DNA of 64,000 nucleotides from the NCBI RefSeq assembly GCF_003970675.1, contig NZ_CP034562.1, positions 1,178,001 to 1,242,000 on the forward strand, read 5' to 3'. The stretch is from Flammeovirga pectinis (lineage in GTDB: Bacteria > Bacteroidota > Bacteroidia > Cytophagales > Flammeovirgaceae). The notes under the pieces were generated by a model. That model did not search any database, was not told the origin of the DNA, and was given only the letters and a program-made list of their open reading frames with translations. A program made the position numbers and the translations under genes. Shown here piece after piece: positions 1 to 64,000 of the stretch (positions are counted from its first letter, which is position 1; every line of letters begins with the position of its first letter).

Positions 1-2909
1 CTAAAATCAGCACCATAAATGGGGTTGCTTCTGTTAAAGAATAAGGTGTTTCTTAGTGAATATTTGTAGGCCAACATATCATTAGCAGCTGTGCTGTTAG
101 GGAAAGGTGAGTAGCGCCCAAGGATATCTTCTGCTAATGATTTTTTGTCGACTAGGAGTGCAGAGGTATTTGAAAATCGTGAGACTAACTTTTTAATGCC
201 AATTTCTTTTTTCCAGTTTCTTGGTGTGGTTAATGTTAACCGTAAATTTAAGGTAGCCCGGTAGGCAGGGAGGTATTCATCTGTTGGCGTGTAAAAACGT
301 GCATATTGTCGTTCGTCTGGGTTTTGAGCCAAGAAAAATTCATTCTGATCTTTGATGCCATCGTTATTAAGGTCTCGCCATGTATGCGTACCTCTACCGT
401 CTTCTACACGTACATATACAAATTCTCTTGCGAGTTCTCTACTAGAAGAAACCGTGTAAGTACCGTTCAGGCGACCAATTCCTTGACCAAAATTAAGGCC
501 TCCAACTATACGTCCTTGAATACTTTCTTCATTTAAAGGCGTTGAAGAGAAATAATCCGTCCACTTTCTATAGGTTAAGCCAACGGATAATTTTCCATTT
601 CTACCTGTTTTACCCACATCTATTTTATAGGTATCTGCTACTGTTTGTTTTTGTAATGCACCTTCTTTTGGGGCATTGTCTTCACGGTGGGCAAAACTCA
701 ATTGATAATTCCATTTTAAGCTGTCCCCTTGTTTTATGTAGGCAAAATGTTCTTCGTAATTCATCCAGGAAGAAGCAATAGAATCTGTCTGGGTATACTT
801 AGTCTGTTGTTTATCTGTGGTATACCTGTAACCTGGCTGAATAAAATCACCTTTCCAAAAAGTATGAGCAATCAGTCGTTGCCATTGAGAATGCTGTTGT
901 TCTTGCAATAAGTTTGCAGACATCTCAAAACCTTTGATATCCCAATTTAGACGACCAAGAGAGTAGTTGAGCTGTGCATTTTGTTGTCTACCAAAAATTA
1001 CATCTTCATGGTCACGGTGAGCATAAGAATAAGAAAAAGACCTTTTACGCTCATCAGTAAGTGTGACTCCTCCTTTTACATAGACTTCATTTTTATAAGG
1101 AATGCTATCGTAGTTTAACGACCAGTTTCTATCAAATTCTATGGAACGAAAACGATCAATTTGACGGAAATTCTCATCAATATACATCATATTGGCAAAA
1201 GTAGAAATATTGATTTTATCCGTAAGTACCCTTTCTTTAGAGGTGAAATTTACTGCAATTGCTTTTCCTTGATCATCACCATCATCTTTATCAGAAAATA
1301 AATTTTGATCTTGATTAGAAAATGCTCCTTCAATACCAATACTTTCATGCTTTGTAAGATGGATATTTCCACCTAAAGAGATCATTTGTTTTTTGTTAGG
1401 TGCTACCAAACGCCTTACTGGTAAATACCGTCCTTGTCGAATTCCTTGTTCTGGAGAAACCCATTTATATACTCGCCCAAAAGGAGTGATTTCCTGTAGA
1501 ATATAATCTCCTCTATTATTCCCTATATCAGAAAACCCTGCACTATACAATGGTGTGTCATTTTCGTTCGCTCTTCGAAGACAAAGAACAGGAGTACCAT
1601 CACTTTGTAAAGTATCTACAGCCGTATATAAAATTCTATTGGGATCATATACTTTTACAGAATCAATTGCTGGAGCGATAGCATTTTGTAGACTATCGCC
1701 AATACCCGCTAGTATATATTTGTCCTCATCAGACAGAGAATAGAATAAGCTACTGTTTTTATCATCTTTCTCTTGGTAAAAGTTAAAATAGCCCTCCCAA
1801 GCTTTGCCTTTCATTTGATGGCTCGCTTCAAAAATAGTTCTACTATAATATTGAGTAGCATATTCATAATCCACTCGAATACGCGTGTACTGCGTAATGA
1901 CTATATTTTCATTAAAAGTTATTTCCGATAAATTATAATCAATGGTATAATCATTATCAAAACCCCTCTCTTTTAAAACACCATCAATATATACCTTCTC
2001 AGAATTGGCAATAACCACAATATTGGATTCTCCATTAGGCCCTAAAAGGCGATATGGACCAAGAACGCCATCAATAGGAGATACATCAGCAGAATAAAAT
2101 TGCCCTTTTGCAATAGAAATTCCCGCCTTAGTAACTGATTTTACTGCAGAAGAATCATCTCCAAGAAATACCTTAGCCTGTGCCCCCTGAGCATTTTTAT
2201 TGTACCTTAAAAATACTCCAGGATCATTTTTCATTACAATGTCGCCAGCAGCCAACTGAGCATTTTTATGCTTTAACTCAATATAAACCTTATCAAAATC
2301 TTGAATTTGCTGTGTATTCCCCTCAGGCTGAAAAGGAATATCTTGATCAGTTAAGGTAGCCGTCAATGCCACATCCTCCGTAATATTTCCCTGAAGCTGC
2401 AAATTCATGGCAGAGTTCACAAAAACATCCTGACTATTCCCCATTGAAATACCCCTTGTTAAACTACCCGTCTTCTGAATATTAGGCGCATAAAATAACT
2501 CCTCCCTTTTCTGCTGTTCTTGCACCTCCAAAACATACTGATCATTACTATGATCTAAACCATAACCACCTTGAGCATAAATAGCCTGAGAACGATGATC
2601 TTGTTTACCGTTTAAATAAGTGGGGAGTATCCTATATTGTATCTTTACTAAAGAGTTATTATTCCTAATGGTGTCATTATTCGCATCCAAAAACCAAACC
2701 TTTCCCTTTAAATCAAGTACAGGAGTAATAACACGGTAAGGCCCTTGAATCTCAATAACTTTTAAAGAAGCAGGATAGACTGTAGCAGTATCTATTTGCA
2801 TACCATCCATCCCCACCCACTTTTCTTTGAAAGTAGAAGATTGCCCAAATATACTATTCGGCGCCACCATCAGAAGTAAAAAGATAAGACAATAGAAGTA
2901 CTGCAACAT
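1..2909 (-). CDS. Large beta-rich outer-membrane/surface protein, partial (C-terminus beyond window)
   Basis: The reverse strand is open from an ATG at 2909 to the window edge, giving 969 residues with no stop. Residues 1-23 (MLQYFYCLIFLLLMVAPNSI, then FGQ) form a signal peptide. The rest is rich in aromatic residues and alternating beta-strand patterns. Around residues 310-350 is a KVYIDGVLKERGFDNDYTID stretch, followed by a strand ending RIRVDYEYA. Near residue 850 is a calcium-loop-like DLNNDGIKDQNEF, followed by RFYTPTDEYLPAYRA. I recall this combination from very large uncharacterised outer-membrane proteins of gliding, T9SS-bearing Bacteroidetes, but cannot name a family. The gene diverges from the polysaccharide export genes, with the repeat array between. 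Function is unknown; a barrel or surface scaffold is inferred only from composition. Confidence 0.75.
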   Translation of the reverse strand, partial: MLQYFYCLIFLLLMVAPNSIFGQSSTFKEKWVGMDGMQIDTATVYPASLKVIEIQGPYRVITPVLDLKGKVWFLDANNDTIRNNNSLVKIQYRILPTYLNGKQDHRSQAIYAQGGYGLDHSNDQYVLEVQEQQKREELFYAPNIQKTGSLTRGISMGNSQDVFVNSAMNLQLQGNITEDVALTATLTDQDIPFQPEGNTQQIQDFDKVYIELKHKNAQLAAGDIVMKNDPGVFLRYNKNAQGAQAKVFLGDDSSAVKSVTKAGISIAKGQFYSADVSPIDGVLGPYRLLGPNGESNIVVIANSEKVYIDGVLKERGFDNDYTIDYNLSEITFNENIVITQYTRIRVDYEYATQYYSRTIFEASHQMKGKAWEGYFNFYQEKDDKNSSLFYSLSDEDKYILAGIGDSLQNAIAPAIDSVKVYDPNRILYTAVDTLQSDGTPVLCLRRANENDTPLYSAGFSDIGNNRGDYILQEITPFGRVYKWVSPEQGIRQGRYLPVRRLVAPNKKQMISLGGNIHLTKHESIGIEGAFSNQDQNLFSDKDDGDDQGKAIAVNFTSKERVLTDKINISTFANMMYIDENFRQIDRFRSIEFDRNWSLNYDSIPYKNEVYVKGGVTLTDERKRSFSYSYAHRDHEDVIFGRQQNAQLNYSLGRLNWDIKGFEMSANLLQEQQHSQWQRLIAHTFWKGDFIQPGYRYTTDKQQTKYTQTDSIASSWMNYEEHFAYIKQGDSLKWNYQLSFAHREDNAPKEGALQKQTVADTYKIDVGKTGRNGKLSVGLTYRKWTDYFSSTPLNEESIQGRIVGGLNFGQGIGRLNGTYTVSSSRELAREFVYVRVEDGRGTHTWRDLNNDGIKDQNEFFLAQNPDERQYARFYTPTDEYLPAYRATLNLRLTLTTPRNWKKEIGIKKLVSRFSNTSALLVDKKSLAEDILGRYSPFPNSTAANDMLAYKYSLRNTLFFNRSNPIYGADF

Positions 2910-3088
2910 ACAGAAGTTTAAAAAGTGATAACAGATGTGTTTGCTTTACATCCGATATCAAAAATAAAGAGGATACTTGGAAAATAAAATAGTAAAGGTG
3001 ATAACATAAATTATAATATTTTATTTCCGTGCCAATATTTTTACAATGCCCATGCTTGAAGGTGTCATTTCTTCCACATTAACACATT
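2910..3088. other. AT-rich spacer upstream of the left-edge gene
   Basis: A short non-coding stretch between the start of the leftward outer-membrane protein gene and the first unit of the tandem array. It should hold the promoter of the leftward gene. I see no convincing consensus promoter or structured element. Confidence 0.4.
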
Positions 3089-4428
3089 TGTAGGGAAGTA
3101 GGATCGCTACGTCCTAAACCACTTTCATATTTTTCTAACGCACGACTGAAGTCATGGGCTGATGGATAGGCAATCATTTCAAAAAACATCATTTATGGCC
3201 TATAGCATTAATCCAATTGAGATGTACGTTTTTTGGTAAAACGTCCCTACAATCAATATCGATTTTCACAAAAATATATTCTGTAGGGAAGTAGCATTGC
3301 TACGTCCTAAACCACTTTCACATTTCTTTGATTCACAACAGAAGTCATGGTTAATAGATAGGTAACCATTTCAGAAAACATCATTTACGGCCTATAGCAT
3401 TATTCCAATTGAGACGGACGTTTTTTAGTAAAACGTCTCTACAATCAATATCGATTTTCACAAAAACATATTCTGTAGGGAAGTAGCATTGCTACGTCCT
3501 AAACCACTTTCACATTTCTTTGATTCACAACAGAAGTCATGGTTAATAGATAGGCAACCATTTCAAAAAAACATTTATGGCTTACAGTGTTATTTCAATT
3601 GAGACGGACGTTTTTTAGTAAAACGTCCCTACACCACCATCGATTTTCACAAAAACATATTCTGTAGGGAAGTAGCATTGCTACGTCCTAAACCACATTC
3701 ACATTTTTCTAACCCACGACTGAAGTCATGGGTTGATAGATAGGTAACCATTTCACAAAAACATTTATGGCTTACAGTATTATTCCAATTGAGACGGACG
3801 TTTTTTAGTAAAACGTCCCTACAACACCATCGATTTTCACTAAAACATATTCAGTAGGGAAGTAGCACTGCTACGTCCTAAACCACATTCACATTTCTCT
3901 CACCTACGACAGAAGTCATGGGCTGATGGATAGGCAACCATTTCAAAAAAACATCATTTATGGCCTATAGCATTATTCCAATTGAGATGGACGTTTTTTA
4001 GTAAAACGTCCCTACACCACCATCGATTTTCACAAAGACACAACTAGTAGGGACGTTAGCACTGCTACGTCCTAAACCACTTTCACATTTTTCTAACCTA
4101 CGACTGAAGTCATGGGTTGATAAATAGATATCCATTTCAAAAACATTATTTACGGCCTACATCATTATTCCAATTGAGAGGGACGTTTTTTAGTAAAACG
4201 TCCCTACAAGCAATATCGATTTTCATAAAAACATATTCTGTAGGGAAGTAGCATTGCTACGTCCTAAACCACTTTCACATTTTTCTAACCTACGACTGAA
4301 GTCATTGGCTGATGGATAGGCAATCATTTCAAAAAACATCATTTATGGCCTACAGTATTATTCCAATTGATAAGGACGTTTTTTAGTAAAACGTCCCTAC
4401 AAGCAACATTGATTTTCAACAAGAATAT
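3089..4428. repeat. Tandem array of seven ~192 bp REPIN-like palindromic units
   Basis: Unit heads begin at 3089, 3282, 3474, 3663, 3853, 4046 and 4239, so the period is 189-193 bp. Each unit starts with TGTAGGGAAGTAGCATTGCT followed by ACGTCCTAAACC, and ends in the hairpin GGACGTTTT-TTAGT-AAAACGTCC followed by CTACA. The head contains its own palindrome (GTAGCA-TT-GCTAC). The reverse complement of the head (GGACGT...TCCCTACA) has the same outline as the tail, so each unit is an inverted pair of related hairpins. A ~30 bp spacer (ATCAATATCGATTTTCACAA and following) is repeated too. The middle carries GACTGAAGTC, itself palindromic. No unit has a long open frame. The units are too long for CRISPR repeats. 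They look like non-autonomous REPIN or MITE units that were amplified in tandem. Confidence 0.9.
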
Positions 4429-4832
4429 AAATCAATGACTACGTATCATCAAGCCCAATTGAAAAACAAAACACAGATCAACACCAAACGTCCTTGAAGA
4501 CAAAAGCGTCAAAAATTTATGAAGTGAAATCGACAAGAGTAATTCAGTGTTTGAAGGCTTTAGCCGAGTTTGAATTGCTCCGATTGAACAAAATAAATTT
4601 AGCTTTTGTCTTCACAGACTAGCTTTTTTTGCTTCGTTTTTTCAGCAATGGAAAAAATGAAGAACAGCAATGTTTTTAATTTACACCCAAGCTTTGTACA
4701 TTTGAACGAAATACAGCTTGTGCATTTTTTAACAAACGAACTATTACATCTTAAACTCTTGAGCTTGAACGATATAGTTGTTTTTTATGCAAAGTGTATT
4801 CATTAAATAATGCCAACAGTTTTTTCTAAGCG
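4429..4832. other. Gene-free leader region upstream of the polysaccharide export genes
   Basis: About 400 bp without a convincing gene. A 66-codon TTG-initiated frame at 4606-4806 has no domain-like features and is not called. The stretch holds a 12-bp perfect inverted repeat (separate entry) and ends in an 8-bp tandem repeat just before the Wza-like gene. It may be the transcribed leader of the export genes. Confidence 0.5.
4496..4613. repeat. Perfect 12-bp inverted repeat, 94 bp apart
   Basis: GAAGACAAAAGC (4496-4507) is mirrored by GCTTTTGTCTTC (4602-4613). The arms could close a ~118 nt stem-loop in the transcript ahead of the polysaccharide export genes, or be the ends of a small dead mobile element. 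No target-site duplication is evident. Confidence 0.6.
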
Positions 4833-4861
4833 AAATTAACAAATTAACAAATTAACAAATT
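4833..4861 (+). repeat. Three perfect AAATTAAC repeats running into the Wza-like start codon
   Basis: AAATTAAC occurs at 4833-4840, 4841-4848 and 4849-4856, followed by a partial copy AAATT (4857-4861). The last bases of the partial copy form the TTG start codon at 4860. Slippage would change the leader by 8 bp steps, so this is a candidate contingency repeat for capsule or exopolysaccharide expression. That role is inferred. Confidence 0.75.
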
Positions 4862-5672
4862 GGAAAAATATAAATATCTCTATATACTATTTTTTACCTA
4901 CTGCCTTTCAAGTTGTGTGTCAAATAAAAAGTTGACTTACTTAAAACATGAAGGGGAATTAAAGGAAGAAGTTACCTACGACTCCGTATATAGAGAAGTG
5001 CCTTCTGTAGCATTGGCTTTAAACACTTTACGCCCTTTTGATCAGATTTTGGTAGAAGTAAAAACGGTTACCCCACCTGAATATAACCCTTTTGCTTATG
5101 TAGAAAGTGTTGCAGGAAATAATATAGCAAATATTCAGCATCCAGAACAGGGTAGTTTATTAGGCTATACTGTGGATGAAAATGGTATTGTAGATTTGCC
5201 TTTAATTGGAGAAGTTGCACTTGGTGGATTAACCTATACCCAAGCAGAAAAAAAATTAAAAGGAATATTAACGGATATGATGGATCAGCCAGCAGTCCGT
5301 GTGAAACTATTAAATTTCCGCTTTTCGGTTTTAGGAGAAGTAATGCGACCAGGGATTTATGGTACTTACAATAGAGAGATGTCAGTCTTAGAAGCAGTTG
5401 CCAAAGCAGGAGGAGCAAAAGAATTTGGTAATAGAGCAAAAGTAAAGTTATTACGTAAAGTCAACGGACAAATGCAAACCATTTATTTAAACTTAAATGA
5501 TGAGCGTTTTATTACAAGCCCGTATTACTATCTACAGCAGGAAGATGTCTTGGTAATTTTACCAATCAAACGTCGTCCTACATTAGAATATATCCAAAGA
5601 AATGTATCAATAGTAGCTTCAATTACTGCTGCAATTGTTTCTATTGTTACCTTAATTACAGTGAATAAATAA
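4860..5672 (+). CDS. wza: Polysaccharide export outer-membrane lipoprotein (Wza family)
   Basis: The product is the outer-membrane channel of Wzy-type capsule or exopolysaccharide export. The 270-residue protein has a short hydrophobic leader ending in the lipobox LSSC (Cys19). A poly-export (PES) domain spans roughly residues 55-150 (the LRPFDQILVEV strand and VDENGIVDLPLIGEVALGGL), followed by an SLBB domain around 155-235 (VLGEVMRPGIYG, VLEAVAKAGG). A C-terminal hydrophobic helix (about 249-267) is expected to cross the outer membrane, as in Wza. The start is TTG at 4860, inside the tail of an 8-bp tandem repeat, and is the only one that leaves an intact lipoprotein signal. The kinase gene follows after one base, so the two are co-transcribed. 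No glycosyltransferases are next to it, so the exported glycan cannot be read from the window. Confidence 0.9.
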   Translation: MEKYKYLYILFFTYCLSSCVSNKKLTYLKHEGELKEEVTYDSVYREVPSVALALNTLRPFDQILVEVKTVTPPEYNPFAYVESVAGNNIANIQHPEQGSLLGYTVDENGIVDLPLIGEVALGGLTYTQAEKKLKGILTDMMDQPAVRVKLLNFRFSVLGEVMRPGIYGTYNREMSVLEAVAKAGGAKEFGNRAKVKLLRKVNGQMQTIYLNLNDERFITSPYYYLQQEDVLVILPIKRRPTLEYIQRNVSIVASITAAIVSIVTLITVNK

Positions 5673-5673
5673 A

Positions 5674-8043
5674 ATGGATACTCCATCTAACAATACAAAT
5701 TTTCAGCAAGATCCAGAAGACAAAGCGATCAAAGATTTTAAGAAGTGGTTTTATCTTTGTCTTGAGAATTGGAAATGGGTGATACTTTCCGTGAGTATTG
5801 GTTTGTCTATTTCAATTGCGGTTAGTTTATGGCAAACCAACCGTTGGTCTATTTCTACTGAATTGGTAAAGAAATCAACCGAATCTAAAGGAGGAGCGTC
5901 ATCAAGTTTTATGGCAATGTTACCTATAGATGCTATGGGAGCTGAGTTTAGTAAGTTGAATATCGAATATGAAAAAAGATATTTTACTTCTAGAGAAATA
6001 CTGGTAAGTGTTGTGAAGCAATTGGATTTGAATGTACATTACTATTCAAAGAAATTTGTAAAGAGCAATGAACTGTATAAACAAAGACCTTTTACCCTTA
6101 AGTATGACAATAAATCTACTTGGGGACCCTTTGACGGTACATTAGATGTTGTTGTCAATGAAGACCAAAAGACCTTCGAACTACAATCTTCTGAAGATAC
6201 CATTGCTCAGTTTTTTGAGGGTAAACAATTTACATTTGATCAAAAAAATGTAATTAATGGTTTTGTTTTTACCCTCAAAAAAGAAAATATAGACTTAAGT
6301 TATTATCCTTCTCCATCAATTGCCATAAGAACACCTTATGCGGAAGCAAAAGGACTTCGTAAAAGTTTAAACTTTGGGATTTTAGGAGAGAAAAACACAG
6401 ACTTACCCTTAATACAGGTAAAGACAGAAGGACAAATTCCTGAGAAACAGATAGATATCTTATCTACTTTAATATCAACTGTTCAAGCACAAGATATTAG
6501 AGATAAAAACTTTGCAACAAAACAATCTGCTCAGTTTATTCAAGATCAACTTTCGATCATTTCAGATTCTATGCAGTTGATTGCCAATCAGGTGTATAAG
6601 TTGAAAACTCAGAATACCGAATTATCTGGAGGGGCTGAATTAGTCTTTGAAAAGATCTATAAATTAGACGAAAAACGTAACGAGTTAGAATTAAGTATAC
6701 GTTATTGTAATTACCTCTTAGAAGAAATGAAAGGAGGTATGAAAGATGAGGTATTAATGCCAGAAGCGTATGGTATTTCGGGTACTCAGTTAACAGATAT
6801 GTTGAGTAAGTATTCAGAAATGAAATTGGAAGATGCTCTGTCAAATGTCCGTTTAAAGAAATCTATCTTGTACCAAGAAGAGGCTGTTGAACGTAAGAAA
6901 GCAATGAAGTCATTAAAGATAAAAATTGCAGAAGCAGTAGCTAGTACAAGAAAAGCACTCAAGATACAATTAGAAGAACTAAATAGAGAATTAAAGAAAT
7001 CTATTCGTTCTACAAACACGTTGTTATCGGAAGAAAAGACATTAATGGATTATCAACGCTTATTTGAAACACACGAACAATTGTTTAAATTGTTATTAGA
7101 AAAGCAAGCGGAGTATAGTATTCGTGCAGCGAGTACTATTTCGGATTACTCTATGTTATCAGTGCCAGAACCTAGTGAGTTTCCTATCTTCCCGAAACGA
7201 AAGTTAAATGTTTTAATAGGGCTGATTCTTGGACTATCTTTTCCTTTAGGTATTTATTATGTTAAGGTATTATTTGATACGAAAGTAAGGGAAGAGTCAG
7301 ACATTGAAGAAATTACGGACAAACCATTTATTGGTAATATTTCTACAATAGCAGAATTCGATAAACTGATCGATCCACTAACAAGATCTTTAGCGGCAGA
7401 AACGTATAGAAATTTCAGAACAAACCTACAGTTCTTGATCGGTGACAAAGAGAAGTTTTCTTTATTGTTTACGTCTTCTATTAGTGGAGAAGGAAAGAGT
7501 GTTACCTCTGCTAACTTGGCTAACTTTTATACAACGTTAGATAAAAAGGTGCTATTAATTGGTGCCGATTTAAGAAAGCCAGTTTTAAAAGATTTTTTCC
7601 CTGGATTAAATGATAATGTAGGTTTATCTAATTATTTAAGTGCAGGTAATAATGTGCACGAATATATTCAGAAAACGGATAACCCTCAATTAGATGTACT
7701 ATTGTCGGGTTCTATTCCGCCTAACCCAACAGAATTGCTGCAAAGTAAAAAAATGAAAGCTTTGTCAGAAGAATTAAAAGAAGAATACGATATCGTTATT
7801 TTTGATTCTGCGCCTGTAGGAATTGTTTCAGATTCTAGAAAATTAATGAATTATACAGATCTAGTTTGTTATGCAATTCGTCAGGATTACACACCTAAGG
7901 CTCAATTGGAAAGGTCTTTAAGTGGAATTTCTGGAGAAGATATTAAATTGGCATTGTTTATGACTGATGTTAATATGCGTAAGAAAGGAGGTTATCAGTA
8001 CTCTTATTATGGAAAAGATTACATTTCGTATTTAGAAAAGTAA
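5674..8043 (+). CDS. wzc: Wzc-like chain-length determinant fused to BY-kinase
   Basis: This 789-residue inner-membrane tyrosine autokinase controls polymer length and works with the Wza-like channel encoded one base upstream. TM1 lies at about 32-52 and TM2 at about 513-532. The periplasmic part between them is rich in coiled coil (about 290-480). The cytoplasmic kinase has Walker A SGEGKS (Lys608), Walker A' VLLIGADLRKP (626-636) and Walker B VIFDSAP (Asp711). The C-terminus is a tyrosine cluster (GGYQYSYYGKDYISYLEK), the expected autophosphorylation tail. Membrane and kinase parts are in one chain, as in proteobacterial Wzc and unlike the split Firmicutes CapA/CapB. The N-terminal region before TM1 carries no extra domain. 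Confidence 0.93.
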   Translation: MDTPSNNTNFQQDPEDKAIKDFKKWFYLCLENWKWVILSVSIGLSISIAVSLWQTNRWSISTELVKKSTESKGGASSSFMAMLPIDAMGAEFSKLNIEYEKRYFTSREILVSVVKQLDLNVHYYSKKFVKSNELYKQRPFTLKYDNKSTWGPFDGTLDVVVNEDQKTFELQSSEDTIAQFFEGKQFTFDQKNVINGFVFTLKKENIDLSYYPSPSIAIRTPYAEAKGLRKSLNFGILGEKNTDLPLIQVKTEGQIPEKQIDILSTLISTVQAQDIRDKNFATKQSAQFIQDQLSIISDSMQLIANQVYKLKTQNTELSGGAELVFEKIYKLDEKRNELELSIRYCNYLLEEMKGGMKDEVLMPEAYGISGTQLTDMLSKYSEMKLEDALSNVRLKKSILYQEEAVERKKAMKSLKIKIAEAVASTRKALKIQLEELNRELKKSIRSTNTLLSEEKTLMDYQRLFETHEQLFKLLLEKQAEYSIRAASTISDYSMLSVPEPSEFPIFPKRKLNVLIGLILGLSFPLGIYYVKVLFDTKVREESDIEEITDKPFIGNISTIAEFDKLIDPLTRSLAAETYRNFRTNLQFLIGDKEKFSLLFTSSISGEGKSVTSANLANFYTTLDKKVLLIGADLRKPVLKDFFPGLNDNVGLSNYLSAGNNVHEYIQKTDNPQLDVLLSGSIPPNPTELLQSKKMKALSEELKEEYDIVIFDSAPVGIVSDSRKLMNYTDLVCYAIRQDYTPKAQLERSLSGISGEDIKLALFMTDVNMRKKGGYQYSYYGKDYISYLEK

Positions 8044-8144
8044 ATAAATATATCACTTTTTAACTTAAATAGATTAAATTTAAGGATTGATCTAACAACA
8101 ATAAAAAAATAACAACGGCAGATTGCTGCAATTCGAATATAGTC

Positions 8145-8867
8145 ATGAAGAAAATACTACTATTATTAACTTTCTGTTTAGCTGTGCATTTAGGGTTTGC
8201 CCAATCACACCGCACATTAAATTTAATTGAAAAAACAAATTACACCTTAATTGGTGGTAATATAGGTGGAGCCTATTACTCTGGGCAGTATGCAAACCAA
8301 GCTTTTAGTACAATTGATTTAGGTAGTATACGTCCATCACTTTCTGGATATATTCAGACTAAATTTGCGAAAAGATGGCATTTCCGTTTTCAAGGAACAT
8401 GGGCTCAAATTGGTTCAAAAGATAATTTAAGTTCAAGCGAAAACTTTGGTAAAGCAGCTTTTAGAACTAATATTTTTGATTTTACACCAATGATGATTTT
8501 TGATATTGGTGTTAATAAAAAGAATAAATCTAGAGGTGCTTATAAGAATAGAAAGAGCAATCATTGGAATTGGTACTTGATGGCAGGTACAGGTCTTTTT
8601 GCTGCAAAGGTTAATAATTATATTGAAGAACAAGCTAATGGAAATATAGGAAGTTCATATTATAAAGTAGGTGGTACATTAAATGGAGGTTTAGGTGTGC
8701 GTTATGCTTTAAAAGAACGTTGGATTTTAAATGCAGAAGCCTTGTTTAGAATGTCTACGTCTGATGATTTAGATGGAGCAAAAAATAATTTATTACCAGT
8801 AGATTTTTATGTAACTGGTCAAATTGGTGTAGCCTACAGAATTCCTGGTAGACGTTTTATGCGTTAG
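8145..8867 (+). CDS. Small outer-membrane beta-barrel protein (DUF6089-like)
   Basis: The 240-residue product has a clear signal peptide (MKKILLLLTFCLAVHLGFAQ). The mature part alternates aromatic strands with glycine-rich turns (GGNIGGAYYSGQYANQAFST, SLSGYIQTKFAKRWHFRFQG), like the 8-12 strand barrels annotated as DUF6089 or outer membrane protein beta-barrel in Bacteroidetes. It starts about 100 bp after the Wzc-like gene on the same strand and is followed by a terminator, so it may be the last gene of the export operon. A role in polysaccharide or envelope assembly is inferred from position only. Confidence 0.7.
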   Translation: MKKILLLLTFCLAVHLGFAQSHRTLNLIEKTNYTLIGGNIGGAYYSGQYANQAFSTIDLGSIRPSLSGYIQTKFAKRWHFRFQGTWAQIGSKDNLSSSENFGKAAFRTNIFDFTPMMIFDIGVNKKNKSRGAYKNRKSNHWNWYLMAGTGLFAAKVNNYIEEQANGNIGSSYYKVGGTLNGGLGVRYALKERWILNAEALFRMSTSDDLDGAKNNLLPVDFYVTGQIGVAYRIPGRRFMR

Positions 8868-8897
8868 TTTTAGGATTCGAATAAAAATATATAGAGA

Positions 8898-8929
8898 AGC
8901 ATCTAGCAGTACTGTTAGGTGCTTTTTTT
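8898..8929 (+). terminator. Rho-independent terminator after the barrel gene
   Basis: An imperfect stem (GCATCTAGCAG / CTGTTAGGTGC, with GU pairs) is followed by seven T. It lies about 30 bp after the stop of the beta-barrel gene. Confidence 0.75.
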
Positions 8930-9236
8930 GTTTATTCATGATTGAAATTATAGTTTTGGGTGTTTAATTTTATTATTAGCCCAGATCTTACGATCATAGA
9001 TTATGAGATACGTAATCAGTGATTTTTATTCTTGTTGTTTAGGACGTAGTAGTGCTACTTCCCACAGGTTATATAGGTGTAGTCATTTATATTGAGTAGT
9101 ATTCAGGCTGCTTCTATTGAACTATCGGTACTAAATGAGCCGTTATGATTTACACTTTTTATGTTTATTAATGATCTTTACAGAGTCTTGTGGCAGGTAT
9201 GTTTAAATGAATACCTTCAAAGAACTCATAAAACAA
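8930..9236. other. Gene-free region containing an orphan repeat head
   Basis: No coding sequence is supported here. The stretch lies between two terminators, one for each flanking strand. The only structured element I see is the inverted repeat-unit head at 9037-9066. Confidence 0.6.
9037..9066 (-). repeat. Orphan inverted copy of the array unit head
   Basis: The reverse complement of this 30-mer matches the head of the 3089-4428 units with one base missing and two substitutions, including the GTAGCA...CTACGTCCTAAAC core. The tail hairpin (GGACGTTTT...) is absent. It is a solo relic or a single-hairpin REP, showing that the element is dispersed rather than confined to the array. Confidence 0.85.
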
Positions 9237-9273
9237 AACACCCTTAATTGAATAAACTTCAATTAAGGGTGTT
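9237..9273. terminator. Perfect hairpin terminator
   Basis: AACACCCTTAATTGAA and TTCAATTAAGGGTGTT form a perfect 16-bp stem with a five-base loop. On the minus strand it lies 63 bp after the stop of the 90-residue membrane protein gene and is followed by TTTGTTTT. Confidence 0.85.
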
Positions 9274-9335
9274 GATATAATTTCTTATTAAGAATTTAGC
9301 TTAAGCAATGTGCGTAAAAAATAAGTAAAAGTACA

Positions 9336-9608
9336 TTATTTTTGGTTAGCGATTTCTTGTAATTCTAAACCACGTTCTTCAATTTGTTGGTATACTTTTT
9401 TAGTTTCTTCAACAACAACAAATTTTTCAGATGTTACTTCGTAAACATAATAGTCAATACCACCTAAAGAAGAAAGAAGTAAAGCAATAGTTAGGTAACC
9501 TTTTGCAGGACTCATGTACTGTAAGAACGATTTATAAATTCTTAAGATAATAGCAATATTAGAAACAGCTAAGTATAAAAGAAGTATAGTATTAAAAAGC
9601 CAAATCAT
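9336..9608 (-). CDS. Small two-helix membrane protein, unknown function
   Basis: The 90-residue product has two hydrophobic helices (about 4-22, IWLFNTILLLYLAVSNIAII, and about 37-52, YLTIALLLSSLGGI) and a charged, probably helical C-terminus (VEETKKVYQQIEERGLELQE). I do not recognise a family. It has its own terminator and is separated from the genes upstream, so it is probably monocistronic. Codon use resembles its neighbours, which supports it as a real gene. Confidence 0.6.
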   Translation of the reverse strand: MIWLFNTILLLYLAVSNIAIILRIYKSFLQYMSPAKGYLTIALLLSSLGGIDYYVYEVTSEKFVVVEETKKVYQQIEERGLELQEIANQK

Positions 9609-9829
9609 AAATTTTCATTTAATTAAAAAAGAGTAAATGTTTTCACACTATTTTCTACTCAATACGATTAGGTTTAAAAAATGTTTGCTTATAAAATAAA
9701 TCATGATGTAACTTACTTTACAATAAAACAACTAATCGATATTCTTGCAGCCAAAATCAGTCCAAAAGAATGTGTCAATAGTACAATTATAGTTTTTAAA
9801 CGTATAGATAAAGTTATTTATTATAAAAA
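9609..9829. other. AT-rich intergenic stretch
   Basis: This holds the upstream region of the leftward 90-residue gene. A 60-codon frame across it on the plus strand (9681-9863) runs straight through a terminator hairpin and has low-complexity, lysine-rich content. I do not call it a gene. Confidence 0.5.
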
Positions 9830-9857
9830 AAGACCTTTTTATTTAAAAAAAGGTCTT
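9830..9857 (-). terminator. Terminator downstream of the siaC-like gene
   Basis: AAGACCTTTTT and the complementary AAAAAGGTCTT form a hairpin. On the minus strand it is followed by a long T-run (TTTTTTTATAA). It lies about 75 bp after the stop of the siaC-like gene. Confidence 0.8.
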
Positions 9858-9933
9858 AAGTAGGGTATTTGCCCTTACGATATATTTTTGGTGTAATTGT
9901 TTACTCAAAGTATTTCTTGAGGCTTTATTACTT

Positions 9934-10314
9934 TTAATAACCGATTAGATGTATATTTTTCCAGCCAGAGTCGCTAATAAAGTCTTCTCCAGTTTCTAAC
10001 ATATCCTCATCATCTTTTTTATAATACCAGTTTACGATGGCCTTTCCTTTACCACTTTCTTCGTATGCTTGTAATAATTCGATAATTTGGAAAAAACTTT
10101 TAGAAGATGCTGTATTAAAATAGGTCATCTTGTAGTTTAAGGTAATATCATGTCCACCTTCTTCAAGATATTTTGAAACCCATTCAAAAAGAGGCTCAAA
10201 AAACTCTGCAGTGTACTCATGGTAAGATTGACCTGAAATTTCAAGTAAGCCTTTTGCTGGTTCGAAGTTTACTTCAGGAACAAATTCCTTCTTTTTGATA
10301 AATAATTTATCCAT
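9934..10314 (-). CDS. siaC: SiaC-family regulatory phosphoprotein (DUF1987)
   Basis: The 126-residue protein matches the SiaC/DUF1987 pattern: a strand ending LLEISGQSYHEYTAEFFEPL, then TYFNTASSKSFFQII, and a C-terminal WYYKKDDEDMLETGEDF. In Pseudomonas aeruginosa, SiaC is phosphorylated on a threonine by SiaB, dephosphorylated by the PP2C enzyme SiaA, and activates the diguanylate cyclase SiaD. Here the threonine of the YFNT motif is residue 68. No SiaA, SiaB or cyclase gene is adjacent, so partners would have to be encoded elsewhere. The gene lies 35 bp downstream of the channel gene on the same strand and probably belongs to its transcription unit. Confidence 0.85.
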   Translation of the reverse strand: MDKLFIKKKEFVPEVNFEPAKGLLEISGQSYHEYTAEFFEPLFEWVSKYLEEGGHDITLNYKMTYFNTASSKSFFQIIELLQAYEESGKGKAIVNWYYKKDDEDMLETGEDFISDSGWKNIHLIGY

Positions 10315-10349
10315 ATTAATTAATTATAGTTATTTGGAAAGTTAATAAT

Positions 10350-11012
10350 TTATTGTTTTGAATGCTCTTGTTGGTACTTTCCAACAAGAAGTGCCATTAA
10401 AATTGCCATATAAAACTGTCCAACCATTGCGAATATAACACTAAACGCTCGAGCTTCATCTACAACTGGGGTAATATCTCCATAGCCTACAGTTGTTAAA
10501 GTCACAAAGCTAAAATAGATAATATCTGCTATCGAAACGGTTGTATTAAATGCCTTTCCATCGAAGTATGCATCACAAATTTTGAATAATATAAATTCGA
10601 TCACACCAATCTGAATGTATCCGGCAATTGCCCCAAGGATAGTATTCATATTCACGCTTTTTGACGACCAAACTTGCTTTAACAATATAGTCAGGAAAAT
10701 CGAGAAGTAGATAAGCATAGCTATCCAATTTGCAATATTTACTGAATCACTTTCCGTACCAACACTTGCACTTCTTCCTGTTATTATAAAGAAAGTTATA
10801 ACTAAAGTGATTTTATTATAAAATTTAGCCTTTCTAATAAAATTTAGAATGGCAAACATAAGTACAACCAAAGAGATATCAGATAGCTCGTCGGAGATGT
10901 TGAAAGATTGAAAAATAATGGGAACCCATAATACAAGGAAGTAGGCAATCAGAAGGATTACATATCTACTCTCTTCAAGGAAATCACGTATTTTAGTATT
11001 AATAACGATCAT
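10350..11012 (-). CDS. Potassium channel, Ion_trans_2 type
   Basis: The 220-residue membrane protein carries the K+ selectivity filter TVGYGD in FVTLTTVGYGDITPV near residue 184, flanked by pore helices (GVIEFILFKICDAYF before, AFSVIFAMVGQFYMAILMAL after). Upstream are about three to four further hydrophobic helices without a charged S4 segment, so voltage gating is not indicated. No RCK/TrkA regulatory domain follows, as the protein ends about 15 residues after the last helix. The start overlaps the end of the ACP phosphodiesterase gene by 14 bp, pointing to coupled translation. Physiological role unknown. Confidence 0.85.
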   Translation of the reverse strand: MIVINTKIRDFLEESRYVILLIAYFLVLWVPIIFQSFNISDELSDISLVVLMFAILNFIRKAKFYNKITLVITFFIITGRSASVGTESDSVNIANWIAMLIYFSIFLTILLKQVWSSKSVNMNTILGAIAGYIQIGVIEFILFKICDAYFDGKAFNTTVSIADIIYFSFVTLTTVGYGDITPVVDEARAFSVIFAMVGQFYMAILMALLVGKYQQEHSKQ

Positions 11013-11592
11013 TGTCTCGGAACTTATTAAATGCAGTTTGCAGCTCAGGAAAAAAAATATTGTGGCAATCTAAGAAAAAATCGTAATCGTTTTTTAGCCA
11101 ATCTACAGAATTACCTATTGGTGCTAAATTTTTAATACGATTTTGCATACCACCAAAGACTTTTGTTAATCCATCAAAGTTTTTATAGGCATTTAACCAA
11201 TCGTATTTAGTTAAAAACGGATACATGTTTACGGCTCTTTCTGGCGTCCATTCTTGCTTCCAGTAAGGAAGTTGATAAAAATAGTTAGCAAACTCATCTA
11301 GGTTTTTATCAGTGGCTAATGTATTCCAGTGTAAAGCTAAAAAATGATCGTGGTAAATGTCTGTAACAACCATTGCATACCTTTTTGCATAAGGTCGAAT
11401 ACGCTGTGCCATTTCTTTAGTGATTTCATGATTGTCTGTATAATCATCAATAAAGCGATGGTAACGAACGCCATTTGCAACATTAGTAGGTAAATGGTTG
11501 TACGTTTTACCTTTTACAAAATCTCCGATAAAGTTGCCAAACATTTCTTCATCATTATCTCTTGATAGGTATAAATGAGCTAAATAATTCAA
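10999..11592 (-). CDS. acpH: Acyl carrier protein phosphodiesterase (AcpH family)
   Basis: The 197-residue product starts MNYLAHLYLS and continues with GNFIGDFVKG, VRYHRFIDDYTDNH and VVTDIYHDHFLALHW. These are the conserved His/Asp motifs of the AcpH family (PF04336), an HD-like fold that removes 4'-phosphopantetheine from holo-ACP. The length equals the E. coli enzyme. The gene overlaps the channel gene downstream and lies 11 bp after the WYL regulator gene, so WYL-acpH-channel-siaC looks like one operon. The reason for coupling ACP turnover with a channel is not evident. Confidence 0.88.
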   Translation of the reverse strand: MNYLAHLYLSRDNDEEMFGNFIGDFVKGKTYNHLPTNVANGVRYHRFIDDYTDNHEITKEMAQRIRPYAKRYAMVVTDIYHDHFLALHWNTLATDKNLDEFANYFYQLPYWKQEWTPERAVNMYPFLTKYDWLNAYKNFDGLTKVFGGMQNRIKNLAPIGNSVDWLKNDYDFFLDCHNIFFPELQTAFNKFRDNDRY

Positions 11593-11603
11593 ATGATATA
11601 GTG

Positions 11604-12605
11604 TTAATAGCGTTGTGCTATATTTTTAATTTCTTGTGCAATTTTCTTTCGTAAACCAAAAGGTGATAATACTTCAACTTGAGCACCCCAACCTAATATC
11701 ATAGCACGTAATTCATTATTATCTACTAAACGCACCTTCACTTGTAATTCATTTTTACTTTCAGAAAGTATTTCTTGTGTTTCATGGATAGGAGTTGTTT
11801 TTACAAAGTTTGCCGCAAAAGAATTGAAAGATAGTATTATATCTTGAGGTTTCCCTTTTAAAGTAACCCCAATACAATTTTTAAAATAAGCGTTTTTATC
11901 AAAATCTACCTGATGTGCTTGGATATAAACAGCATTGTTTTTCTTTTCAGTGCTTTGTAATCTATCAATTGCAAAAGTTCTAATACCTTGTCTATTTTCT
12001 GCATAGCCAACTACATACCACAACCCTTTAAACTCTTTTAAAAGGTAAGGGTGGAAGGCGTACTTTTCTTCTTCTTGTGCATCAAATTTTTGGTAAACGA
12101 TATCAATAACGTAATTATCTTTAATAGCATTTATTATTTCAGAAAAAACAGTATCACCTTTTGTATAGATTGATTTTTCTAATTGAATAAAACTATCAAA
12201 ATTCTCTTTGTCATTCTTTAAAGATTTAGTGATATCAATACCATCCAAAACTTTATCTACAGCATTAGAGAAATTATTAAAAACGGGTAGGGCTTTAAAT
12301 TCTACCAAGAATGTTTCTACAAAATTTAAGGCTTCTAAGTGTTCACCTGTTAAGTTAACACCAAGTAATTTATATTCACTATTGGTATAATAATACCCAC
12401 CATTTTTTTTGCTGTAAGCTATTGGAGCATCAAATTCAGACCTTAATGCTTGGAGATCCTTTTCTATTGTAGAAGGTGAATTGATACCAAATTCTTCAGA
12501 ACACTTATCTAATAGCCTTTGTTTTGATGGAAAAGGATATTGTTTATTTCTGATAAGTTTATCAATTAATAAATAGCGTAAAAAGGAAAGCTTACTGCTT
12601 TTCAT
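11604..12605 (-). CDS. HTH/WYL-domain transcriptional regulator
   Basis: The 333-residue protein has an N-terminal winged helix (about 5-65: RLLDKCSEEFGINSPSTIEK, DLQALRSEFDAPIAYSK) and a WYL domain (about 165-240: VIDIVYQKF, KYAFHPYLLKEFKGLWYVVG, TFAIDRLQS), with a WCX-like C-terminal extension. WYL regulators sense nucleic-acid or nucleotide ligands and control stress, DNA repair or defence genes. It is the first gene of the probable operon WYL-acpH-channel-siaC. No defence genes are adjacent. The target is unknown; the upstream region contains the short inverted element ACCGCAATTACGG. Confidence 0.85.
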   Translation of the reverse strand: MKSSKLSFLRYLLIDKLIRNKQYPFPSKQRLLDKCSEEFGINSPSTIEKDLQALRSEFDAPIAYSKKNGGYYYTNSEYKLLGVNLTGEHLEALNFVETFLVEFKALPVFNNFSNAVDKVLDGIDITKSLKNDKENFDSFIQLEKSIYTKGDTVFSEIINAIKDNYVIDIVYQKFDAQEEEKYAFHPYLLKEFKGLWYVVGYAENRQGIRTFAIDRLQSTEKKNNAVYIQAHQVDFDKNAYFKNCIGVTLKGKPQDIILSFNSFAANFVKTTPIHETQEILSESKNELQVKVRLVDNNELRAMILGWGAQVEVLSPFGLRKKIAQEIKNIAQRY

Positions 12606-12775
12606 TAAAAAAGGGTTTAAAATTACTTGTTGATTACCGCAATTACGGAAACTATCAAAAATTAATTTTTTTTTATCGGTAATTCAAGCAAATTTGATAT
12701 TTAATTGATGTAGTTGATAGAATACTAAATAAACTACGCATTACAAATCATTTTATAGACATAACTGCTTAATAA

Positions 12776-13795
12776 TTGAAAGGGGAGACATATCAGCTAA
12801 TAAAAAAAGTTACTTTAAAAAAACTACTGAATGCATTTGTAGTATTTGCAACTTTTTACCTTTCAAAATGGTTGAAGAAGCCTGTTCATTATGGTAATCC
12901 AATCAGTTTGTCTATTGAGCCCACTACATCTTGTAATTTACGCTGTCCCGAATGCCCAAGTGGATTAAGGTCTTTTACGCGCCCAACGGGTATGCTACAA
13001 AAAGAACAGTTTTCAAGAATTATAGACGAGTTGAAGGCTACTTTAATGTACCTTACTTTCTATTTTCAGGGTGAGCCTTATCTACACCCCAATTTTTTAG
13101 CCATGGTAAAAGAAGCTTCGGATAAAGGGATTTATACTTCTACTTCTACCAATGCACATTATCTAACAGATGCAACCGCTCAACAAACTGTAGCCTCTGG
13201 GTTAGATAAATTGATTGTGTCTTTAGATGGAATTACACAAGAGGTGTATCAGCAATATAGGGTAGGTGGACATATTAATAAGGTATTTGAAGGGGTAGAA
13301 AATGTTTTGAGGTGGAAAAAAAAATTAAATTCTTCTACTCCAGAAGTTGTTTTTCAGTTTTTAGTAGTAAAGCCAAATGAACATCAAATAGATGATGCGA
13401 AGCAGTTAGCAAAAGATTTAAAAGTAGATCGAATTGTTTTTAAAACAGCTCAAATTTATGATTATGAAAACGGTTCTCCTTTAATTCCAACAAAACAAGA
13501 ATATTCTAGGTATACTGAGTATGCTGAAGGGAAATATCGTTTTAAAGGTGAATTAGAAAGGAATTGTTGGAGAATGTGGCATTCTGCTGTTATAACATGG
13601 GATGGTAAAGTTGCACCTTGTTGTTTTGATAAAGATGCTAAACATGTTCTTGGAGCTATAAAAAATGATTATATTGGTTTCTTGAATATATGGCATAGTC
13701 AAAGCTATACAAATTTTAGAAAATCACTCCTAGAAGGGAGAGAAAATATAGATATATGTAAGAACTGTACTGAAGGAATAAATATATTTAATTGA
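12776..13795 (+). CDS. Radical SAM/SPASM protein
   Basis: The 339-residue product has the radical SAM cluster motif CNLRCPEC (Cys53, Cys57, Cys60) after LSIEPTTS, and a C-terminal SPASM region with further cysteines (NCWRMWHSAV, VAPCCFDKD, ICKNC) for auxiliary Fe-S clusters. SPASM enzymes usually modify peptides or act in cofactor or lipid maturation. No precursor peptide or PqqD-like chaperone gene is next to it, so the substrate is unknown. The N-terminal ~40 residues are basic and amphipathic or hydrophobic (LLNAFVVFATFYLSKWLKK), which may tether it to the membrane. The start is TTG; no ATG gives a full N-terminus. The kinase-like gene follows closely on the same strand. Confidence 0.85.
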   Translation: MKGETYQLIKKVTLKKLLNAFVVFATFYLSKWLKKPVHYGNPISLSIEPTTSCNLRCPECPSGLRSFTRPTGMLQKEQFSRIIDELKATLMYLTFYFQGEPYLHPNFLAMVKEASDKGIYTSTSTNAHYLTDATAQQTVASGLDKLIVSLDGITQEVYQQYRVGGHINKVFEGVENVLRWKKKLNSSTPEVVFQFLVVKPNEHQIDDAKQLAKDLKVDRIVFKTAQIYDYENGSPLIPTKQEYSRYTEYAEGKYRFKGELERNCWRMWHSAVITWDGKVAPCCFDKDAKHVLGAIKNDYIGFLNIWHSQSYTNFRKSLLEGRENIDICKNCTEGINIFN

Positions 13796-13850
13796 TTGAT
13801 AATCAGTGTTCAGTGTAGTTGAAAAGACAAACAAGAAGTTGTATCAAATT

Positions 13851-14696
13851 ATGAAATTAAACTATAGTTTAATCAGAGGCTTTTTTTCTGTTCTTTTATT
13901 GAGTTTACCACTAGGCGTTTTAGCAAAAAGTAACTCAATAATGGACGTTTCTTCTCACCTTATTATGGAAAGGTCGCTTTTTGGTGCGATCATTTTAATA
14001 TTAATAATTGGTTTGGTAATATCAGAAGTAGTAAGAAAAAGTCAGAAAAAACGTAATTACCAATCTTATAATGCCCAAAAAGAGAAGATTGCTTATTTAG
14101 AAGAGAAGCTAAAAGAAACGGAAAAACGTATTGTAAAGTCTGCTCCAGTAAATAAGCCAAAGGTGGTAGAAGAAGAAACTATGGCTTACACTTCATCTCG
14201 TTTAAGAGGTGTTGGTAATCTTGGAGCTTTAAAGGTACAAGAGAATGATGACCTTGGAGACCTTACGATGGTTTCTACGCATAATATTGGGAAGAAAAGA
14301 GAAATTCAGCCTAAAGAATTAGTAGAAGCAACCATTGAAACAGCAAAGAAATCGTTACCAGAAAACGTGAGTATTGCTACGCAAATTGGGGGTGCTCCAG
14401 TTGTTGTTGTTAATCAGAATTTATTGACAAAATCTTTGAGTGCATTAATTCGTTGCTCTGCCAATACTATTAAAGGAAATGGTAAAATAACTGTATCATT
14501 ATATGCATCTATGGGCGAAGCACAAATAAGTATTTCTGATAATGGGCAGGGTTGGGGCTATAAAGGTCAAAGTTCTGAAGAATTGAAGGCACTAGAATTG
14601 GCAAAGAAGATTTTGCTATCTCAAGGCGCAACTTTTGAAATGAATACACAAGAAAAAAAAGGTACTGAAATGGTTATTTCTATCAGCAGTAAGTAA
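13851..14696 (+). CDS. Membrane-anchored degenerate histidine-kinase-like ATPase
   Basis: From the ATG at 13851 (better than a GTG 45 bp upstream, because it starts a signal-like segment MKLNYSLIRGFFSVLLLSL) the protein has 281 residues. A second hydrophobic helix (FGAIILILIIGLVISEVV) is followed by a coiled coil (about 75-105) and a C-terminal GHKL-type ATPase region. G1 is visible (ISDNGQGWG) and a G3-like GTEMVISI, but the N-box is eroded (ALIRCSANT, without the NLLxNA pattern) and there is no phosphorylatable His/HisKA domain. It may bind ATP without acting as a classical kinase, or act as a pseudokinase scaffold. It follows the radical SAM gene by 55 bp and may be co-transcribed. No response regulator is near. 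Confidence 0.7.
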   Translation: MKLNYSLIRGFFSVLLLSLPLGVLAKSNSIMDVSSHLIMERSLFGAIILILIIGLVISEVVRKSQKKRNYQSYNAQKEKIAYLEEKLKETEKRIVKSAPVNKPKVVEEETMAYTSSRLRGVGNLGALKVQENDDLGDLTMVSTHNIGKKREIQPKELVEATIETAKKSLPENVSIATQIGGAPVVVVNQNLLTKSLSALIRCSANTIKGNGKITVSLYASMGEAQISISDNGQGWGYKGQSSEELKALELAKKILLSQGATFEMNTQEKKGTEMVISISSK

Positions 14697-14708
14697 TTTC
14701 TTGTCATT

Positions 14709-14758
14709 AAAAAAGCAGCCTAGTATTGGAAATTAATCTAATACTAGGCTGCTTTTTT
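14709..14758. terminator. Bidirectional terminator between convergent genes
   Basis: A perfect 19-bp stem, AAAAAAGCAGCCTAGTATT / AATACTAGGCTGCTTTTTT, with a 12-base loop. It serves the kinase-like gene on the plus strand and fabH on the minus strand. Confidence 0.92.
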
Positions 14759-14775
14759 ATATTTAGAAAGTTCTA

Positions 14776-15771
14776 TTACCATTTAATGATAGCAGAGGCC
14801 CAAGTAAACCCAGAGCCGAATGCTGCTAAACAAATAATATCACCTTTCTTAATTCTACCTTCTTTATAGGCTGTTGTTAAACTAATCGGAATAGATGCCG
14901 CAGTAGTATTACCATATTTTTGAATAGTATTAACCACCTTATCGTCTGGTAATTTCATTTTTGCTTGTACAAAATTAGAAATTCTCAAATTAGCTTGATG
15001 AGGTACTAAAAGATCAATGTCTTCTGCCGTCATGTTATTTGCTTTTAAAGCCTCTGCAATAACTTCTTGGAAACGAACAACTGCATTTTTAAATACAAAT
15101 TGGCCATCCATAAAAGGATAGGCAGTTCCACCCGGCTCCCAATATTTAGGATCAAAACGTTCTTCTTTTGTAAAACCAGGGTCAATAACAGCCAACTTTT
15201 CTGCGTGTTCTCCTTCTGAATGCATGTGTGTAGAAAGTATACCACAATCTTCGTCTGTAGGAGAAAGAATAGCAGCGCCAGCACCGTCACCAAAAAGTAC
15301 CGTTACTGCTCTACCCGCATCAGAAAAGTCTAAACCTCTAGAGTGAATTTCTGATCCAACAACTAGAATATTCTTGTACATTCCAGTTTTAATGTATTGG
15401 TCTGCAATAGACAAACCGTATACAAAACCAGAACATTGTTGTCTAATATCTAAGGCAGGTACAGTTTTAAACCCTAATTCTCTTTGTAATAATACACCAG
15501 AACCCGGAAAGATATAATCGGCACTCAAAGTACAATAGACAATCATATCTATATCCTTTGGTTCCATCTCTGCCATGGCAAGAGCTTCTTTAGTCGCTTC
15601 TGCCGCTAAATGGTAGTTGGCTTGTCCTGGAGCAGCGTACCTACGTTGCTCAATACCAGAACGCTCACGAATCCATTCGTCAGAAGTTGTAATTTTTTGT
15701 GCAAGATCATCATTGGTTACCACATTTTCAGGTACATAGAAACCTAATCCTGTAATTTTTGCATTTTTCAT
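14776..15771 (-). CDS. fabH: 3-oxoacyl-ACP synthase III
   Basis: The product starts type II fatty-acid synthesis by condensing an acyl-CoA with malonyl-ACP. The 331-residue protein has typical FabH length and motifs: GLGFYVPENVVTNDDL at the N-terminus, DEWIRERSGIEQRR, the catalytic Cys113 in IRQQCSGFVYGL, the His of VPHQANLRI, and the Asn of YGNTTAASIP. It ends in LAAFGSGFTWASAIIKW. It is transcribed alone, with a shared terminator downstream, and not next to plsX or acpP as in many bacteria. The acyl-CoA preference (acetyl or branched) cannot be told from the sequence by eye. Confidence 0.95.
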   Translation of the reverse strand: MKNAKITGLGFYVPENVVTNDDLAQKITTSDEWIRERSGIEQRRYAAPGQANYHLAAEATKEALAMAEMEPKDIDMIVYCTLSADYIFPGSGVLLQRELGFKTVPALDIRQQCSGFVYGLSIADQYIKTGMYKNILVVGSEIHSRGLDFSDAGRAVTVLFGDGAGAAILSPTDEDCGILSTHMHSEGEHAEKLAVIDPGFTKEERFDPKYWEPGGTAYPFMDGQFVFKNAVVRFQEVIAEALKANNMTAEDIDLLVPHQANLRISNFVQAKMKLPDDKVVNTIQKYGNTTAASIPISLTTAYKEGRIKKGDIICLAAFGSGFTWASAIIKW

Positions 15772-15987
15772 ACGCTTAAATTATTGCTTATATATGATTA
15801 TTATTAAGTAGGTTGTGTTTTAAAAAGAGTACACAAAGTGAAGTTCTTTTTTACATCTATACCTTTTGTTGTGTAGTACCGGCTTTAACTACTTCTATCT
15901 ATAAGAGGGTAATGAAGCACTATAACTTCCATACATTCTTATCATTAAAGTGTAGTATATTGATTAAACCTTGGTACTGAATAAATA

Positions 15988-16028
15988 AGATTGTTAGTAA
16001 AAATATTCTTTATTTCTACTAACAATCT
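15988..16028 (-). terminator. Hairpin downstream of pyrF
   Basis: AGATTGTTAGTA and TACTAACAATCT form a perfect 12-bp stem with a 17-base AT-rich loop. On the minus strand a T-rich tail (TTATTTATT) follows. Confidence 0.7.
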
Positions 16029-16041
16029 AATCTAAGTAAAA

Positions 16042-16857
16042 TTATAAATATTTCTCGAGTAGAGAAGACATTTCTTGTTGTAATTTTTGAGCTTCTTTTT
16101 TTGCTACATCAGCAAAGTCAGTTCCATTAGAAGCATAAATAATACCTCTTGATGAATTGACTAGAAGCCCACATTCTTTGTTCATTCCGTATTTAGCAAC
16201 GCCTTGTAAGTCTCCACCTTGAGCACCTACACCCGGAACAAGTAAGAAATTATCTGGAGCTACTTTTCTAACATCAAGAAGACTTTCAGCACGAGTAGCA
16301 CCAACAACAAACATGAGCTGTTCTGGTGTAGCCCATTCTTGGTTCTTAATCATGATATCTTGGAAAAGGAAATTACCAGTATCTTTATTAATGATACGTT
16401 GGAAATCTAATCCTCCTTTATTTGATGTATGTGCAAGTACAATCACCCATTTTCCTTTATATAAAAAAGGAGTAACAGAATCTTCGCCCATATAGGGAGC
16501 AACAGTGATGGAATCAAAGTCCAAATTTTTAAAAAATGCTTTAGCGTACATATCAGAAGTATTTCCGATATCACCTCTTTTCGCATCAGCAATAGAAAAA
16601 TGCGACTTAGGCATATATTCTAATGTTTTTTGTAATGCATCCCATCCTTTAGTTCCTAAAGACTCATAAAAAGCGATATTGGGTTTATAAGAAACACAAT
16701 AATCTGCAGTAGCATCAATGATTTGCTTATTGAAAGCAAAAATAGGGTCTTCTTCCTTAAGAAGGTGAGCCGGTATTTTATTTGGATCTGTATCTAGCCC
16801 AACACAAAGAAAACTTTCTTTCTTTTTGATTTCGCCAAATAATTCTTCTTTTGTCAT
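16042..16857 (-). CDS. pyrF: Orotidine 5'-phosphate decarboxylase, ~270-residue type
   Basis: The enzyme performs the last step of UMP synthesis. The 271-residue protein belongs to the longer bacterial OMP decarboxylase type. Visible are [13 protein letters not shown], the catalytic [11 protein letters not shown] (Asp91, Lys93, Asp96), [12 protein letters not shown] and the phosphate-binding [12 protein letters not shown]. It is monocistronic, with a consensus promoter about 65 bp upstream and a hairpin downstream. The leader contains a short perfect stem (AGGGTT-GCT-AACCCT). No other pyrimidine gene is near. Confidence 0.95.
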
Positions 16858-16921
16858 GATGCTTTAAATGGTTACACTAATAGGGTTAGCAACCCTTAAT
16901 TTTCATATCTTTAAAATCATA

Positions 16922-16951
16922 CAAAGTTAAGACTTCGGAATTAATGTGCAA
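16922..16951 (-). promoter_or_regulatory. Bacteroidetes-type promoter for pyrF
   Basis: On the minus strand TTG (16951-16949) is followed by 19 bases and TAACTTTG (16929-16922). This fits the known Bacteroidetes sigma factor consensus TTG-N19-TAnnTTTG exactly. The gene start is 65 nt downstream. Confidence 0.8.
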
Positions 16952-17004
16952 TTAATTCTACACTTACAAAAGTGATAAAAACTTAAAGATTTGAGCCTAT
17001 ACGT

Positions 17005-18561
17005 TTAAGAACTACAAGAAAGCATAGAACAACCTACTTTATGTCTTGCCCAATCGGGTCTTTTTGCAAACCATTTTTCATTTTCAGGTTGTTCATCATA
17101 TGGTTTTTTAAGTAATTGGAACAACTCATCAATGAGTGTGTATTCTTCTTTTTCAGCAGCATTTATAGCCAACTGTGCCATGTAATTGCGGAGTACATAT
17201 TTTGGGTTTACCGCATCCATTTTTACTTTTCGATCTTTATCCGAAAGCGTTTCTTTTTGGAGACGAGTTGTATAGAAGTCAAACCATTCTTGCCACTTTT
17301 CTGTAACAACTCCATCAATTTCATCTGTTATATAAAAGGCATCTTTAATACATTGTATAGGATGAGATGTTAATGTAAAATCACTCAATTTTCTAAAGAA
17401 GATTGTCATGTCTGTTTCTGTAACATGAAGTACTTTTTGTAAGGCTACAATAAGCTCTTTATCCTTCTTATCTTCTGTAAATAAACCAATTTTAGATTTC
17501 ATCATTTCTAAATATTGCGTATCATACATTGTTCTGAAGTTAGCTAAGGCATTTTCTAACCCCTCGGCCTCTCCAATAAGTAAATATAAAGCATTGGCCA
17601 ATTGATATAAATTCCAACCTACAATATCTACTTGACTGCCAAATCTGTAGCGTTTATGTTCTCTATCAGTAGTATTTGGTGTCCATCCAAAATCATAACC
17701 TTCTAACCACCCGTATGGACCATAATCAATAGTTAAACCAAGGATAGACATATTATCGGTATTCATTACACCATGTACAAAACCAACTCTTTGCCAATGG
17801 ATGACCATTTCTAAACTACGTTCCGATACCTCTTCAAAAAACTTTAAATAAGTATCTTTAGAAGGCGTTCCTAGATGAGAGTAAAAGTGATGTATAGTAT
17901 AATCAGTAAGTGCTTTTAATGTTGGTACATCTTTCTTTGATGCCAAGATTTCGAAGTTACCAAAACGAATAAATGAAGGAGCTACACGTGTAACAATTGC
18001 ACCTTTTTCATAGGCAGGATGTCCATCATATAACACATCTCTAAGTACACTATCTCCAGAAAGTGCAAGTGATAGTGCCCTTGTTGTTGGTACTCCTAAA
18101 TGGAACATTGCTTCGCTACAGAGATATTCTCTAATTGAAGACCTTAGTACAGCAAGTCCATCGGCAGACCTAGAATATGGCGTTTCTCCAGCTCCTTTTA
18201 ATTGTACAGCCCATCGTTTTTCATCATGCACTACCTCAAAGAGATTAATGGCTCTTCCATCTCCAAGTTGCCCTGCCCAATTTCCAAATTGATGTCCGCC
18301 ATAGCACATTGCAAATGGCTTTGTTCCTTCTAGAACAGCGTTTCCAGTAAATATCAATTTAAATTCTTCAGAAGTACTGTCTTCTTCAGTTAAACCTAAA
18401 GCCTCTAGCATTTCTGTAGAAACATGAAGAATTTCTGGTTTTGCAGTTTTCTTTGGTATAACATAAGAGAAACAAGCAGCATTTACTTGTCTTCTATGGT
18501 TGTCAATAACCGAATCTGCTGGTAACTCTTTATTAAAAGTATCTTGAATAGTAAGTTTCAT
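17005..18561 (-). CDS. selO: Protein adenylyltransferase SelO (YdiU family)
   Basis: SelO is a pseudokinase-fold enzyme that transfers AMP to protein hydroxyls and is linked to redox stress. The 518-residue protein shows the family motifs CYGGHQFGNWAGQLGDGRA, VQLKGAGETPYSRSADG, RSSIREYLCSEAMFHLGVPT, and GVMNTDNMSILGLTIDYGPY, with metal-binding Asn and Asp. It ends in SCSS. The cysteine sits where animal SelO has selenocysteine (USS end), so this is the cysteine form and no selenocysteine recoding is needed. Monocistronic; a 14-bp palindrome GTGTAAAATTACAC lies about 50 bp upstream of the start. Confidence 0.93.
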   Translation of the reverse strand: MKLTIQDTFNKELPADSVIDNHRRQVNAACFSYVIPKKTAKPEILHVSTEMLEALGLTEEDSTSEEFKLIFTGNAVLEGTKPFAMCYGGHQFGNWAGQLGDGRAINLFEVVHDEKRWAVQLKGAGETPYSRSADGLAVLRSSIREYLCSEAMFHLGVPTTRALSLALSGDSVLRDVLYDGHPAYEKGAIVTRVAPSFIRFGNFEILASKKDVPTLKALTDYTIHHFYSHLGTPSKDTYLKFFEEVSERSLEMVIHWQRVGFVHGVMNTDNMSILGLTIDYGPYGWLEGYDFGWTPNTTDREHKRYRFGSQVDIVGWNLYQLANALYLLIGEAEGLENALANFRTMYDTQYLEMMKSKIGLFTEDKKDKELIVALQKVLHVTETDMTIFFRKLSDFTLTSHPIQCIKDAFYITDEIDGVVTEKWQEWFDFYTTRLQKETLSDKDRKVKMDAVNPKYVLRNYMAQLAINAAEKEEYTLIDELFQLLKKPYDEQPENEKWFAKRPDWARHKVGCSMLSCSS

Positions 18562-18737
18562 ACGTTTGGACTGAAAGTGAATGTACTTAGTGATGAAAGA
18601 AAGCTCTGCGTGTAAAATTACACATCTATTTTCTATCTGTAAAGTGTAGATGAAATAGAAAGTTGTTTTAATGCAGAATATATCTCAATTTTAGTACATA
18701 ATTAACGCTTAATAGTGTAAACTAACTAAACAATCTG

Positions 18738-19826
18738 ATGGAATTTAATAATAAGAAGTTAGAAAGAACTTCAAAATGGATAAACTATTTAATAGCACTT
18801 GTTCTATGTGGTTTCTTAATCTCACTATCCTCACAGTTTATGGGTGATATAGATGATTGGGAAGGAAGACCTTCAGTAGAAGAATTTCAAGATCAAGCAT
18901 TTGTTAAGAAGCAAAAAGCAGCACTTAAAAAACTCTATGTAGTACGCGACTATCAGAGTGAAAAAAGAGGCAGCATTCAAAAGACTATTGCTGCAGCAAG
19001 TAAAAATTATAAAAACGAAAAAGAATCGTACGATAATTGGTTAGCGGCAAGAAAAACAGTGGGTTCTCCGAGTGAAGATAATGAGATCTTATCTAGGGCA
19101 AACAAATTAGATACTCATTATAAAACAGAGCAGGAGTGGAGAGCAAAAATGTCTCTTATAGACGATACTTTAGCTATTATCGGTAAAGAAATAAGCACTA
19201 TAAATTCTTCTTTAGATACTGAAAAGCAGGAGGCTTACAAAAAGCAAGATGAAGAAATTAGAGCAATAGATTTAAAAGTATTCTTAATCAGATTATTTAT
19301 TGTATTGCCAATATTAGCATTAGGGATATTTTTTATTGTTAAGTTTAGAAAGCATAAATACTGGCCTATATTTTTAGGCTATGTGATGTTCTCTTTTTAT
19401 GCATTTTTCTTTGGTTTAGTACCTTATTTACCAAGTTATGGAGGGTACATTCGTTACACTGTAGGTATTATTTTGAGTGTTCTTTTTGGAATGTATGCTA
19501 TAAATAAGATTAAGGCATTTATTGAAAAGAAGAAAAGTGAGTTAAAAGCACCGAGTAACGAAAGAGCAAAGAAAGTACAATTAGATACTGCAGAAAGAGC
19601 CTTAGCAAGTCATATGTGTCCTTCTTGTGGTAAAGACTTTATTTTAAAGAAATGGGATAAAGACCTTGATAGAAAATTTAAGGCTCAAGGATATGGAATT
19701 GTTACTAATTTTTGTAGATACTGTGGTTTAGAGCTATTTAAACCGTGTACAAATTGTGGTACAGAAAATTATGCACACTTGCCCTATTGTTCTAAATGCG
19801 GTACAAGTATTGTCTCAGAAAAATAA
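18738..19826 (+). CDS. Membrane protein with coiled coil and C-terminal zinc ribbons
   Basis: The 362-residue product has an N-terminal helix (WINYLIALVLCGFLISL), a long charged, probably coiled-coil extracytoplasmic region (about 50-175), three further helices (about 182-255) and a basic linker. The C-terminal ~60 residues carry paired CxxC knuckles (CPSCGKDF ... CRYCGLEL, and CTNCGTEN ... CSKCGTSI), consistent with two zinc ribbons in the cytoplasm. I do not recognise a named family. Zinc-ribbon tails on membrane proteins often serve protein contacts. It stands alone between two divergent or convergent partners. Confidence 0.75.
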   Translation: MEFNNKKLERTSKWINYLIALVLCGFLISLSSQFMGDIDDWEGRPSVEEFQDQAFVKKQKAALKKLYVVRDYQSEKRGSIQKTIAAASKNYKNEKESYDNWLAARKTVGSPSEDNEILSRANKLDTHYKTEQEWRAKMSLIDDTLAIIGKEISTINSSLDTEKQEAYKKQDEEIRAIDLKVFLIRLFIVLPILALGIFFIVKFRKHKYWPIFLGYVMFSFYAFFFGLVPYLPSYGGYIRYTVGIILSVLFGMYAINKIKAFIEKKKSELKAPSNERAKKVQLDTAERALASHMCPSCGKDFILKKWDKDLDRKFKAQGYGIVTNFCRYCGLELFKPCTNCGTENYAHLPYCSKCGTSIVSEK

Positions 19827-19836
19827 TAGTACAAAG

Positions 19837-19864
19837 CAAGGTCACTTCCATAGAAGTGACCTTG
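19837..19864. terminator. Hairpin between convergent genes
   Basis: CAAGGTCACTTC / GAAGTGACCTTG form a perfect 12-bp stem with a CATA loop, between the zinc-ribbon gene and the sulfatase gene. The T-tract is weak on both sides. Confidence 0.65.
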
Positions 19865-19898
19865 AATTTAGAAGCAAATTTACAATTATCTTCTTTAA

Positions 19899-21467
19899 TT
19901 ATTTGTTTAATTTTTTCACATCTTCTTCAACTTTATTTAAACGTTGAAGGTCTTTCATTTGCTTAAACATATCGTAACCAATTTTATCTGCCCTAGCCGC
20001 TGCAGGTTGGAAAGGATAATTGGGTACAGTTTTTACAAACTTTTCTACTTGTTCACCAATAGAACCAAAGAGCCACATATTTTCAACATACCATTTAAAG
20101 GCTGTTTTTGATTGATCTTGTGCCATCTCAAAAGGATCAAGTTTTAAATTGACGACTTTAGGAAAGGCAGGAACCATTCGGTAAGCTTCAGACATGTCAC
20201 CTTCTTGAATAGCAAAACTTACTTTCCATTCTTTCCATCGCACCGCATTCATATCACCAGTAGAAGAGAAGTAATAAAATGTTTCTCTAGGCGACTCTTT
20301 TGCTTCACCAGAAAGATAGTCTGTTAAATCATATCCATCTAAATGTACTTTCCAAGTTTTGCCATTAGCCTCATAACCGTTTTTTACATCTTCAACAATG
20401 TTTTCTTGACCAGCAGCAGCTAATAATGTAGGCATCCAATCCATATGAGAAGCCATGCCGTCATATTTTGTACCTGGTTTAATAGTACCAGGCCATTTTA
20501 CAACACATGGAGCACGGAAACCACCTTCCCAAGTAGTACCTTTATCACCTTTAAAAGGAGAAATACCACCGTCAGGCCATGTAAATTTTTGTGTGCCATT
20601 ATCCGTAGACCAGATAACAATTGTGTTGTCATCAATACCAAGTTCTTCTAATTTATCTAATAAAACACCTAAGTGTCTGTCGTGCTCTACCATTCCATCT
20701 GCATATTCACCAACTCCAGTAACACCTTCAGACTCATTTTTTAAGTGCGTCCAGATATGCATTCTTGTAGAATTAAACCATAAAAAGAAAGGCTTATCTT
20801 CTTTTGCTGCTTTTTCCATAAAAGAAGTAGCACCTTCTAATAATTCATCATCTATTGTTTCCATGCGTTTTTTAGTAAGAGGTCCTGTATCAGAAACTCT
20901 ACCATCAGCATAAGAATGTATGACACCTCTTGGGCCATATTTCCTTTTAAATTCTTCGTCTTTTGGGTAGTAATAAGATTCTGGTTCTTCTTCTGCATTT
21001 AAATGATACAGGTTACCAAAGAACTCATCAAAACCATGTTCTGTCGGTAAATGTTCATCACGGTCACCTAAATGGTTTTTACCAAACTGACCAGTGGTAT
21101 ACCCTTCTTCTTTAAGTAAATCTGCAATTGTTGGTGCCCATTCAGGAATACCATGAGGCGACCCTGGTAGACCAATTGTAAGCAATCCCGTTCTAAAAGG
21201 TTCTTCACCTAAAATAAACGATGCTCTACCTGCTGTACAACTTTGCTGAGAATAATAATGTGTAAATAGACCACCTTCATTGGCAACTTTATCAATATTT
21301 GGAGTTTGATACCCCATCATGCCAAGGTTATATGCAGATACATTGGAAATTCCAATATCATCACCCCATACCACTAATATATTTGGTTGCTTATTTTTAG
21401 CAGAACTATTTGTAATTGTAAATAATAAGGAGAATAGACTGAAGCTAAAGTATAGTATCTTTTTCAT
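19899..21467 (-). CDS. Secreted arylsulfatase, S1 family
   Basis: The 522-residue protein has a signal peptide (1-23) and the sulfatase signature CTAGR (Cys77 to Arg81). Cys77 is expected to be converted to formylglycine by an anaerobic or FGE-type maturase encoded elsewhere. Metal-binding Asp36-Asp37 (VVWGDDIG), GQFGKNHLGD and IVIWSTDNGTQ are in place. S1 sulfatases desulfate sulfated polysaccharides of marine algae or host glycans. The gene diverges from the cellulase gene across 1 kb. No other sulfatase or carbohydrate-binding gene is in the same unit, so the substrate is open. The product lacks a lipobox and is probably periplasmic. Confidence 0.92.
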   Translation of the reverse strand: MKKILYFSFSLFSLLFTITNSSAKNKQPNILVVWGDDIGISNVSAYNLGMMGYQTPNIDKVANEGGLFTHYYSQQSCTAGRASFILGEEPFRTGLLTIGLPGSPHGIPEWAPTIADLLKEEGYTTGQFGKNHLGDRDEHLPTEHGFDEFFGNLYHLNAEEEPESYYYPKDEEFKRKYGPRGVIHSYADGRVSDTGPLTKKRMETIDDELLEGATSFMEKAAKEDKPFFLWFNSTRMHIWTHLKNESEGVTGVGEYADGMVEHDRHLGVLLDKLEELGIDDNTIVIWSTDNGTQKFTWPDGGISPFKGDKGTTWEGGFRAPCVVKWPGTIKPGTKYDGMASHMDWMPTLLAAAGQENIVEDVKNGYEANGKTWKVHLDGYDLTDYLSGEAKESPRETFYYFSSTGDMNAVRWKEWKVSFAIQEGDMSEAYRMVPAFPKVVNLKLDPFEMAQDQSKTAFKWYVENMWLFGSIGEQVEKFVKTVPNYPFQPAAARADKIGYDMFKQMKDLQRLNKVEEDVKKLNK

Positions 21468-21513
21468 AGTATATTATTTTATATTTGTTTGACTTTGAAC
21501 TAAATCAACAATA

Positions 21514-21544
21514 CAAATGTAAAAACTCTACTTATTATAAAAAT
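21514..21544 (-). promoter_or_regulatory. Promoter candidate for the sulfatase gene
   Basis: On the minus strand TACATTTG (21521-21514) matches TAnnTTTG, with a TTT element 19 bases upstream. It lies about 47 nt before the sulfatase start. Confidence 0.55.
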
Positions 21545-21617
21545 TGACCTATGATAAGAAGTCTATTTCGGCTTTTTAGTGTTATTATTAGTGAACAATG
21601 TTATCGGTAACTACTTG

Positions 21618-21647
21618 TTGATCTGATAACTAAATGATTTATTTTTG
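21618..21647 (+). promoter_or_regulatory. Consensus Bacteroidetes promoter far upstream of the cellulase
   Basis: TTG (21618-21620), 19 bases, then TATTTTTG (21640-21647): an exact TTG-N19-TAnnTTTG match pointing toward the cellulase gene, but about 870 bp before its ATG. Confidence 0.55.
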
Positions 21648-22519
21648 CATTAAAAAATTGTTTGTTTAGAAGATTTTTTATTAAATTGCTAATGTTAAAA
21701 TGTAAACCACTAGTACCAGCTAAAAATAAATAGAATTTCAATAAAAACTCAAATCAACTAAGATAATGAAATGAAATAGTTAAAGGATGGTTATGTGTTA
21801 ACATCCTTTGGACAACTACGAACTTAGCGTTATAAATGAAAATTAAATAAATAGTCTTATAGAATAGGCTATTAAAAGCTTGTAATCGGTAATTATCTAA
21901 ATAAGAATTCTCTATTTGAATAGTAGAGGTTATTTGTCCAAATTAATTGTAATTATTAATGTAATGAAAGATCACTACTGTGTTTTTAGGTAGTACTATT
22001 CACTGTACAACAATATTTCTTATTATAAATAAGATCTTTCAAACACTCATTTTTAGCTACAATTATACTTTGTATTTCATTTTTTATGGAATATAGCTAA
22101 CACTCCTTTTGTAAATTATTATGAAGCATAATGGTGCATGATCAGCTTTAGTTTTTTAGACTATTGACGATAAAATGTAGCATAGCCTATAGAATGTCGA
22201 TCCCTGGTATATAGTGGTTTATTGACATTGATTAGACATACTGTAGGTTTTATCACACTATTTTATTTGATAGTTAAAACACATTGTGCTTCTAAAGTAC
22301 TTAAGCAAGTAGTCAAAAACTAGTTTCTCTTTTTTGATCATCTATTTACAAAACTATTTAGTATAGCATTTTACGTTAGCGCTCTTAAAATTGAGTGATG
22401 GATAACTATTGCCTATTTTTTTAGGATGAGCTATACTGAAAAGAACATACAATAATAGTTATTTAAATGGCTTGAGTGTTTCACTTCTATTCACACACAC
22501 ACTTATAACAAAACTAATT

Positions 22520-25500
22520 ATGAAATTTATTTCTAAGTTAGGTGTAGTATTTCTACTGCATTTATCTTGTTTAAATCTGTATGCCCAACAATTTAATTAT
22601 GGGGAAGCATTACAGAAATCTCTCTTTTTCTACGAAGCACAACAATCTGGAGAACTACCTGAATGGAATAGGGTAAGTTGGCGAGATGATTCTGCTTTAA
22701 TGGATGGCGCAGATGTAGGGCACGATCTTACCGGTGGTTGGTACGATGCAGGTGACCATGTTAAATTTGGTTTCCCGATGGCTTACAGTGTTACTGTACT
22801 TGCTTGGGGAGCAATAGAATATGAGGATGCTTATGCTCAAAGTGGGCAATTACCAATTATAAAAAGAAATCTTCGTTTTGTCTTAGATTATCTGATAAAG
22901 TGCCATACAGCACCAAATGAGTTATATGGACAAGTTGGCGCAGGCGGCCCTGATCACGCCTATTGGGGTTCTTCTGAGGTAATGACCATGGATAGACCTG
23001 CGTATAAAATTGACACTTCTAAGCCAGGTACAGATTTAGCAGCAGAAACAGCAGCAGCAATGGCAGCATCGAGTATTCTTTTTAAAGATAACGATCCTGC
23101 ATACAGTACGTTGCTTCTTCAACATGCTAAACAACTGTATGAATTTGCAGACAATTACAGAGGCGTGTATTCTGAAGCAATTCCAGATGCCGCAGGTTTT
23201 TATAGATCGTTTAGTGGTTATCAAGATGAGCTTGTTTGGGGTGCTGCTTGGTTATATAGAGCAACAAATGAAACTGCCTTTTTAACAAAAGCAGAAGCGG
23301 AATACCAGTTATTATCTAATGAAGGCCAAAGTGATGAAAAAGCTTATGGATGGGGTTTAGCATGGGATGATAAATCTTATGGAGCATATATTCTAATGGC
23401 TGAATTAACAGGAAAAGAAGAATATAAGCAAGATGCTGAACGTCACTTAGATTATTGGACAGACGGGTATAATGGTGATAGAATCACTTACAGCCCAGGT
23501 GGACAAGCACACTTAGTAACTTGGGGGTCTTTGCGTCATAGTTCAAATACATCATTCTTAGCCTTTGTATATAGCGATAAAATAACTACTTCTAAAAAAG
23601 CAAAATATCATGATTTTGCCGTACGACAAATCAATTATGCTTTAGGTGATAATCCAATCAACCGTAGTTTTATGGTAGGTTTCGGGAATAATCCTGCAAA
23701 TAATCCTCACCATAGAGCAGCACATGGAGCATGGGCAAATAATTTACAATACAAACCAGACGATGCAAGTCATATTCTTTATGGAGCACTTGCTGGAGGT
23801 CCAGGTACAGCAAATGATCAATTTGAAGATGATAGAGGTGATTACATTGCCAATGAGGTTGCATGTGATTATAATGCTTGTTTTACAGGAGCATTAGCAA
23901 GAATGTATGCAGAATATGGTGGATCACCTTTAGCGAATTTTCCTATTGAAGAAATACCGACTAGAGCAGAAATTAGATCTGTATCTAAATTCAATAGTAA
24001 TAATAGTACAAGTAGTACAGTAAGGGTTTTAGTGCAAAACAGAACGGCATGGCCAGCTAGGATAACTGATAAATTGAAGTTCCGTTATTTCTTTGATATC
24101 ACTGAAGCAGTAGATGCTGGTTATTCTATCGCAGATTATGATGTAGAATTAAGTTATGCTCAAGGTAATGCAACTTTGGATGTAAAAGCTTGGGATGCCT
24201 CTCAAAATATTTATTATGCAGAGATTTCACTAGAAGGAGAACAAATTGCTCCAATTGGTGATCCTGCTTTTAGGAGGGATGCTCAAATTAATGTGAAAGT
24301 AAAATCAGGTGTTCCTTATGATACTTCAAATGACTGGTCTGCATTAGGATTAGATGCTGAAGCAGAAACGCCAAGAATTCCTGTTTATGATAATGGTATC
24401 TTGGTATTTGGTGAAGAGCCAGGTGGAGGAAACACACCATCTGCATCTTTTACTGCGAATGTAACAGAAGGATATGCACCTTTGGAGGTTAGTTTAGATG
24501 CTTCTGCTTCTTCAGATCCGAATGGTGATAATTTATCTTACACATGGGATTTAGGAAATGGTGAAACATCAACGCTTGTAGCTCCTTCGGTGACTTATAC
24601 TCTACCAGGTGTGTACACTATTGAGTTGACAGTTAGTGATGGACAAAATGTCTCTTCTCTAGTTTCTAAATCAATTGTAGTAAATGGAGTTGTTATTCCA
24701 GAATTAAAAGCATCGTTTACTGCTTCCCTAACTTCAGGAACAACACCTTTATCAGTAACTTTTAATGCTTCATCTTCTACGAATAATTTAGATACTAATT
24801 TAAGTTATGCATGGGATTTTGGAGATGGTACAGTAGGTAGTGGGTTATCAGTATCGCATACATTTACTGAAGTAGGAGAATTTACTGTTACATTAACTGT
24901 TACAAATACTGACGGTGAAGCTGATATGATAACATCTTCGGTTACTGTTTCAGAAGTAATCGAATCAGATTGTACGTTTGGAACACCATTAAGCAGTGGA
25001 ATAGCTTCTTTAGTGAACTTAAAATATGAACATATTCATGTAGTAGGAAACGGTGGACCAGACCTCTCAAATATAAGAGATTTCACGATCAACTGGGATG
25101 CTGAAAACAATGGCTTATATCAATTCTCAATGAATACAGCCAACGGTTCTCCTTCATGGTTTATTGATTTATTAGGAGGCTTAACTCATAATTTAAATGC
25201 AGCTAGTCCTTCAATTACAATTACAAGCTCAGGTATATCAGGTCTTGATGGTGCTTATTGGACTGCGAAAGATGGAGATAACTTTGTCTTAGTTTCAAAA
25301 ACAGCAGGATTTACAATTTATTTTAGTACTTCTGCTGCGACACCAGATTGTGGAGATGTAATTGATCCTGAAGAAAATACAGCACCTGTAGCCGTAATTT
25401 CAACAGATAAAAACAATGGAAATAAACCACTTACTGTGAATTTTGACGGTTCAGGTTCTACAGATGCAGACGGAGATGCTTTATCTTATTTATGGGATTT

Positions 25501-28500
25501 CGGTAATGGAAGTACTAAAGAAGGAGTTTCTGTTAGTCATATATTTACTGTAGTTGGAGAATACGAGGTTATGCTGACAGTAACAGACACTGAAGGAGCT
25601 TCTGATTTAAAAAGCACAACAATAATTGTTACAGATAAAGATGTACCACCTGTAGAGGGTGATTGTACATTTGGCACACCACAAAGTACGTCCCTTTCTG
25701 GAGTATCTACTGATGCATTTAATAATATCCATGTTTTAGGAACTGGAGGTCCAGATCTTTCTAACATAAGAGATTTTACAATGAATTGGGATGCCGAAAA
25801 TAATGGTTTATATCAATTCTCATTCAACACAAATAATGGGTCACCAAGCTGGTATATAGATTTGTTGCCAAATGTTGCCCACTCTTTATCAGTTGCTCAA
25901 CCTTCTTTAACAATTACTAGTTCTGGAATTAGTGGTTTAGATGGTGAATATTGGGTAACAACTGATGGTGATAATTTTGTATTGGTTTCTAAAGCAAATG
26001 GATATACTATTTATTTTAGTAATTCATCGAATGCTCCAGAATGCGGTACTGTTGATCCAAATGAAAATCAAGCACCAACAGCTTCTATTACTACTAATAA
26101 ATTAAGTGGTAAAGCACCTTTAGGTGTAACTTTTGATGCCTCAGATTCAGAAGATGTAGATGGAGATACGTTAACTTTTGCATGGGATTTTGGTGATGGT
26201 ACATCAGAAACTGGAGTAGTAATTCCTCACACTTATTCAGTAGTAGGAACGTATAATGTTTCCCTGACAGTAACAGATACGGAAGGTGCGTCAGACGAAG
26301 CAGTAATTTTAATTACGGTATCAGAAGACGATATTATTATTGATCCACCTACAGGTGATAACAAATATATTGATCGTTTTGTAGAGATGAGAGACATTTA
26401 TTATGACCCTGCGAATGGTTATTTTAGTGCAGATGGTTCACCTCACCATTCTATAGAAACATTAATAGTAGAAGCTCCAGACCATGGGCATGAATCTACG
26501 AGTGAATTGTATTCTTATTGGATGTGGTTAGAAGTAATGCACGGTCGTATATCAGGTGATTGGGAGCCTTTAAAAGAAGTATGGAGAAAAACAGAACAGT
26601 TTATCATTCCATCAGCTTTAGATCAACCTAACAACAGCGCTTACAGTGCAACTAATCCTGCTGCCTATGCTGCAGAACATCCACTTCCATCAGGTTATCC
26701 TTCAAAATTAGAATTTGGAGTATCAGTGAATGGAGATTATGTTTCTGATGATTTAAAAGCAGCTTATGGTACATCAGATATTTACCAAATGCATTGGTTA
26801 TTGGATAATGATAACTTCTATGGTTATGGCAATAGAGGTGATGGTATAAGTACTCCTTCTTACATCAATACATTCCAAAGAGGTGAACAAGAATCTGTTT
26901 ATGAAACAGTTCCGCATCCATCATGGGAAAGTTTTGATTGGGGTAGTGCAGAAGGTGGTTTCTTACCATTATTCACACAAGATGCGAGTTATTCTGAGCA
27001 GTGGAGATACACAAGTGCTCCAGATGCAGATGCAAGAGCAGTACAAGTAATGTATTGGGCATTAGAATATGCAAAGGAGCAAGGTGCTAACATAAATGAT
27101 TTAGACTTGGATAAGGCTTCTAAAATGGGTGATTATCTACGTATTGCAATGTTTGATAAATACTTCAAGCCTTTGGGAGCACAATCACCATCAGCAACTT
27201 CTCAAACGAGTTATGATAATGCACATTACTTAATGTCATGGTATATGTCATGGGGTGGTTCTGCAGACAGTTCTGCACCTTGGGCATTTAGAATTGGTTC
27301 TTCACATTGTCACTTTGGCTACCAAAACCCAATGGCTGCTTACGCTCTTTCTCAAATAGATGAAATGCAACCTATTTCTCAAAATGGAGCAAGAGATTGG
27401 AATGAAAGTTTACAACGTCAGATGGAATTCTATACTTGGTTACAATCAAGTGAAGGAGCAATTGCAGGTGGAGCAACAAATAGTTGGAATGGTGATTATA
27501 GTGCTTATCCAGTAGGGAAATCTACGTTCTATGATATGGCATTTGATGTTCACCCAGTTTATCATGATCCAGGTTCTGGAGGATGGTTTGGCTGGCAAGC
27601 ATGGTCAATGGAAAGAGTTGCAGAATATTATTATATCAGCAATGATCCAATGGCAAAAGCACTTATTGAAAAATGGGCAGCATGGGTAGTTGATATAGTG
27701 GTGTTAGTAGGCGAAAATGATTTTGATATGCCTGCAGGATTAGAGTGGACAGGAGAACCTGATACATGGAATGCTAACAATCCTGGAGACAATAGTGAGC
27801 TTCATGTAGAAGTAGTAAGCTATAATCATGATTTAGGTATAGCAGCTTCAACCGCAAAAGCATTAACTTATTATGCGGCTGCAACAGAAAAACACGCTGT
27901 TTTGGATACTGCTGCTAGAGATTTAGCAAGAGAAATTTTGGATAGAATGTGGGTAACCTACCTAGATGAAAAAGGTGTGGCTTCTTTAGAAGAGAGAGCT
28001 GATTATACAAGGTTCTTTGAAGAAGAAGTGTATATCCCATCGAGTTTCAGCGGTACTACAGCAACAGGTGCTACAATTGAACCGGGTGTTACATTCTTAG
28101 ATATTCGTCCTCAATACAAAGATGATCCTGAGTTTGCCCGTTTAGAAGCCGCTTATAATGCAGGTGAAGTATATACACAGAAGTACCACAGAGGTTGGGC
28201 ACAGATAGAATTTGCCTTAGCAAATGCAGAATATGGTTTCTTCTTCGGAGACGAAGACAGTGTAGAAAGTTCATCATTGAGAACTGCTACAGTAAATGCA
28301 TTATCTGATACAGGTGAGTTATCTGAAGCACTAACAATTACAGTTAGTCCGAACCCAACAGAACATACTTTACAGGTTGCCTCAAATAAGCAATTAGAAA
28401 ATACTGTAATAAGAGTATATAATTTGATGGGTAAAATGTTATATGCTAAAGAAATTGATGCTGTAAATTCACAGTTTATGCAATTGTCTTTTAGTCATTT

Positions 28501-28579
28501 ACCATCAGGGCCTTATATTTTAGAACTTACTCATTTATCATCGAATGAGATTGTAAGGAAAAAAATTATTAAAAAGTAA
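22520..28579 (+). CDS. T9SS-secreted bifunctional cellulase GH9-CBM3c-PKD/X-GH48
   Basis: The ATG at 22520 is chosen over a TTG 48 bp upstream because it starts a proper signal peptide (MKFISKLGVVFLLHLSCLNL, cut near YAQ). The chain has 2019 residues. GH9 spans about 24-465, with base region YDAGDHVKF (Asp76, Asp79), HHRAAHG, and acid Glu446 in ANEVACDYNACFTGALA. A CBM3c-like module lies at about 480-627. Four PKD domains follow (about 640-723, 729-812, 955-1040, 1184-1269), with two copies of an unknown domain between them (about 817-943 and 1048-1175). GH48 spans about 1280-1910, with acid Glu1325 in EAPDHGHESTSEL. A T9SS type A sorting domain closes it (about 1940-2019: SPNPTEHTLQV, VYNLMGKMLYA, LPSGPYILEL). 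GH9-CBM3c is a processive endoglucanase layout and GH48 a reducing-end cellobiohydrolase, so both attack crystalline cellulose. The catalytic layout recalls Caldicellulosiruptor CelA. Confidence 0.95.
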   Translation: MKFISKLGVVFLLHLSCLNLYAQQFNYGEALQKSLFFYEAQQSGELPEWNRVSWRDDSALMDGADVGHDLTGGWYDAGDHVKFGFPMAYSVTVLAWGAIEYEDAYAQSGQLPIIKRNLRFVLDYLIKCHTAPNELYGQVGAGGPDHAYWGSSEVMTMDRPAYKIDTSKPGTDLAAETAAAMAASSILFKDNDPAYSTLLLQHAKQLYEFADNYRGVYSEAIPDAAGFYRSFSGYQDELVWGAAWLYRATNETAFLTKAEAEYQLLSNEGQSDEKAYGWGLAWDDKSYGAYILMAELTGKEEYKQDAERHLDYWTDGYNGDRITYSPGGQAHLVTWGSLRHSSNTSFLAFVYSDKITTSKKAKYHDFAVRQINYALGDNPINRSFMVGFGNNPANNPHHRAAHGAWANNLQYKPDDASHILYGALAGGPGTANDQFEDDRGDYIANEVACDYNACFTGALARMYAEYGGSPLANFPIEEIPTRAEIRSVSKFNSNNSTSSTVRVLVQNRTAWPARITDKLKFRYFFDITEAVDAGYSIADYDVELSYAQGNATLDVKAWDASQNIYYAEISLEGEQIAPIGDPAFRRDAQINVKVKSGVPYDTSNDWSALGLDAEAETPRIPVYDNGILVFGEEPGGGNTPSASFTANVTEGYAPLEVSLDASASSDPNGDNLSYTWDLGNGETSTLVAPSVTYTLPGVYTIELTVSDGQNVSSLVSKSIVVNGVVIPELKASFTASLTSGTTPLSVTFNASSSTNNLDTNLSYAWDFGDGTVGSGLSVSHTFTEVGEFTVTLTVTNTDGEADMITSSVTVSEVIESDCTFGTPLSSGIASLVNLKYEHIHVVGNGGPDLSNIRDFTINWDAENNGLYQFSMNTANGSPSWFIDLLGGLTHNLNAASPSITITSSGISGLDGAYWTAKDGDNFVLVSKTAGFTIYFSTSAATPDCGDVIDPEENTAPVAVISTDKNNGNKPLTVNFDGSGSTDADGDALSYLWDFGNGSTKEGVSVSHIFTVVGEYEVMLTVTDTEGASDLKSTTIIVTDKDVPPVEGDCTFGTPQSTSLSGVSTDAFNNIHVLGTGGPDLSNIRDFTMNWDAENNGLYQFSFNTNNGSPSWYIDLLPNVAHSLSVAQPSLTITSSGISGLDGEYWVTTDGDNFVLVSKANGYTIYFSNSSNAPECGTVDPNENQAPTASITTNKLSGKAPLGVTFDASDSEDVDGDTLTFAWDFGDGTSETGVVIPHTYSVVGTYNVSLTVTDTEGASDEAVILITVSEDDIIIDPPTGDNKYIDRFVEMRDIYYDPANGYFSADGSPHHSIETLIVEAPDHGHESTSELYSYWMWLEVMHGRISGDWEPLKEVWRKTEQFIIPSALDQPNNSAYSATNPAAYAAEHPLPSGYPSKLEFGVSVNGDYVSDDLKAAYGTSDIYQMHWLLDNDNFYGYGNRGDGISTPSYINTFQRGEQESVYETVPHPSWESFDWGSAEGGFLPLFTQDASYSEQWRYTSAPDADARAVQVMYWALEYAKEQGANINDLDLDKASKMGDYLRIAMFDKYFKPLGAQSPSATSQTSYDNAHYLMSWYMSWGGSADSSAPWAFRIGSSHCHFGYQNPMAAYALSQIDEMQPISQNGARDWNESLQRQMEFYTWLQSSEGAIAGGATNSWNGDYSAYPVGKSTFYDMAFDVHPVYHDPGSGGWFGWQAWSMERVAEYYYISNDPMAKALIEKWAAWVVDIVVLVGENDFDMPAGLEWTGEPDTWNANNPGDNSELHVEVVSYNHDLGIAASTAKALTYYAAATEKHAVLDTAARDLAREILDRMWVTYLDEKGVASLEERADYTRFFEEEVYIPSSFSGTTATGATIEPGVTFLDIRPQYKDDPEFARLEAAYNAGEVYTQKYHRGWAQIEFALANAEYGFFFGDEDSVESSSLRTATVNALSDTGELSEALTITVSPNPTEHTLQVASNKQLENTVIRVYNLMGKMLYAKEIDAVNSQFMQLSFSHLPSGPYILELTHLSSNEIVRKKIIKK

Positions 28580-28602
28580 CGAGTAATAGATAGTCCAAAT
28601 AA

Positions 28603-28640
28603 AAAAAGACACCCATAGCCTTGCTGTGGGTGTCTTTGTT
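28603..28640. terminator. Bidirectional terminator after the cellulase gene
   Basis: AAAGACACCCATAGC / GCTGTGGGTGTCTTT form a stem with a CTT loop, flanked by A- and T-rich sequence. It is shared with the convergent His-rich protein gene. Confidence 0.88.
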
Positions 28641-28671
28641 CTTAATCTTTTTAAATTAAAAGGAGTGTTTA

Positions 28672-29121
28672 TTACCAAGACTTTATAAAGTTGGTATAAA
28701 TAGAAAGCTGATTTTCTTTTAGTACATTTTGTACTTCAGTATCCCTTTTCTTTTCTAATTCTTTACATTTTTTATTCCGTTGCTCTTCATCTAGATTGGT
28801 TGTTTTATTTAAATTAAGATAAAAATTTAAATACGCTTTTTCGATACCAGATTTTTGTGAGGTATTTAAGCCAACACTTACCCCTAACGTTTTTGCATCT
28901 GTAACTGCTTGTTCATTAGGATTATCAATTACAACATTAGTATAATCATGATGGTGACTATGACAATGTTTGTCGTGGTGATGTTTCTTCTTTTTTGGTT
29001 TTTTCTTTTTATCATGCTTGTGATCATGATGATGGTGCTTGTCGTGACCTTTCTTTTTACCTTGAGCATTAGAAAAATTGACAACTAATAACGCTATCAC
29101 AGTAAATAATAGTACTTTCAT
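28672..29121 (-). CDS. Exported histidine/lysine-rich protein
   Basis: The 149-residue product has a signal peptide (MKVLLFTVIALLVVNFSNAQ) followed directly by a ~40-residue stretch with 15 histidines, one cysteine and many lysines and aspartates (GHDKHHHHDHKHD, KKKKHHHDKHCHSHHHD). This is a likely binding site for Zn, Ni, Cu or Co. The C-terminal ~85 residues are predicted helical (LDEEQRNKKCKELEKKRDTE, VLKENQLSIYTNFIKSW), vaguely like small periplasmic Spy/CpxP-type helical proteins, but I see no clear LTxxQ motif. It is convergent with the cellulase gene. Role unknown: metal buffering in the periplasm is inferred. Confidence 0.7.
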   Translation of the reverse strand: MKVLLFTVIALLVVNFSNAQGKKKGHDKHHHHDHKHDKKKKPKKKKHHHDKHCHSHHHDYTNVVIDNPNEQAVTDAKTLGVSVGLNTSQKSGIEKAYLNFYLNLNKTTNLDEEQRNKKCKELEKKRDTEVQNVLKENQLSIYTNFIKSW

Positions 29122-29399
29122 TTTTTTGCTTGAAGTTTTAAATAGATGAATCTAGTAGTATTGAATAGGATTGAATTATTCTAGTCATTAAATAATTCAA
29201 TTATAAAGTAGTATTATTCAATAATGAAGCCAAAAAATTAACGCAAATAAAAATTGAATTAGTTAATACTTAATCTAATTTCTGATAATATGTAATACTC
29301 TTTAAATTTCTTAACTTTTCTTGTAACCGATTGCATTGATAATCACTATTATGAATCAAAAAGATATTGTAACTTACTTACTATAAGTAATTACACAAT

Positions 29400-32087
29400 A
29401 TGAAAAAGACTATACACTTTATTTCCTTGCTGTGTTTATCAGCAGTATTATTTACAGCCTGTGATTCGGGTAAAGACGAACTCTTATATTCGTCGTCAAC
29501 GTATAAGGTTTATCGAGATCATGTAACCCAAGGTGATTTTGAAGCGAAAGTTATTTCTTCTAAGGAAATGACATCAAATTATAAAAGTCCATTACAAGAT
29601 GCCTACAGTAGAGCTGTAGAGTTTAAATTTAGTATTAATGGCAAAGACGATGAGCTTACTTATGGCATTAATCATAGAATAGTGATTCACCCAGAAAATG
29701 GAAGTTTTACAACTAAAACTATGAAGTTTGGTGAGCCTTGGGCAATGACTGAGAAAGTTGATCAAATGGATTGGTTGGAGAAAAATACAAAAGTGACTTT
29801 CAAATTAGATATGTCACCTGTATTAGACGCTTTTAAAAAACAAGGATATTATACAGATATTCACGGAGAGAAAATTTCAAAAGAAGATTTTAAAGGTGTT
29901 TTTATTGCCGGAGGTAGTGCACCTCTACGTTGGGATTTTGAAAACCTAAGTGAAAGAGAACAATTATTGGATAAAGATGGAGATGGTATTTATGAAATAA
30001 CTTTCATGATGAATGCCCCAGATCCAGAAAAGCAAACATCACCTGTATGGAAATCTTCTAAAAAGATAGATAAATACCCAACTTTTACATCAGATATTCC
30101 TTTAGTTGATGCCTTGTACAATTTAGCATTAAATGAACTAGTAGCAGATTCTGAAGCAGACGGTACTTTTAGAACAGGGAAAGAATGGGGTGGAGTTTGG
30201 ACAAGAGATATTAGTTATTCTATTGTACTGAGTTTATCAATTTTAGACCCTGAAAGAGCAAAAACATCTCTTAGAAAAAAAGTAAAAAGAAATCGTATTA
30301 TTCAAGATACAGGTTCTGGTGGAGCATGGCCAGTTTCTTCTGATAGAGTAACATGGGCATTAGCGGCTTGGAATGTTTATACAACAACAGGCGATAAAGA
30401 TTGGTTGAAAGAAGCATTTAAGGTAATCACAAATACAATAGATGATGATATGTATATTGTTTACGATAAGCAAACCGGACTTATGCGTGGAGAATCATCA
30501 TTTTTGGATTGGAGAAAACAAACTTACCCTAGGTGGATGGATAATGGAGATATCTATCGTTCAATGAATTTAGGGACTAATGTAGTGCATTATGAAGCAA
30601 TGAAAATTGCAGAAAGAATGGCAAACGTATTAGGTAAATCTAAAGAAATGAACCAGTATGGTGAGTTAGCAACAAACCTGAAAAATGCAATAAACACACA
30701 TCTTTGGATGGATGATAAAGGGTATTATGCACAATATTTATACGGTCGTAATACTATGATGCTATCTCCCAAGTTTGAAGCTTTAGGAGAAGCACTAGCT
30801 GTTTTATTTGATGTAAGTGATAGTAAAAGAAGTGCAGAAATTGTAACTAAATCTCCAATTGTTCCTTTTGGAACAGCATGTGTTTACCCTCAAATACCAG
30901 GTATTCCACCTTACCATAATAATGGAATATGGCCATTTGTTCAAGCGTACTGGAACATTGCAGCAGCAAAAACGGGTAATGGAACAGCGTTAGAACAAGG
31001 TTTAGCATCAATCTATAGACCTGCAGCTTTGTTCTTAACGAATAAAGAGAACTTTGTGGCAGAAGATGGTGATTACATGGGTACAGAAGTTAATTCTGAT
31101 GAAATGTTATGGAGTTTATCTGGAAACATGGCTATGATTTACCACGTTTTTTATGGTATATCGATTGATAGAAATGGCGTATTATCATTTCATCCAACAG
31201 TGCCAGCTGCATATAAAGGGGTTAAAGAATTAAAGAACTTAAAACTTTGGAACAACGAATTATCTATTAAATTGAGTGGTTTCGGGAATAAAATCAAAAG
31301 TTTTACAATTGATGGAGTTCAAGACGATGCCCATGCAATCTCTTTAGAAAAAGGAGGAAGACATTCGATAGAAATAATTCTAGCAGATAATGATATTACA
31401 ACGGGAACATCATCTAATAAAGTAGCAAATCGTTTCCATTTAGAAACACCTCAAGCTGAATTAAAAGGAGAGGAACTGACATGGGAAAAAGTTGAAGGTG
31501 CTGTAAGCTATGAAGTGGTGAAAAATGGTAAGGTGATCCAAAAGGTTTCTGGAACAACTTTCACTATTCCAAAAGCAGTATCTTTAGAAGAGTATGCCGT
31601 TCAAGCAACTGATAAAACAGGGTATGCATCTTACGTTTCAGAACCAATTAATGTGGGACCTATTGTTGCTAAAAACGTTTCTAGTATATCTAGAGCTAAC
31701 AAAAAAATAGCTATTGATGGTGCACCGTCTGGAACTTTAGAACTATCTAAATCGAGAAATAAAAAAGTTAATTTTACTATTTCAGCAAAAGAAGCAGGAA
31801 CTTATTTTATATGGTTTTCTTATGCAAATGGGAGTGGACCTTGGAATACAGATAACAAATGTGCTATAAGAAGTTTACAGATTAATGGTGAAGAAGCAGC
31901 TACAATTGTAATGTCTCAGAGAGGTACGGACGAATGGTCTAGTATTGGGCTAACAAACAGAATGAAGGTTACCCTTAATAAAGGAAAAAACAAAGTATCT
32001 GTTCAGTTTGAAGGGCATAATGAAAACATGAATGTAGATGTAAATACTGCGTTAATTGAGAATGTTTACTTTGGTAAAGCGGAGTAA
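29400..32087 (+). CDS. Six-hairpin glycosidase-like lipoprotein with C-terminal beta-sandwich domains
   Basis: The 895-residue product has a lipobox (LFTAC, Cys21) followed by DSGKDE, which may act as a surface-export signal. An N-terminal beta-rich part (about 30-215) is followed by an (alpha/alpha)6 barrel (about 225-590) with EWGGVWTRDISYSIVLSLSI, GSGGAWPVSSDRVTWALAAW, GESSFLDWRKQTYPRW, IPPYHNNGIWPFVQAYWNIA and VNSDEMLWSLSGN. This pattern recalls COG3408 and MGH1-like glycosidases, but I cannot assign a GH number. The C-terminal part has a fibronectin-like segment (about 675-755) and a CBM6/35-like sandwich (about 760-893). It has its own terminator. The substrate is unknown; neighbours suggest plant or algal polysaccharide. 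Confidence 0.75.
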   Translation: MKKTIHFISLLCLSAVLFTACDSGKDELLYSSSTYKVYRDHVTQGDFEAKVISSKEMTSNYKSPLQDAYSRAVEFKFSINGKDDELTYGINHRIVIHPENGSFTTKTMKFGEPWAMTEKVDQMDWLEKNTKVTFKLDMSPVLDAFKKQGYYTDIHGEKISKEDFKGVFIAGGSAPLRWDFENLSEREQLLDKDGDGIYEITFMMNAPDPEKQTSPVWKSSKKIDKYPTFTSDIPLVDALYNLALNELVADSEADGTFRTGKEWGGVWTRDISYSIVLSLSILDPERAKTSLRKKVKRNRIIQDTGSGGAWPVSSDRVTWALAAWNVYTTTGDKDWLKEAFKVITNTIDDDMYIVYDKQTGLMRGESSFLDWRKQTYPRWMDNGDIYRSMNLGTNVVHYEAMKIAERMANVLGKSKEMNQYGELATNLKNAINTHLWMDDKGYYAQYLYGRNTMMLSPKFEALGEALAVLFDVSDSKRSAEIVTKSPIVPFGTACVYPQIPGIPPYHNNGIWPFVQAYWNIAAAKTGNGTALEQGLASIYRPAALFLTNKENFVAEDGDYMGTEVNSDEMLWSLSGNMAMIYHVFYGISIDRNGVLSFHPTVPAAYKGVKELKNLKLWNNELSIKLSGFGNKIKSFTIDGVQDDAHAISLEKGGRHSIEIILADNDITTGTSSNKVANRFHLETPQAELKGEELTWEKVEGAVSYEVVKNGKVIQKVSGTTFTIPKAVSLEEYAVQATDKTGYASYVSEPINVGPIVAKNVSSISRANKKIAIDGAPSGTLELSKSRNKKVNFTISAKEAGTYFIWFSYANGSGPWNTDNKCAIRSLQINGEEAATIVMSQRGTDEWSSIGLTNRMKVTLNKGKNKVSVQFEGHNENMNVDVNTALIENVYFGKAE

Positions 32088-32113
32088 TAAAGTATTAAAA
32101 ACTTAAATTTTTG

Positions 32114-32145
32114 AAAGGATACCCAACAGGGTATCCTTTTTTTTT
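32114..32145 (+). terminator. Terminator after the six-hairpin glycosidase gene
   Basis: AAAGGATACCC-AACA-GGGTATCCTTT is followed by a run of T. Textbook Rho-independent terminator. Confidence 0.92.
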
Positions 32146-32324
32146 AGAATAATTTATTTAGTGATACGTAAATAATTAGATTTTTTTACTGATTAATCAA
32201 TATACAATCAGTAATTTGTACATGAAATAACTTTTAAACTATACTTTGTTTAAACATTTTTTTAACCCATCTGTTTATACAATTAGTTAGAATTTTTAAA
32301 AGACCATTAAACATTTACATTGAG

Positions 32325-33818
32325 ATGGCTTCAATAGGAGTAATAGGATCTGGCTTCACAGGATTGTGTGCAGCAATAACTTTAGCAGACAAAGGACATG
32401 ATGTTCATGTTTACGAAAAAAACGAAATGGCAGGAGGCCGTGCGAGAATATGGCAAACAGAAGGCTTTACTTTTGATTTAGGTCCATCTTGGTATTGGAT
32501 GCCGGATGTATTTGAAAATTTCTTTGGTAAATTTGGTAAAAAAGTAAGTGATTATTACGACTTAACACGTTTAGATCCATCTTATAGAATTTATTGGTCA
32601 GCAAATGATTATACAGATATCCCTGCACAGTTAGATAAACTAGGTGATTTATTTGAATCATGGGAAACGGGAGCAAGAGAGAAATTATTTGATTTTATTG
32701 ATGAGGCAGAAATCAAATACAGAATAGGTATGGATGACTTTGTACATAGGCCATCTTATTCTTTTATGGATTTTGCTGAATGGCAAGTCATTAAAAATGT
32801 CCCTCGTTTACATTTAATCTCAGATTTTGCATCTTATGTACGTAAGTATTTTCAACACGAAAAGATCCTAAAAATATTAGAATTTCCTGTTTTGTTTTTA
32901 GGCGATGTAGCTAAAAGAACACCTGCCTTATATAGTTTAATGAACTATGCAGATTTAAAATTAGGGACATGGTATCCTAAAGGAGGAATGGCAGAAGTAG
33001 TAGGAGGTTTTGAGAAGTTAGCTTTAGAAAAAGGAGTCGTTTTTCACTTCAATTCGCCAGTAAGTAAAGTGAATTGCGAGGGTAAGAAAATGGTTTCAGT
33101 AGAAGTTAATGGCGAAACTATTCAGCACGACGAATGGGTAGCTTCTTGTGACTACCACCATTTTGAACAGAAATTACTTCCAAAAGCCTATCGCAATTAC
33201 GATGAAAAATATTGGGGGAGTCGTAAAATGGCACCGTCATGTTTATTGTATTACATTGGTTTAGATACTAAGATTCCAAACATACATCATCATAATTTGT
33301 ATTTTGATACCCCTTTTGATGCACATGCAGAAGAAATTTATGATAACCCAGCATGGCCTAAAGATCCATTGTTTTATATCTGTGCTCCATCTGTGTCAGA
33401 CGATTTAATTGCACCTAAAGGAGCAGAAAACTTAATGCTTTTAATACCTGTTGCACCAGGAATGGAAGACACAGAAGAGGTTAGAGAAAAATATTTTAAT
33501 ATATTAGTAGATAGAATTGAAAAATCTACCGGAGTTGATATATCAAAACACCTTGTTGTGAAACGAACTTTTGCTCACAATGATTTTGTTTCAGAATATA
33601 ATGCCTTTAAAGGGAATGCTTACGGACTTTCTAATGTTCTAAAGCAAACGGCCTTCTTGAAGCCGTCAATAAGAATCAAGAAACTCGATAATGTACTTAT
33701 GGCAGGGCAGTTAACTGTACCAGGTCCAGGAGTACCACCATCAATTATCTCTGGTGAATTAGTTGCTAGAGAAATCTTAAAAAAGAAATTATCCTTAACA
33801 CCTCAGATTAACGCTTAA
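32325..33818 (+). CDS. crtI: Phytoene desaturase (CrtI type)
   Basis: The 497-residue FAD enzyme converts phytoene to lycopene. It starts with the dinucleotide-binding motif IGVIGSGFTGLCAAITLA and VYEKNEMAGGRAR, followed by GFTFDLGPSWYWMPDVFENF, typical of Bacteroidetes CrtI. The C-terminal bacterial phytoene-desaturase signature is NVLMAGQLTVPGPGVPPSII. It is the first gene of a seven-gene carotenoid operon (gap of 14 bp to crtB). A second desaturase lies three genes on, so this copy is taken as the lycopene-forming one because of its position next to crtB. That split is inference. Confidence 0.93.
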   Translation: MASIGVIGSGFTGLCAAITLADKGHDVHVYEKNEMAGGRARIWQTEGFTFDLGPSWYWMPDVFENFFGKFGKKVSDYYDLTRLDPSYRIYWSANDYTDIPAQLDKLGDLFESWETGAREKLFDFIDEAEIKYRIGMDDFVHRPSYSFMDFAEWQVIKNVPRLHLISDFASYVRKYFQHEKILKILEFPVLFLGDVAKRTPALYSLMNYADLKLGTWYPKGGMAEVVGGFEKLALEKGVVFHFNSPVSKVNCEGKKMVSVEVNGETIQHDEWVASCDYHHFEQKLLPKAYRNYDEKYWGSRKMAPSCLLYYIGLDTKIPNIHHHNLYFDTPFDAHAEEIYDNPAWPKDPLFYICAPSVSDDLIAPKGAENLMLLIPVAPGMEDTEEVREKYFNILVDRIEKSTGVDISKHLVVKRTFAHNDFVSEYNAFKGNAYGLSNVLKQTAFLKPSIRIKKLDNVLMAGQLTVPGPGVPPSIISGELVAREILKKKLSLTPQINA

Positions 33819-33832
33819 TCTTATAATACGCT

Positions 33833-34669
33833 ATGAAAAAAATATATGATGATTTATCATATGATTTGTCTCGGATCATAACTAAAAAATACACTACATC
33901 ATTCGCAATTGGTATTCGCTTTTTAGCTCCTCAACTAAGAAATCCTATTTATGCAATTTATGGTTTTGTCAGAGTAGCTGATGAAATTGTTGATTCCTTC
34001 CATGGTTTCAACAAAGAAGAATTACTCGATGAATTTGAAAACGATTGTTACAAAGCAATCGATACGGGTATTAGTACGAACCCAGTTTTACAATGTTATC
34101 AAGAAGTTGTAAACAAGTACGGAATAGAAAGAGAACTTATTACTCTTTTTATTAAAAGTATGCGTATGGACTTAAATAAAAAGGAGTACTCTGAACAAGA
34201 ATATAAAGACTACATTTTAGGTTCAGCAGAAGTTGTAGGCCTAATGTGCTTACGTGTATTTTTAGAAGGAAATGAAAAAGAATACCAAAGATTAAAGCCG
34301 TCTGCAATGGCTTTAGGTTCTGCTTTCCAAAAAATAAATTTTTTAAGAGATTTAAAAGCTGATGTACGTGATTTAGGAAGAGTTTATTTCCCTAATATCG
34401 ATATTTCTGTTTTTAATGATGAAGTTAAAAAAGAATTAGAAGCGGATATTCAAGAAGATTTTGATGCAGGTTTTGAAGGCATTAAACAACTGCCTAAAAA
34501 AGCTCGTTTTGGGGTTTACTTAGCTTATATCTACTATACGCGTTTATTTAATAAAGTGAAGAAAACGCCAGCCAATGTAATTCTTAAAGAACGTTTAAGA
34601 ATTCCTGATCCTAAAAAATATGCTTTATTCTTCCAATCTTATGTTCGTCATCAAGTAAATATTTTATAA
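33833..34669 (+). CDS. crtB: Phytoene synthase
   Basis: The enzyme condenses two geranylgeranyl diphosphates head-to-head to phytoene. The 278-residue protein shows the first Asp-rich motif in RVADEIVDSFHG, and the second region KINFLRDLKADVRDLGRVYF, the trans-prenyl squalene/phytoene synthase signature. TTSFAIGIRFLAPQLRNPIY at the N-terminus is typical of Bacteroidetes CrtB. It sits between crtI and idi with gaps of 14 and 1 bp. The GGPP synthase (CrtE) gene is not in the window. Confidence 0.95.
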   Translation: MKKIYDDLSYDLSRIITKKYTTSFAIGIRFLAPQLRNPIYAIYGFVRVADEIVDSFHGFNKEELLDEFENDCYKAIDTGISTNPVLQCYQEVVNKYGIERELITLFIKSMRMDLNKKEYSEQEYKDYILGSAEVVGLMCLRVFLEGNEKEYQRLKPSAMALGSAFQKINFLRDLKADVRDLGRVYFPNIDISVFNDEVKKELEADIQEDFDAGFEGIKQLPKKARFGVYLAYIYYTRLFNKVKKTPANVILKERLRIPDPKKYALFFQSYVRHQVNIL

Positions 34670-34670
34670 G

Positions 34671-35201
34671 ATGGAGGAGGTAATATTAGTAGACAAACAA
34701 GATAATCCAATAGGGAAAATGGAGAAACTTCAAGCACACGTTGAAGGTCTTCTCCACAGAGCATTTTCTATTTTTATTTTTAACGAAAATGGAGATTTAT
34801 TATTGCAACAAAGGGCGTTGTCTAAATACCATTCAGGTGGTTTATGGACAAACTCATGCTGTAGCCACCCTAGAGTAAATGAAACTTTAAGCTTTGCTAC
34901 AGAAAGAAGGTTACAAGAAGAATTGGGGTTTACAACTCAAGTAATTGAGATAGATTCAATTTTGTATAAAGCGGCTTTTGGAAACGGTTTAACTGAACAT
35001 GAATTCGATTATATTTTTATAGGTGAATACAATGGATTAGTGGATTTTAATCCGGAAGAAGTAGAGCAAGTGAAATTTATATCAAGAAAAGATTTAGACC
35101 AATGGTTAATAGATCAACCTTCTGATTTTACGGCTTGGTTTCCTTTGTGTTGGGAAAAAGTAAAAAACGAATTAGATAAAAATAGCCGTGCTATAGCATA
35201 A
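34671..35201 (+). CDS. idi: Isopentenyl-diphosphate delta-isomerase, type 1
   Basis: The enzyme balances IPP and DMAPP for isoprenoid synthesis. The 176-residue Nudix-fold protein has the active-site cysteine in TNSCCSHPRVNE (Cys64), the Nudix-like ATERRLQEELGF, and the TEHEFDYIF motif with the catalytic Glu. The start lies one base after the crtB stop, so translation is coupled. It supplies the carotenoid pathway together with IspH, encoded at 47,095 in this window. Confidence 0.95.
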   Translation: MEEVILVDKQDNPIGKMEKLQAHVEGLLHRAFSIFIFNENGDLLLQQRALSKYHSGGLWTNSCCSHPRVNETLSFATERRLQEELGFTTQVIEIDSILYKAAFGNGLTEHEFDYIFIGEYNGLVDFNPEEVEQVKFISRKDLDQWLIDQPSDFTAWFPLCWEKVKNELDKNSRAIA

Positions 35202-35211
35202 CGGCATAGTA

Positions 35212-36666
35212 ATGAAAAAAGCAGTTGTTATAGGTGCCGGAATTGGAGGAATTGCCGCAGCATTAAGAGTAAATAAATTAGGTTACAAAGTAACAGTTCT
35301 TGAAGGTACCTCAATATTAGGAGGTAAATTACGTCAGTTTAAAACGGATAACGGATTTACTTTTGATCAAGGACCTTCATTATTTACATTACCTCATTTG
35401 GTTACAGAACTATTTCAACTGTACAACAAAGAACCTAAAGAATATTTTGATTATACCGAAAATGAGATAGCAACTAAATATTTCTTTTCAGATACTACTG
35501 AGTTTACGGGTTGGAGTGATCCAACTAAATTTGGATTAGCTGTAAAAGAACTTTGGGGAGTTGATATCCACAAGGTATTAAATCAGATTATTGACGATTA
35601 TAAAAAAACGGCTCCTATTTTCTTAGAAAGTGCTCTAACTAACCTTTCAGATCTTTTAAATAAAGATGTAATGAAAGCTTTACCGGTACTGACTAGATTA
35701 GGAATATTTGAATCGCTAAATAAGTTTAATGAAAAGCATTTTAAACACGAGCAGCTTGTTCAACTGTTTAATAGATATGCTACTTATAATGGTTCAAATC
35801 CTTATCAGACTCCCTCAATAATGCGTGTAATTAGTGCACTAGAACATTCTGATGGCGTTTTTTTTCCTAAAGACGGAATGAGAAGTATAGCTACATCTTT
35901 AATTCGTTTAGCAGAAGAGCAAGGAGTGACTTTCTTGACTGATCAAAAGGTGAAAAGTATAAAAACACTAAAAAATAAAATTGTAAGTGTAGCAACAAAT
36001 AATGCAGACTTTTCTGCAGACTTATTTGTTTCTAATGCAGATGTTAATTTCTTTTTGCCAAATGTGGTAGAAGAAAAAGTTCATGTTCCTAAAACCAAGG
36101 AATTATCATCTTCTGCATTGGTATTTTATTGGGGTATAAATCATTCTTTCTCTCAATTAGATTTGCATAATATCTTCTTTTCTGACGATTATAAAGAGGA
36201 GTTTAGACAATTATTTGAGGAGTTTAAAATACCAGATGACCCTACAATTTATGTACATATTAGTAGTAAGATGAATCATAATGATGCTCCAATAGGAGGT
36301 GAGAATTGGTTTGTTATGATTAATGTTCCTGCAGCTCCAGAACTATTTACGAAGGAGTTAATCAAGAAGATTGAAGAAAAAATTATTAGTAAACTTTCTA
36401 AATCATTATCAATTGATTTAAAAAGTAAGATAAGCTATTCTTCTCATTGGACGCCTAAAACTATCGAACAAGATACGATGAGTTGGAAAGGTGCTTTATA
36501 TGGTCTGAATAGTAATAAATTAACGCATGCACTGTATAGACAGAGAAATAAATCATCAAAATATAAAAATCTTTATTTTGTAGGAGGCAGTGTTCATCCT
36601 GGTGGTGGAATACCTCTATGTTTAAATAGTGCAAAAATTGTATCATCATTAGTAGCAAAGACTTAA
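35212..36666 (+). CDS. crtD: Carotenoid 3,4-desaturase (CrtD-like)
   Basis: The 484-residue FAD protein is a CrtI paralogue: VIGAGIGGIAAALRVNKLGY, LEGTSILGGKLRQF, GFTFDQGPSLFTLPHLVTEL, and the C-terminal NLYFVGGSVHPGGGIPLCLN. The HPGGGIPL variant is typical of CrtD and of desaturases acting on already modified carotenoids. Together with the CruF gene immediately downstream it predicts a 1'-hydroxy-3',4'-didehydro end group. The gap to cruF is 4 bp. Confidence 0.85.
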   Translation: MKKAVVIGAGIGGIAAALRVNKLGYKVTVLEGTSILGGKLRQFKTDNGFTFDQGPSLFTLPHLVTELFQLYNKEPKEYFDYTENEIATKYFFSDTTEFTGWSDPTKFGLAVKELWGVDIHKVLNQIIDDYKKTAPIFLESALTNLSDLLNKDVMKALPVLTRLGIFESLNKFNEKHFKHEQLVQLFNRYATYNGSNPYQTPSIMRVISALEHSDGVFFPKDGMRSIATSLIRLAEEQGVTFLTDQKVKSIKTLKNKIVSVATNNADFSADLFVSNADVNFFLPNVVEEKVHVPKTKELSSSALVFYWGINHSFSQLDLHNIFFSDDYKEEFRQLFEEFKIPDDPTIYVHISSKMNHNDAPIGGENWFVMINVPAAPELFTKELIKKIEEKIISKLSKSLSIDLKSKISYSSHWTPKTIEQDTMSWKGALYGLNSNKLTHALYRQRNKSSKYKNLYFVGGSVHPGGGIPLCLNSAKIVSSLVAKT

Positions 36667-36670
36667 TTTT

Positions 36671-37333
36671 ATGCAGGTACGCGAATTTCAAAAAGAAATT
36701 GAACTAACAAATCTTCAAATAACAAAAATACTATTATCAGTATTTTATACTGTAGGTGGTATAGTTGCTTTTACACCTTACAATCAACTTCTACTTCCTT
36801 TCTCACCATTTTTATTATTTACCTCTTTTTTATGTCTTTTTTATTTTGAAGAGGTGAAAAGTAAAGGTGTTATTGGGTGGTTTATTTTTGTGTATATATC
36901 AAGTTTTTTAATAGAATGGTATGGTGTTCATACAGGTATTTTATTCGGAGACTACGTTTACTTAAATAATTTAGGATTGAAATTAGATGGAGTACCCTTA
37001 GTTATTCCCATCAATTGGCTAGTATTAGCTGTTGCAGGTAGTGAATTGATAAATAAATATGTTTCTAAATGGAATAAAATAATTTCGAGTTTTACAGGCG
37101 GAGGGGTTGTCGTAATTCTTGATGTATTTATAGAGATGGTTTGCGAACCTTTAGGTTTTTGGAAATGGTCTCAAGGCATGCCTCCAATGATTAATTATAT
37201 TAGTTGGTGGGTATTTATGAGTATTTTCATTTATATTCGAATAAAGTTTTTCCCTTCAAGGAATCCACTGTCGATTTATTTATATCTAACATTCTTTGGC
37301 TACTTTATTTTACAAGTAATCGCAAATTTTTAA
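36671..37333 (+). CDS. cruF: Carotenoid 1,2-hydratase (CruF type)
   Basis: The 220-residue integral membrane protein has about six to seven helices and the CruF family stretch SSFLIEWYGVHTGILFGDYV, followed by PLVIPINWLVLAVAGSEL, and CEPLGFWKW near the end. CruF adds water across the psi end to give a 1'-hydroxyl. It follows the crtD-like gene by 4 bp and precedes crtZ by 5 bp. The pairing of CruF with CrtD is the established route to 1'-hydroxy-3',4'-didehydro ends. Confidence 0.87.
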   Translation: MQVREFQKEIELTNLQITKILLSVFYTVGGIVAFTPYNQLLLPFSPFLLFTSFLCLFYFEEVKSKGVIGWFIFVYISSFLIEWYGVHTGILFGDYVYLNNLGLKLDGVPLVIPINWLVLAVAGSELINKYVSKWNKIISSFTGGGVVVILDVFIEMVCEPLGFWKWSQGMPPMINYISWWVFMSIFIYIRIKFFPSRNPLSIYLYLTFFGYFILQVIANF

Positions 37334-37338
37334 ATTAT

Positions 37339-37833
37339 ATGGCAATGCTTCTAGATATTCTAATTGTTCTATCAACCTTCTTAGTAATGGAAATGGTTGC
37401 ATGGGCAGCTCATAAATATGTAATGCATGGTTTTTTATGGTATTTACATGAAGATCATCATGGACCTCACGAAAATTTCTTTGAAAAGAACGACCTGTTT
37501 TTTCTAATTTTTGCTATTCCATCTTGGTTGGGAATTATGTTAGGAATGATTTATAATCAGTATACTTTTGTGTGGATTGGTGCTGGTATCGCCTTGTACG
37601 GATTGTGTTATTTCTTAATGCATGATGTGTTGATTCATAGAAGATTTAAATGGTTTGATAATACAAATAACCGTTACTTTAGAGCGATTAGAAAAGCACA
37701 CAAAGTGCATCATAAAAAGATGACAAAAGAAGACGGTGCTTGTTTTGGAATGCTAATAATTCCAATGAAATATTGGATAGAAGCGAAAGGAAAAAAAGTA
37801 ACTCAAAAACACAATAATGCCGGAACAGTTTAA
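37339..37833 (+). CDS. crtZ: Beta-carotene 3-hydroxylase
   Basis: The start is set at the ATG at 37339, five bases after cruF, rather than at an upstream in-frame codon inside cruF. The 164-residue di-iron membrane enzyme has the four histidine clusters HKYVMH, HEDHHGPHE, HDVLIHRR and HKVHHKKM. It hydroxylates the beta ring at C3. The gene overlaps crtYcd by 17 bp. Confidence 0.93.
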   Translation: MAMLLDILIVLSTFLVMEMVAWAAHKYVMHGFLWYLHEDHHGPHENFFEKNDLFFLIFAIPSWLGIMLGMIYNQYTFVWIGAGIALYGLCYFLMHDVLIHRRFKWFDNTNNRYFRAIRKAHKVHHKKMTKEDGACFGMLIIPMKYWIEAKGKKVTQKHNNAGTV

Positions 37834-38488
37834 TTTATATTTGTACCTAAACATAATTGCTATTTTAGGTCCTTTTGTTCTTAGCTTTGATAAGAAAGTA
37901 GCTTTTTATAAGCATTGGCCTAAATTACTTCCTGCATTATTCTTTCTGTGGGCAATTTATATTCCATGGGATGTTTTTTTTACATTCATGTTATACTGGG
38001 GCTTTAACCCAGATTATCTTGTTAAAATAGAATTTCTTCATCTACCTCTTGAGGAGTGGTTATTCTTCTTGATAATACCTTACTGCTTTCTTTTTATCTA
38101 TGAAGTAGTTTTAGCTTATTTTCCATCTACAAAGCAAAAATCATTCTTGCCAGCATATTTTTTTATAGGGGTTGCAATAAGCCAAGCCTACCACGGAGGT
38201 ATGTATTCGTACTTTAATTTAGCAGTTTTGCTTCTTGCTTTATTGGTTACTTTTAATCAACTAAACAATGCATTTTGGTGGACTTATGTACTCACTTTAA
38301 TTCCATTTTTGTTATTTAACGGGATTCTAACTGGTGCAATTACAGAAGAACCTGTTGTTTGGTACAATAGCGGAGAATTTAGTGATGTTCGAATAGGTAC
38401 TATTCCATCAGAAGATTTTATTTATCTTTTAGGTATGCTTCTTTTGTGTATTAAAGGGTGGAACCTTAAGTTTAAATCAACTACCTAA
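37817..38488 (+). CDS. crtYcd: Lycopene cyclase, fused CrtYc/CrtYd type
   Basis: The 223-residue protein has about seven membrane helices and two copies of the lycopene-cyclase domain. One carries FLHLPLEEWLFFLIIPYCFL (residues 72-91), the other IGTIPSEDFIYLLGMLLL near the C-terminus. These are the CrtYc and CrtYd halves fused in one chain, as known in Bacteroidetes. Only one psi end is expected to be cyclised here, because CruF and CrtD act on the other. The gene closes the crt operon, and its stop codon overlaps that of the convergent dctM gene, leaving no room for a terminator. Confidence 0.92.
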   Translation: MPEQFNLYLYLNIIAILGPFVLSFDKKVAFYKHWPKLLPALFFLWAIYIPWDVFFTFMLYWGFNPDYLVKIEFLHLPLEEWLFFLIIPYCFLFIYEVVLAYFPSTKQKSFLPAYFFIGVAISQAYHGGMYSYFNLAVLLLALLVTFNQLNNAFWWTYVLTLIPFLLFNGILTGAITEEPVVWYNSGEFSDVRIGTIPSEDFIYLLGMLLLCIKGWNLKFKSTT

Positions 38489-39792
38489 TCTAAGAAATTA
38501 GGTAGCCAAGTAACAATCTCAGGGAAGAATATAATACCAGTGATAAGTAAGATTTGAATTCCGATATAAGGTACTATTCCTTTATAAATCTGTTTTGTTT
38601 TAATTTCCTTAGGTGCGACACCTTTTAGGTAGAATAATGAGAAGCCAAAAGGAGGAGTTAAAAACGATGTTTGTAGATTTAGTGAAACTAATATGGCTAT
38701 CCATAATGTGTTTAAGCCATACATTTCGAAAATTGGTGTTACAACAGGCATGAAAATAAAGATGATTTCTATGAAATCGATAAAGAAGCCTGCAATAAAA
38801 ATACCTACCATAACCAAAGCAAGGAAAGTATAAGGCTCAAGATCTGCAGATTGAATTAATTCAACAAGTAGATCATCTCCACCTAATCCTCTAAATACTA
38901 AACCAAAAGCAGTTGCACCAACAAGTATCATAAATACCATACTTGTTAAATTTCCACTTTCAAAAGCAGATTCTTTTACAGCTTTCCAAGTAAGTTTACC
39001 TTCTAGTGCAGTTAATAAAGTTGCAGCCATTGCACCAACACCAGCAGCTTCAGTTGGAGAAGCAATACCTAAGAATATAGAACCTAGTACTGATAAAATT
39101 AAAAGGAATGGTAAAACAAAAGTCTTAATAAGAAGAGATGGAGTTAGTTCTTTTTTAAATGCAGCAATTTCTTCTTCAGGAATTGGAGGTACATCATCTG
39201 GGTAAATAACGGCATAAATATATACATAAAAGATATAGCAAATAACTAAGAGAACACCGGGAACTACGGCAGCAATAAACAGCTCCCCAATTGATATGTT
39301 CATTACGCTTCCCATTAGAATTAAAACAATACTTGGTGGTATAATTTGTCCTAATGTTCCCGATGCTGCAATTATCCCCGTAGCATATTCTGGAGTGTAA
39401 CCTCTTTTAAGCATAGAAGGCAAACTCATTAAACCCATAGTAACTACGGTTGCACCCACTATACCTGTAGAAGCCGCAAGCATTGCACCAACTAACGCAA
39501 CAGAAATTGCAAGGCCACCTTTAACTTTACCAAGTAAAATAGCCATTGTATTAAGAAGTCTACTTGCAATACCAGATTTTTCTAGCATTACTCCCATATA
39601 AACAAAAAGAGGTACAGCAATTAATATCTGATTACTCATTGTACCAAAAATACGGAGTGGTAACAGATAGAATAAGTCTAATCCAAAAGTATAAAAACCA
39701 AAAATTAAAGAAACACCTGCTAATGTAAATGCTACAGGATACCCTAAAAGGAGTGCAGCAAATAGACATAAAAATAAAAGAAGTAGTATCAT
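38485..39792 (-). CDS. dctM: TRAP transporter large permease
   Basis: The 435-residue protein has about 12 hydrophobic helices and the DctM repeats: GYPVAFTLAGVSLIFGFYTF, MSNQILIAVPLFVYMGVMLE, ASTGIVGATVVTMGLMSLP, GASGTLGQIIPPSIVLILMG-like, and SLNLQTSFLTPPFGFSLFY. It imports organic acids or sugar acids with Na+ and a periplasmic binding protein. The dctQ-like gene is upstream with a TAATG overlap. No DctP binding protein is in the neighbourhood, so the substrate is unknown. Confidence 0.93.
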   Translation of the reverse strand: MILLLLFLCLFAALLLGYPVAFTLAGVSLIFGFYTFGLDLFYLLPLRIFGTMSNQILIAVPLFVYMGVMLEKSGIASRLLNTMAILLGKVKGGLAISVALVGAMLAASTGIVGATVVTMGLMSLPSMLKRGYTPEYATGIIAASGTLGQIIPPSIVLILMGSVMNISIGELFIAAVVPGVLLVICYIFYVYIYAVIYPDDVPPIPEEEIAAFKKELTPSLLIKTFVLPFLLILSVLGSIFLGIASPTEAAGVGAMAATLLTALEGKLTWKAVKESAFESGNLTSMVFMILVGATAFGLVFRGLGGDDLLVELIQSADLEPYTFLALVMVGIFIAGFFIDFIEIIFIFMPVVTPIFEMYGLNTLWIAILVSLNLQTSFLTPPFGFSLFYLKGVAPKEIKTKQIYKGIVPYIGIQILLITGIIFFPEIVTWLPNFLD

Positions 39793-40301
39793 TAGTTTTT
39801 TTCTGTAGAATTAAAAAGTGAAAGTGTATTTTCAATACAATTACTTAGTCCTTGTAGAAAAAGTAAAAATATACTGATAGGAATACATGCTTTAATTAAA
39901 AAACGAAAAGGTAACCCACCCGGATCGGTAGAAGTTTCCATAATTATAAACGAGTTTTTAACATAAGGTAAACTCGCGTCAATTATAATACAGCAAAAAG
40001 GTAATAGAAATATAAAAAAACCTAAAATGTTTATAGCTGATTTTACCTTTGGAGAGAAGTTAGAATATAGAGCATCTACACGAACGTGTTTATCTAATCG
40101 GAGTGTATTTCCTGCATTTAAAAGAAAGATACAAGCAAATAAATGCCACTCTAGTTCTGCAATTGCAGCAGTTGTATAATTGAAAACATATCTGCTAAAT
40201 ACATCAAAGCATACAATTATGATTAAAAGTATACTAAAATAAGAAACAAAATGTCCAATTTTTTTATTTAACAGATTTATAGATTTATATGAGAGTATCA
40301 T
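39792..40301 (-). CDS. dctQ: TRAP transporter small permease
   Basis: The 169-residue protein has four hydrophobic helices with the DctQ pattern: ILLIIIVCFDVFSRYVF, IAELEWHLFACIFLLNAGNT, RLDKHVRVD, and INILGFFIFLLPFCCII. It pairs with the DctM gene downstream, whose ATG overlaps the stop by one base (TAATG). DctQ stabilises the large subunit. Nothing upstream on this strand continues the operon. Confidence 0.9.
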   Translation of the reverse strand: MILSYKSINLLNKKIGHFVSYFSILLIIIVCFDVFSRYVFNYTTAAIAELEWHLFACIFLLNAGNTLRLDKHVRVDALYSNFSPKVKSAINILGFFIFLLPFCCIIIDASLPYVKNSFIIMETSTDPGGLPFRFLIKACIPISIFLLFLQGLSNCIENTLSLFNSTEKN

Positions 40302-40544
40302 TGTTTTATTACCTTAAAAAATCATTATCTTGTTGATAATGTGAATGTACATAGATCGTTTGCTCGTTGCTTTGAGAGGGTGAATTTATATAAAAATACA
40401 CTTTATTCTAAAATAAGTGCCAAATGTTTTAATATGAGATTCTTTTTTTGTTGTTATCTGCTCGATTTATCTTTAATTTCGCCGTTCGGTATACAATATT
40501 TATTGTAACTACTATTAAAGTAATTGTTCTTGAAGAATTTAGTA

Positions 40545-41273
40545 ATGAATGATAATATAGATAAAGCGAATCTACCTAAACACATAGCTATTATCATGGA
40601 TGGTAATGGCAGATGGGCAAAAGGTAAAGGAGCTAAACGTATATTTGGACATAAAAATGCTATCAAAGCTGTAAGAGATGCTACAGAAGGTTGTGCTGAA
40701 TTAGGCATTGACTTTTTGACATTGTATGCTTTTTCTACAGAAAATTGGGATAGACCCAAAGCAGAAGTATTTGGATTGATGCAATTATTAGTGTCTACTA
40801 TTCGTTCAGAAACAAAAACATTGACAAAAAACAATGTAAAGCTTAAGGCAATCGGTAATATTTCTATGTTACCAAAAGATTGTCAAAAAGAATTACAAGA
40901 AGCAATACAACTAACACAGAATAATACGGGTCTAACTTTAGTGTTGGCCTTAAGTTATAGTGGTCGATGGGATATTACTCAAGCGACTCAGAAAATGTGT
41001 GAGGATTACAAGTCTGGAAAAATAGATGCAATTGAAGAAGATACGATAAAAAGTTATTTGTCGACTGCAAATATGCCAGATCCGGAACTCCTCATTCGTA
41101 CGAGTGGTGAACAACGAATTAGTAATTTCTTGTTATGGGAAATTGCTTATACTGAATTATTTTTTACTAATGTACTTTGGCCTGACTTCAGAAAGGAAGT
41201 GCTTCACGAAGCATTACATGTATTCCAAGGACGTGAGCGTCGTTATGGAAAAACAAGTGAGCAACTTTCTTAA
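40545..41273 (+). CDS. uppS: Undecaprenyl diphosphate synthase
   Basis: This cis-prenyltransferase makes the lipid carrier for peptidoglycan and surface polysaccharide. I set the start at the ATG at 40545 (242 residues) rather than a TTG 21 bp upstream. The active site HIAIIMDGNGRWAKGKG has catalytic Asp19, followed by GHKNAIKAVRDAT, LTLYAFSTENWDRPKAEV and PDPELLIRTSGEQRISNFLL. It lies 41 bp before bamA, the usual Bacteroidetes arrangement, and the two probably form an operon. Confidence 0.95.
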   Translation: MNDNIDKANLPKHIAIIMDGNGRWAKGKGAKRIFGHKNAIKAVRDATEGCAELGIDFLTLYAFSTENWDRPKAEVFGLMQLLVSTIRSETKTLTKNNVKLKAIGNISMLPKDCQKELQEAIQLTQNNTGLTLVLALSYSGRWDITQATQKMCEDYKSGKIDAIEEDTIKSYLSTANMPDPELLIRTSGEQRISNFLLWEIAYTELFFTNVLWPDFRKEVLHEALHVFQGRERRYGKTSEQLS

Positions 41274-41314
41274 TTTTTTAGCAGGCTTAAATAAAAAGAG
41301 ATCAAGCAAAACGC

Positions 41315-43852
41315 ATGATATCAACAAAAAAAGCAGTTTATAGACTGTTGACGTTCATCTCAATTTGGACATTCGCAATAACTTCAGCACAAGCTCAATT
41401 TGGTACCAATTATGGTTCTCAAAGTGGCAAGTATAAGGTAGACTACGGTACTCCAGTAGAATATACTATAGCTGGTATTGATGTAGTCGGTGCAGACTTT
41501 AATGATAAAAATGCATTGATTAACATCTCTGGACTTAAAGTAGGAGAGAAAATTACTATTCCAGGTGATGCTGTTAGTAAGGCGGTTAAAAAACTTTGGA
41601 AATTAGGTATTGTTGGTGATGTAAAAATCAACATTACTGAGATTCAAGGTAATGATGCTTATCTACAAATTGCTCTTACAGAGCGCCCTAAATTATCAAG
41701 ATTCTATTTTGAAGGGATTAAAAAGGGACAAGCAAAAACACTTACAGATAAGGTTCAATTAGTAAGAGGACGAATTGTTACTGAATCAATGATTCGTAAT
41801 ACTCAAAACGTTATTAAAGGACATTATGCTGAGAAAGGTTTTAGAAATACGGAGGTTAAAATCGTAAGAGAGAAAGACCCTGTATTAGCTAACTCTGTAA
41901 TTCTAAGAATTGATGTCAATAAGAAATCCAAAGTGAAAATTGAGGAGATTACGTTGGCAGGTGTTGAAGAGCTTACCGAGAAAAAGGTAAAGCGTAAAAT
42001 GAAGAAAACTAAAGAAAAACGTTTTGGTCGTATTTTTACTCCATCTAAATTTATAGACGAAGAGTATAAAAATGATAAAAAGAGTTTAGTTGAATATTAT
42101 AACGAAGAAGGTTTCCGTGATGCTGAAATTTTAAGAGATACAGTTTATGATGTTACTGAAAAATCAGTAAATATCGAAATTGATATGTATGAAGGTCAGC
42201 GTTATTACTACCGTAGTATTAAATGGACGGGTAACTATAAGTATAACGATGAGCAGTTAGGACGTGTACTTGGTATTTCTCCAGGTGATGTTTACAATAC
42301 ATCAGAACTTAATAAGCGTTTATCATTTAACCCTAGTGGAGCAGATATTTCTGCTTTATATATGGATGATGGATACTTATTCTTTAATGTAACACCTGTA
42401 GAAGTATTAGTAGTAGGAGATTCGGTAGATATTGAGATGCGTGTTTTTGAAGGAGAGCAAGCTTATATATCTAAAATTGTAGTAAATGGTAACACTAAAA
42501 CTTCCGATCACGTAATTTATCGTGAAGTAAGAACTTTACCAGGACAGAAATTTAGCCGTGCAGATCTAATAAGAACACAACGTGAATTATCAACTTTAGG
42601 ATATTTTGATCCTGAAACAATTGATATTCAACCTAAGCCTAACATGTCTAACGGTACTGTAGATATACATTACGGTTTGACAGAAAAAGCAAACGACCAG
42701 ATTGAACTTTCTGGTGGTTGGGGTGGTTACTACGGTTTTGTAGGTACTGTTGGTTTAGTATTTAATAACTTCTCCCTTAGAAATGTTGGTGATTTTTCTA
42801 AATGGAAACCACTTCCAGCAGGAGACGGGCAAAGATTACAATTAAGAGTTCAAGCGTCAGGTATTCAGTACCAAACGTACTCTATTTCATTTACAGAACC
42901 TTGGTTGGGTGGTCGTAAACCAAACTCATTAACCGTAAGTTATAACTACTCTAATCAAAACTCATATAGTGGAGATGTAAAAGTTGGTAGCTTAGGCATT
43001 AATGCAGCAACGGTTTCATTAGGACGTCGTTTACAATGGCCTGATGACTGGTTTACAATGACCAATTCATTATCATTCTTAGTGTATGATTTGAACAACT
43101 GGTATGCAACTGGTTTTGGAGATTACAATAATGGTAAATCATATAACTTAACTTTCAATACAACAATTGCAAGAAATAGTGTCGATCAACCAACTTATCC
43201 ACGTAGAGGTTCTCAAATTTCATTAAGTATCAGTTTAACTCCTCCTTATTCATTAATGCAGGATAAAGATTTCACATCAGCAGATATTACTGATGAAGAA
43301 AGATACAAATGGGTAGAATACAATAAATGGATGTTTGATAATGCTTGGTACCAAGCCATCGCAGGTGATTTAGTTTTAGCAGCAAGGGCTCACTTTGGTT
43401 TCTTAGCAGCCTATAATCAAGATAAAGGTTTAGGACCTTTTGAAAGATTTATCATGGGTGGTGATGGATTAACTCAGCAATATGCATTATTAGGTACAGA
43501 AACAATTGGTTTAAGAGGTTATGAAAATAACTCTATTGTACCTTATGAAACAGATGGTTTAGGTGGTGTTGCTTACAACAAGTTTGTAATGGAACTCCGT
43601 TATCCTGTATCATTAAATCCAGCAGCAACAATTTATGTTTTAGGTTTTGCAGAAGGTGGTAATAACTGGGCATCAATAGATGAGTTTAACCCATTTGATA
43701 TGTATAAATCAGCTGGTTTTGGTGCTCGTATCTTCATGCCAGCATTTGGTATGTTAGGTATTGACTGGGCATATGGTTTCGATGCACCTCCGGGACGTCT
43801 TGATCCAAGTGGTAGCCAATTCCACTTTACAATTGGTCAGCAGTTAAGATAA
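41315..43852 (+). CDS. bamA: Outer-membrane protein assembly factor BamA
   Basis: The 845-residue protein starts with a signal peptide (to about residue 27, SAQA-QFG), then a string of POTRA domains over about 50-440 (VKKLWKLGIVGDVKINI, VRGRIVTESMIRNTQN, KIVVNGNTKTSDHVIYREVR). The C-terminal Omp85 barrel follows (about 450-845), with the conserved FERFIMGGDGLTQQYALLGT, IGLRGYENNSI and the C-terminal strand QFHFTIGQQLR. It inserts beta-barrel proteins into the outer membrane. Downstream of uppS and followed by a strong terminator. Confidence 0.95.
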   Translation: MISTKKAVYRLLTFISIWTFAITSAQAQFGTNYGSQSGKYKVDYGTPVEYTIAGIDVVGADFNDKNALINISGLKVGEKITIPGDAVSKAVKKLWKLGIVGDVKINITEIQGNDAYLQIALTERPKLSRFYFEGIKKGQAKTLTDKVQLVRGRIVTESMIRNTQNVIKGHYAEKGFRNTEVKIVREKDPVLANSVILRIDVNKKSKVKIEEITLAGVEELTEKKVKRKMKKTKEKRFGRIFTPSKFIDEEYKNDKKSLVEYYNEEGFRDAEILRDTVYDVTEKSVNIEIDMYEGQRYYYRSIKWTGNYKYNDEQLGRVLGISPGDVYNTSELNKRLSFNPSGADISALYMDDGYLFFNVTPVEVLVVGDSVDIEMRVFEGEQAYISKIVVNGNTKTSDHVIYREVRTLPGQKFSRADLIRTQRELSTLGYFDPETIDIQPKPNMSNGTVDIHYGLTEKANDQIELSGGWGGYYGFVGTVGLVFNNFSLRNVGDFSKWKPLPAGDGQRLQLRVQASGIQYQTYSISFTEPWLGGRKPNSLTVSYNYSNQNSYSGDVKVGSLGINAATVSLGRRLQWPDDWFTMTNSLSFLVYDLNNWYATGFGDYNNGKSYNLTFNTTIARNSVDQPTYPRRGSQISLSISLTPPYSLMQDKDFTSADITDEERYKWVEYNKWMFDNAWYQAIAGDLVLAARAHFGFLAAYNQDKGLGPFERFIMGGDGLTQQYALLGTETIGLRGYENNSIVPYETDGLGGVAYNKFVMELRYPVSLNPAATIYVLGFAEGGNNWASIDEFNPFDMYKSAGFGARIFMPAFGMLGIDWAYGFDAPPGRLDPSGSQFHFTIGQQLR

Positions 43853-43887
43853 TAATTGATTTAATTCAATTTTTCTATAAAATATTT

Positions 43888-43914
43888 AGCCCTCCAACTT
43901 GGAGGGCTTTTTTT
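43888..43914 (+). terminator. Terminator after bamA
   Basis: AGCCCTCCAA-C-TTGGAGGGCT followed by TTTTTT. Strong Rho-independent terminator 35 bp after the stop. Confidence 0.92.
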
Positions 43915-44026
43915 ATTTTGTGTTTTTTAATTTATCAAGAATTTTACTAAACCGTCACTGTGATTTAATAAATGAATATTTGTTCATAAATAATTAAATT
44001 TAAAACGTAAACTAAACACTAAATAC

Positions 44027-44056
44027 TTTTCTTTTCGGATAAGGTTTGTATATTTG
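44027..44056 (+). promoter_or_regulatory. Promoter candidate for the acyl-CoA dehydrogenase gene
   Basis: TATATTTG (44049-44056) matches TAnnTTTG, and a TTT element ends about 19 bases upstream. It lies 48 bp before the ATG. Confidence 0.55.
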
Positions 44057-44103
44057 AGTAATTATTCACAATTAACACAATAGAATTTTACCAATTTACA
44101 CAC

Positions 44104-45243
44104 ATGAATTTTGAACTAACAGAAGAACAATTAGCTGTTAAAGAAGCAGCAAGAGATTTTGCCGTATCAGAATTATTGGAAGGCGTTATTGAACGAGATA
44201 CGGAACAACGTTTTCCTAAAGAGCAAGTAAAGCAAATGGGAGAACTTGGCTTTATGTCAATGATGGTTGATCCAAAGTATGGTGGTGGAGGTATGGATAC
44301 ACTTTCATATGTTATTGCAATGGAGGAGATTTCTAAGATTGACGCTTCAGCCTCTGTTTCAATGTCGGTTAATAACTCTTTAGTTTGTTGGGGCCTTGAG
44401 AAATTTGGATCAGAAGAACAAAAACAAAAATATTTACCAAGATTATCTTCAGGGGAGGCAATAGGTGCTTTCTGTTTGTCGGAACCAGAAGCAGGGAGTG
44501 ATGCCACTTCTCAAACAACTGAAGCAATAGATAAAGGAGACCATTACTTAGTAAACGGCACAAAAAATTGGATTACTAACGGTAACTCTGCATCTATATA
44601 TCTTGTGATTGCACAGACAGATAGAAGTAAAGGACATAAAGGAATCAATTGTCTTATTGTAGAAAAAGGCATGGAAGGCTTTGTTGTAGGTAAAAAAGAA
44701 GATAAACTAGGGATAAGAGGTTCTGATACACATATGCTTAGTTTTACGGATGTAAAAGTGCCTAAAGAAAATAGAATAGGAGAAGATGGTTTTGGTTTTA
44801 AATTCGCTATGGGTACACTTAATGGTGGACGAATAGGGATTGCAGCTCAAGCACTTGGTATTGCAGCTGGAGCCTACGAGTTAGCTTTAAAGTATTCTAA
44901 AGAGAGAAAGACATTTGGTAAACCTATTTGTGAGCATCAAGCAATTGCATTTAAATTGGCGGATATGGTAACGAAAATAGAGGCAGCTAGAATGTTAGTA
45001 TATAAATCAGCTTGGTTGAAAGATCAAGGGAAAGATTATTCAGAAGCATCTGCTATGGCTAAGTTATATGCCTCTGAAGTAGCTATGGAAGTATCAGTAG
45101 AAGCTGTACAAGTTCATGGAGGATATGGGTATGTTAAAGAGTACCATGTAGAAAGATTAATGCGTGACGCAAAGATTACTCAGATATATGAAGGAACTTC
45201 TGAAATACAGAAAATTGTTATTTCTAGAAGTGTATTATCATAG
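44104..45243 (+). CDS. Acyl-CoA dehydrogenase (short/branched-chain type)
   Basis: The 379-residue flavoenzyme has the two classical signatures: AIGAFCLSEPEAGSDATS and the C-terminal VHGGYGYVKEYHVERLMRDAK with QIYEGTSEIQKIV. The glutamate of IYEGTSEIQ (Glu363) is the expected catalytic base. It oxidises an acyl-CoA to the enoyl-CoA in beta-oxidation or in branched-chain amino-acid breakdown. Which chain it prefers cannot be read from the sequence. It is monocistronic, with a promoter candidate upstream and a terminator downstream. Confidence 0.94.
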   Translation: MNFELTEEQLAVKEAARDFAVSELLEGVIERDTEQRFPKEQVKQMGELGFMSMMVDPKYGGGGMDTLSYVIAMEEISKIDASASVSMSVNNSLVCWGLEKFGSEEQKQKYLPRLSSGEAIGAFCLSEPEAGSDATSQTTEAIDKGDHYLVNGTKNWITNGNSASIYLVIAQTDRSKGHKGINCLIVEKGMEGFVVGKKEDKLGIRGSDTHMLSFTDVKVPKENRIGEDGFGFKFAMGTLNGGRIGIAAQALGIAAGAYELALKYSKERKTFGKPICEHQAIAFKLADMVTKIEAARMLVYKSAWLKDQGKDYSEASAMAKLYASEVAMEVSVEAVQVHGGYGYVKEYHVERLMRDAKITQIYEGTSEIQKIVISRSVLS

Positions 45244-45267
45244 ATAATTTATATTTTTCTTAAACAA

Positions 45268-45302
45268 AAACATCTCATGATAATTAATCATGAGACGTTT
45301 TT
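45268..45302. terminator. Bidirectional terminator
   Basis: TCTCATGAT-AATTA-ATCATGAGA, extended by AAACA/CGTTT on the flanks. It lies between the convergent acyl-CoA dehydrogenase gene and the 136-residue gene. Confidence 0.85.
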
Positions 45303-45304
45303 GT

Positions 45305-45715
45305 TTAATTTTTCAGACTGATTTCTTTAATATGTGCATCTAAGACACGCCTTTGCCTAAAGTAATTGTTTTTTTGATAATTAAAATCAACATCCAGTGT
45401 CTTACTTAATGCTAAGAAGAACGGGAAGTTTTTTTCTTTTTGATGATCTAATATAAAAACATCAGAAAATTGATGCTTAATATTAAAATTAAATTTTTTA
45501 AACATTGACCATTCTTTATGGCCACTCCATATGAAAGTTAGATTAGAACGGTTTGATACGTAAAAATCAATATCATTGGCCTCAGATAAATCAATTATGG
45601 CTAGAATTACTTCTTCCATTTCATCTACATTACTATAATGCTTCCAAGTACATTCAACTGACTTGGTTAGTACATCCCACTCGACGGTAGCGGTAGTATT
45701 TTTAAAGATAATCAT
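45305..45715 (-). CDS. Small cytoplasmic protein, possibly STAS/SpoIIAA-like
   Basis: The 136-residue product has no signal or membrane helix. The N-terminal pattern (strand IIFKNTTATVEWDVLTKSVE, then a helix DEMEEVILAIIDLSEANDID) resembles small SpoIIAA/STAS-like proteins common in Bacteroidetes, but the match is by eye and weak. The C-terminal part is basic (NYFRQRRVLDAHIKEISLKN). Function unknown; no operon partners on this strand nearby. Confidence 0.6.
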   Translation of the reverse strand: MIIFKNTTATVEWDVLTKSVECTWKHYSNVDEMEEVILAIIDLSEANDIDFYVSNRSNLTFIWSGHKEWSMFKKFNFNIKHQFSDVFILDHQKEKNFPFFLALSKTLDVDFNYQKNNYFRQRRVLDAHIKEISLKN

Positions 45716-45865
45716 GTTGGAAGTAAGGGTTCAAAGAAAAACGTTTAAAGACGATTACTTATTCACACCCACTAAAAATAATAGGTATGAACTGCATTAT
45801 CAATGTAGGTAAAAAATTACTAATTAATTAATTAGCAGTACCTTATTTGGATAAATTAAACTTTT

Positions 45866-46600
45866 TTAAAAATCATTACAATTAAAAGGAGTGTTAGAAA
45901 TTGGAAATGTAGCGTGTCTGTAAGAGTAATGCCACCATTCTGTAGAAGTGGGTCTAAAACCATGTTTCCACATAACTTTTGCAAGCAGATCTCTGTGTTT
46001 TAAAATTTGCTGAGGTAAATCTTTATAAGTAGGCCATGCTTCTTTGCCAAAAAAATCATAAGGAGTACCCATTTCTATTTGTTTTCCATTTAAATCACAG
46101 AGGGTTAGGTCAACTGCTAAACCCTTGTTATGCCAAGATCCTACTCTCGGATCAGCAACATATCTTCTATCTGGATACACGTTCCACATCTTCCATTGAA
46201 CACTTAAAGGACGGTAACAATCAAATAATTTAATTTTAAATCCTTTTTTTATCAGTTCTTGTTGTACTTTTACTAATTGTAAGGCGACAACTTTACGTAA
46301 CATCGCTTTAGTGCAAGAATACAATACCGTTTTTGTGAAATTATTAGAAGTAGCATAACGAATATCCAAAACAAATAAACTATCAAGTTTGTTTAATTCT
46401 ACAAATGATGAATCAGGTAAATCAGTAATTGATTTCCAATACATACTTTGTCTTAAATCATTGGATATTATAATATTAATATTTTGCTCTGTGTTACCAA
46501 GAAAGTTTTCTTTGTCATTAAAATTACTGTTAGTTAAATTGGTTTCTTGATGTTTACAACTAGAAACTATTAATAGACAAAGAAAAAGAAACTGACGCAT
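45866..46600 (-). CDS. D-alanyl-D-alanine dipeptidase-like lipoprotein (VanX/DdpX family)
   Basis: The 244-residue product has a lipobox (IVSSC, Cys15) and the zinc dipeptidase motifs RVGSWHNKGLAVDLTLCDLN (SxHxxGxAxD) and STEWWHYSYR (ExxH), with the upstream KLFDCYRPLSVQWKMW matching the family's catalytic Arg region. It hydrolyses D-Ala-D-Ala. In isolation, without VanA/VanH genes, it is more likely a peptidoglycan-recycling or nutrient dipeptidase than a vancomycin-resistance gene. It is divergent from speD with only 28 bp between. Confidence 0.9.
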   Translation of the reverse strand: MRQFLFLCLLIVSSCKHQETNLTNSNFNDKENFLGNTEQNINIIISNDLRQSMYWKSITDLPDSSFVELNKLDSLFVLDIRYATSNNFTKTVLYSCTKAMLRKVVALQLVKVQQELIKKGFKIKLFDCYRPLSVQWKMWNVYPDRRYVADPRVGSWHNKGLAVDLTLCDLNGKQIEMGTPYDFFGKEAWPTYKDLPQQILKHRDLLAKVMWKHGFRPTSTEWWHYSYRHATFPISNTPFNCNDF

Positions 46601-46628
46601 ACAAAATGACTTATAGATAAATTGACAA

Positions 46629-47045
46629 ATGAGTTTTTATAAAGGAGAAGAAATTTTCTTAGGGAAACAACTTTTAGGCGAATTGTATTCATGTAATCAT
46701 GTCGCTTTAAATAATCCTGAAGATGTAAAAGTACTTATGGAAGAGGCAGCTGTGAAAGCAAATGCAACTATAGTACAATCTGTATTTCATCATTTTTCAC
46801 CTCATGGTGTATCTGGAGTAGTAGTAATACAGGAAAGCCATTTTGCTATACATACATGGCCTGAACATAATTTTGTTTCGGTAGATTTCTATACTTGTGG
46901 TTCTACAGCTTTTCCAGAAAAAGCAATGGACTACTTAGTAGAAGTATTACAGCCTGCATCTTATGATTTAAAAGAAGTGAATAGAGGTGATCTTCATAAA
47001 ATTGAAGAAATTGCAGATCATACTGCAAATAAATCTCTTAAATAA
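46629..47045 (+). CDS. speD: S-adenosylmethionine decarboxylase proenzyme
   Basis: The enzyme provides the aminopropyl donor for spermidine synthesis. The 138-residue prokaryotic class 1B protein has the self-cleavage site QES-HFAIHTWPE: Ser70 becomes the pyruvoyl group. His75 and Cys90 (VDFYTCG) match the processing and catalytic residues. Its start is 28 bp from the divergent VanX-like gene, so the promoter is squeezed between or inside it. ispH follows by 49 bp. Confidence 0.93.
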   Translation: MSFYKGEEIFLGKQLLGELYSCNHVALNNPEDVKVLMEEAAVKANATIVQSVFHHFSPHGVSGVVVIQESHFAIHTWPEHNFVSVDFYTCGSTAFPEKAMDYLVEVLQPASYDLKEVNRGDLHKIEEIADHTANKSLK

Positions 47046-47056
47046 GAGAAAAGCAT

Positions 47057-47064
47057 TAATTTTG
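47057..47064 (+). promoter_or_regulatory. -7 promoter element candidate upstream of ispH
   Basis: TAATTTTG fits TAnnTTTG and lies 31 bp before the ispH ATG. I find no clear -33 TTG at the right spacing, so this is tentative. Confidence 0.35.
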
Positions 47065-47094
47065 TGCATTATTAGTCAAACTTGAATATTTATT

Positions 47095-47991
47095 ATGGAA
47101 GTATCGATTGATCAAAAATCGGGATATTGCTTTGGTGTTGAGTTTGCCATTCAAATGGCAGAAGAAGAAATGGATGAGTCTGGTAAGTTATATTGCCTAG
47201 GTGATATTGTTCATAATAGCATGGAAGTTAAGCGTTTGCGTGATAAAGGACTTGTAATAATTGATCGTGAACAATTGGAGAATCTATACAATTGTAAAGT
47301 TTTAATTCGTGCTCATGGGGAACCGCCGGCAACTTATAAAACAGCAATTGAAAATAATATAGAGCTTATTGATGCTTCTTGCCCTGTAGTATTAAAATTA
47401 CAAAACAGAGTAAAGAATGCCTACGATAAAACTGATGCAAAGGAAGGACAGTTAATAATTTACGGAAAACCAGGACATGCTGAAGTAATTGGGTTAACAG
47501 GTCAGACTGGAGATAACTGTATTATTGTATCATCCATTGAAGACTTAGAGAAAGTTGACTTTAAAAGACCTATTACTTTATTCAGTCAAACTACGAAAAG
47601 TACTAAAGGCTTTTATGAGTTGAAGGCTGAAATAGAAAAGCGTGTAGATGCTGAACATGGCGAAGATGCTCATAAAGAATTATTCAACGCCAATGATAGT
47701 ATTTGTCGTCAGGTTTCTAATCGTGAACCACAGATGGTGAAATTCTCGGGCGAGATGGATGTAATTATTTTTGTTAGCGGGAAAAAGTCATCTAATGGTA
47801 AAGCACTTTATAATGTTTGTCTTAAAAATAATCCTAGAAGTTATTTTGTTGAAAATGAACAAGAAATTAATCTAGATTGGATTAATCCTAATGATAAAGT
47901 AGGTATTTCTGGTGCAACTTCAACTCCAATGTGGTTAATGGAGCAAGTAAAAAGTTATTTAGAAGCGAATACTTCGGCAATAACTGTATAA
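47095..47991 (+). CDS. ispH: 4-hydroxy-3-methylbut-2-enyl diphosphate reductase
   Basis: The 298-residue Fe-S enzyme makes IPP and DMAPP in the last MEP-pathway step. The three cluster cysteines are Cys12 (SGYCFGV), Cys96 (DASCPVV) and Cys204 (DSICRQVSNRE). Conserved histidines are His40, His74 (IRAHGEPP) and His128 (YGKPGHAEV). It supplies precursors for the carotenoid operon and for uppS in this window. Probably co-transcribed with speD or from its own promoter; a terminator follows. Confidence 0.95.
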   Translation: MEVSIDQKSGYCFGVEFAIQMAEEEMDESGKLYCLGDIVHNSMEVKRLRDKGLVIIDREQLENLYNCKVLIRAHGEPPATYKTAIENNIELIDASCPVVLKLQNRVKNAYDKTDAKEGQLIIYGKPGHAEVIGLTGQTGDNCIIVSSIEDLEKVDFKRPITLFSQTTKSTKGFYELKAEIEKRVDAEHGEDAHKELFNANDSICRQVSNREPQMVKFSGEMDVIIFVSGKKSSNGKALYNVCLKNNPRSYFVENEQEINLDWINPNDKVGISGATSTPMWLMEQVKSYLEANTSAITV

Positions 47992-48037
47992 AGTAATGTT
48001 AATTTAAGAAAAGCCTGTTTTAGGTTTTTAAAGATAT

Positions 48038-48071
48038 AAAAGGTGTTTACCCATGGGTAAATGCCTTTTTT
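48038..48071 (+). terminator. Terminator after ispH
   Basis: AAAAGGTGTTTACCC-AT-GGGTAAATGCCTTTT, with two GU pairs, followed by T residues. Confidence 0.85.
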
Positions 48072-48168
48072 TGTATAAAACAGTGCTTTTATTGCATGAT
48101 TTCACTCTTTGTTATCAATCATTTGTGCTTGTTTGCATTTATTTATTAAAATAAATGAACTATTATTT

Positions 48169-48202
48169 GCACGTTTATGCGTGTTCATGTATGTTTGTGG
48201 TG
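48169..48202 (+). promoter_or_regulatory. Direct-repeat operator candidate upstream of deoR
   Basis: GCACG-TTTAT-GCGTG-TTCAT-GTATG-TTTGT-GGTG: G(C/T)(A/G)(C/T)G pentamers every 10 bp, that is, on one face of the helix, 47 bp before the regulator start. A similar array precedes the GH92 gene. DeoR-family proteins are known to bind direct repeats, so autoregulation is inferred. Confidence 0.6.
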
Positions 48203-48248
48203 TAGTCAAAACACTTAATCATATTTGTTTATTTAAATTTAGTGCAAG

Positions 48249-49034
48249 ATGTTAAAGGAAGAGAGACAGCAATTTATTTTAGATGAAATAAGAAAAAATA
48301 ATAAAGTTCTTTCTTCTGAATTGAGCACTTCTTTAAATGTTTCAGAAGATACTATTAGAAGAGATTTAAGAGAATTATCTGATTTAGGTACAATCCGTAG
48401 AGTACATGGAGGAGCCGTTAAAAATCAGAATAATATAAGTGGAGGAATGGAAGATGTTTCGTCTTATATTCCATTTAGCTACGAAGATAGAGAAGTATAC
48501 AGTAAAGCCAATAAAGAAGTAATTGCTGATAAGGCTATTTCTTTAATTAAAGATGATATGGTTATCTTGATTGATGGCGGAACTACTAATCTTGAAATTA
48601 CGAAAAGACTACCAAAAGATTTAAAAGCAACAATTATAACAAACTGTTTACCAGTTGCAACAAGCCTTGCACCATACAGATTTGTTGATGTATACTTTTT
48701 AGGAGGTAAAATGTTGCCAAATGCTTTAGTTACTGTTGGAAATTCAGTAATGAAAGAGCTTAGTGAAATAAGAGCAGACCTTTGCTTTATGGGTACAAGA
48801 AGTATTGACTTAAAGCGAGGAATTACAGATATTGATAGAGAAGAAGTTGAAGTGAAAAGTGCAATGAGTAATGCAGCGTTAAAAGTTGTGTCTGTTGCTA
48901 CTTCAGACAAATTGATGACTTCTCAGCCATTTTTAGGGATACCAATAAATAAAATTCATATGCTTATAACAGAGCTCAATGCTAGTGATGGTGTTGTTCA
49001 AGGTTTTAAGCAAGAAGGTTTAGACATTTTATAA
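48249..49034 (+). CDS. DeoR/GlpR-family transcriptional regulator
   Basis: The 261-residue protein has the DeoR helix-turn-helix (about 6-60: RQQFILDEIRKNNKVLSSEL, NVSEDTIRRDLRELSDLGTI, RRVHGGAV) and a C-terminal sugar-phosphate sensor domain with DGGTTNLEITKRLP, ITNCLPVATSL and GITDIDREEVEVKSAM. Members are usually repressors released by a phosphorylated sugar. It is immediately upstream of susC on the same strand (209 bp gap) and is the obvious candidate controller of the N-glycan locus. That is unusual, as Bacteroidetes loci more often use SusR, hybrid two-component or ECF sigma/anti-sigma regulators. The inducer may be mannose 6-phosphate or GlcNAc 6-phosphate; this is inferred. Confidence 0.92.
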   Translation: MLKEERQQFILDEIRKNNKVLSSELSTSLNVSEDTIRRDLRELSDLGTIRRVHGGAVKNQNNISGGMEDVSSYIPFSYEDREVYSKANKEVIADKAISLIKDDMVILIDGGTTNLEITKRLPKDLKATIITNCLPVATSLAPYRFVDVYFLGGKMLPNALVTVGNSVMKELSEIRADLCFMGTRSIDLKRGITDIDREEVEVKSAMSNAALKVVSVATSDKLMTSQPFLGIPINKIHMLITELNASDGVVQGFKQEGLDIL

Positions 49035-49243
49035 ATCCTTCATTTATTCATCTGATATTTATTCTTTCCCTACCACGATTTACATATTCTATTCATACTT
49101 ATAAATAATATTTATCTATTCATTTTTAATATAATCTACTAAGATTTTAATAATTGATTTCTGAAATAAATAACACATAAGGTACAAGATATCATTATTG
49201 AAATTTTAGCTAAATTTATCTAATTTCTATTCATTTTATCAAC

Positions 49244-52200
49244 ATGAAAAAACATTTATTACTGTTATGTAGCATCTTTTTGATGCTCAGTAACGCGTAT
49301 GCTCAAGACCGAGTAGTTACGGGTACTGTAAAAGACGTGACGGATGATTCACCTCTTCCAGGCGTCAACGTTGTAATTAAAGGTACTGCTAGTGGTACTG
49401 TTACAGATTTAGATGGTAAATTCTCCATTTCTTTAACATCAGATCAAAATGCATTGGTATTCTCTTTTATTGGATATACCTCTAAGGATGTTACAATGAC
49501 CAATGCGTCAAATATCACTGTAAAATTAGATATCGATGCAGAAGAACTTGAAGAAGTAGTAGTTACAGCATTAGGTATTGAGCGTTCAGAGCGTTCTTTA
49601 GGTTATGCAATGCAAGAAGTTTCTTCAGAAGATTTAGGATCAGCTGGTTCTTCATCAAATGTAATGAACTCTTTATCTGGTAAAGTTGCAGGTGTTCAAG
49701 TAGCACCAGTAGGCGGTGGTGCTGGTTCTGGTTCTCGTGTAGTTATTCGTGGTAATGCAAATTTATCAGGTAATAATCAACCGTTATATGTAATAGATGG
49801 TGTTCCGATCTCAAACAGTACTTTAAAAGATGCAGGTGATTCTTCAGATTCCGGAGATGTAAACACAGGTGACGGTTTATCTTCAATCAACCCAGACGAT
49901 ATCGAATCTATGTCGGTATTAAAAGGTGGTTCAGCAACAGCCTTATATGGTTCTAGAGCAATAAATGGTGTTGTATTAATTACAACAAAAAGTGGTACTA
50001 AAGGGAAATCTTTAGGGATAGACTTTAATACAGGTGTTACATTTGATGCTGTTGGTATTACGCCAAATGATCAAATGCAATATGCTCAAGGTACTTTAGG
50101 TTTAGCACCTTCTAATCCTAAAAACCAAACATCTATGTGGGGTCCAAAAATTACTGGACAAAAATCTAAGGATTATTATGACGGGAAAGAAAGAGTAGTA
50201 TCTGGATACGATAACTATAGATCTTTCTTTAACACAGGTCAGACTTGGAATACAAACGTTGCATTAACAGGTAGTACAGATAAATCAACAGTGCGTTTCT
50301 CTTATTCAAATATGGATAACAAAGGAATGGTTGATAACAGTACATACAAACGTAATACTTTCAATTTACGTGGTACAACTAAAATGGTCAATGATAAGTT
50401 GAAATTAGATACAAGAGTATCTTACATTAATCAAAAAGCATACAACCGTATGGAAATGGGTAATAGTGTGAATAACTATATGGCGAATATGCTTTCTTTA
50501 CCTACTACCATTGATCAAAATTGGTTGAAAGATTATAAAGATCCTGTTACAGGTCGCCCAAGAGGTTATAATGATAAAGAGTCTAACCCTTATTGGACAA
50601 TGTATGAAGTTGTTAACCAAGATCAGTTAGATCGTTTAATAGGGATGGCGAGCTTAACATATGAATTTACCGATTACTTAAAATTAATGGGTAGAGCTGG
50701 TACAGATTTTAATAGCTTTAAGCAAGATGTACTACAGCCTTTGTATACTCCTTTCTATGAACAAGGAAGAGCGTATCAAAGATCAAATATTGAGCGTGAG
50801 AATAACTTTGATTTCTTATTGATGTACCACAAGCAATTTGGTGATTTTGATATCACTGGTAACTTAGGTGGTTCATATATGAATAATAGAAGAGATTATT
50901 CAGATACGGGTTCTAGTGGATTTAATTCTCCAGATTTTCAAAATCCTCAAGCTGGAGCAGATAGATTTTTATCTTATAGTTCTTACGAAAAAGCAATTGC
51001 TTCTGTATATGCTACTGCTTCAGTTGGTTATAAAGGGTATTTATTCTTAGATGTTTCAGCAAGAAATGACTGGTCTTCTACATTACCAATTGCAAACAAC
51101 TCATTCTTCTATCCTTCAGTAAGTGCATCTTGGGTGTTCTCTGATATGGATTGGGATACTCCAGACTGGTTATCATTTGGTAAGTTAAGAGCAAACTTAG
51201 CTCAGGTAGGTAGTGATACAGACCCTTATTTATTAGCATTACAATATAACCTTGATGGTAATAACCATAACGGAATTAATATTGGTGGTGTTGAAGGAAA
51301 TCAAATTCCTAACAGAGTCTTAAAACCTTCAATTCAAACTTCTTATGAAATTGGTTTAGACTTAAGATTCTTTGAAAATAAATTTGGTATTGATGTAGCA
51401 TACTATAAATCATCTGCTGTTGATCAGATTTTAGGAGTTGATATTTCTAAAGGGTCAGGCTTTGAATCAGCATTAATTAATGCAGGTCAAATTGATAACT
51501 CAGGTGTTGAAATTATGTTAAATTACAACCCGATTAAGACAGATAATTTCTCTTGGGATATAACATTCAACACTGCTTATAATGATAATAAGGTAGTCTC
51601 ATTAACTGAAGGAGTAGAATCTTTCCAGTTGATGTCTATTAATGGAGTATCAGTTCAAGCAAGACCAGGTGAAGCTTACGGTGTGATTGTAGGTTCTAAA
51701 TATTTACGTAATGAAGCAACAGGTAAAATTGTTGTTGATGAAGGTGGACGTCCTCAAAAAATGGATGGTGTGCATGAAATAGGAAATGGTGTTCAACCTT
51801 GGATGGCAGGTTTGAGAAATACATTTAATTATAAAAATGTTACATTCTCTTTCTTAATTGATAGTAAGTGGGGTGGAGATATCTATTCTTCTACCGAGGC
51901 TAGTATGTATTCATTGGGTAAACATTCTGAAACTTTAGTTGGTAGAGAAGAATATTATTCAGAAGGTAATACAGGATTCTGGAACCCTGGTAATTTTGTT
52001 ACAGCAGATGGATCGCCATACACTGGCAATATAGACCCTGAGCAATATTATGGAGCTGTTTCTGGTATTGCAGAACAATTTATCTATGATGCTTCATTTA
52101 TTAAATTAAGAGAAGTAAGCTTAACATATAGATTCTCGAATAAAATTATTGGTAAGACACCAATCAGAAATTTATCTCTATCAGCAAATGCGTTTAACCT

Positions 52201-52333
52201 AGGTTATTTATGGAAGAATACGGACAATGTTGATCCTGAATCTTCTTTCACTTCTGGTAACGGACAAGGTATTGAAGTTTCTAACTTAACGATACCAAGA
52301 ACTTACGGTTTCAAATTAAACGCTAACTTCTAA
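49244..52333 (+). CDS. susC: SusC/RagA-type TonB-dependent outer-membrane transporter
   Basis: The 1029-residue protein has a signal peptide (MKKHLLLLCSIFLMLSNAYA), a carboxypeptidase-regulatory-like domain (about 24-100: VVTGTVKDVTDDSPLPGVNV, TVTDLDGKFSISL), a plug (about 115-240: EVVVTALGIERSERSLGYAM, RGNANLSGNNQPLYVIDGVP, MSVLKGGSATALYGSRAING) and a C-terminal barrel ending RTYGFKLNANF. It imports glycans captured by its SusD partner, encoded directly downstream. By context the glycans are likely mannose-rich N-glycans. Confidence 0.95.
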   Translation: MKKHLLLLCSIFLMLSNAYAQDRVVTGTVKDVTDDSPLPGVNVVIKGTASGTVTDLDGKFSISLTSDQNALVFSFIGYTSKDVTMTNASNITVKLDIDAEELEEVVVTALGIERSERSLGYAMQEVSSEDLGSAGSSSNVMNSLSGKVAGVQVAPVGGGAGSGSRVVIRGNANLSGNNQPLYVIDGVPISNSTLKDAGDSSDSGDVNTGDGLSSINPDDIESMSVLKGGSATALYGSRAINGVVLITTKSGTKGKSLGIDFNTGVTFDAVGITPNDQMQYAQGTLGLAPSNPKNQTSMWGPKITGQKSKDYYDGKERVVSGYDNYRSFFNTGQTWNTNVALTGSTDKSTVRFSYSNMDNKGMVDNSTYKRNTFNLRGTTKMVNDKLKLDTRVSYINQKAYNRMEMGNSVNNYMANMLSLPTTIDQNWLKDYKDPVTGRPRGYNDKESNPYWTMYEVVNQDQLDRLIGMASLTYEFTDYLKLMGRAGTDFNSFKQDVLQPLYTPFYEQGRAYQRSNIERENNFDFLLMYHKQFGDFDITGNLGGSYMNNRRDYSDTGSSGFNSPDFQNPQAGADRFLSYSSYEKAIASVYATASVGYKGYLFLDVSARNDWSSTLPIANNSFFYPSVSASWVFSDMDWDTPDWLSFGKLRANLAQVGSDTDPYLLALQYNLDGNNHNGINIGGVEGNQIPNRVLKPSIQTSYEIGLDLRFFENKFGIDVAYYKSSAVDQILGVDISKGSGFESALINAGQIDNSGVEIMLNYNPIKTDNFSWDITFNTAYNDNKVVSLTEGVESFQLMSINGVSVQARPGEAYGVIVGSKYLRNEATGKIVVDEGGRPQKMDGVHEIGNGVQPWMAGLRNTFNYKNVTFSFLIDSKWGGDIYSSTEASMYSLGKHSETLVGREEYYSEGNTGFWNPGNFVTADGSPYTGNIDPEQYYGAVSGIAEQFIYDASFIKLREVSLTYRFSNKIIGKTPIRNLSLSANAFNLGYLWKNTDNVDPESSFTSGNGQGIEVSNLTIPRTYGFKLNANF

Positions 52334-52344
52334 TATTGACTACA

Positions 52345-54216
52345 ATGAATTTAAAAAAGATATTAATTGGAGCATCAGTTGCGGCTGCTACTCTAATGGG
52401 TTGTACAAATAAGTTCGAGGAGATGAATCAAAATCCTTGGACAAGTAATGATCTTGATGTAAAGCACTTATTTACATTTTCACAATTGAAAATGTATGCT
52501 TCTGGACATGAAGGTTGGAGAGGGAACTTGATTATGTCTGGTCCTTACGCTCAAAACACAGCAAACTTATACAGTACTGCTGGTGGATTTGGAACATCTG
52601 ATGGGTTCACAAGTCCAACATGGGATTTGATCTTTGGTGATATTATAAAAAATATTACTGACGTGATGACTCGTTTAGAGAATGAAGAAAATTCTGCTCC
52701 TAAAATTGCTCAAATGAGAATTGTACGAGTAGTAAATCTACTTAGAGCAACTCAAATGTATGGTGATATCCCTTATTTTGAAGCAGGTAAAGGATACACA
52801 GAATTAAACTACTACCCTCAATTAGATCCTCAGAAAGATATCTTAGTTGATATGGCAAAAGAGTTGAATGAGGCAAGAGATATCATTTTAGCAGATAAAG
52901 ATACTTATATCTTTACTTATGATTTGTATTCTTCAGGTATTGCAGGTGCTGCAAAGTACGCTAAGCTTTGTAATTCATTACTAATGAAAATTGGTTTAAT
53001 GATGTCTGAAGGTGATGCAACTGAAGGTGCTAGAATTTTTAAGGAAGGATTTAACGGTACTGGTGGATATATCGAAACATGGAATGATGCAGTTTATGTT
53101 GCTCATGTAAGTGAAGGAGGGCCTTGGGGTCAACATATTAATGGTACTGGTATTGCAATTGAAGGTCAAGTTGGTGGAGCATCTTATGCTTATATGTCAG
53201 AGTTGGCTTTACAACAAATGCAGGCTAAGAAAGATCCTAGATTATTTAGAATTACGCATCACTTAACGTATGAAGGTGGGGTAATTGCAGCAATGGGAGA
53301 TACAACGCAGTATACTAACTTTAATCCATTCTTATCATCAGGAGGTGAAGGTACATTTGTAAATGCTTCTTATAGAGGGGTAAGACTAGGTGATAGAGGA
53401 GATGGTAATAGAGGTATTTATTACAATCAATCACAGGGTAAAGTGATACAATCTGCTTATTGGTTAGGTCAAAATGATAATTATCCTGATTTTAAAGGGA
53501 AAGGTGAATTTGCTACAATGGCTGCAGTAAGTCCAGCAACATTTAACAGACTTTCTCCTTCTATCGTAATTGGTGCAGATGAAATTCAATTTATGCTTGC
53601 AGAAGCAAGTTTAAGAGGGTATGGCGTTGGAAATGCAGAAACTGCATACAAGAATGCTGTTGAATTAGCATTAACAAAATATGATGCAATACCTTTTCCT
53701 GGAAAAGACGTAGAAACTAAATATGAGGAATTATATAAACGTCAAAATGATGCTTCTTATTCTCATGATGCAGCCATGACTACTTATGTAAATAATGCAG
53801 TTTCAGCTTATCAAGGTGCGGCTTCTACAGACGATAAATTAGACGTGGTAGCGTATGAAAATTGGGTAGCATTAATTGGAAATGGTTATGAATCTTTTGC
53901 AAATTGGAATAGAACACATTTACCATCAATTGTGAAATATCAATTAGCTCAAAGTGATAAGACTTATCAGTTACCTGCATTTGCTAATGATCCAATTTTA
54001 AACCCTGGAGAAGCTCAAAATGGTTCTGAAAATACGGAATTACATTCATTTGGTGTAACAAATGGTATTAGACCATCTCGTTTCCCATATCCAAATAGAG
54101 AATTAACTGTTAGCCCTACAAATACTGAAGCTGCGATCCAGAGACAAAGATCTGCTGTAAACGTTGGGGTCTCTACAAACTTCATTGCAGTTAAACAGTG
54201 GTATAGTGCTAAATAA
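52345..54216 (+). CDS. susD: SusD/RagB-like glycan-binding lipoprotein
   Basis: The ATG at 52345 is preferred to an upstream TTG because it opens a lipoprotein signal (LKKILIGASVAAATLMGC, Cys20). The 623-residue protein is of the SusD-like group with FEEMNQNPW, TSPTWDLIFGDIIKNITDVM, MRIVRVVNLLRATQMYGDIPYFE and PSIVIGADEIQFMLAEASLR. It lies on the cell surface over the SusC barrel, 11 bp after its stop. It matches the SusD-like_2 lineage better than classical SusD, based on motif spacing. Confidence 0.92.
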   Translation: MNLKKILIGASVAAATLMGCTNKFEEMNQNPWTSNDLDVKHLFTFSQLKMYASGHEGWRGNLIMSGPYAQNTANLYSTAGGFGTSDGFTSPTWDLIFGDIIKNITDVMTRLENEENSAPKIAQMRIVRVVNLLRATQMYGDIPYFEAGKGYTELNYYPQLDPQKDILVDMAKELNEARDIILADKDTYIFTYDLYSSGIAGAAKYAKLCNSLLMKIGLMMSEGDATEGARIFKEGFNGTGGYIETWNDAVYVAHVSEGGPWGQHINGTGIAIEGQVGGASYAYMSELALQQMQAKKDPRLFRITHHLTYEGGVIAAMGDTTQYTNFNPFLSSGGEGTFVNASYRGVRLGDRGDGNRGIYYNQSQGKVIQSAYWLGQNDNYPDFKGKGEFATMAAVSPATFNRLSPSIVIGADEIQFMLAEASLRGYGVGNAETAYKNAVELALTKYDAIPFPGKDVETKYEELYKRQNDASYSHDAAMTTYVNNAVSAYQGAASTDDKLDVVAYENWVALIGNGYESFANWNRTHLPSIVKYQLAQSDKTYQLPAFANDPILNPGEAQNGSENTELHSFGVTNGIRPSRFPYPNRELTVSPTNTEAAIQRQRSAVNVGVSTNFIAVKQWYSAK

Positions 54217-54232
54217 TAAACTGATTATTAGA

Positions 54233-55468
54233 ATGAAAAAGTCAAATATATTATATTTTATATTGTTGTTAATTATTTCTTTTTCTTGTAAAGATGAAGA
54301 TGTTAACACTCCTATAGATACTACCTCATCAACAATCAGTTCAACTGATAGTACTAGAGTAGAAAATGGTTTTTCGGGTACGCAAGGATCTTTTAAAGAT
54401 TTTACAATAATATACCGAGCACCTAGTTCAGGAATTAATAATTTAGTGTTATCGACAAAGAGTCTTTTACTAAATGATGGTAATGTTATTAGAGAAGTTG
54501 CTCCTGTAAAAGTTGATTTTGCAATGGAACCAACAACTGCAGATGAAAAACTTTTGCATTCAGCTTTTAATGTAGATTATACAAAAGTTGCTGGAGCAAA
54601 AGAATATGTAATGACTATTCCTTCAAGTTTAATGAATATTCAGTCTGCAGGTGATTTATCTTTTGAAACTTTTGTTAAACAAGATACGTCAGATGCTAGA
54701 CCTTCTAAAGCTGTTGTAAGTTTTATTGTAAATGTTGCAGCAGATCAACCAGAAATCTTGTTCTTTAATGCAAATGGAGATACACTCACAGGTAAATACA
54801 GTCTTACAGTAAATGAAGTATTAAAGTTGAGAACAGTTGCTAATCAAAAAATCACATCTTTTGAAATAGCAGTAGTTGATATTAACCAAGATACCACAAC
54901 TACTAACCTTCCAGTTATAGGAACAAAGATTGATTCCTTATTAACTACTTTAAGTGATGTTTCTTTATTATTAGGTAAGGTTGTAGATGAAAGAGGTAAT
55001 GAAAGTACAATTAAACTCGAAATTGCTGAATACAGTAGATTAGCTTCTCAGACAAATACTCTTTTATATTCAGGCCCTGGTCAAAGTGATAATGCAAATT
55101 TAGATCTTAATGCAGGAATTGAATATTCTGGTTATATTAATAAAGATTCGATCGGCATTGTTACACCAACTTCAAATTCAACAGGGGTAATGGTTGAAAT
55201 ATCTGAAGATGAGTATATAGTTTTAAGGGATACTGCATATAGCAGTAGTGCTGAAAAACAAGTTGTCTATCAAGTGACTGAAGAGCTTTATGGAATGAAG
55301 AGCGAAATGGGTTCATCAAGTATTCCAGAAGCTGAGACTAAGTATTATATTGTTAAGAAAACAGATCAACAATATTCTGTAGTTCAAGTTGCTAGAACTG
55401 TAAAAACTTCTGAAGCAAATATAGATTATTTCCTTTCAGAAGAAAGAACAGTTCCTTTTGAACATTAG
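54233..55468 (+). CDS. Surface lipoprotein of the N-glycan locus, unknown fold
   Basis: The start is set at the ATG at 54233 (411 residues), 17 bp after susD. A lipobox (ISFSC, Cys19) is followed by KDEDV, a good match to the Bacteroidetes surface-export signal (K-D/E-D/E after the Cys). The rest is beta-rich with Thr/Ser-rich linkers near the N-terminus (TPIDTTSSTISSTDSTRV). I do not recognise a family. By position it corresponds to SusE/SusF or surface glycan-binding proteins, so a role in holding N-glycans or glycoproteins is inferred. Confidence 0.8.
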   Translation: MKKSNILYFILLLIISFSCKDEDVNTPIDTTSSTISSTDSTRVENGFSGTQGSFKDFTIIYRAPSSGINNLVLSTKSLLLNDGNVIREVAPVKVDFAMEPTTADEKLLHSAFNVDYTKVAGAKEYVMTIPSSLMNIQSAGDLSFETFVKQDTSDARPSKAVVSFIVNVAADQPEILFFNANGDTLTGKYSLTVNEVLKLRTVANQKITSFEIAVVDINQDTTTTNLPVIGTKIDSLLTTLSDVSLLLGKVVDERGNESTIKLEIAEYSRLASQTNTLLYSGPGQSDNANLDLNAGIEYSGYINKDSIGIVTPTSNSTGVMVEISEDEYIVLRDTAYSSSAEKQVVYQVTEELYGMKSEMGSSSIPEAETKYYIVKKTDQQYSVVQVARTVKTSEANIDYFLSEERTVPFEH

Positions 55469-55481
55469 AAATAGATAAATC

Positions 55482-55519
55482 AAAAGCCACCTTTCATTAA
55501 TTTGACTGGTGGCTTTTTT
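55482..55519 (+). terminator. Terminator after the susC-susD-lipoprotein set
   Basis: AAAAGCCACC and GGTGGCTTTTTT form a stem with a T-tract. It separates the binding genes from the enzyme genes. Confidence 0.82.
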
Positions 55520-55624
55520 GCATTTAAACATCAGTGTATTTTCTTGTTTCATTTATAGAAAGACTGTAAATAAGCATATTTAGGAATTTGTTTGTTCTTA
55601 TTTACAAAAGTTATCAGAATAAAT

Positions 55625-55661
55625 GCGTGTTTATGCGTGTTTGTTTGCGTGAATGTGAGTG
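55625..55661 (+). promoter_or_regulatory. Direct-repeat operator candidate upstream of the GH92 gene
   Basis: GCGTG at 55625, 55635 and 55647 and GAGTG at 55657 (spacing 10, 12, 10 bp). It resembles the array before deoR (shared GTTTATGCGTGTT core) and overlaps the expected -33 region of the promoter at 55670. Confidence 0.6.
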
Positions 55662-55669
55662 ATATTTAT

Positions 55670-55677
55670 TATTTTTG
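55670..55677 (+). promoter_or_regulatory. -7 promoter element of the enzyme genes
   Basis: TATTTTTG matches TAnnTTTG. A TTTG lies 22 bases upstream, slightly longer than the usual 19-21. The direct repeats lie on the -33 side, suitable for repression. Confidence 0.5.
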
Positions 55678-55739
55678 TCGTAGATGAAACACTTATTATA
55701 CTATTAATCTACAAGGAACCTTACTTAAATTTATTAACC

Positions 55740-58001
55740 GTGTCAACAATCAATTACATTAAAAAAAGTTTGGCTGTATTAGCAATGGGATCATCATTGT
55801 TAAGTTGTCAGACAGAAATGCCCCAAGAGGCAGAAACAAAGAAATTAGTCGATTATGTTGATCCATTTATTGGAACAGGTGAACATGGTCATACTTTTCC
55901 GGGAGCAACTTTACCTTATGGGGGTGTACAATGTAGCCCGGTAAATGGTGTTAGTGGTTGGGACTGGGTTTCAGGTTATCATATCTCAGATTCACTATTA
56001 GTAGGTTTTGGCCATTTACATTTAAGTGGTACTGGTATTGGCGATCTTAACGATCTAATTATCTTACCAACAGATAAAGAACATACCTTAGATCCGAAAG
56101 AAAACGATAGAGCTAAATTACCATATACAGAAAAATATACTCATTCTACAGAGGTAGCACACCCTGGTTATTATGCCGTAACATTAGAAAATAGCGGTAT
56201 TAGAGCAGAAATGACAACAGGTTTACGTGTTGGTTTTCATAGATGGACTTACCCTGCTAATGCTAAAGCGCCTTCTATGATTATTAATTTAGGATATGCT
56301 ACAAACTGGGATGGCGTAACGGAAACGGCACTTTCAGAAAAAGGAAAAAATACAATTATTGGTAAACGACTATCTAAAGGATGGGCGGAAGACCAAAGAG
56401 TTTATTTTGAGATGAATTTCTCAAGAGATATTAAAGATATTAAAATTGAAAAAAGTGGAAATCGTTTAATTGCACAAGTTGTTTTTGATGGAGTTGATAA
56501 TCAAAATCAAGTAACAGCAGCAATGGGTATTTCTTCTGTATCAGTAGAAGGTGCTCATGTTGCACTAGAGCAAGAAGCTAAAGGTTATTCATTTGATTTA
56601 AAACGTCAGGCTGCATCAACTATTTGGGAAAAAGCATTGGAACAAATTAAAGTGACGACTACTGATGCAAAAGCGCGAGAAATCTTCTATACAGCATTGT
56701 ATCATTCTAAAATTGCACCAGTAACACATTCAGATGCATTAGGTGAATATAAAGGTGCAGATCATAAAATTCATAAAGCAGAAGGATTTACGTATTACAG
56801 TACTTTCTCTCTTTGGGATACATTTAGAGCTGTTCATCCATTGTCTACAATTATAGAATCGCAAAAAAGAAATGCTGATTTTATTAATACAATGTTAGCA
56901 CATTACGATGAGACTGGTGTACTTCCTGTATGGTCTTTAGCTGGTAACGAAACAAACTGTATGACAGGATACCATGCAATGCCTGTGTTAGCAGATGCCG
57001 TTTTAAAGAACATTAAAGGTATAGATGCTAATAGAGTTTTTGAGGCAATGCAAGCAACTTCTTTACAAGATGCTAGGGACTTAAAAGTGTATAAGAAATA
57101 TGGTTTTATTCCTTCTGATAAAGGGGGAGAATCTGTAACAAAGACATTAGAATATGCTTATGATGACTGGTGTATTGCTCAAGTAGCAAAGCATATTGGT
57201 AACGAAAAAGCATACCAACAATACATGAAAAGATCAGAAGGATATAAACCTCTTTTTGATAAAGAAACAGAATTTATGCGTGGGCGCTTAACAAACGGTA
57301 AATTTAGATTGCCATTTGATCCTGCTGAAGCAAACCACAGAGAAAATACAGATTATACAGAAGGTAATGCGTATCAACATAGTTGGTTTGTATTACAAGA
57401 TGTACAAGGGTTAATTGATTTATTCCCATCAAAAGAAGCGTTTGTAGCAAAATTAGATGAGTTGTTTACGGCATCTTCTGAATTAACAGGAGATAATGTT
57501 TCCCCAGATATCTCAGGTTTAATTGGACAATATGCTCACGGAAATGAACCAAGTCATCACATAGCGTATTTATATGATTATGCGGGAGCTCCTTGGAAAA
57601 CACAAGAAAAAGTAAGAGAGATATTAGAAACTCAGTACGATAACACCCCAGAAGGTATTTCTGGAAATGAGGACTGTGGACAGATGTCTGCTTGGTATGT
57701 ATTTAGTAGCCTTGGCTTCTATCCGGTTAATCCAGCGCAAGGAATTTACGCTTTTGGTAGCCCGATATTTGAACAAGCTGAGATAAATACATCAAATGGA
57801 AAAGTGTTTAAAGTAGAGGCAAAAAATGTAAGTAAGAAGAACATTTACATTAAGTCAGTTACTTTAAATGGAAAGGCACTAGACAGGTTATATATCACAC
57901 ATAAAGAAATTATGACTGGTGGTACATTAACCTTCGAAATGTCTGATAAACCTAATAAAGAGTTGGGGGTAAATACACCTCCTCCTTCAAATACGATTTA
58001 A
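55740..58001 (+). CDS. GH92 alpha-mannosidase lipoprotein
   Basis: GH92 enzymes are Ca2+-dependent exo-alpha-mannosidases that trim high-mannose N-glycans. The start is set at a GTG at 55740, which opens a lipoprotein signal (SLAVLAMGSSLLSC, Cys23). An upstream in-frame GTG lies within the promoter region. The 753-residue protein shows VDPFIGTGEHGHTFPGATLP, HLSGTGIGDLNDL, YHSKIAPVTHSDALGEY, SLWDTFRAVHPL, HGNEPSHHIAYLYDYAGAPW, and the acid Glu644 in GNEDCGQMSAWYV. It opens the enzyme half of the locus. Linkage specificity (alpha-1,2, 1,3 or 1,4) cannot be told by eye. Confidence 0.95.
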   Translation: MSTINYIKKSLAVLAMGSSLLSCQTEMPQEAETKKLVDYVDPFIGTGEHGHTFPGATLPYGGVQCSPVNGVSGWDWVSGYHISDSLLVGFGHLHLSGTGIGDLNDLIILPTDKEHTLDPKENDRAKLPYTEKYTHSTEVAHPGYYAVTLENSGIRAEMTTGLRVGFHRWTYPANAKAPSMIINLGYATNWDGVTETALSEKGKNTIIGKRLSKGWAEDQRVYFEMNFSRDIKDIKIEKSGNRLIAQVVFDGVDNQNQVTAAMGISSVSVEGAHVALEQEAKGYSFDLKRQAASTIWEKALEQIKVTTTDAKAREIFYTALYHSKIAPVTHSDALGEYKGADHKIHKAEGFTYYSTFSLWDTFRAVHPLSTIIESQKRNADFINTMLAHYDETGVLPVWSLAGNETNCMTGYHAMPVLADAVLKNIKGIDANRVFEAMQATSLQDARDLKVYKKYGFIPSDKGGESVTKTLEYAYDDWCIAQVAKHIGNEKAYQQYMKRSEGYKPLFDKETEFMRGRLTNGKFRLPFDPAEANHRENTDYTEGNAYQHSWFVLQDVQGLIDLFPSKEAFVAKLDELFTASSELTGDNVSPDISGLIGQYAHGNEPSHHIAYLYDYAGAPWKTQEKVREILETQYDNTPEGISGNEDCGQMSAWYVFSSLGFYPVNPAQGIYAFGSPIFEQAEINTSNGKVFKVEAKNVSKKNIYIKSVTLNGKALDRLYITHKEIMTGGTLTFEMSDKPNKELGVNTPPPSNTI

Positions 58002-58016
58002 GAAGAAAATAACATT

Positions 58017-58040
58017 GGGAGAGTCGATTCTTACTCTCCC
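58017..58040 (+). terminator. Hairpin between the GH92 and cutC genes
   Basis: GGGAGAGT and ACTCTCCC pair around an 8-base loop, followed by TTTAA. A weak terminator or processing hairpin inside the operon. Confidence 0.55.
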
Positions 58041-58055
58041 TTTAATTGATTAACG

Positions 58056-58793
58056 ATGAAAACGACATTAGAAATTTGCTCTTACACTGTTGATTCTGCA
58101 ATTAACGCAGAAAAAGGTGGGGCAGATAGAGTAGAGTTGTGTGGAGGACGTTTAGAAGGTGGAACATCGCCAAGTGAAGGGATGATGATGACAGCAAGAG
58201 AAAACGTTCAAATTGATATTTATCCTATTATCAGACCAAGAGGAGGAGACTTCTTTTTTACAGACTTAGAATTTGCAGAAATGCTTCAGGATATCAAAAC
58301 GGCAAAACGTGTTGGTATGAATGGGGTAGTGATTGGCGCTTTAACTTCAGATGCTAGAATTGATAAAGAACGTTGTAAAGTTCTTGTGGATACAGCCAAA
58401 CCTATGGGAGTTACATTTCATAGAGCTTTTGATATGACAAGAGACATGAAAGAAGCACTAGAAGACCTTATTGATTTAGGAGTGGATAGAGTATTAACTT
58501 CTGGAGCAAAAATGACTGCTTTAGAAGGTGTTGAAGAACTAAAGGCACTTGTAGAGCAAGCAGATGGCAGAATTGAAATAATGGCAGGAAGTGGAGTTTT
58601 ACCGGTGAATGTTAAAGAAATTATTTTAAAATCTGGTGTATCAGCAGTGCACTCGTCGGCTTCTAAAATTGTAAGCAGCCAAATGACATTCCAAAACGAT
58701 GGAGTAGCAATGAGCAAAGAAAGTTCAGGTTCTGAGTACAGTCGTTCAATAACGTGTCAAGACACAGTAGAATCTCTCAAAAATAAAATATAA
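58056..58793 (+). CDS. cutC: CutC-family TIM-barrel protein
   Basis: The 245-residue protein has the CutC signatures LEICSYTVDSAINAEKGGAD, RVELCGGRLEGGTSPSEGMM, IIRPRGGDFFFTDLEF, GVVIGALTSDARID, GVTFHRAFDMTRD and MAGSGVLPVNV. CutC was named for copper homeostasis in E. coli, but no biochemical activity is established and the barrel looks enzymatic. Here it sits between an alpha-mannosidase gene and an N-glycan amidase gene, without any copper gene nearby. It has no export signal. A cytoplasmic job in glycan or glycosylamine metabolism is my inference from context. Confidence 0.92.
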   Translation: MKTTLEICSYTVDSAINAEKGGADRVELCGGRLEGGTSPSEGMMMTARENVQIDIYPIIRPRGGDFFFTDLEFAEMLQDIKTAKRVGMNGVVIGALTSDARIDKERCKVLVDTAKPMGVTFHRAFDMTRDMKEALEDLIDLGVDRVLTSGAKMTALEGVEELKALVEQADGRIEIMAGSGVLPVNVKEIILKSGVSAVHSSASKIVSSQMTFQNDGVAMSKESSGSEYSRSITCQDTVESLKNKI

Positions 58794-58808
58794 AACGATT
58801 AACTTATC

Positions 58809-60053
58809 ATGAAAAAGCACATAGTGTACTTACTCTCACTAACAGTATTAGCAGTAAGTTGTGGACCAAAAGAAATTCCAGCAATTGGAGATAAAGTGTA
58901 TCATGTTTTTGATAATGAGCACTTATATTTTGATCCAGAATTAACTAAAGATGGTATTAAAGAAAGTGATTCAGAACCATTTTATATTGAGTCTGGTAGA
59001 ATCATGTTACGTAAGATCTCTATTCCTAAATTTGAAAGAGATACTAAAGTAACCATTGTTGTAGAAGAAACTTCTGCAGGAGACCGTTGGGATAAGTCGG
59101 GTTCAGTTTTCATAATGCCAACAACAGGAGCAAATTTATTGAGTGTTGCTAAAGGTGTTTACACTTTAGAGCATACAGAAGATGCTGAAACAACAGATAA
59201 TTACCCTGGTATGGTTGCTGAAGGTGAATTTACACCAGCAACAGAATTAATGCGTTTCATGACTCCATTTGGTGTAGGTTTCTATTCTGATAGAGATACA
59301 GCAAAATACCCTAACCGTATGCCTGTTTATATTGATGGGTGGGCTAAAAAAGCAATGTGGAAACAAGATATTACACAATTATTACCTCTTTTAGAAGGTG
59401 AAGTATATGTTGGTGTTCACATTGATACTTGGACAAAAGAAGGATATAACGTAGATGTAAAAATACGTTTTGATGAATCAGAAAATGCATATGCACCTGC
59501 AAAAAAACGTTGGGTAACTCCAGTTCTAAATTCTGTAAGATATATTCCTCCGCAAAGAGGTTGTGATAAATTTCAACGTGCAGATGTAGGAACAGAAGTT
59601 ACAATACCTACAAATGCTAAAAACGTAAACTTAGCCTATATTACTACCGGTCATGGTGGACATAGTGGGGGTGATGAGTTTGTTGAAACTGAAAATATTA
59701 TCAAGTTAGACGATACTCCTTTTTATCAATTTGTTCCTTGGAGAACAGACTGTGCTTCTTTCAGAAGATTTAACCCAACATCAGGTGTTTGGTTAGAGAA
59801 AAGAGAAGTGGCTTACATTGATTTCAAAAAAGGAAAATACGAAAAGAAAGAAGTAGAAGAGCCAATTGCATCATCAGATTATTCTAGATCAAATTGGTGT
59901 CCTGGTTCAGATGTTCCTCCTGTAATAGTTCCTATGGACAAGGTTACAGGAAAACACAAAATAACAGTAAGTATGCCTACTGCTCAGAAATTAGAGGGAG
60001 ACCATCAAAATTTCTGGTTTGTATCTGCCTACTTATTTGGTGAATTGAATTAA
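58809..60053 (+). CDS. PNGase F-like glycopeptidase lipoprotein
   Basis: PNGase F cleaves the bond between Asn and the first GlcNAc of N-glycans. The 414-residue protein is a lipoprotein (LAVSC, Cys18) with an N-terminal domain of ~65 residues and the two PNGase F jelly-roll domains. Aligned by eye with the Elizabethkingia enzyme: GDRWDKSG matches the segment containing catalytic Asp60 (here Asp95), RFMTPFGVG matches RFITPYWVG, HIDTWTKEGYNVDV matches TETWLAKGREYSVD with Glu118 replaced by Asp206, GHGGHSGGDEFVETE matches the Glu206 segment (here Glu290), and RSNWCPGSDVPP matches AGWCPGMAVP. It is cell-surface or periplasmic. The gene lies 15 bp after cutC. Confidence 0.85.
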   Translation: MKKHIVYLLSLTVLAVSCGPKEIPAIGDKVYHVFDNEHLYFDPELTKDGIKESDSEPFYIESGRIMLRKISIPKFERDTKVTIVVEETSAGDRWDKSGSVFIMPTTGANLLSVAKGVYTLEHTEDAETTDNYPGMVAEGEFTPATELMRFMTPFGVGFYSDRDTAKYPNRMPVYIDGWAKKAMWKQDITQLLPLLEGEVYVGVHIDTWTKEGYNVDVKIRFDESENAYAPAKKRWVTPVLNSVRYIPPQRGCDKFQRADVGTEVTIPTNAKNVNLAYITTGHGGHSGGDEFVETENIIKLDDTPFYQFVPWRTDCASFRRFNPTSGVWLEKREVAYIDFKKGKYEKKEVEEPIASSDYSRSNWCPGSDVPPVIVPMDKVTGKHKITVSMPTAQKLEGDHQNFWFVSAYLFGELN

Positions 60054-60062
60054 GCGATAAAT

Positions 60063-60096
60063 ACCATCTGTCGAAAATACTTGACAGGTGGTTTTT
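60063..60096 (+). terminator. Terminator-like hairpin between the PNGase and GH2 genes
   Basis: ACCATCTGTC and GACAGGTGGT pair, followed by TTTTT. It could attenuate expression of the downstream mannosidases. Confidence 0.65.
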
Positions 60097-60138
60097 ATTA
60101 TTCGAATTTGGGTGAAAGAACGCACGATTATCAAAAGT

Positions 60139-62733
60139 ATGAAGACTATCAATTTTAAGAATTTAATTCTCGTATTATTTTCTGTATTAACAGTAGGTTG
60201 TACAGAAGATTGGATGGATACATCTAACGCCAAAAAACTATTTCCAATAAATAATAATTGGGAGTTTAAACAGGCTTCCAAAAAACAATGGTACCCAGCT
60301 ACTGTACCGGGAGTGGTACATACCGACTTATTTGCTAATAAACTTATTGAAGATCCATTTTATCGTCAGAATGAAAAAGACTTACAATGGATCGAAGAGG
60401 AGGATTGGGTGTATAAAACTACCTTCGATGCTCCTGTTTCTGTAGTAGAAAAAAATAGATTTTCTTTACAGTTTAATGGATTAGATACTTATGCTGATGT
60501 TACATTAAATGGCCAACAAATATTGTCTTCTGATAATATGTTTGTGGGCTATGATGAAGAAGTAACATCACTTTTAAAAGAGAAAGGAAATACGTTAGAA
60601 GTTTATTTCCACTCGCCTATAAAAATGACAAAGCCTTTAAGAGACAAGGCTGGTTATGAATACCCTGCAGATAACGATGCTAGAGCAGAAAAATTTAGTA
60701 TTTATTCTCGTAAAGCACCCTACTCATTTGGTTGGGATTGGGGCCCTCGTTTTGTAACATCAGGTATTTGGAGAGACATCAATTTAATGGTGTGGAAAAC
60801 GGCAAAAATTGAAGATGTTTATATACAGCAAGTTTCTCTTACAGATCAGAAGGCAGAATTAACAGCTACGGTTGAGGTTTATTCTGATCAAAAAACTACT
60901 GCTAAAATCAGATTAAAAGCTGATGAACATACTTTCTCCTCTCAGAAAAAAGAAATCACATTAGAAAAAGGGAAAAATACCATTACACTTCAAGCTACAA
61001 TTGATCAACCCGAAAGATGGTGGCCAAATGGTTTAGGAGAGCAGCGTAGGTATGCAATTTCAACTGATTTAATGGTCGAAGAAGAAATTGTTGATCAGAA
61101 AATAGAGAAGATTGGTTTAAGAACTGTAGAACTTATTAATGAGCCAGATAGCTTGGGAGAAAGTTTCTTTATAAAAGTAAATGGTCAGCCTGTTTTTATG
61201 AAAGGAGTAAACTATATTCCACAAGATAGTTTCTTGCCATCTGTAACCAAAGAGCGTTACGATTGGATGATTGAAAGTATGACAAGTGTGCACATGAACA
61301 TGGTGCGTATTTGGGGTGGAGGAATTTACGAAAGTGACTATTTCTATGATCAGTGTGATGAAAAAGGACTTCTGGTATGGCAAGATTTTATGTTTGCTTG
61401 TACACTTTACCCAGGTGATAAAGATTTTGTTAAGAAGGTAAAAGCAGAAGCAGAATACAATATTAAGCGTTTAAGAAACCGACCTTCTATTGCACTTTGG
61501 TGTGGTAATAATGAGGTTGGCGTTGCATGGGACAATTGGGGATGGCAAGATTCTTACGGTTGGAGCAAAGAAGTACAAGACCAATTAGTAGCAGATTACA
61601 ATAGGTTATTTAAAGAAGTACTACCAGAAATGGTCAATACTTATGATAAAGGACGTTTCTACTTTCCATCATCTCCAATATCAAATTGGGGTAAGTTAGA
61701 AGATTTCTCAAAAGGAGATAATCACTTTTGGGGTGTATGGCATGGCAAATATCCATTCGAAAGTTTTAAAGAATACGTACCTCGTTTTATGAGTGAGTAT
61801 GGCTTCCAAGCGTTCCCATCTTTTAAAGCAATAAAGAAGTTTACAATTGAAGAAGATTGGGGTTTAGAAACGGATGTAATGAACACGCATCAGAAAAGTT
61901 ATACAGGTAACGGACTGATTAAGGTGTATATGGAACGTGACTTTAAAGTACCTTCTAATTTTGAAGATTTTGTGTACGTTGGTATGTTGTTACAGGCAGA
62001 CGGAATGCGTCAAGGGTTTGAGACACACAGACGTAGAATGCCGTATTGCATGGGTACTTTGTATTGGCAATTAGACGATTGTTGGCCTGCCGCTTCGTGG
62101 TCGTCAATTGATTATTATGGAGAGTGGAAAGCATTACATTATGCTGTAGAAAGAGCGTTTAGACCTCAAATATTATCCTCAGATATAGAAGGAGAACAAC
62201 TAAAAGTGTGGTTAGTAAACGATGAATGGTCGCCAAGAAAATCAACTTTAGAAGTAGAGTGGAGAACTTTTAAAGGAGAGACTTTAGCAACAAAACGCTA
62301 CCCAATAGAAATTAGAGGTAACGAAAGTAAAGTTGTATTAGAAACATCACTTACAGAAATTTTAGGCCGAAAATCTACTTTAAAAGAAAGAAAAGGAATG
62401 TATATGATTTTACGTTCTGTGGAAGAATCTGGGCGTAATGATGCGCATAATTATGCATTCTTTGTTAAACCTAAAGATCAGCAATTACCACAAGCCACAA
62501 TTAGTACAGATGTTATAGAAGAAGATGGTCAGCTTTTTATAAAATTATCATCTGATGTATTTACAGAGAGTGTAGCCTTAACTATCGAAGGAGATGCAGT
62601 AGCTCATTTTTCTGATAATTATTTCCATTTACCTACAAAAATGGAGAAATACATAACAGTAACACGTACAGAGTTGACAGCTACCGAACTAAAGAAAGTA
62701 CTAACTGTTAAGTGCCTAAATAATTTAAAATAA
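60139..62733 (+). CDS. GH2 beta-mannosidase lipoprotein
   Basis: The ATG at 60139 opens a lipoprotein signal (LILVLFSVLTVGC) and gives 864 residues. The GH2 jelly-roll (FNGLDTYADVTLNGQQI), the SFGWDWGPRFVTSGIWRDI motif typical of beta-mannosidases, acid/base Glu459 in WCGNNEVG and nucleophile Glu553 in MSEYGFQAFPS are present. QLDDCWPAASWSSIDYYGEW is also a family hallmark. The enzyme would remove the beta-1,4-linked mannose from the chitobiose core after alpha-mannosidases have acted. It follows the PNGase F-like gene by 85 bp, with a hairpin between. Confidence 0.94.
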   Translation: MKTINFKNLILVLFSVLTVGCTEDWMDTSNAKKLFPINNNWEFKQASKKQWYPATVPGVVHTDLFANKLIEDPFYRQNEKDLQWIEEEDWVYKTTFDAPVSVVEKNRFSLQFNGLDTYADVTLNGQQILSSDNMFVGYDEEVTSLLKEKGNTLEVYFHSPIKMTKPLRDKAGYEYPADNDARAEKFSIYSRKAPYSFGWDWGPRFVTSGIWRDINLMVWKTAKIEDVYIQQVSLTDQKAELTATVEVYSDQKTTAKIRLKADEHTFSSQKKEITLEKGKNTITLQATIDQPERWWPNGLGEQRRYAISTDLMVEEEIVDQKIEKIGLRTVELINEPDSLGESFFIKVNGQPVFMKGVNYIPQDSFLPSVTKERYDWMIESMTSVHMNMVRIWGGGIYESDYFYDQCDEKGLLVWQDFMFACTLYPGDKDFVKKVKAEAEYNIKRLRNRPSIALWCGNNEVGVAWDNWGWQDSYGWSKEVQDQLVADYNRLFKEVLPEMVNTYDKGRFYFPSSPISNWGKLEDFSKGDNHFWGVWHGKYPFESFKEYVPRFMSEYGFQAFPSFKAIKKFTIEEDWGLETDVMNTHQKSYTGNGLIKVYMERDFKVPSNFEDFVYVGMLLQADGMRQGFETHRRRMPYCMGTLYWQLDDCWPAASWSSIDYYGEWKALHYAVERAFRPQILSSDIEGEQLKVWLVNDEWSPRKSTLEVEWRTFKGETLATKRYPIEIRGNESKVVLETSLTEILGRKSTLKERKGMYMILRSVEESGRNDAHNYAFFVKPKDQQLPQATISTDVIEEDGQLFIKLSSDVFTESVALTIEGDAVAHFSDNYFHLPTKMEKYITVTRTELTATELKKVLTVKCLNNLK

Positions 62734-62755
62734 CTACCCCTTATCATATACTAAA

Positions 62756-64000
62756 ATGCAACGCAGAGATTTTATTAAAACAACAGGCGTATTTGCTTCT
62801 GGTCTAACAATGGCCGGAGGAAGTACATTAGCTTCAGACTTATTAAAAGATAAATTTACATCGTACCGACCTGCCGTTGGAGAACGCAAGTTTACATCTA
62901 AAGCAGTAGAAAAAGTAATTAAACAAGTGGCCAAAAAAATTGGCGACGATGAGTTACGTTGGATGTTTGTAAACTGTTATCCAAATACTTTAGATACCAC
63001 AGTAGAATTTACAATGAATGGTGATAGACCAGATACATTTGTAATAACTGGAGATATTCCTGCAATGTGGCTAAGAGATTCAACTGCTCAAGTTTGGCCT
63101 TATTTACCTTTGGCAAACGATGATGACGATTTAAAGTTGATGATAAAAGGTTTGGTTAACCGTCAGGCAGCTTGTGTTTTATTAGATCCTTATGCAAATG
63201 CATTTGAGAAAGACCCGACAGTAAAATCTAAATGGGCAAAAACGGATATTACAGACATGAAACCAGGAACGCACGAGCGTAAATGGGAAATTGATTCTCT
63301 ATGTTATGCTGTTCGTTTAGCAAATGGGTATTGGAAAAAAACAGGAGATGCATCTATTTTTGATGAAACTTGGCAGAAATCGACAAGGTTAATTGTCAAA
63401 ACTTTTAAAGAGCAACAAAGAAAAGATGGAGTAGGACCTTATACATTTTCAAGAGTAACTCAAAAGTATGAGGATACAATGGCCAATTGGGGAGCTGGTG
63501 CTTCTATGAAAACATGCGGTTTGATTGTTTCATCATTCAGACCTTCTGATGATTCTACTTTACTTCCATTTTTAATCCCATCAAATTATTTTGCAGTTGC
63601 TTCTTTAATGCAGTTGGCAGATATCTACGCAAACGTTGTAAAAGACAATGCCTTTGCAGACGAGTGTATCGCTTTAGCGGAAGAGGTAAAAGCTGCTCTT
63701 AAAAAGTATGCAGTAAAAGAGCATTTAGATTTTGGAGAGATTTTACCTTTTGAGGTAGACGGTTATGGTAATCAGTATTTTATGGACGATGCCAATGTAC
63801 CGAGTTTATTATCAATGCCTTATTTAGATTGTATGGATGTAAATGATCCTCTTTACCAAGCTACGCGTAAGTTTGTTTGGAGTGAAAGTAATCCTTACTT
63901 CTTTAAAGGTAAATTTGAAGGAATTGGTGGCCCTCACGTTGGTCTTGATTATGTGTGGCCAATGTCCATCATTCAGAAAGGCTTAACTTCTCAGGATCCT
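62756..64000 (+). CDS. GH125 exo-alpha-1,6-mannosidase, partial (cut by window end)
   Basis: The frame from the ATG at 62756 stays open for 415 codons to the window edge. The N-terminus has a Tat signal (QRRDFIKTTG followed by a hydrophobic stretch), as in other Bacteroidetes GH125 proteins, so it is exported folded to the periplasm. GH125 motifs visible: GDIPAMWLRDSTAQVWPYL, ERKWEIDSLCYAVRLANGYW, FLIPSNYFAV, YFMDDANVPSLLSMPYLD and GPHVGLDYVWPMSII. Only a short C-terminal part is missing. It removes alpha-1,6-linked mannose of N-glycan cores. It follows the GH2 gene by 22 bp. Confidence 0.95.
   Translation, partial: MQRRDFIKTTGVFASGLTMAGGSTLASDLLKDKFTSYRPAVGERKFTSKAVEKVIKQVAKKIGDDELRWMFVNCYPNTLDTTVEFTMNGDRPDTFVITGDIPAMWLRDSTAQVWPYLPLANDDDDLKLMIKGLVNRQAACVLLDPYANAFEKDPTVKSKWAKTDITDMKPGTHERKWEIDSLCYAVRLANGYWKKTGDASIFDETWQKSTRLIVKTFKEQQRKDGVGPYTFSRVTQKYEDTMANWGAGASMKTCGLIVSSFRPSDDSTLLPFLIPSNYFAVASLMQLADIYANVVKDNAFADECIALAEEVKAALKKYAVKEHLDFGEILPFEVDGYGNQYFMDDANVPSLLSMPYLDCMDVNDPLYQATRKFVWSESNPYFFKGKFEGIGGPHVGLDYVWPMSIIQKGLTSQDP

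Follow-up and report, generated by a model that had tools for sequence, protein, structure and literature searches.

Flammeovirga pectinis encodes a GH9-CBM3c module and a complete GH48 module in a single polypeptide of 2019 residues, read from one unbroken frame between ATG and stop (22520-28579, forward strand) within the window, the whole 64,000-nucleotide stretch of DNA that was analysed. We consider it likely that the chain is a secreted, probably surface-tethered and self-contained endo/exo cellulase, whose GH9-GH48 assembly is independent of that of CelA, has spread between orders and has had its GH9-CBM3c part exchanged.

Along the chain, a signal-like start is followed by GH9-CBM3c, a PKD-PKD-X-PKD-X-PKD string in which X is CBM113, GH48, and a T9SS type A tail (Table 1). 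The Pfam GH9 match covers residues 27-459, and residues 24-634 align with the whole chain of Thermobifida fusca E4 (1js4, GH9 plus CBM3c) at 771 bits. The sole CBM_3 stretch lies behind GH9 at residues 492-569 (E 8e-11). All 619 positions of the GH48 profile PF02011 are covered by residues 1283-1909, scoring 921 bits against a cut-off of 25. Together with the four PKD stretches, these Pfam and PDB alignments bear out the preliminary description, which had read the DNA as a single-chain GH9-GH48 enzyme with a GH9-CBM3c module (GH9 at ~24-465), a full GH48 module (~1280-1910) and four PKD domains. A Pfam scan of the chain at E values up to 1 found neither a dockerin nor a polysaccharide lyase domain, and cellulosome membership is excluded by the lack of a dockerin.

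Table 1. Features of the GH9-GH48 gene, in window positions, with residue numbers of the encoded chain.
Feature	Residues	Positions	Strand	Basis
Signal peptide-like N terminus (putative)	1-23	22520..22588	+	Sequence reading; kept in G077 copy
GH9 catalytic module (Asp76, Asp79, Glu446)	24-465	22589..23914	+	Pfam E 6e-154; E4 1js4
CBM3c module, joined to GH9 as in E4	485-636	23972..24427	+	Pfam CBM_3; unbroken 1js4 alignment
PKD 1		24443..24685	+	Pfam, one of four PKD stretches; borders approximate
PKD 2		24698..24955	+	Pfam, one of four PKD stretches; borders approximate
UKD/CBM113 copy 1	818-942	24971..25345	+	PDB 9KVN E 3e-43
PKD 3		25364..25639	+	Pfam PKD_4 953-1034
UKD/CBM113 copy 2	about 1049-1172	25655..26035	+	PDB 9KVN E 3e-41
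PKD 4		26057..26317	+	Pfam, one of four PKD stretches; borders approximate
GH48 catalytic module (Glu1318, Glu1329, Asp1502)	1281-1912	26360..28255	+	Pfam E 5e-277; PDB 4fus, 4l0g
T9SS type A C-terminal sorting domain and stop	1940-2019	28337..28579	+	PF18962; TIGR04183
Terminator-like hairpin, 15 pairs, directly 3' of stop		28605..28637	+	Consensus scan; inverted repeat I4

The catalytic positions of both modules are intact. The three GH9 residues are invariant in 39 of 39 alignment rows, and Asp76 and Asp79 fall on Asp55 and Asp58 of E4. The three GH48 residues are likewise invariant in 51 of 51 rows. An alignment to Cel48F (1f9o), running from query residues 3-631 of the GH48 module to chain residues 9-629, puts Glu1318 and Glu1329 on positions 44 and 55 by coordinates only, with no gap assumed. 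We take these two positions to be the GH48 acid pair, and Asp1502 is presumably the catalytic base. Glu1325 had been named as the acid in the preliminary description; this position varies across the 51 rows (Glu in 46, Leu in 2, Gln in 3), and the GH48 acid is the invariant Glu1329.

The C-terminal tail, previously assigned to T9SS, matches both PF18962 (Por_Secre_tail, residues 1943-2017, E 6e-10) and TIGR04183 (37 bits, cut-off 23). The genome also encodes SprA, the translocon component that was searched for (TIGR04189, 2352 bits). Among 177 sorting-tail candidates in the genome, 150 were scored, and the matches number at least 141. A surface location is predicted from these features. In the mechanism we propose, the chain would be exported by Sec and, its C-terminal tail recognised by T9SS, taken through the outer membrane. 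On the PKD string, the pair of CBM113 domains may grip insoluble cellulose, and perhaps nearby alginate, and the E4-type GH9-CBM3c head would cut processively at internal sites. The new reducing ends would pass to the GH48 tail, which would process along them and free cellobiose, and with both engines on one chain, endo/exo synergy could arise at a single spot. The activity, processivity, direction and binding given here are all predicted from sequence.

GH9 and GH48 share one frame in 21 Bacteroidota chains, eight from same-genus genomes and 13 from other loci. Eight of the nine Flammeovirga genomes listed have the fused chain, which also occurs in ten Aquimarina loci, two same-class genomes and one uncultured Cyclobacteriaceae. 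GH48 was expected to be rare in this phylum and proved so: 3 of 395 genomes sampled, the window's own included, have a match above the cut-off, and one has a weaker match below it. Our locus set keeps 80 of 316 confirmed stretches, and those 80 include 17 fused chains and 13 cases in which GH9 is a separate gene at the same locus. Separate GH9-CBM3c and GH48 genes adjoin each other in L028, L029, L030, L032, L033 and L034. In L022 the halves are two neighbouring genes, each with a signal-like start, a CBM113 and a T9SS tail, an arrangement that could be a secondary split or an older state (p 0.43). Fusion might be a delivery device only, with the PKD string cut after export and the halves acting apart, since L022 delivers these halves as separate proteins, each with a T9SS tail, and PKD strings are flexible. 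The fused state in 21 chains argues against this, and we think it unlikely in comparison with joint action of the two modules on one chain.

The preliminary description had counted two copies of an unknown domain; both copies are present, but the domain is not unknown, as each matches 9KVN, the UKD/CBM113 of Aquimarina CelAly, and is 54% identical to the CelAly module. Positions 50, 63 and 64, on the cellulose-binding plane, are aromatic in 34 of 34 copies, and are Y867, W880 and F881 in copy 1 and Y1098, W1111 and Y1112 in copy 2. The alginate-linked basic positions vary among these 34 copies (R36 in 14, K100 in 3, K110 in 25); copy 1 has three of three (R853, K917, K927) and copy 2 two of three (R1084, K1158), with Thr1148 where Lys is expected. 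One fused chain, L019, has no CBM113 match. Binding of the CelAly domain to insoluble cellulose (PASC, Avicel) and to alginate is reported in the part of the source available, as is a Km on PASC that moves from 50.9 to 54.7 mg/ml, within stated errors, when the accessory domains are removed (PMC13235733). The available text on F. pacifica WPAGA1, which carries a fused chain (L012), describes growth on carboxymethyl cellulose and alginate, the cellulose test having used soluble carboxymethyl cellulose and reached a low density (PMC5385347). A search of the F. pectinis genome for an LPMO partner left PF03067 unmatched. Read from its sequence, the chain most likely serves algal cellulose embedded in alginate.

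It is improbable that cellulose is secondary to another main substrate, with GH48 acting as a chitinase or GH9 acting on other beta-glucans. Chitinase is named among the GH48 specificities in an excerpt of one source (PMC11238990). In the portion available of another, Fulvivirga GH48 is filed under chitin, and three Fulvivirga strains, each with one GH48, one GH9 and GH5, were negative for cellulose breakdown, one of them being chitin-positive (PMC10113389). Against this, for both GH48 and GH9-CBM3c the nearest solved structures belong to bacterial cellulases, and the reported CBM113 ligands include PASC and Avicel. In the GH48 tree, the Fulvivirga branch falls outside the clade of fused chains. 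The Fulvivirga result warns that such genes do not guarantee cellulose activity, and it reduces our confidence in the surface-cellulase reading.

We built a GH48 tree of 51 rows and a GH9 tree of 39 rows from 46 chosen loci, to which rows for the window and for PDB chains were added. Of the set of 80, the Streptomyces, Cellulomonas and Massilia loci were mostly excluded, and so was the GH48 of L028, since it is split between two frames. Groups for the AU tests were defined with the first tree already in view, the CelA question itself having come from the preliminary description, and the Bacteroidota group includes the two-gene L022. The 21 fused Bacteroidota GH48 modules and L022 form one clade of 22 rows (support 100/100), and the wider Bacteroidota GH48 branch has 32 rows (100/98). 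CelA pairs with CelS in the GH48 tree (100/100) and with 2xfg in the GH9 tree (100/99), given PDB chains that we take to be CelA and CelS. Holding Bacteroidota and CelA together is rejected for both GH48 (p 1e-8) and GH9 (p 3e-5). These separate trees, which the preliminary description had proposed, place both halves apart from CelA and support an assembly independent of it.

These results weigh heavily against the chain being a transferred CelA-type enzyme refitted with PKD/CBM113 and a T9SS tail, as does the finding that Pfam scans of five fused Bacteroidota chains show no second CBM3 stretch (for the remaining 16, the scan covered the window chain's own domains only). The catalytic halves come in the CelA order, CBM3c following GH9, and the CelA GH48 branch adjoins the Bacteroidota GH48 clade (91/79); both features would fit such descent, which we nonetheless regard as very improbable. 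The CelA-like layout noted earlier stands, a single chain that begins with GH9-CBM3c and carries GH48 towards its C terminus; to call the CBM3b spacers replaced is misleading, because CelA descent is rejected and the five scanned chains have no second CBM3. Between the independent assembly and the transferred enzyme that had been offered as alternatives, the AU tests on both halves thus favour the former, and a ready-made chain seems instead to have been transferred between Bacteroidota orders. Exchange seems to have affected the GH9-CBM3c half and left GH48 in place, a reading based on pairwise identities since a single clade of Bacteroidota GH9 rows is not rejected (p 0.25). We infer that fusion probably began with neighbouring GH9-CBM3c and GH48 genes, as still adjacent in other Bacteroidota, and that spread between orders and exchange of the GH9-CBM3c half would have followed. 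The Chloroflexi MAG BJ8 fusion (L040) has its own branch in both trees and, on this placement, is a third, separate GH9...GH48 fusion.

That two genes were misread as one through a frameshift or assembly error, as the two-gene L022 might suggest, is scarcely credible given 2019 codons without a stop, GH9 and GH48 in the same frame, 21 fused chains and a dN/dS of 0.09 over the whole chain against the nearest relative (0.022 for GH48, 0.073 for GH9). On these ratios the gene is under purifying selection, and with the invariant catalytic positions they exclude a degenerate gene. The open reading frame listing starts the same frame further upstream, at a TTG at 22472; we prefer the ATG because it gives a signal-peptide-like N terminus common to the nearest relative (G077). 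Amino acid identity to the G077 GH9 is 84% over residues 24-310 and 98% over residues 311-465, a hint of intragenic recombination; in a fourfold-site scan, the observed value was attained by 238 of 2000 permutations, which is not significant. Terminator-like sites number 6 against 3.1 (sd 2.0) in shuffles, a count that alone says nothing on function, and no Rfam match above gathering score occurs in 21000-30000.

The chromosomal place of the gene differs within Flammeovirga, and a relative without the gene has an empty site. The GC content is 0.374 for the gene and 0.337 for the window. Its GC3 of 0.193 lies within the range of eight window genes (0.186-0.237), so that recent arrival from a foreign base composition is unsupported. 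A search for flanking repeats as insertion traces found nothing convincing. GH48 relatives occur in 6 of 72,556 plasmid records, all below 60% identity, and a pattern scan found none on viral contigs. Carriage by plasmid or virus was rejected on these grounds, the sole Bacteroidota plasmid match (Persicobacter, L116) being an unfused GH48-PKD-PKD.

It is possible, if somewhat short of probable, that we are seeing a surface-anchored, travelling and modular analogue of CelA in marine Bacteroidota, in which GH48 is kept, GH9-CBM3c is swapped, place and host order change, and CBM113 aims the chain at cellulose in alginate. If so, crystalline cellulose would have been solved separately here, and a GH9...GH48 chain would have been invented independently at least three times, this one included. 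The best-known cellulolytic Bacteroidota have no recognised exoglucanase, with C. hutchinsonii and S. myxococcoides as the examples in the part of the source available (PMC6247017). The present Bacteroidota lineage combines a GH48 that is canonical in sequence with an E4-type GH9 and a T9SS tail in a single chain. The repeated fusions, apparent half swaps and two-gene L022 offer natural material on whether covalent linkage yields synergy and on what the spacer and binding modules contribute. CBM113 beside no alginate lyase is useful for asking whether the domain serves cellulose, alginate or both.

Among known systems, T. fusca E4/Cel9A aligns with the entire GH9-CBM3c end to end, but is without GH48 and has other accessory modules and another mode of export. 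The GH48 genes of Fulvivirga, Saccharicrinis, Labilibaculum and Geofilum share the Bacteroidota branch, and several adjoin a GH9-CBM3c gene; unlike the window's, they are separate genes, and Saccharicrinis has two GH48 modules within one chain. The Chloroflexi chain is also a single-chain GH9...GH48 enzyme (GH9-CBM3c-CBM2-CBM2-GH48), but has CBM2 spacers, no sorting tail by Pfam scan, and a separate position in both trees. Aquimarina CelAly, described in the text available as GH5-PL31 with UKD/CBM113 and a T9SS tail (PMC13235733), is likewise from Bacteroidota and has two catalytic modules per chain, in its case a GH5 cellulase and a PL31 alginate lyase, whereas the window chain has no lyase. 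CelA of Caldicellulosiruptor bescii (GH9-CBM3c-CBM3b-CBM3b-GH48; PMC5831590) shares the N-terminal GH9-CBM3c, the C-terminal GH48 and the binding modules between them. It differs in having CBM3b where the window chain has PKD/CBM113, in coming from a thermophile where the relatives of the window chain are marine, and in the separate ancestry of both halves, and the T9SS tail is a feature of the window chain.

The cellulase gene is a single uninterrupted open frame of 2019 amino acids, in agreement with the preliminary description. Searches against Pfam, NCBIfam and PDB sequences give the order, from the N-terminus, as a signal-like start, GH9, CBM3, two PKD domains, X, PKD, X, PKD, GH48 and a type IX secretion (T9SS) sorting tail. 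Both catalytic modules proposed earlier are placed by Pfam profile search, GH48 over the entire profile. Because the PDB sequence search aligns the GH9-CBM3 part with T. fusca E4 (1js4) over the full length, the CBM3 is a CBM3c of the E4 kind and not a separate anchoring CBM3. GH9 residues Asp76, Asp79 and Glu446 are invariant in 39 of 39 rows compared, as are GH48 residues Glu1318, Glu1329 and Asp1502 in 51 of 51. Glu1325, previously named as the conserved acid of GH48, is a neighbouring residue that varies (Glu in 46 rows, Leu in 2, Gln in 3). A terminator-like hairpin lies 3' of the stop codon. In G077, the genome with the nearest relative of the window chain, nothing at the corresponding position matches the stretch that holds the small gene directly downstream. 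Coordinates are collected in the table.

Coordinates of the fused gene, of neighbouring genes in the window and of GH48 genes at other loci
Feature	Sequence	Coordinates	Strand	Description
GH9-GH48 gene	window	22520-28579	+	
Small gene	window	28672-29121	-	149 aa, very His/Lys-rich, signal-like start
Gene run	window	32325-38488	+	two FAD amine-oxidase-type proteins, squalene/phytoene synthase, NUDIX, carotenoid biosynthesis protein, lycopene cyclase
Fused chain	L040, Chloroflexi MAG BJ8	4854-9893		GH9-CBM3c-CBM2-CBM2-GH48; further separate single-chain fusion
Double GH48 chain	L032, Saccharicrinis aurantiacus	5709-10901		two full GH48 modules, Big_2, CBM64 and a T9SS tag in a single chain
Two GH48 genes in a row	L042, Agarivorans	4106-7381 and 7842-10790		

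The gene occupies the same site in the window and in G077, between a sulfatase gene and a large glycosidase-like gene. These two genes adjoin, about 300 bases apart, in G155 (a draft genome of the same genus with no GH48 match), which presents the empty site. F. pacifica and G118 have a different site in common, and neither site is shared by F. aprica, SJP92, EKP202 or OC4 within 8 kb on each side of the GH48 match. SelO is the neighbour of the glycosidase gene in F. pacifica, G118 and G063, and no sulfatase separates the two. From the differing sites and the empty site, the gene appears to have changed place within the genus or to have been acquired on more than one occasion from close relatives. 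Neither GC nor GC3 of the window gene gives a sign of recent arrival. Since the ten neighbouring proteins scanned include no SusC/D pair and no cellulase, it looks like a stand-alone gene and not part of a utilisation locus.

GH48 is rare in the phylum sample, as had been supposed. The cut-off is passed by only 3 of 395 genomes there, one of them the window's own, and one further match, a weak one, falls short of it; in the order-level sample GH48 is present in 10 of 390 genomes, made up of 8 of the 9 listed for the same genus and 2 from another. All eight Flammeovirga GH48 chains are fused (the G118 locus, cut before the tail, has a frame of 1936 aa). The other 13 of the 21 fused chains come from loci titled Aquimarina (10), from same-class genomes of family code f26 (two) and from an uncultured Cyclobacteriaceae (one). 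Among other Bacteroidota, GH9-CBM3c and GH48 are adjacent genes in L028, L029, L030, L032, L033 and L034, and GH48 occurs with no GH9 within the stretch examined in L025, L026, L031 and L103. At L022 the two halves lie side by side as two genes, and each has its own signal-like start, CBM113 and T9SS tail. Bacteroidota GH48 is already known: CAZy-based work counts the phylum among those bearing it (PMC11238990), and one GH48 is reported in each of three Fulvivirga (PMC10113389). Full-text literature searches, with subscription papers, preprints and CAZy itself outside their scope, returned no description of a T9SS-tagged GH9-GH48 single chain, which is apparently undescribed within the open full-text literature.

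In the GH48 tree of 51 rows, L022 groups with the 21 fused chains in a single clade (100/100). Because this clade joins Flammeovirgaceae, Flavobacteriaceae and one Cyclobacteriaceae while Fulvivirga, of the window's own order, falls outside, it points to probable transfer of a ready-made chain between lineages. The two halves of the Bacteroidota chains probably have different histories. A distant GH9-CBM3c is present in five chains (L015, L016, L018, L099 and L100). Identity between L015 and L027 is 88% in GH48, 55% in GH9 and 41% in CBM3c, and the window chain shares 81% of GH9 but only 70% of GH48 with A. agarilytica (L035). The opposing evidence is that a tree constrained to keep the Bacteroidota GH9 rows in a single clade is not rejected (p 0.25), and that the GH9 tree carries a warning of long branches meeting at these rows. 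Identity to G077 within the window GH9 is 84% over residues 24-310 and 98% over residues 311-465. The first two thirds of the module have possibly been replaced; a fourfold-site scan for this was not significant.

Two copies of X are indeed present, and the domain, earlier called unknown, is CBM113. Both match 9KVN over nearly full length (E 3e-43 and 3e-41), the founding CBM113 member, UKD, with a structure from the Aquimarina GH5-PL31 enzyme CelAly (PMC13235733). According to the CelAly study, UKD binds PASC, Avicel and alginate beads and does not bind cellohexaose (PMC13235733). At the three positions whose aromatic residues are linked to cellulose binding, the window copies have Y/W/F and Y/W/Y, and 34 of 34 copies in the comparison are aromatic there; at the three basic positions linked to alginate the window copies have R/K/K and R/T/K, with wide variation in other copies. 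Judged from these residues, cellulose gripping therefore looks general and alginate gripping possible in the window chain. Caution is warranted, as the reported Km of CelAly on PASC moved only from 50.9 to 54.7 mg/ml without the accessory domains, a difference within error (PMC13235733). Most fused chains have two CBM113 copies; L021, L023, L024 and L035 have one and L019 none by this search. The window's genome has CBM113 in this gene only; in the ten genomes reached through loci, matches range from 1 to 15 per genome, with the highest numbers in Aquimarina litoralis (15) and Aquimarina sp. RZ0 (11). The CBM113 copies of the window and G077 (1 and 2 in each) resemble one another at 66-71%, those of F. 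pacifica and G118 resemble one another across copies at 71-77%, and the resemblance between the two sets is 57-65%. The pattern may come from homogenisation within lineages or from independent duplication. Fused chains L015, L016, L017, L019 and L023 contain several copies of a repeat of about 110 aa (DGG..GGPFTFTVGDG.ADNVSG..) that the window chain lacks and that fills most of the L019 spacer. In the 4 of these 5 chains scanned, no Pfam match to the repeat passes the curated cut-off; L015 has a weak match to DUF3846 (E 8e-4).

In our working model, the signal peptide and T9SS tail would send the chain to the cell surface and CBM113 would hold it on the fibre. GH9-CBM3c would open cellulose chains and run along them, and GH48 would act from the new ends. 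The genome has an SprA match of 2352 bits and at least 141 sorting-tail matches, one under the cut-off. It has one GH48, and the window chain therefore holds its only copy. Of the genome's three GH9 genes, the two apart from the window gene begin with a CelD_N Ig-like domain (the longer protein was scanned over 1068 of 1544 aa); GH5-profile matches number 12, one under the cut-off, and LPMO_10 has no match. F. pacifica WPAGA1, which carries the fused chain (L012), is reported to have reached an OD of 0.283 on carboxymethyl cellulose and to have grown best, to an OD of 1.868, on alginate; in its genome paper the main text mentions GH9 but not GH48 (PMC5385347). Three Fulvivirga strains with GH48, GH9 and GH5 are reported as negative on cellulose (PMC10113389), so such genes are not automatically active cellulases.

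A known enzyme of similar layout is Caldicellulosiruptor bescii CelA (GH9-CBM3c-CBM3b-CBM3b-GH48). The GH48 tree groups CelA with CelS (100/100), places the fused Chloroflexi chain apart from the fused Bacteroidota clade and needs at least 4 changes between fused and separate states. Placing all fused rows in one group is rejected for GH48 (p 6e-56) and GH9 (p 1e-76), as is grouping Bacteroidota with CelA (p 1e-8 and 3e-5, respectively). Since these tests reject a joint origin, the CelA, Chloroflexi and Bacteroidota chains were most likely assembled separately, and the separate GH9 and GH48 trees support the independent assembly that the preliminary description had offered as one alternative.
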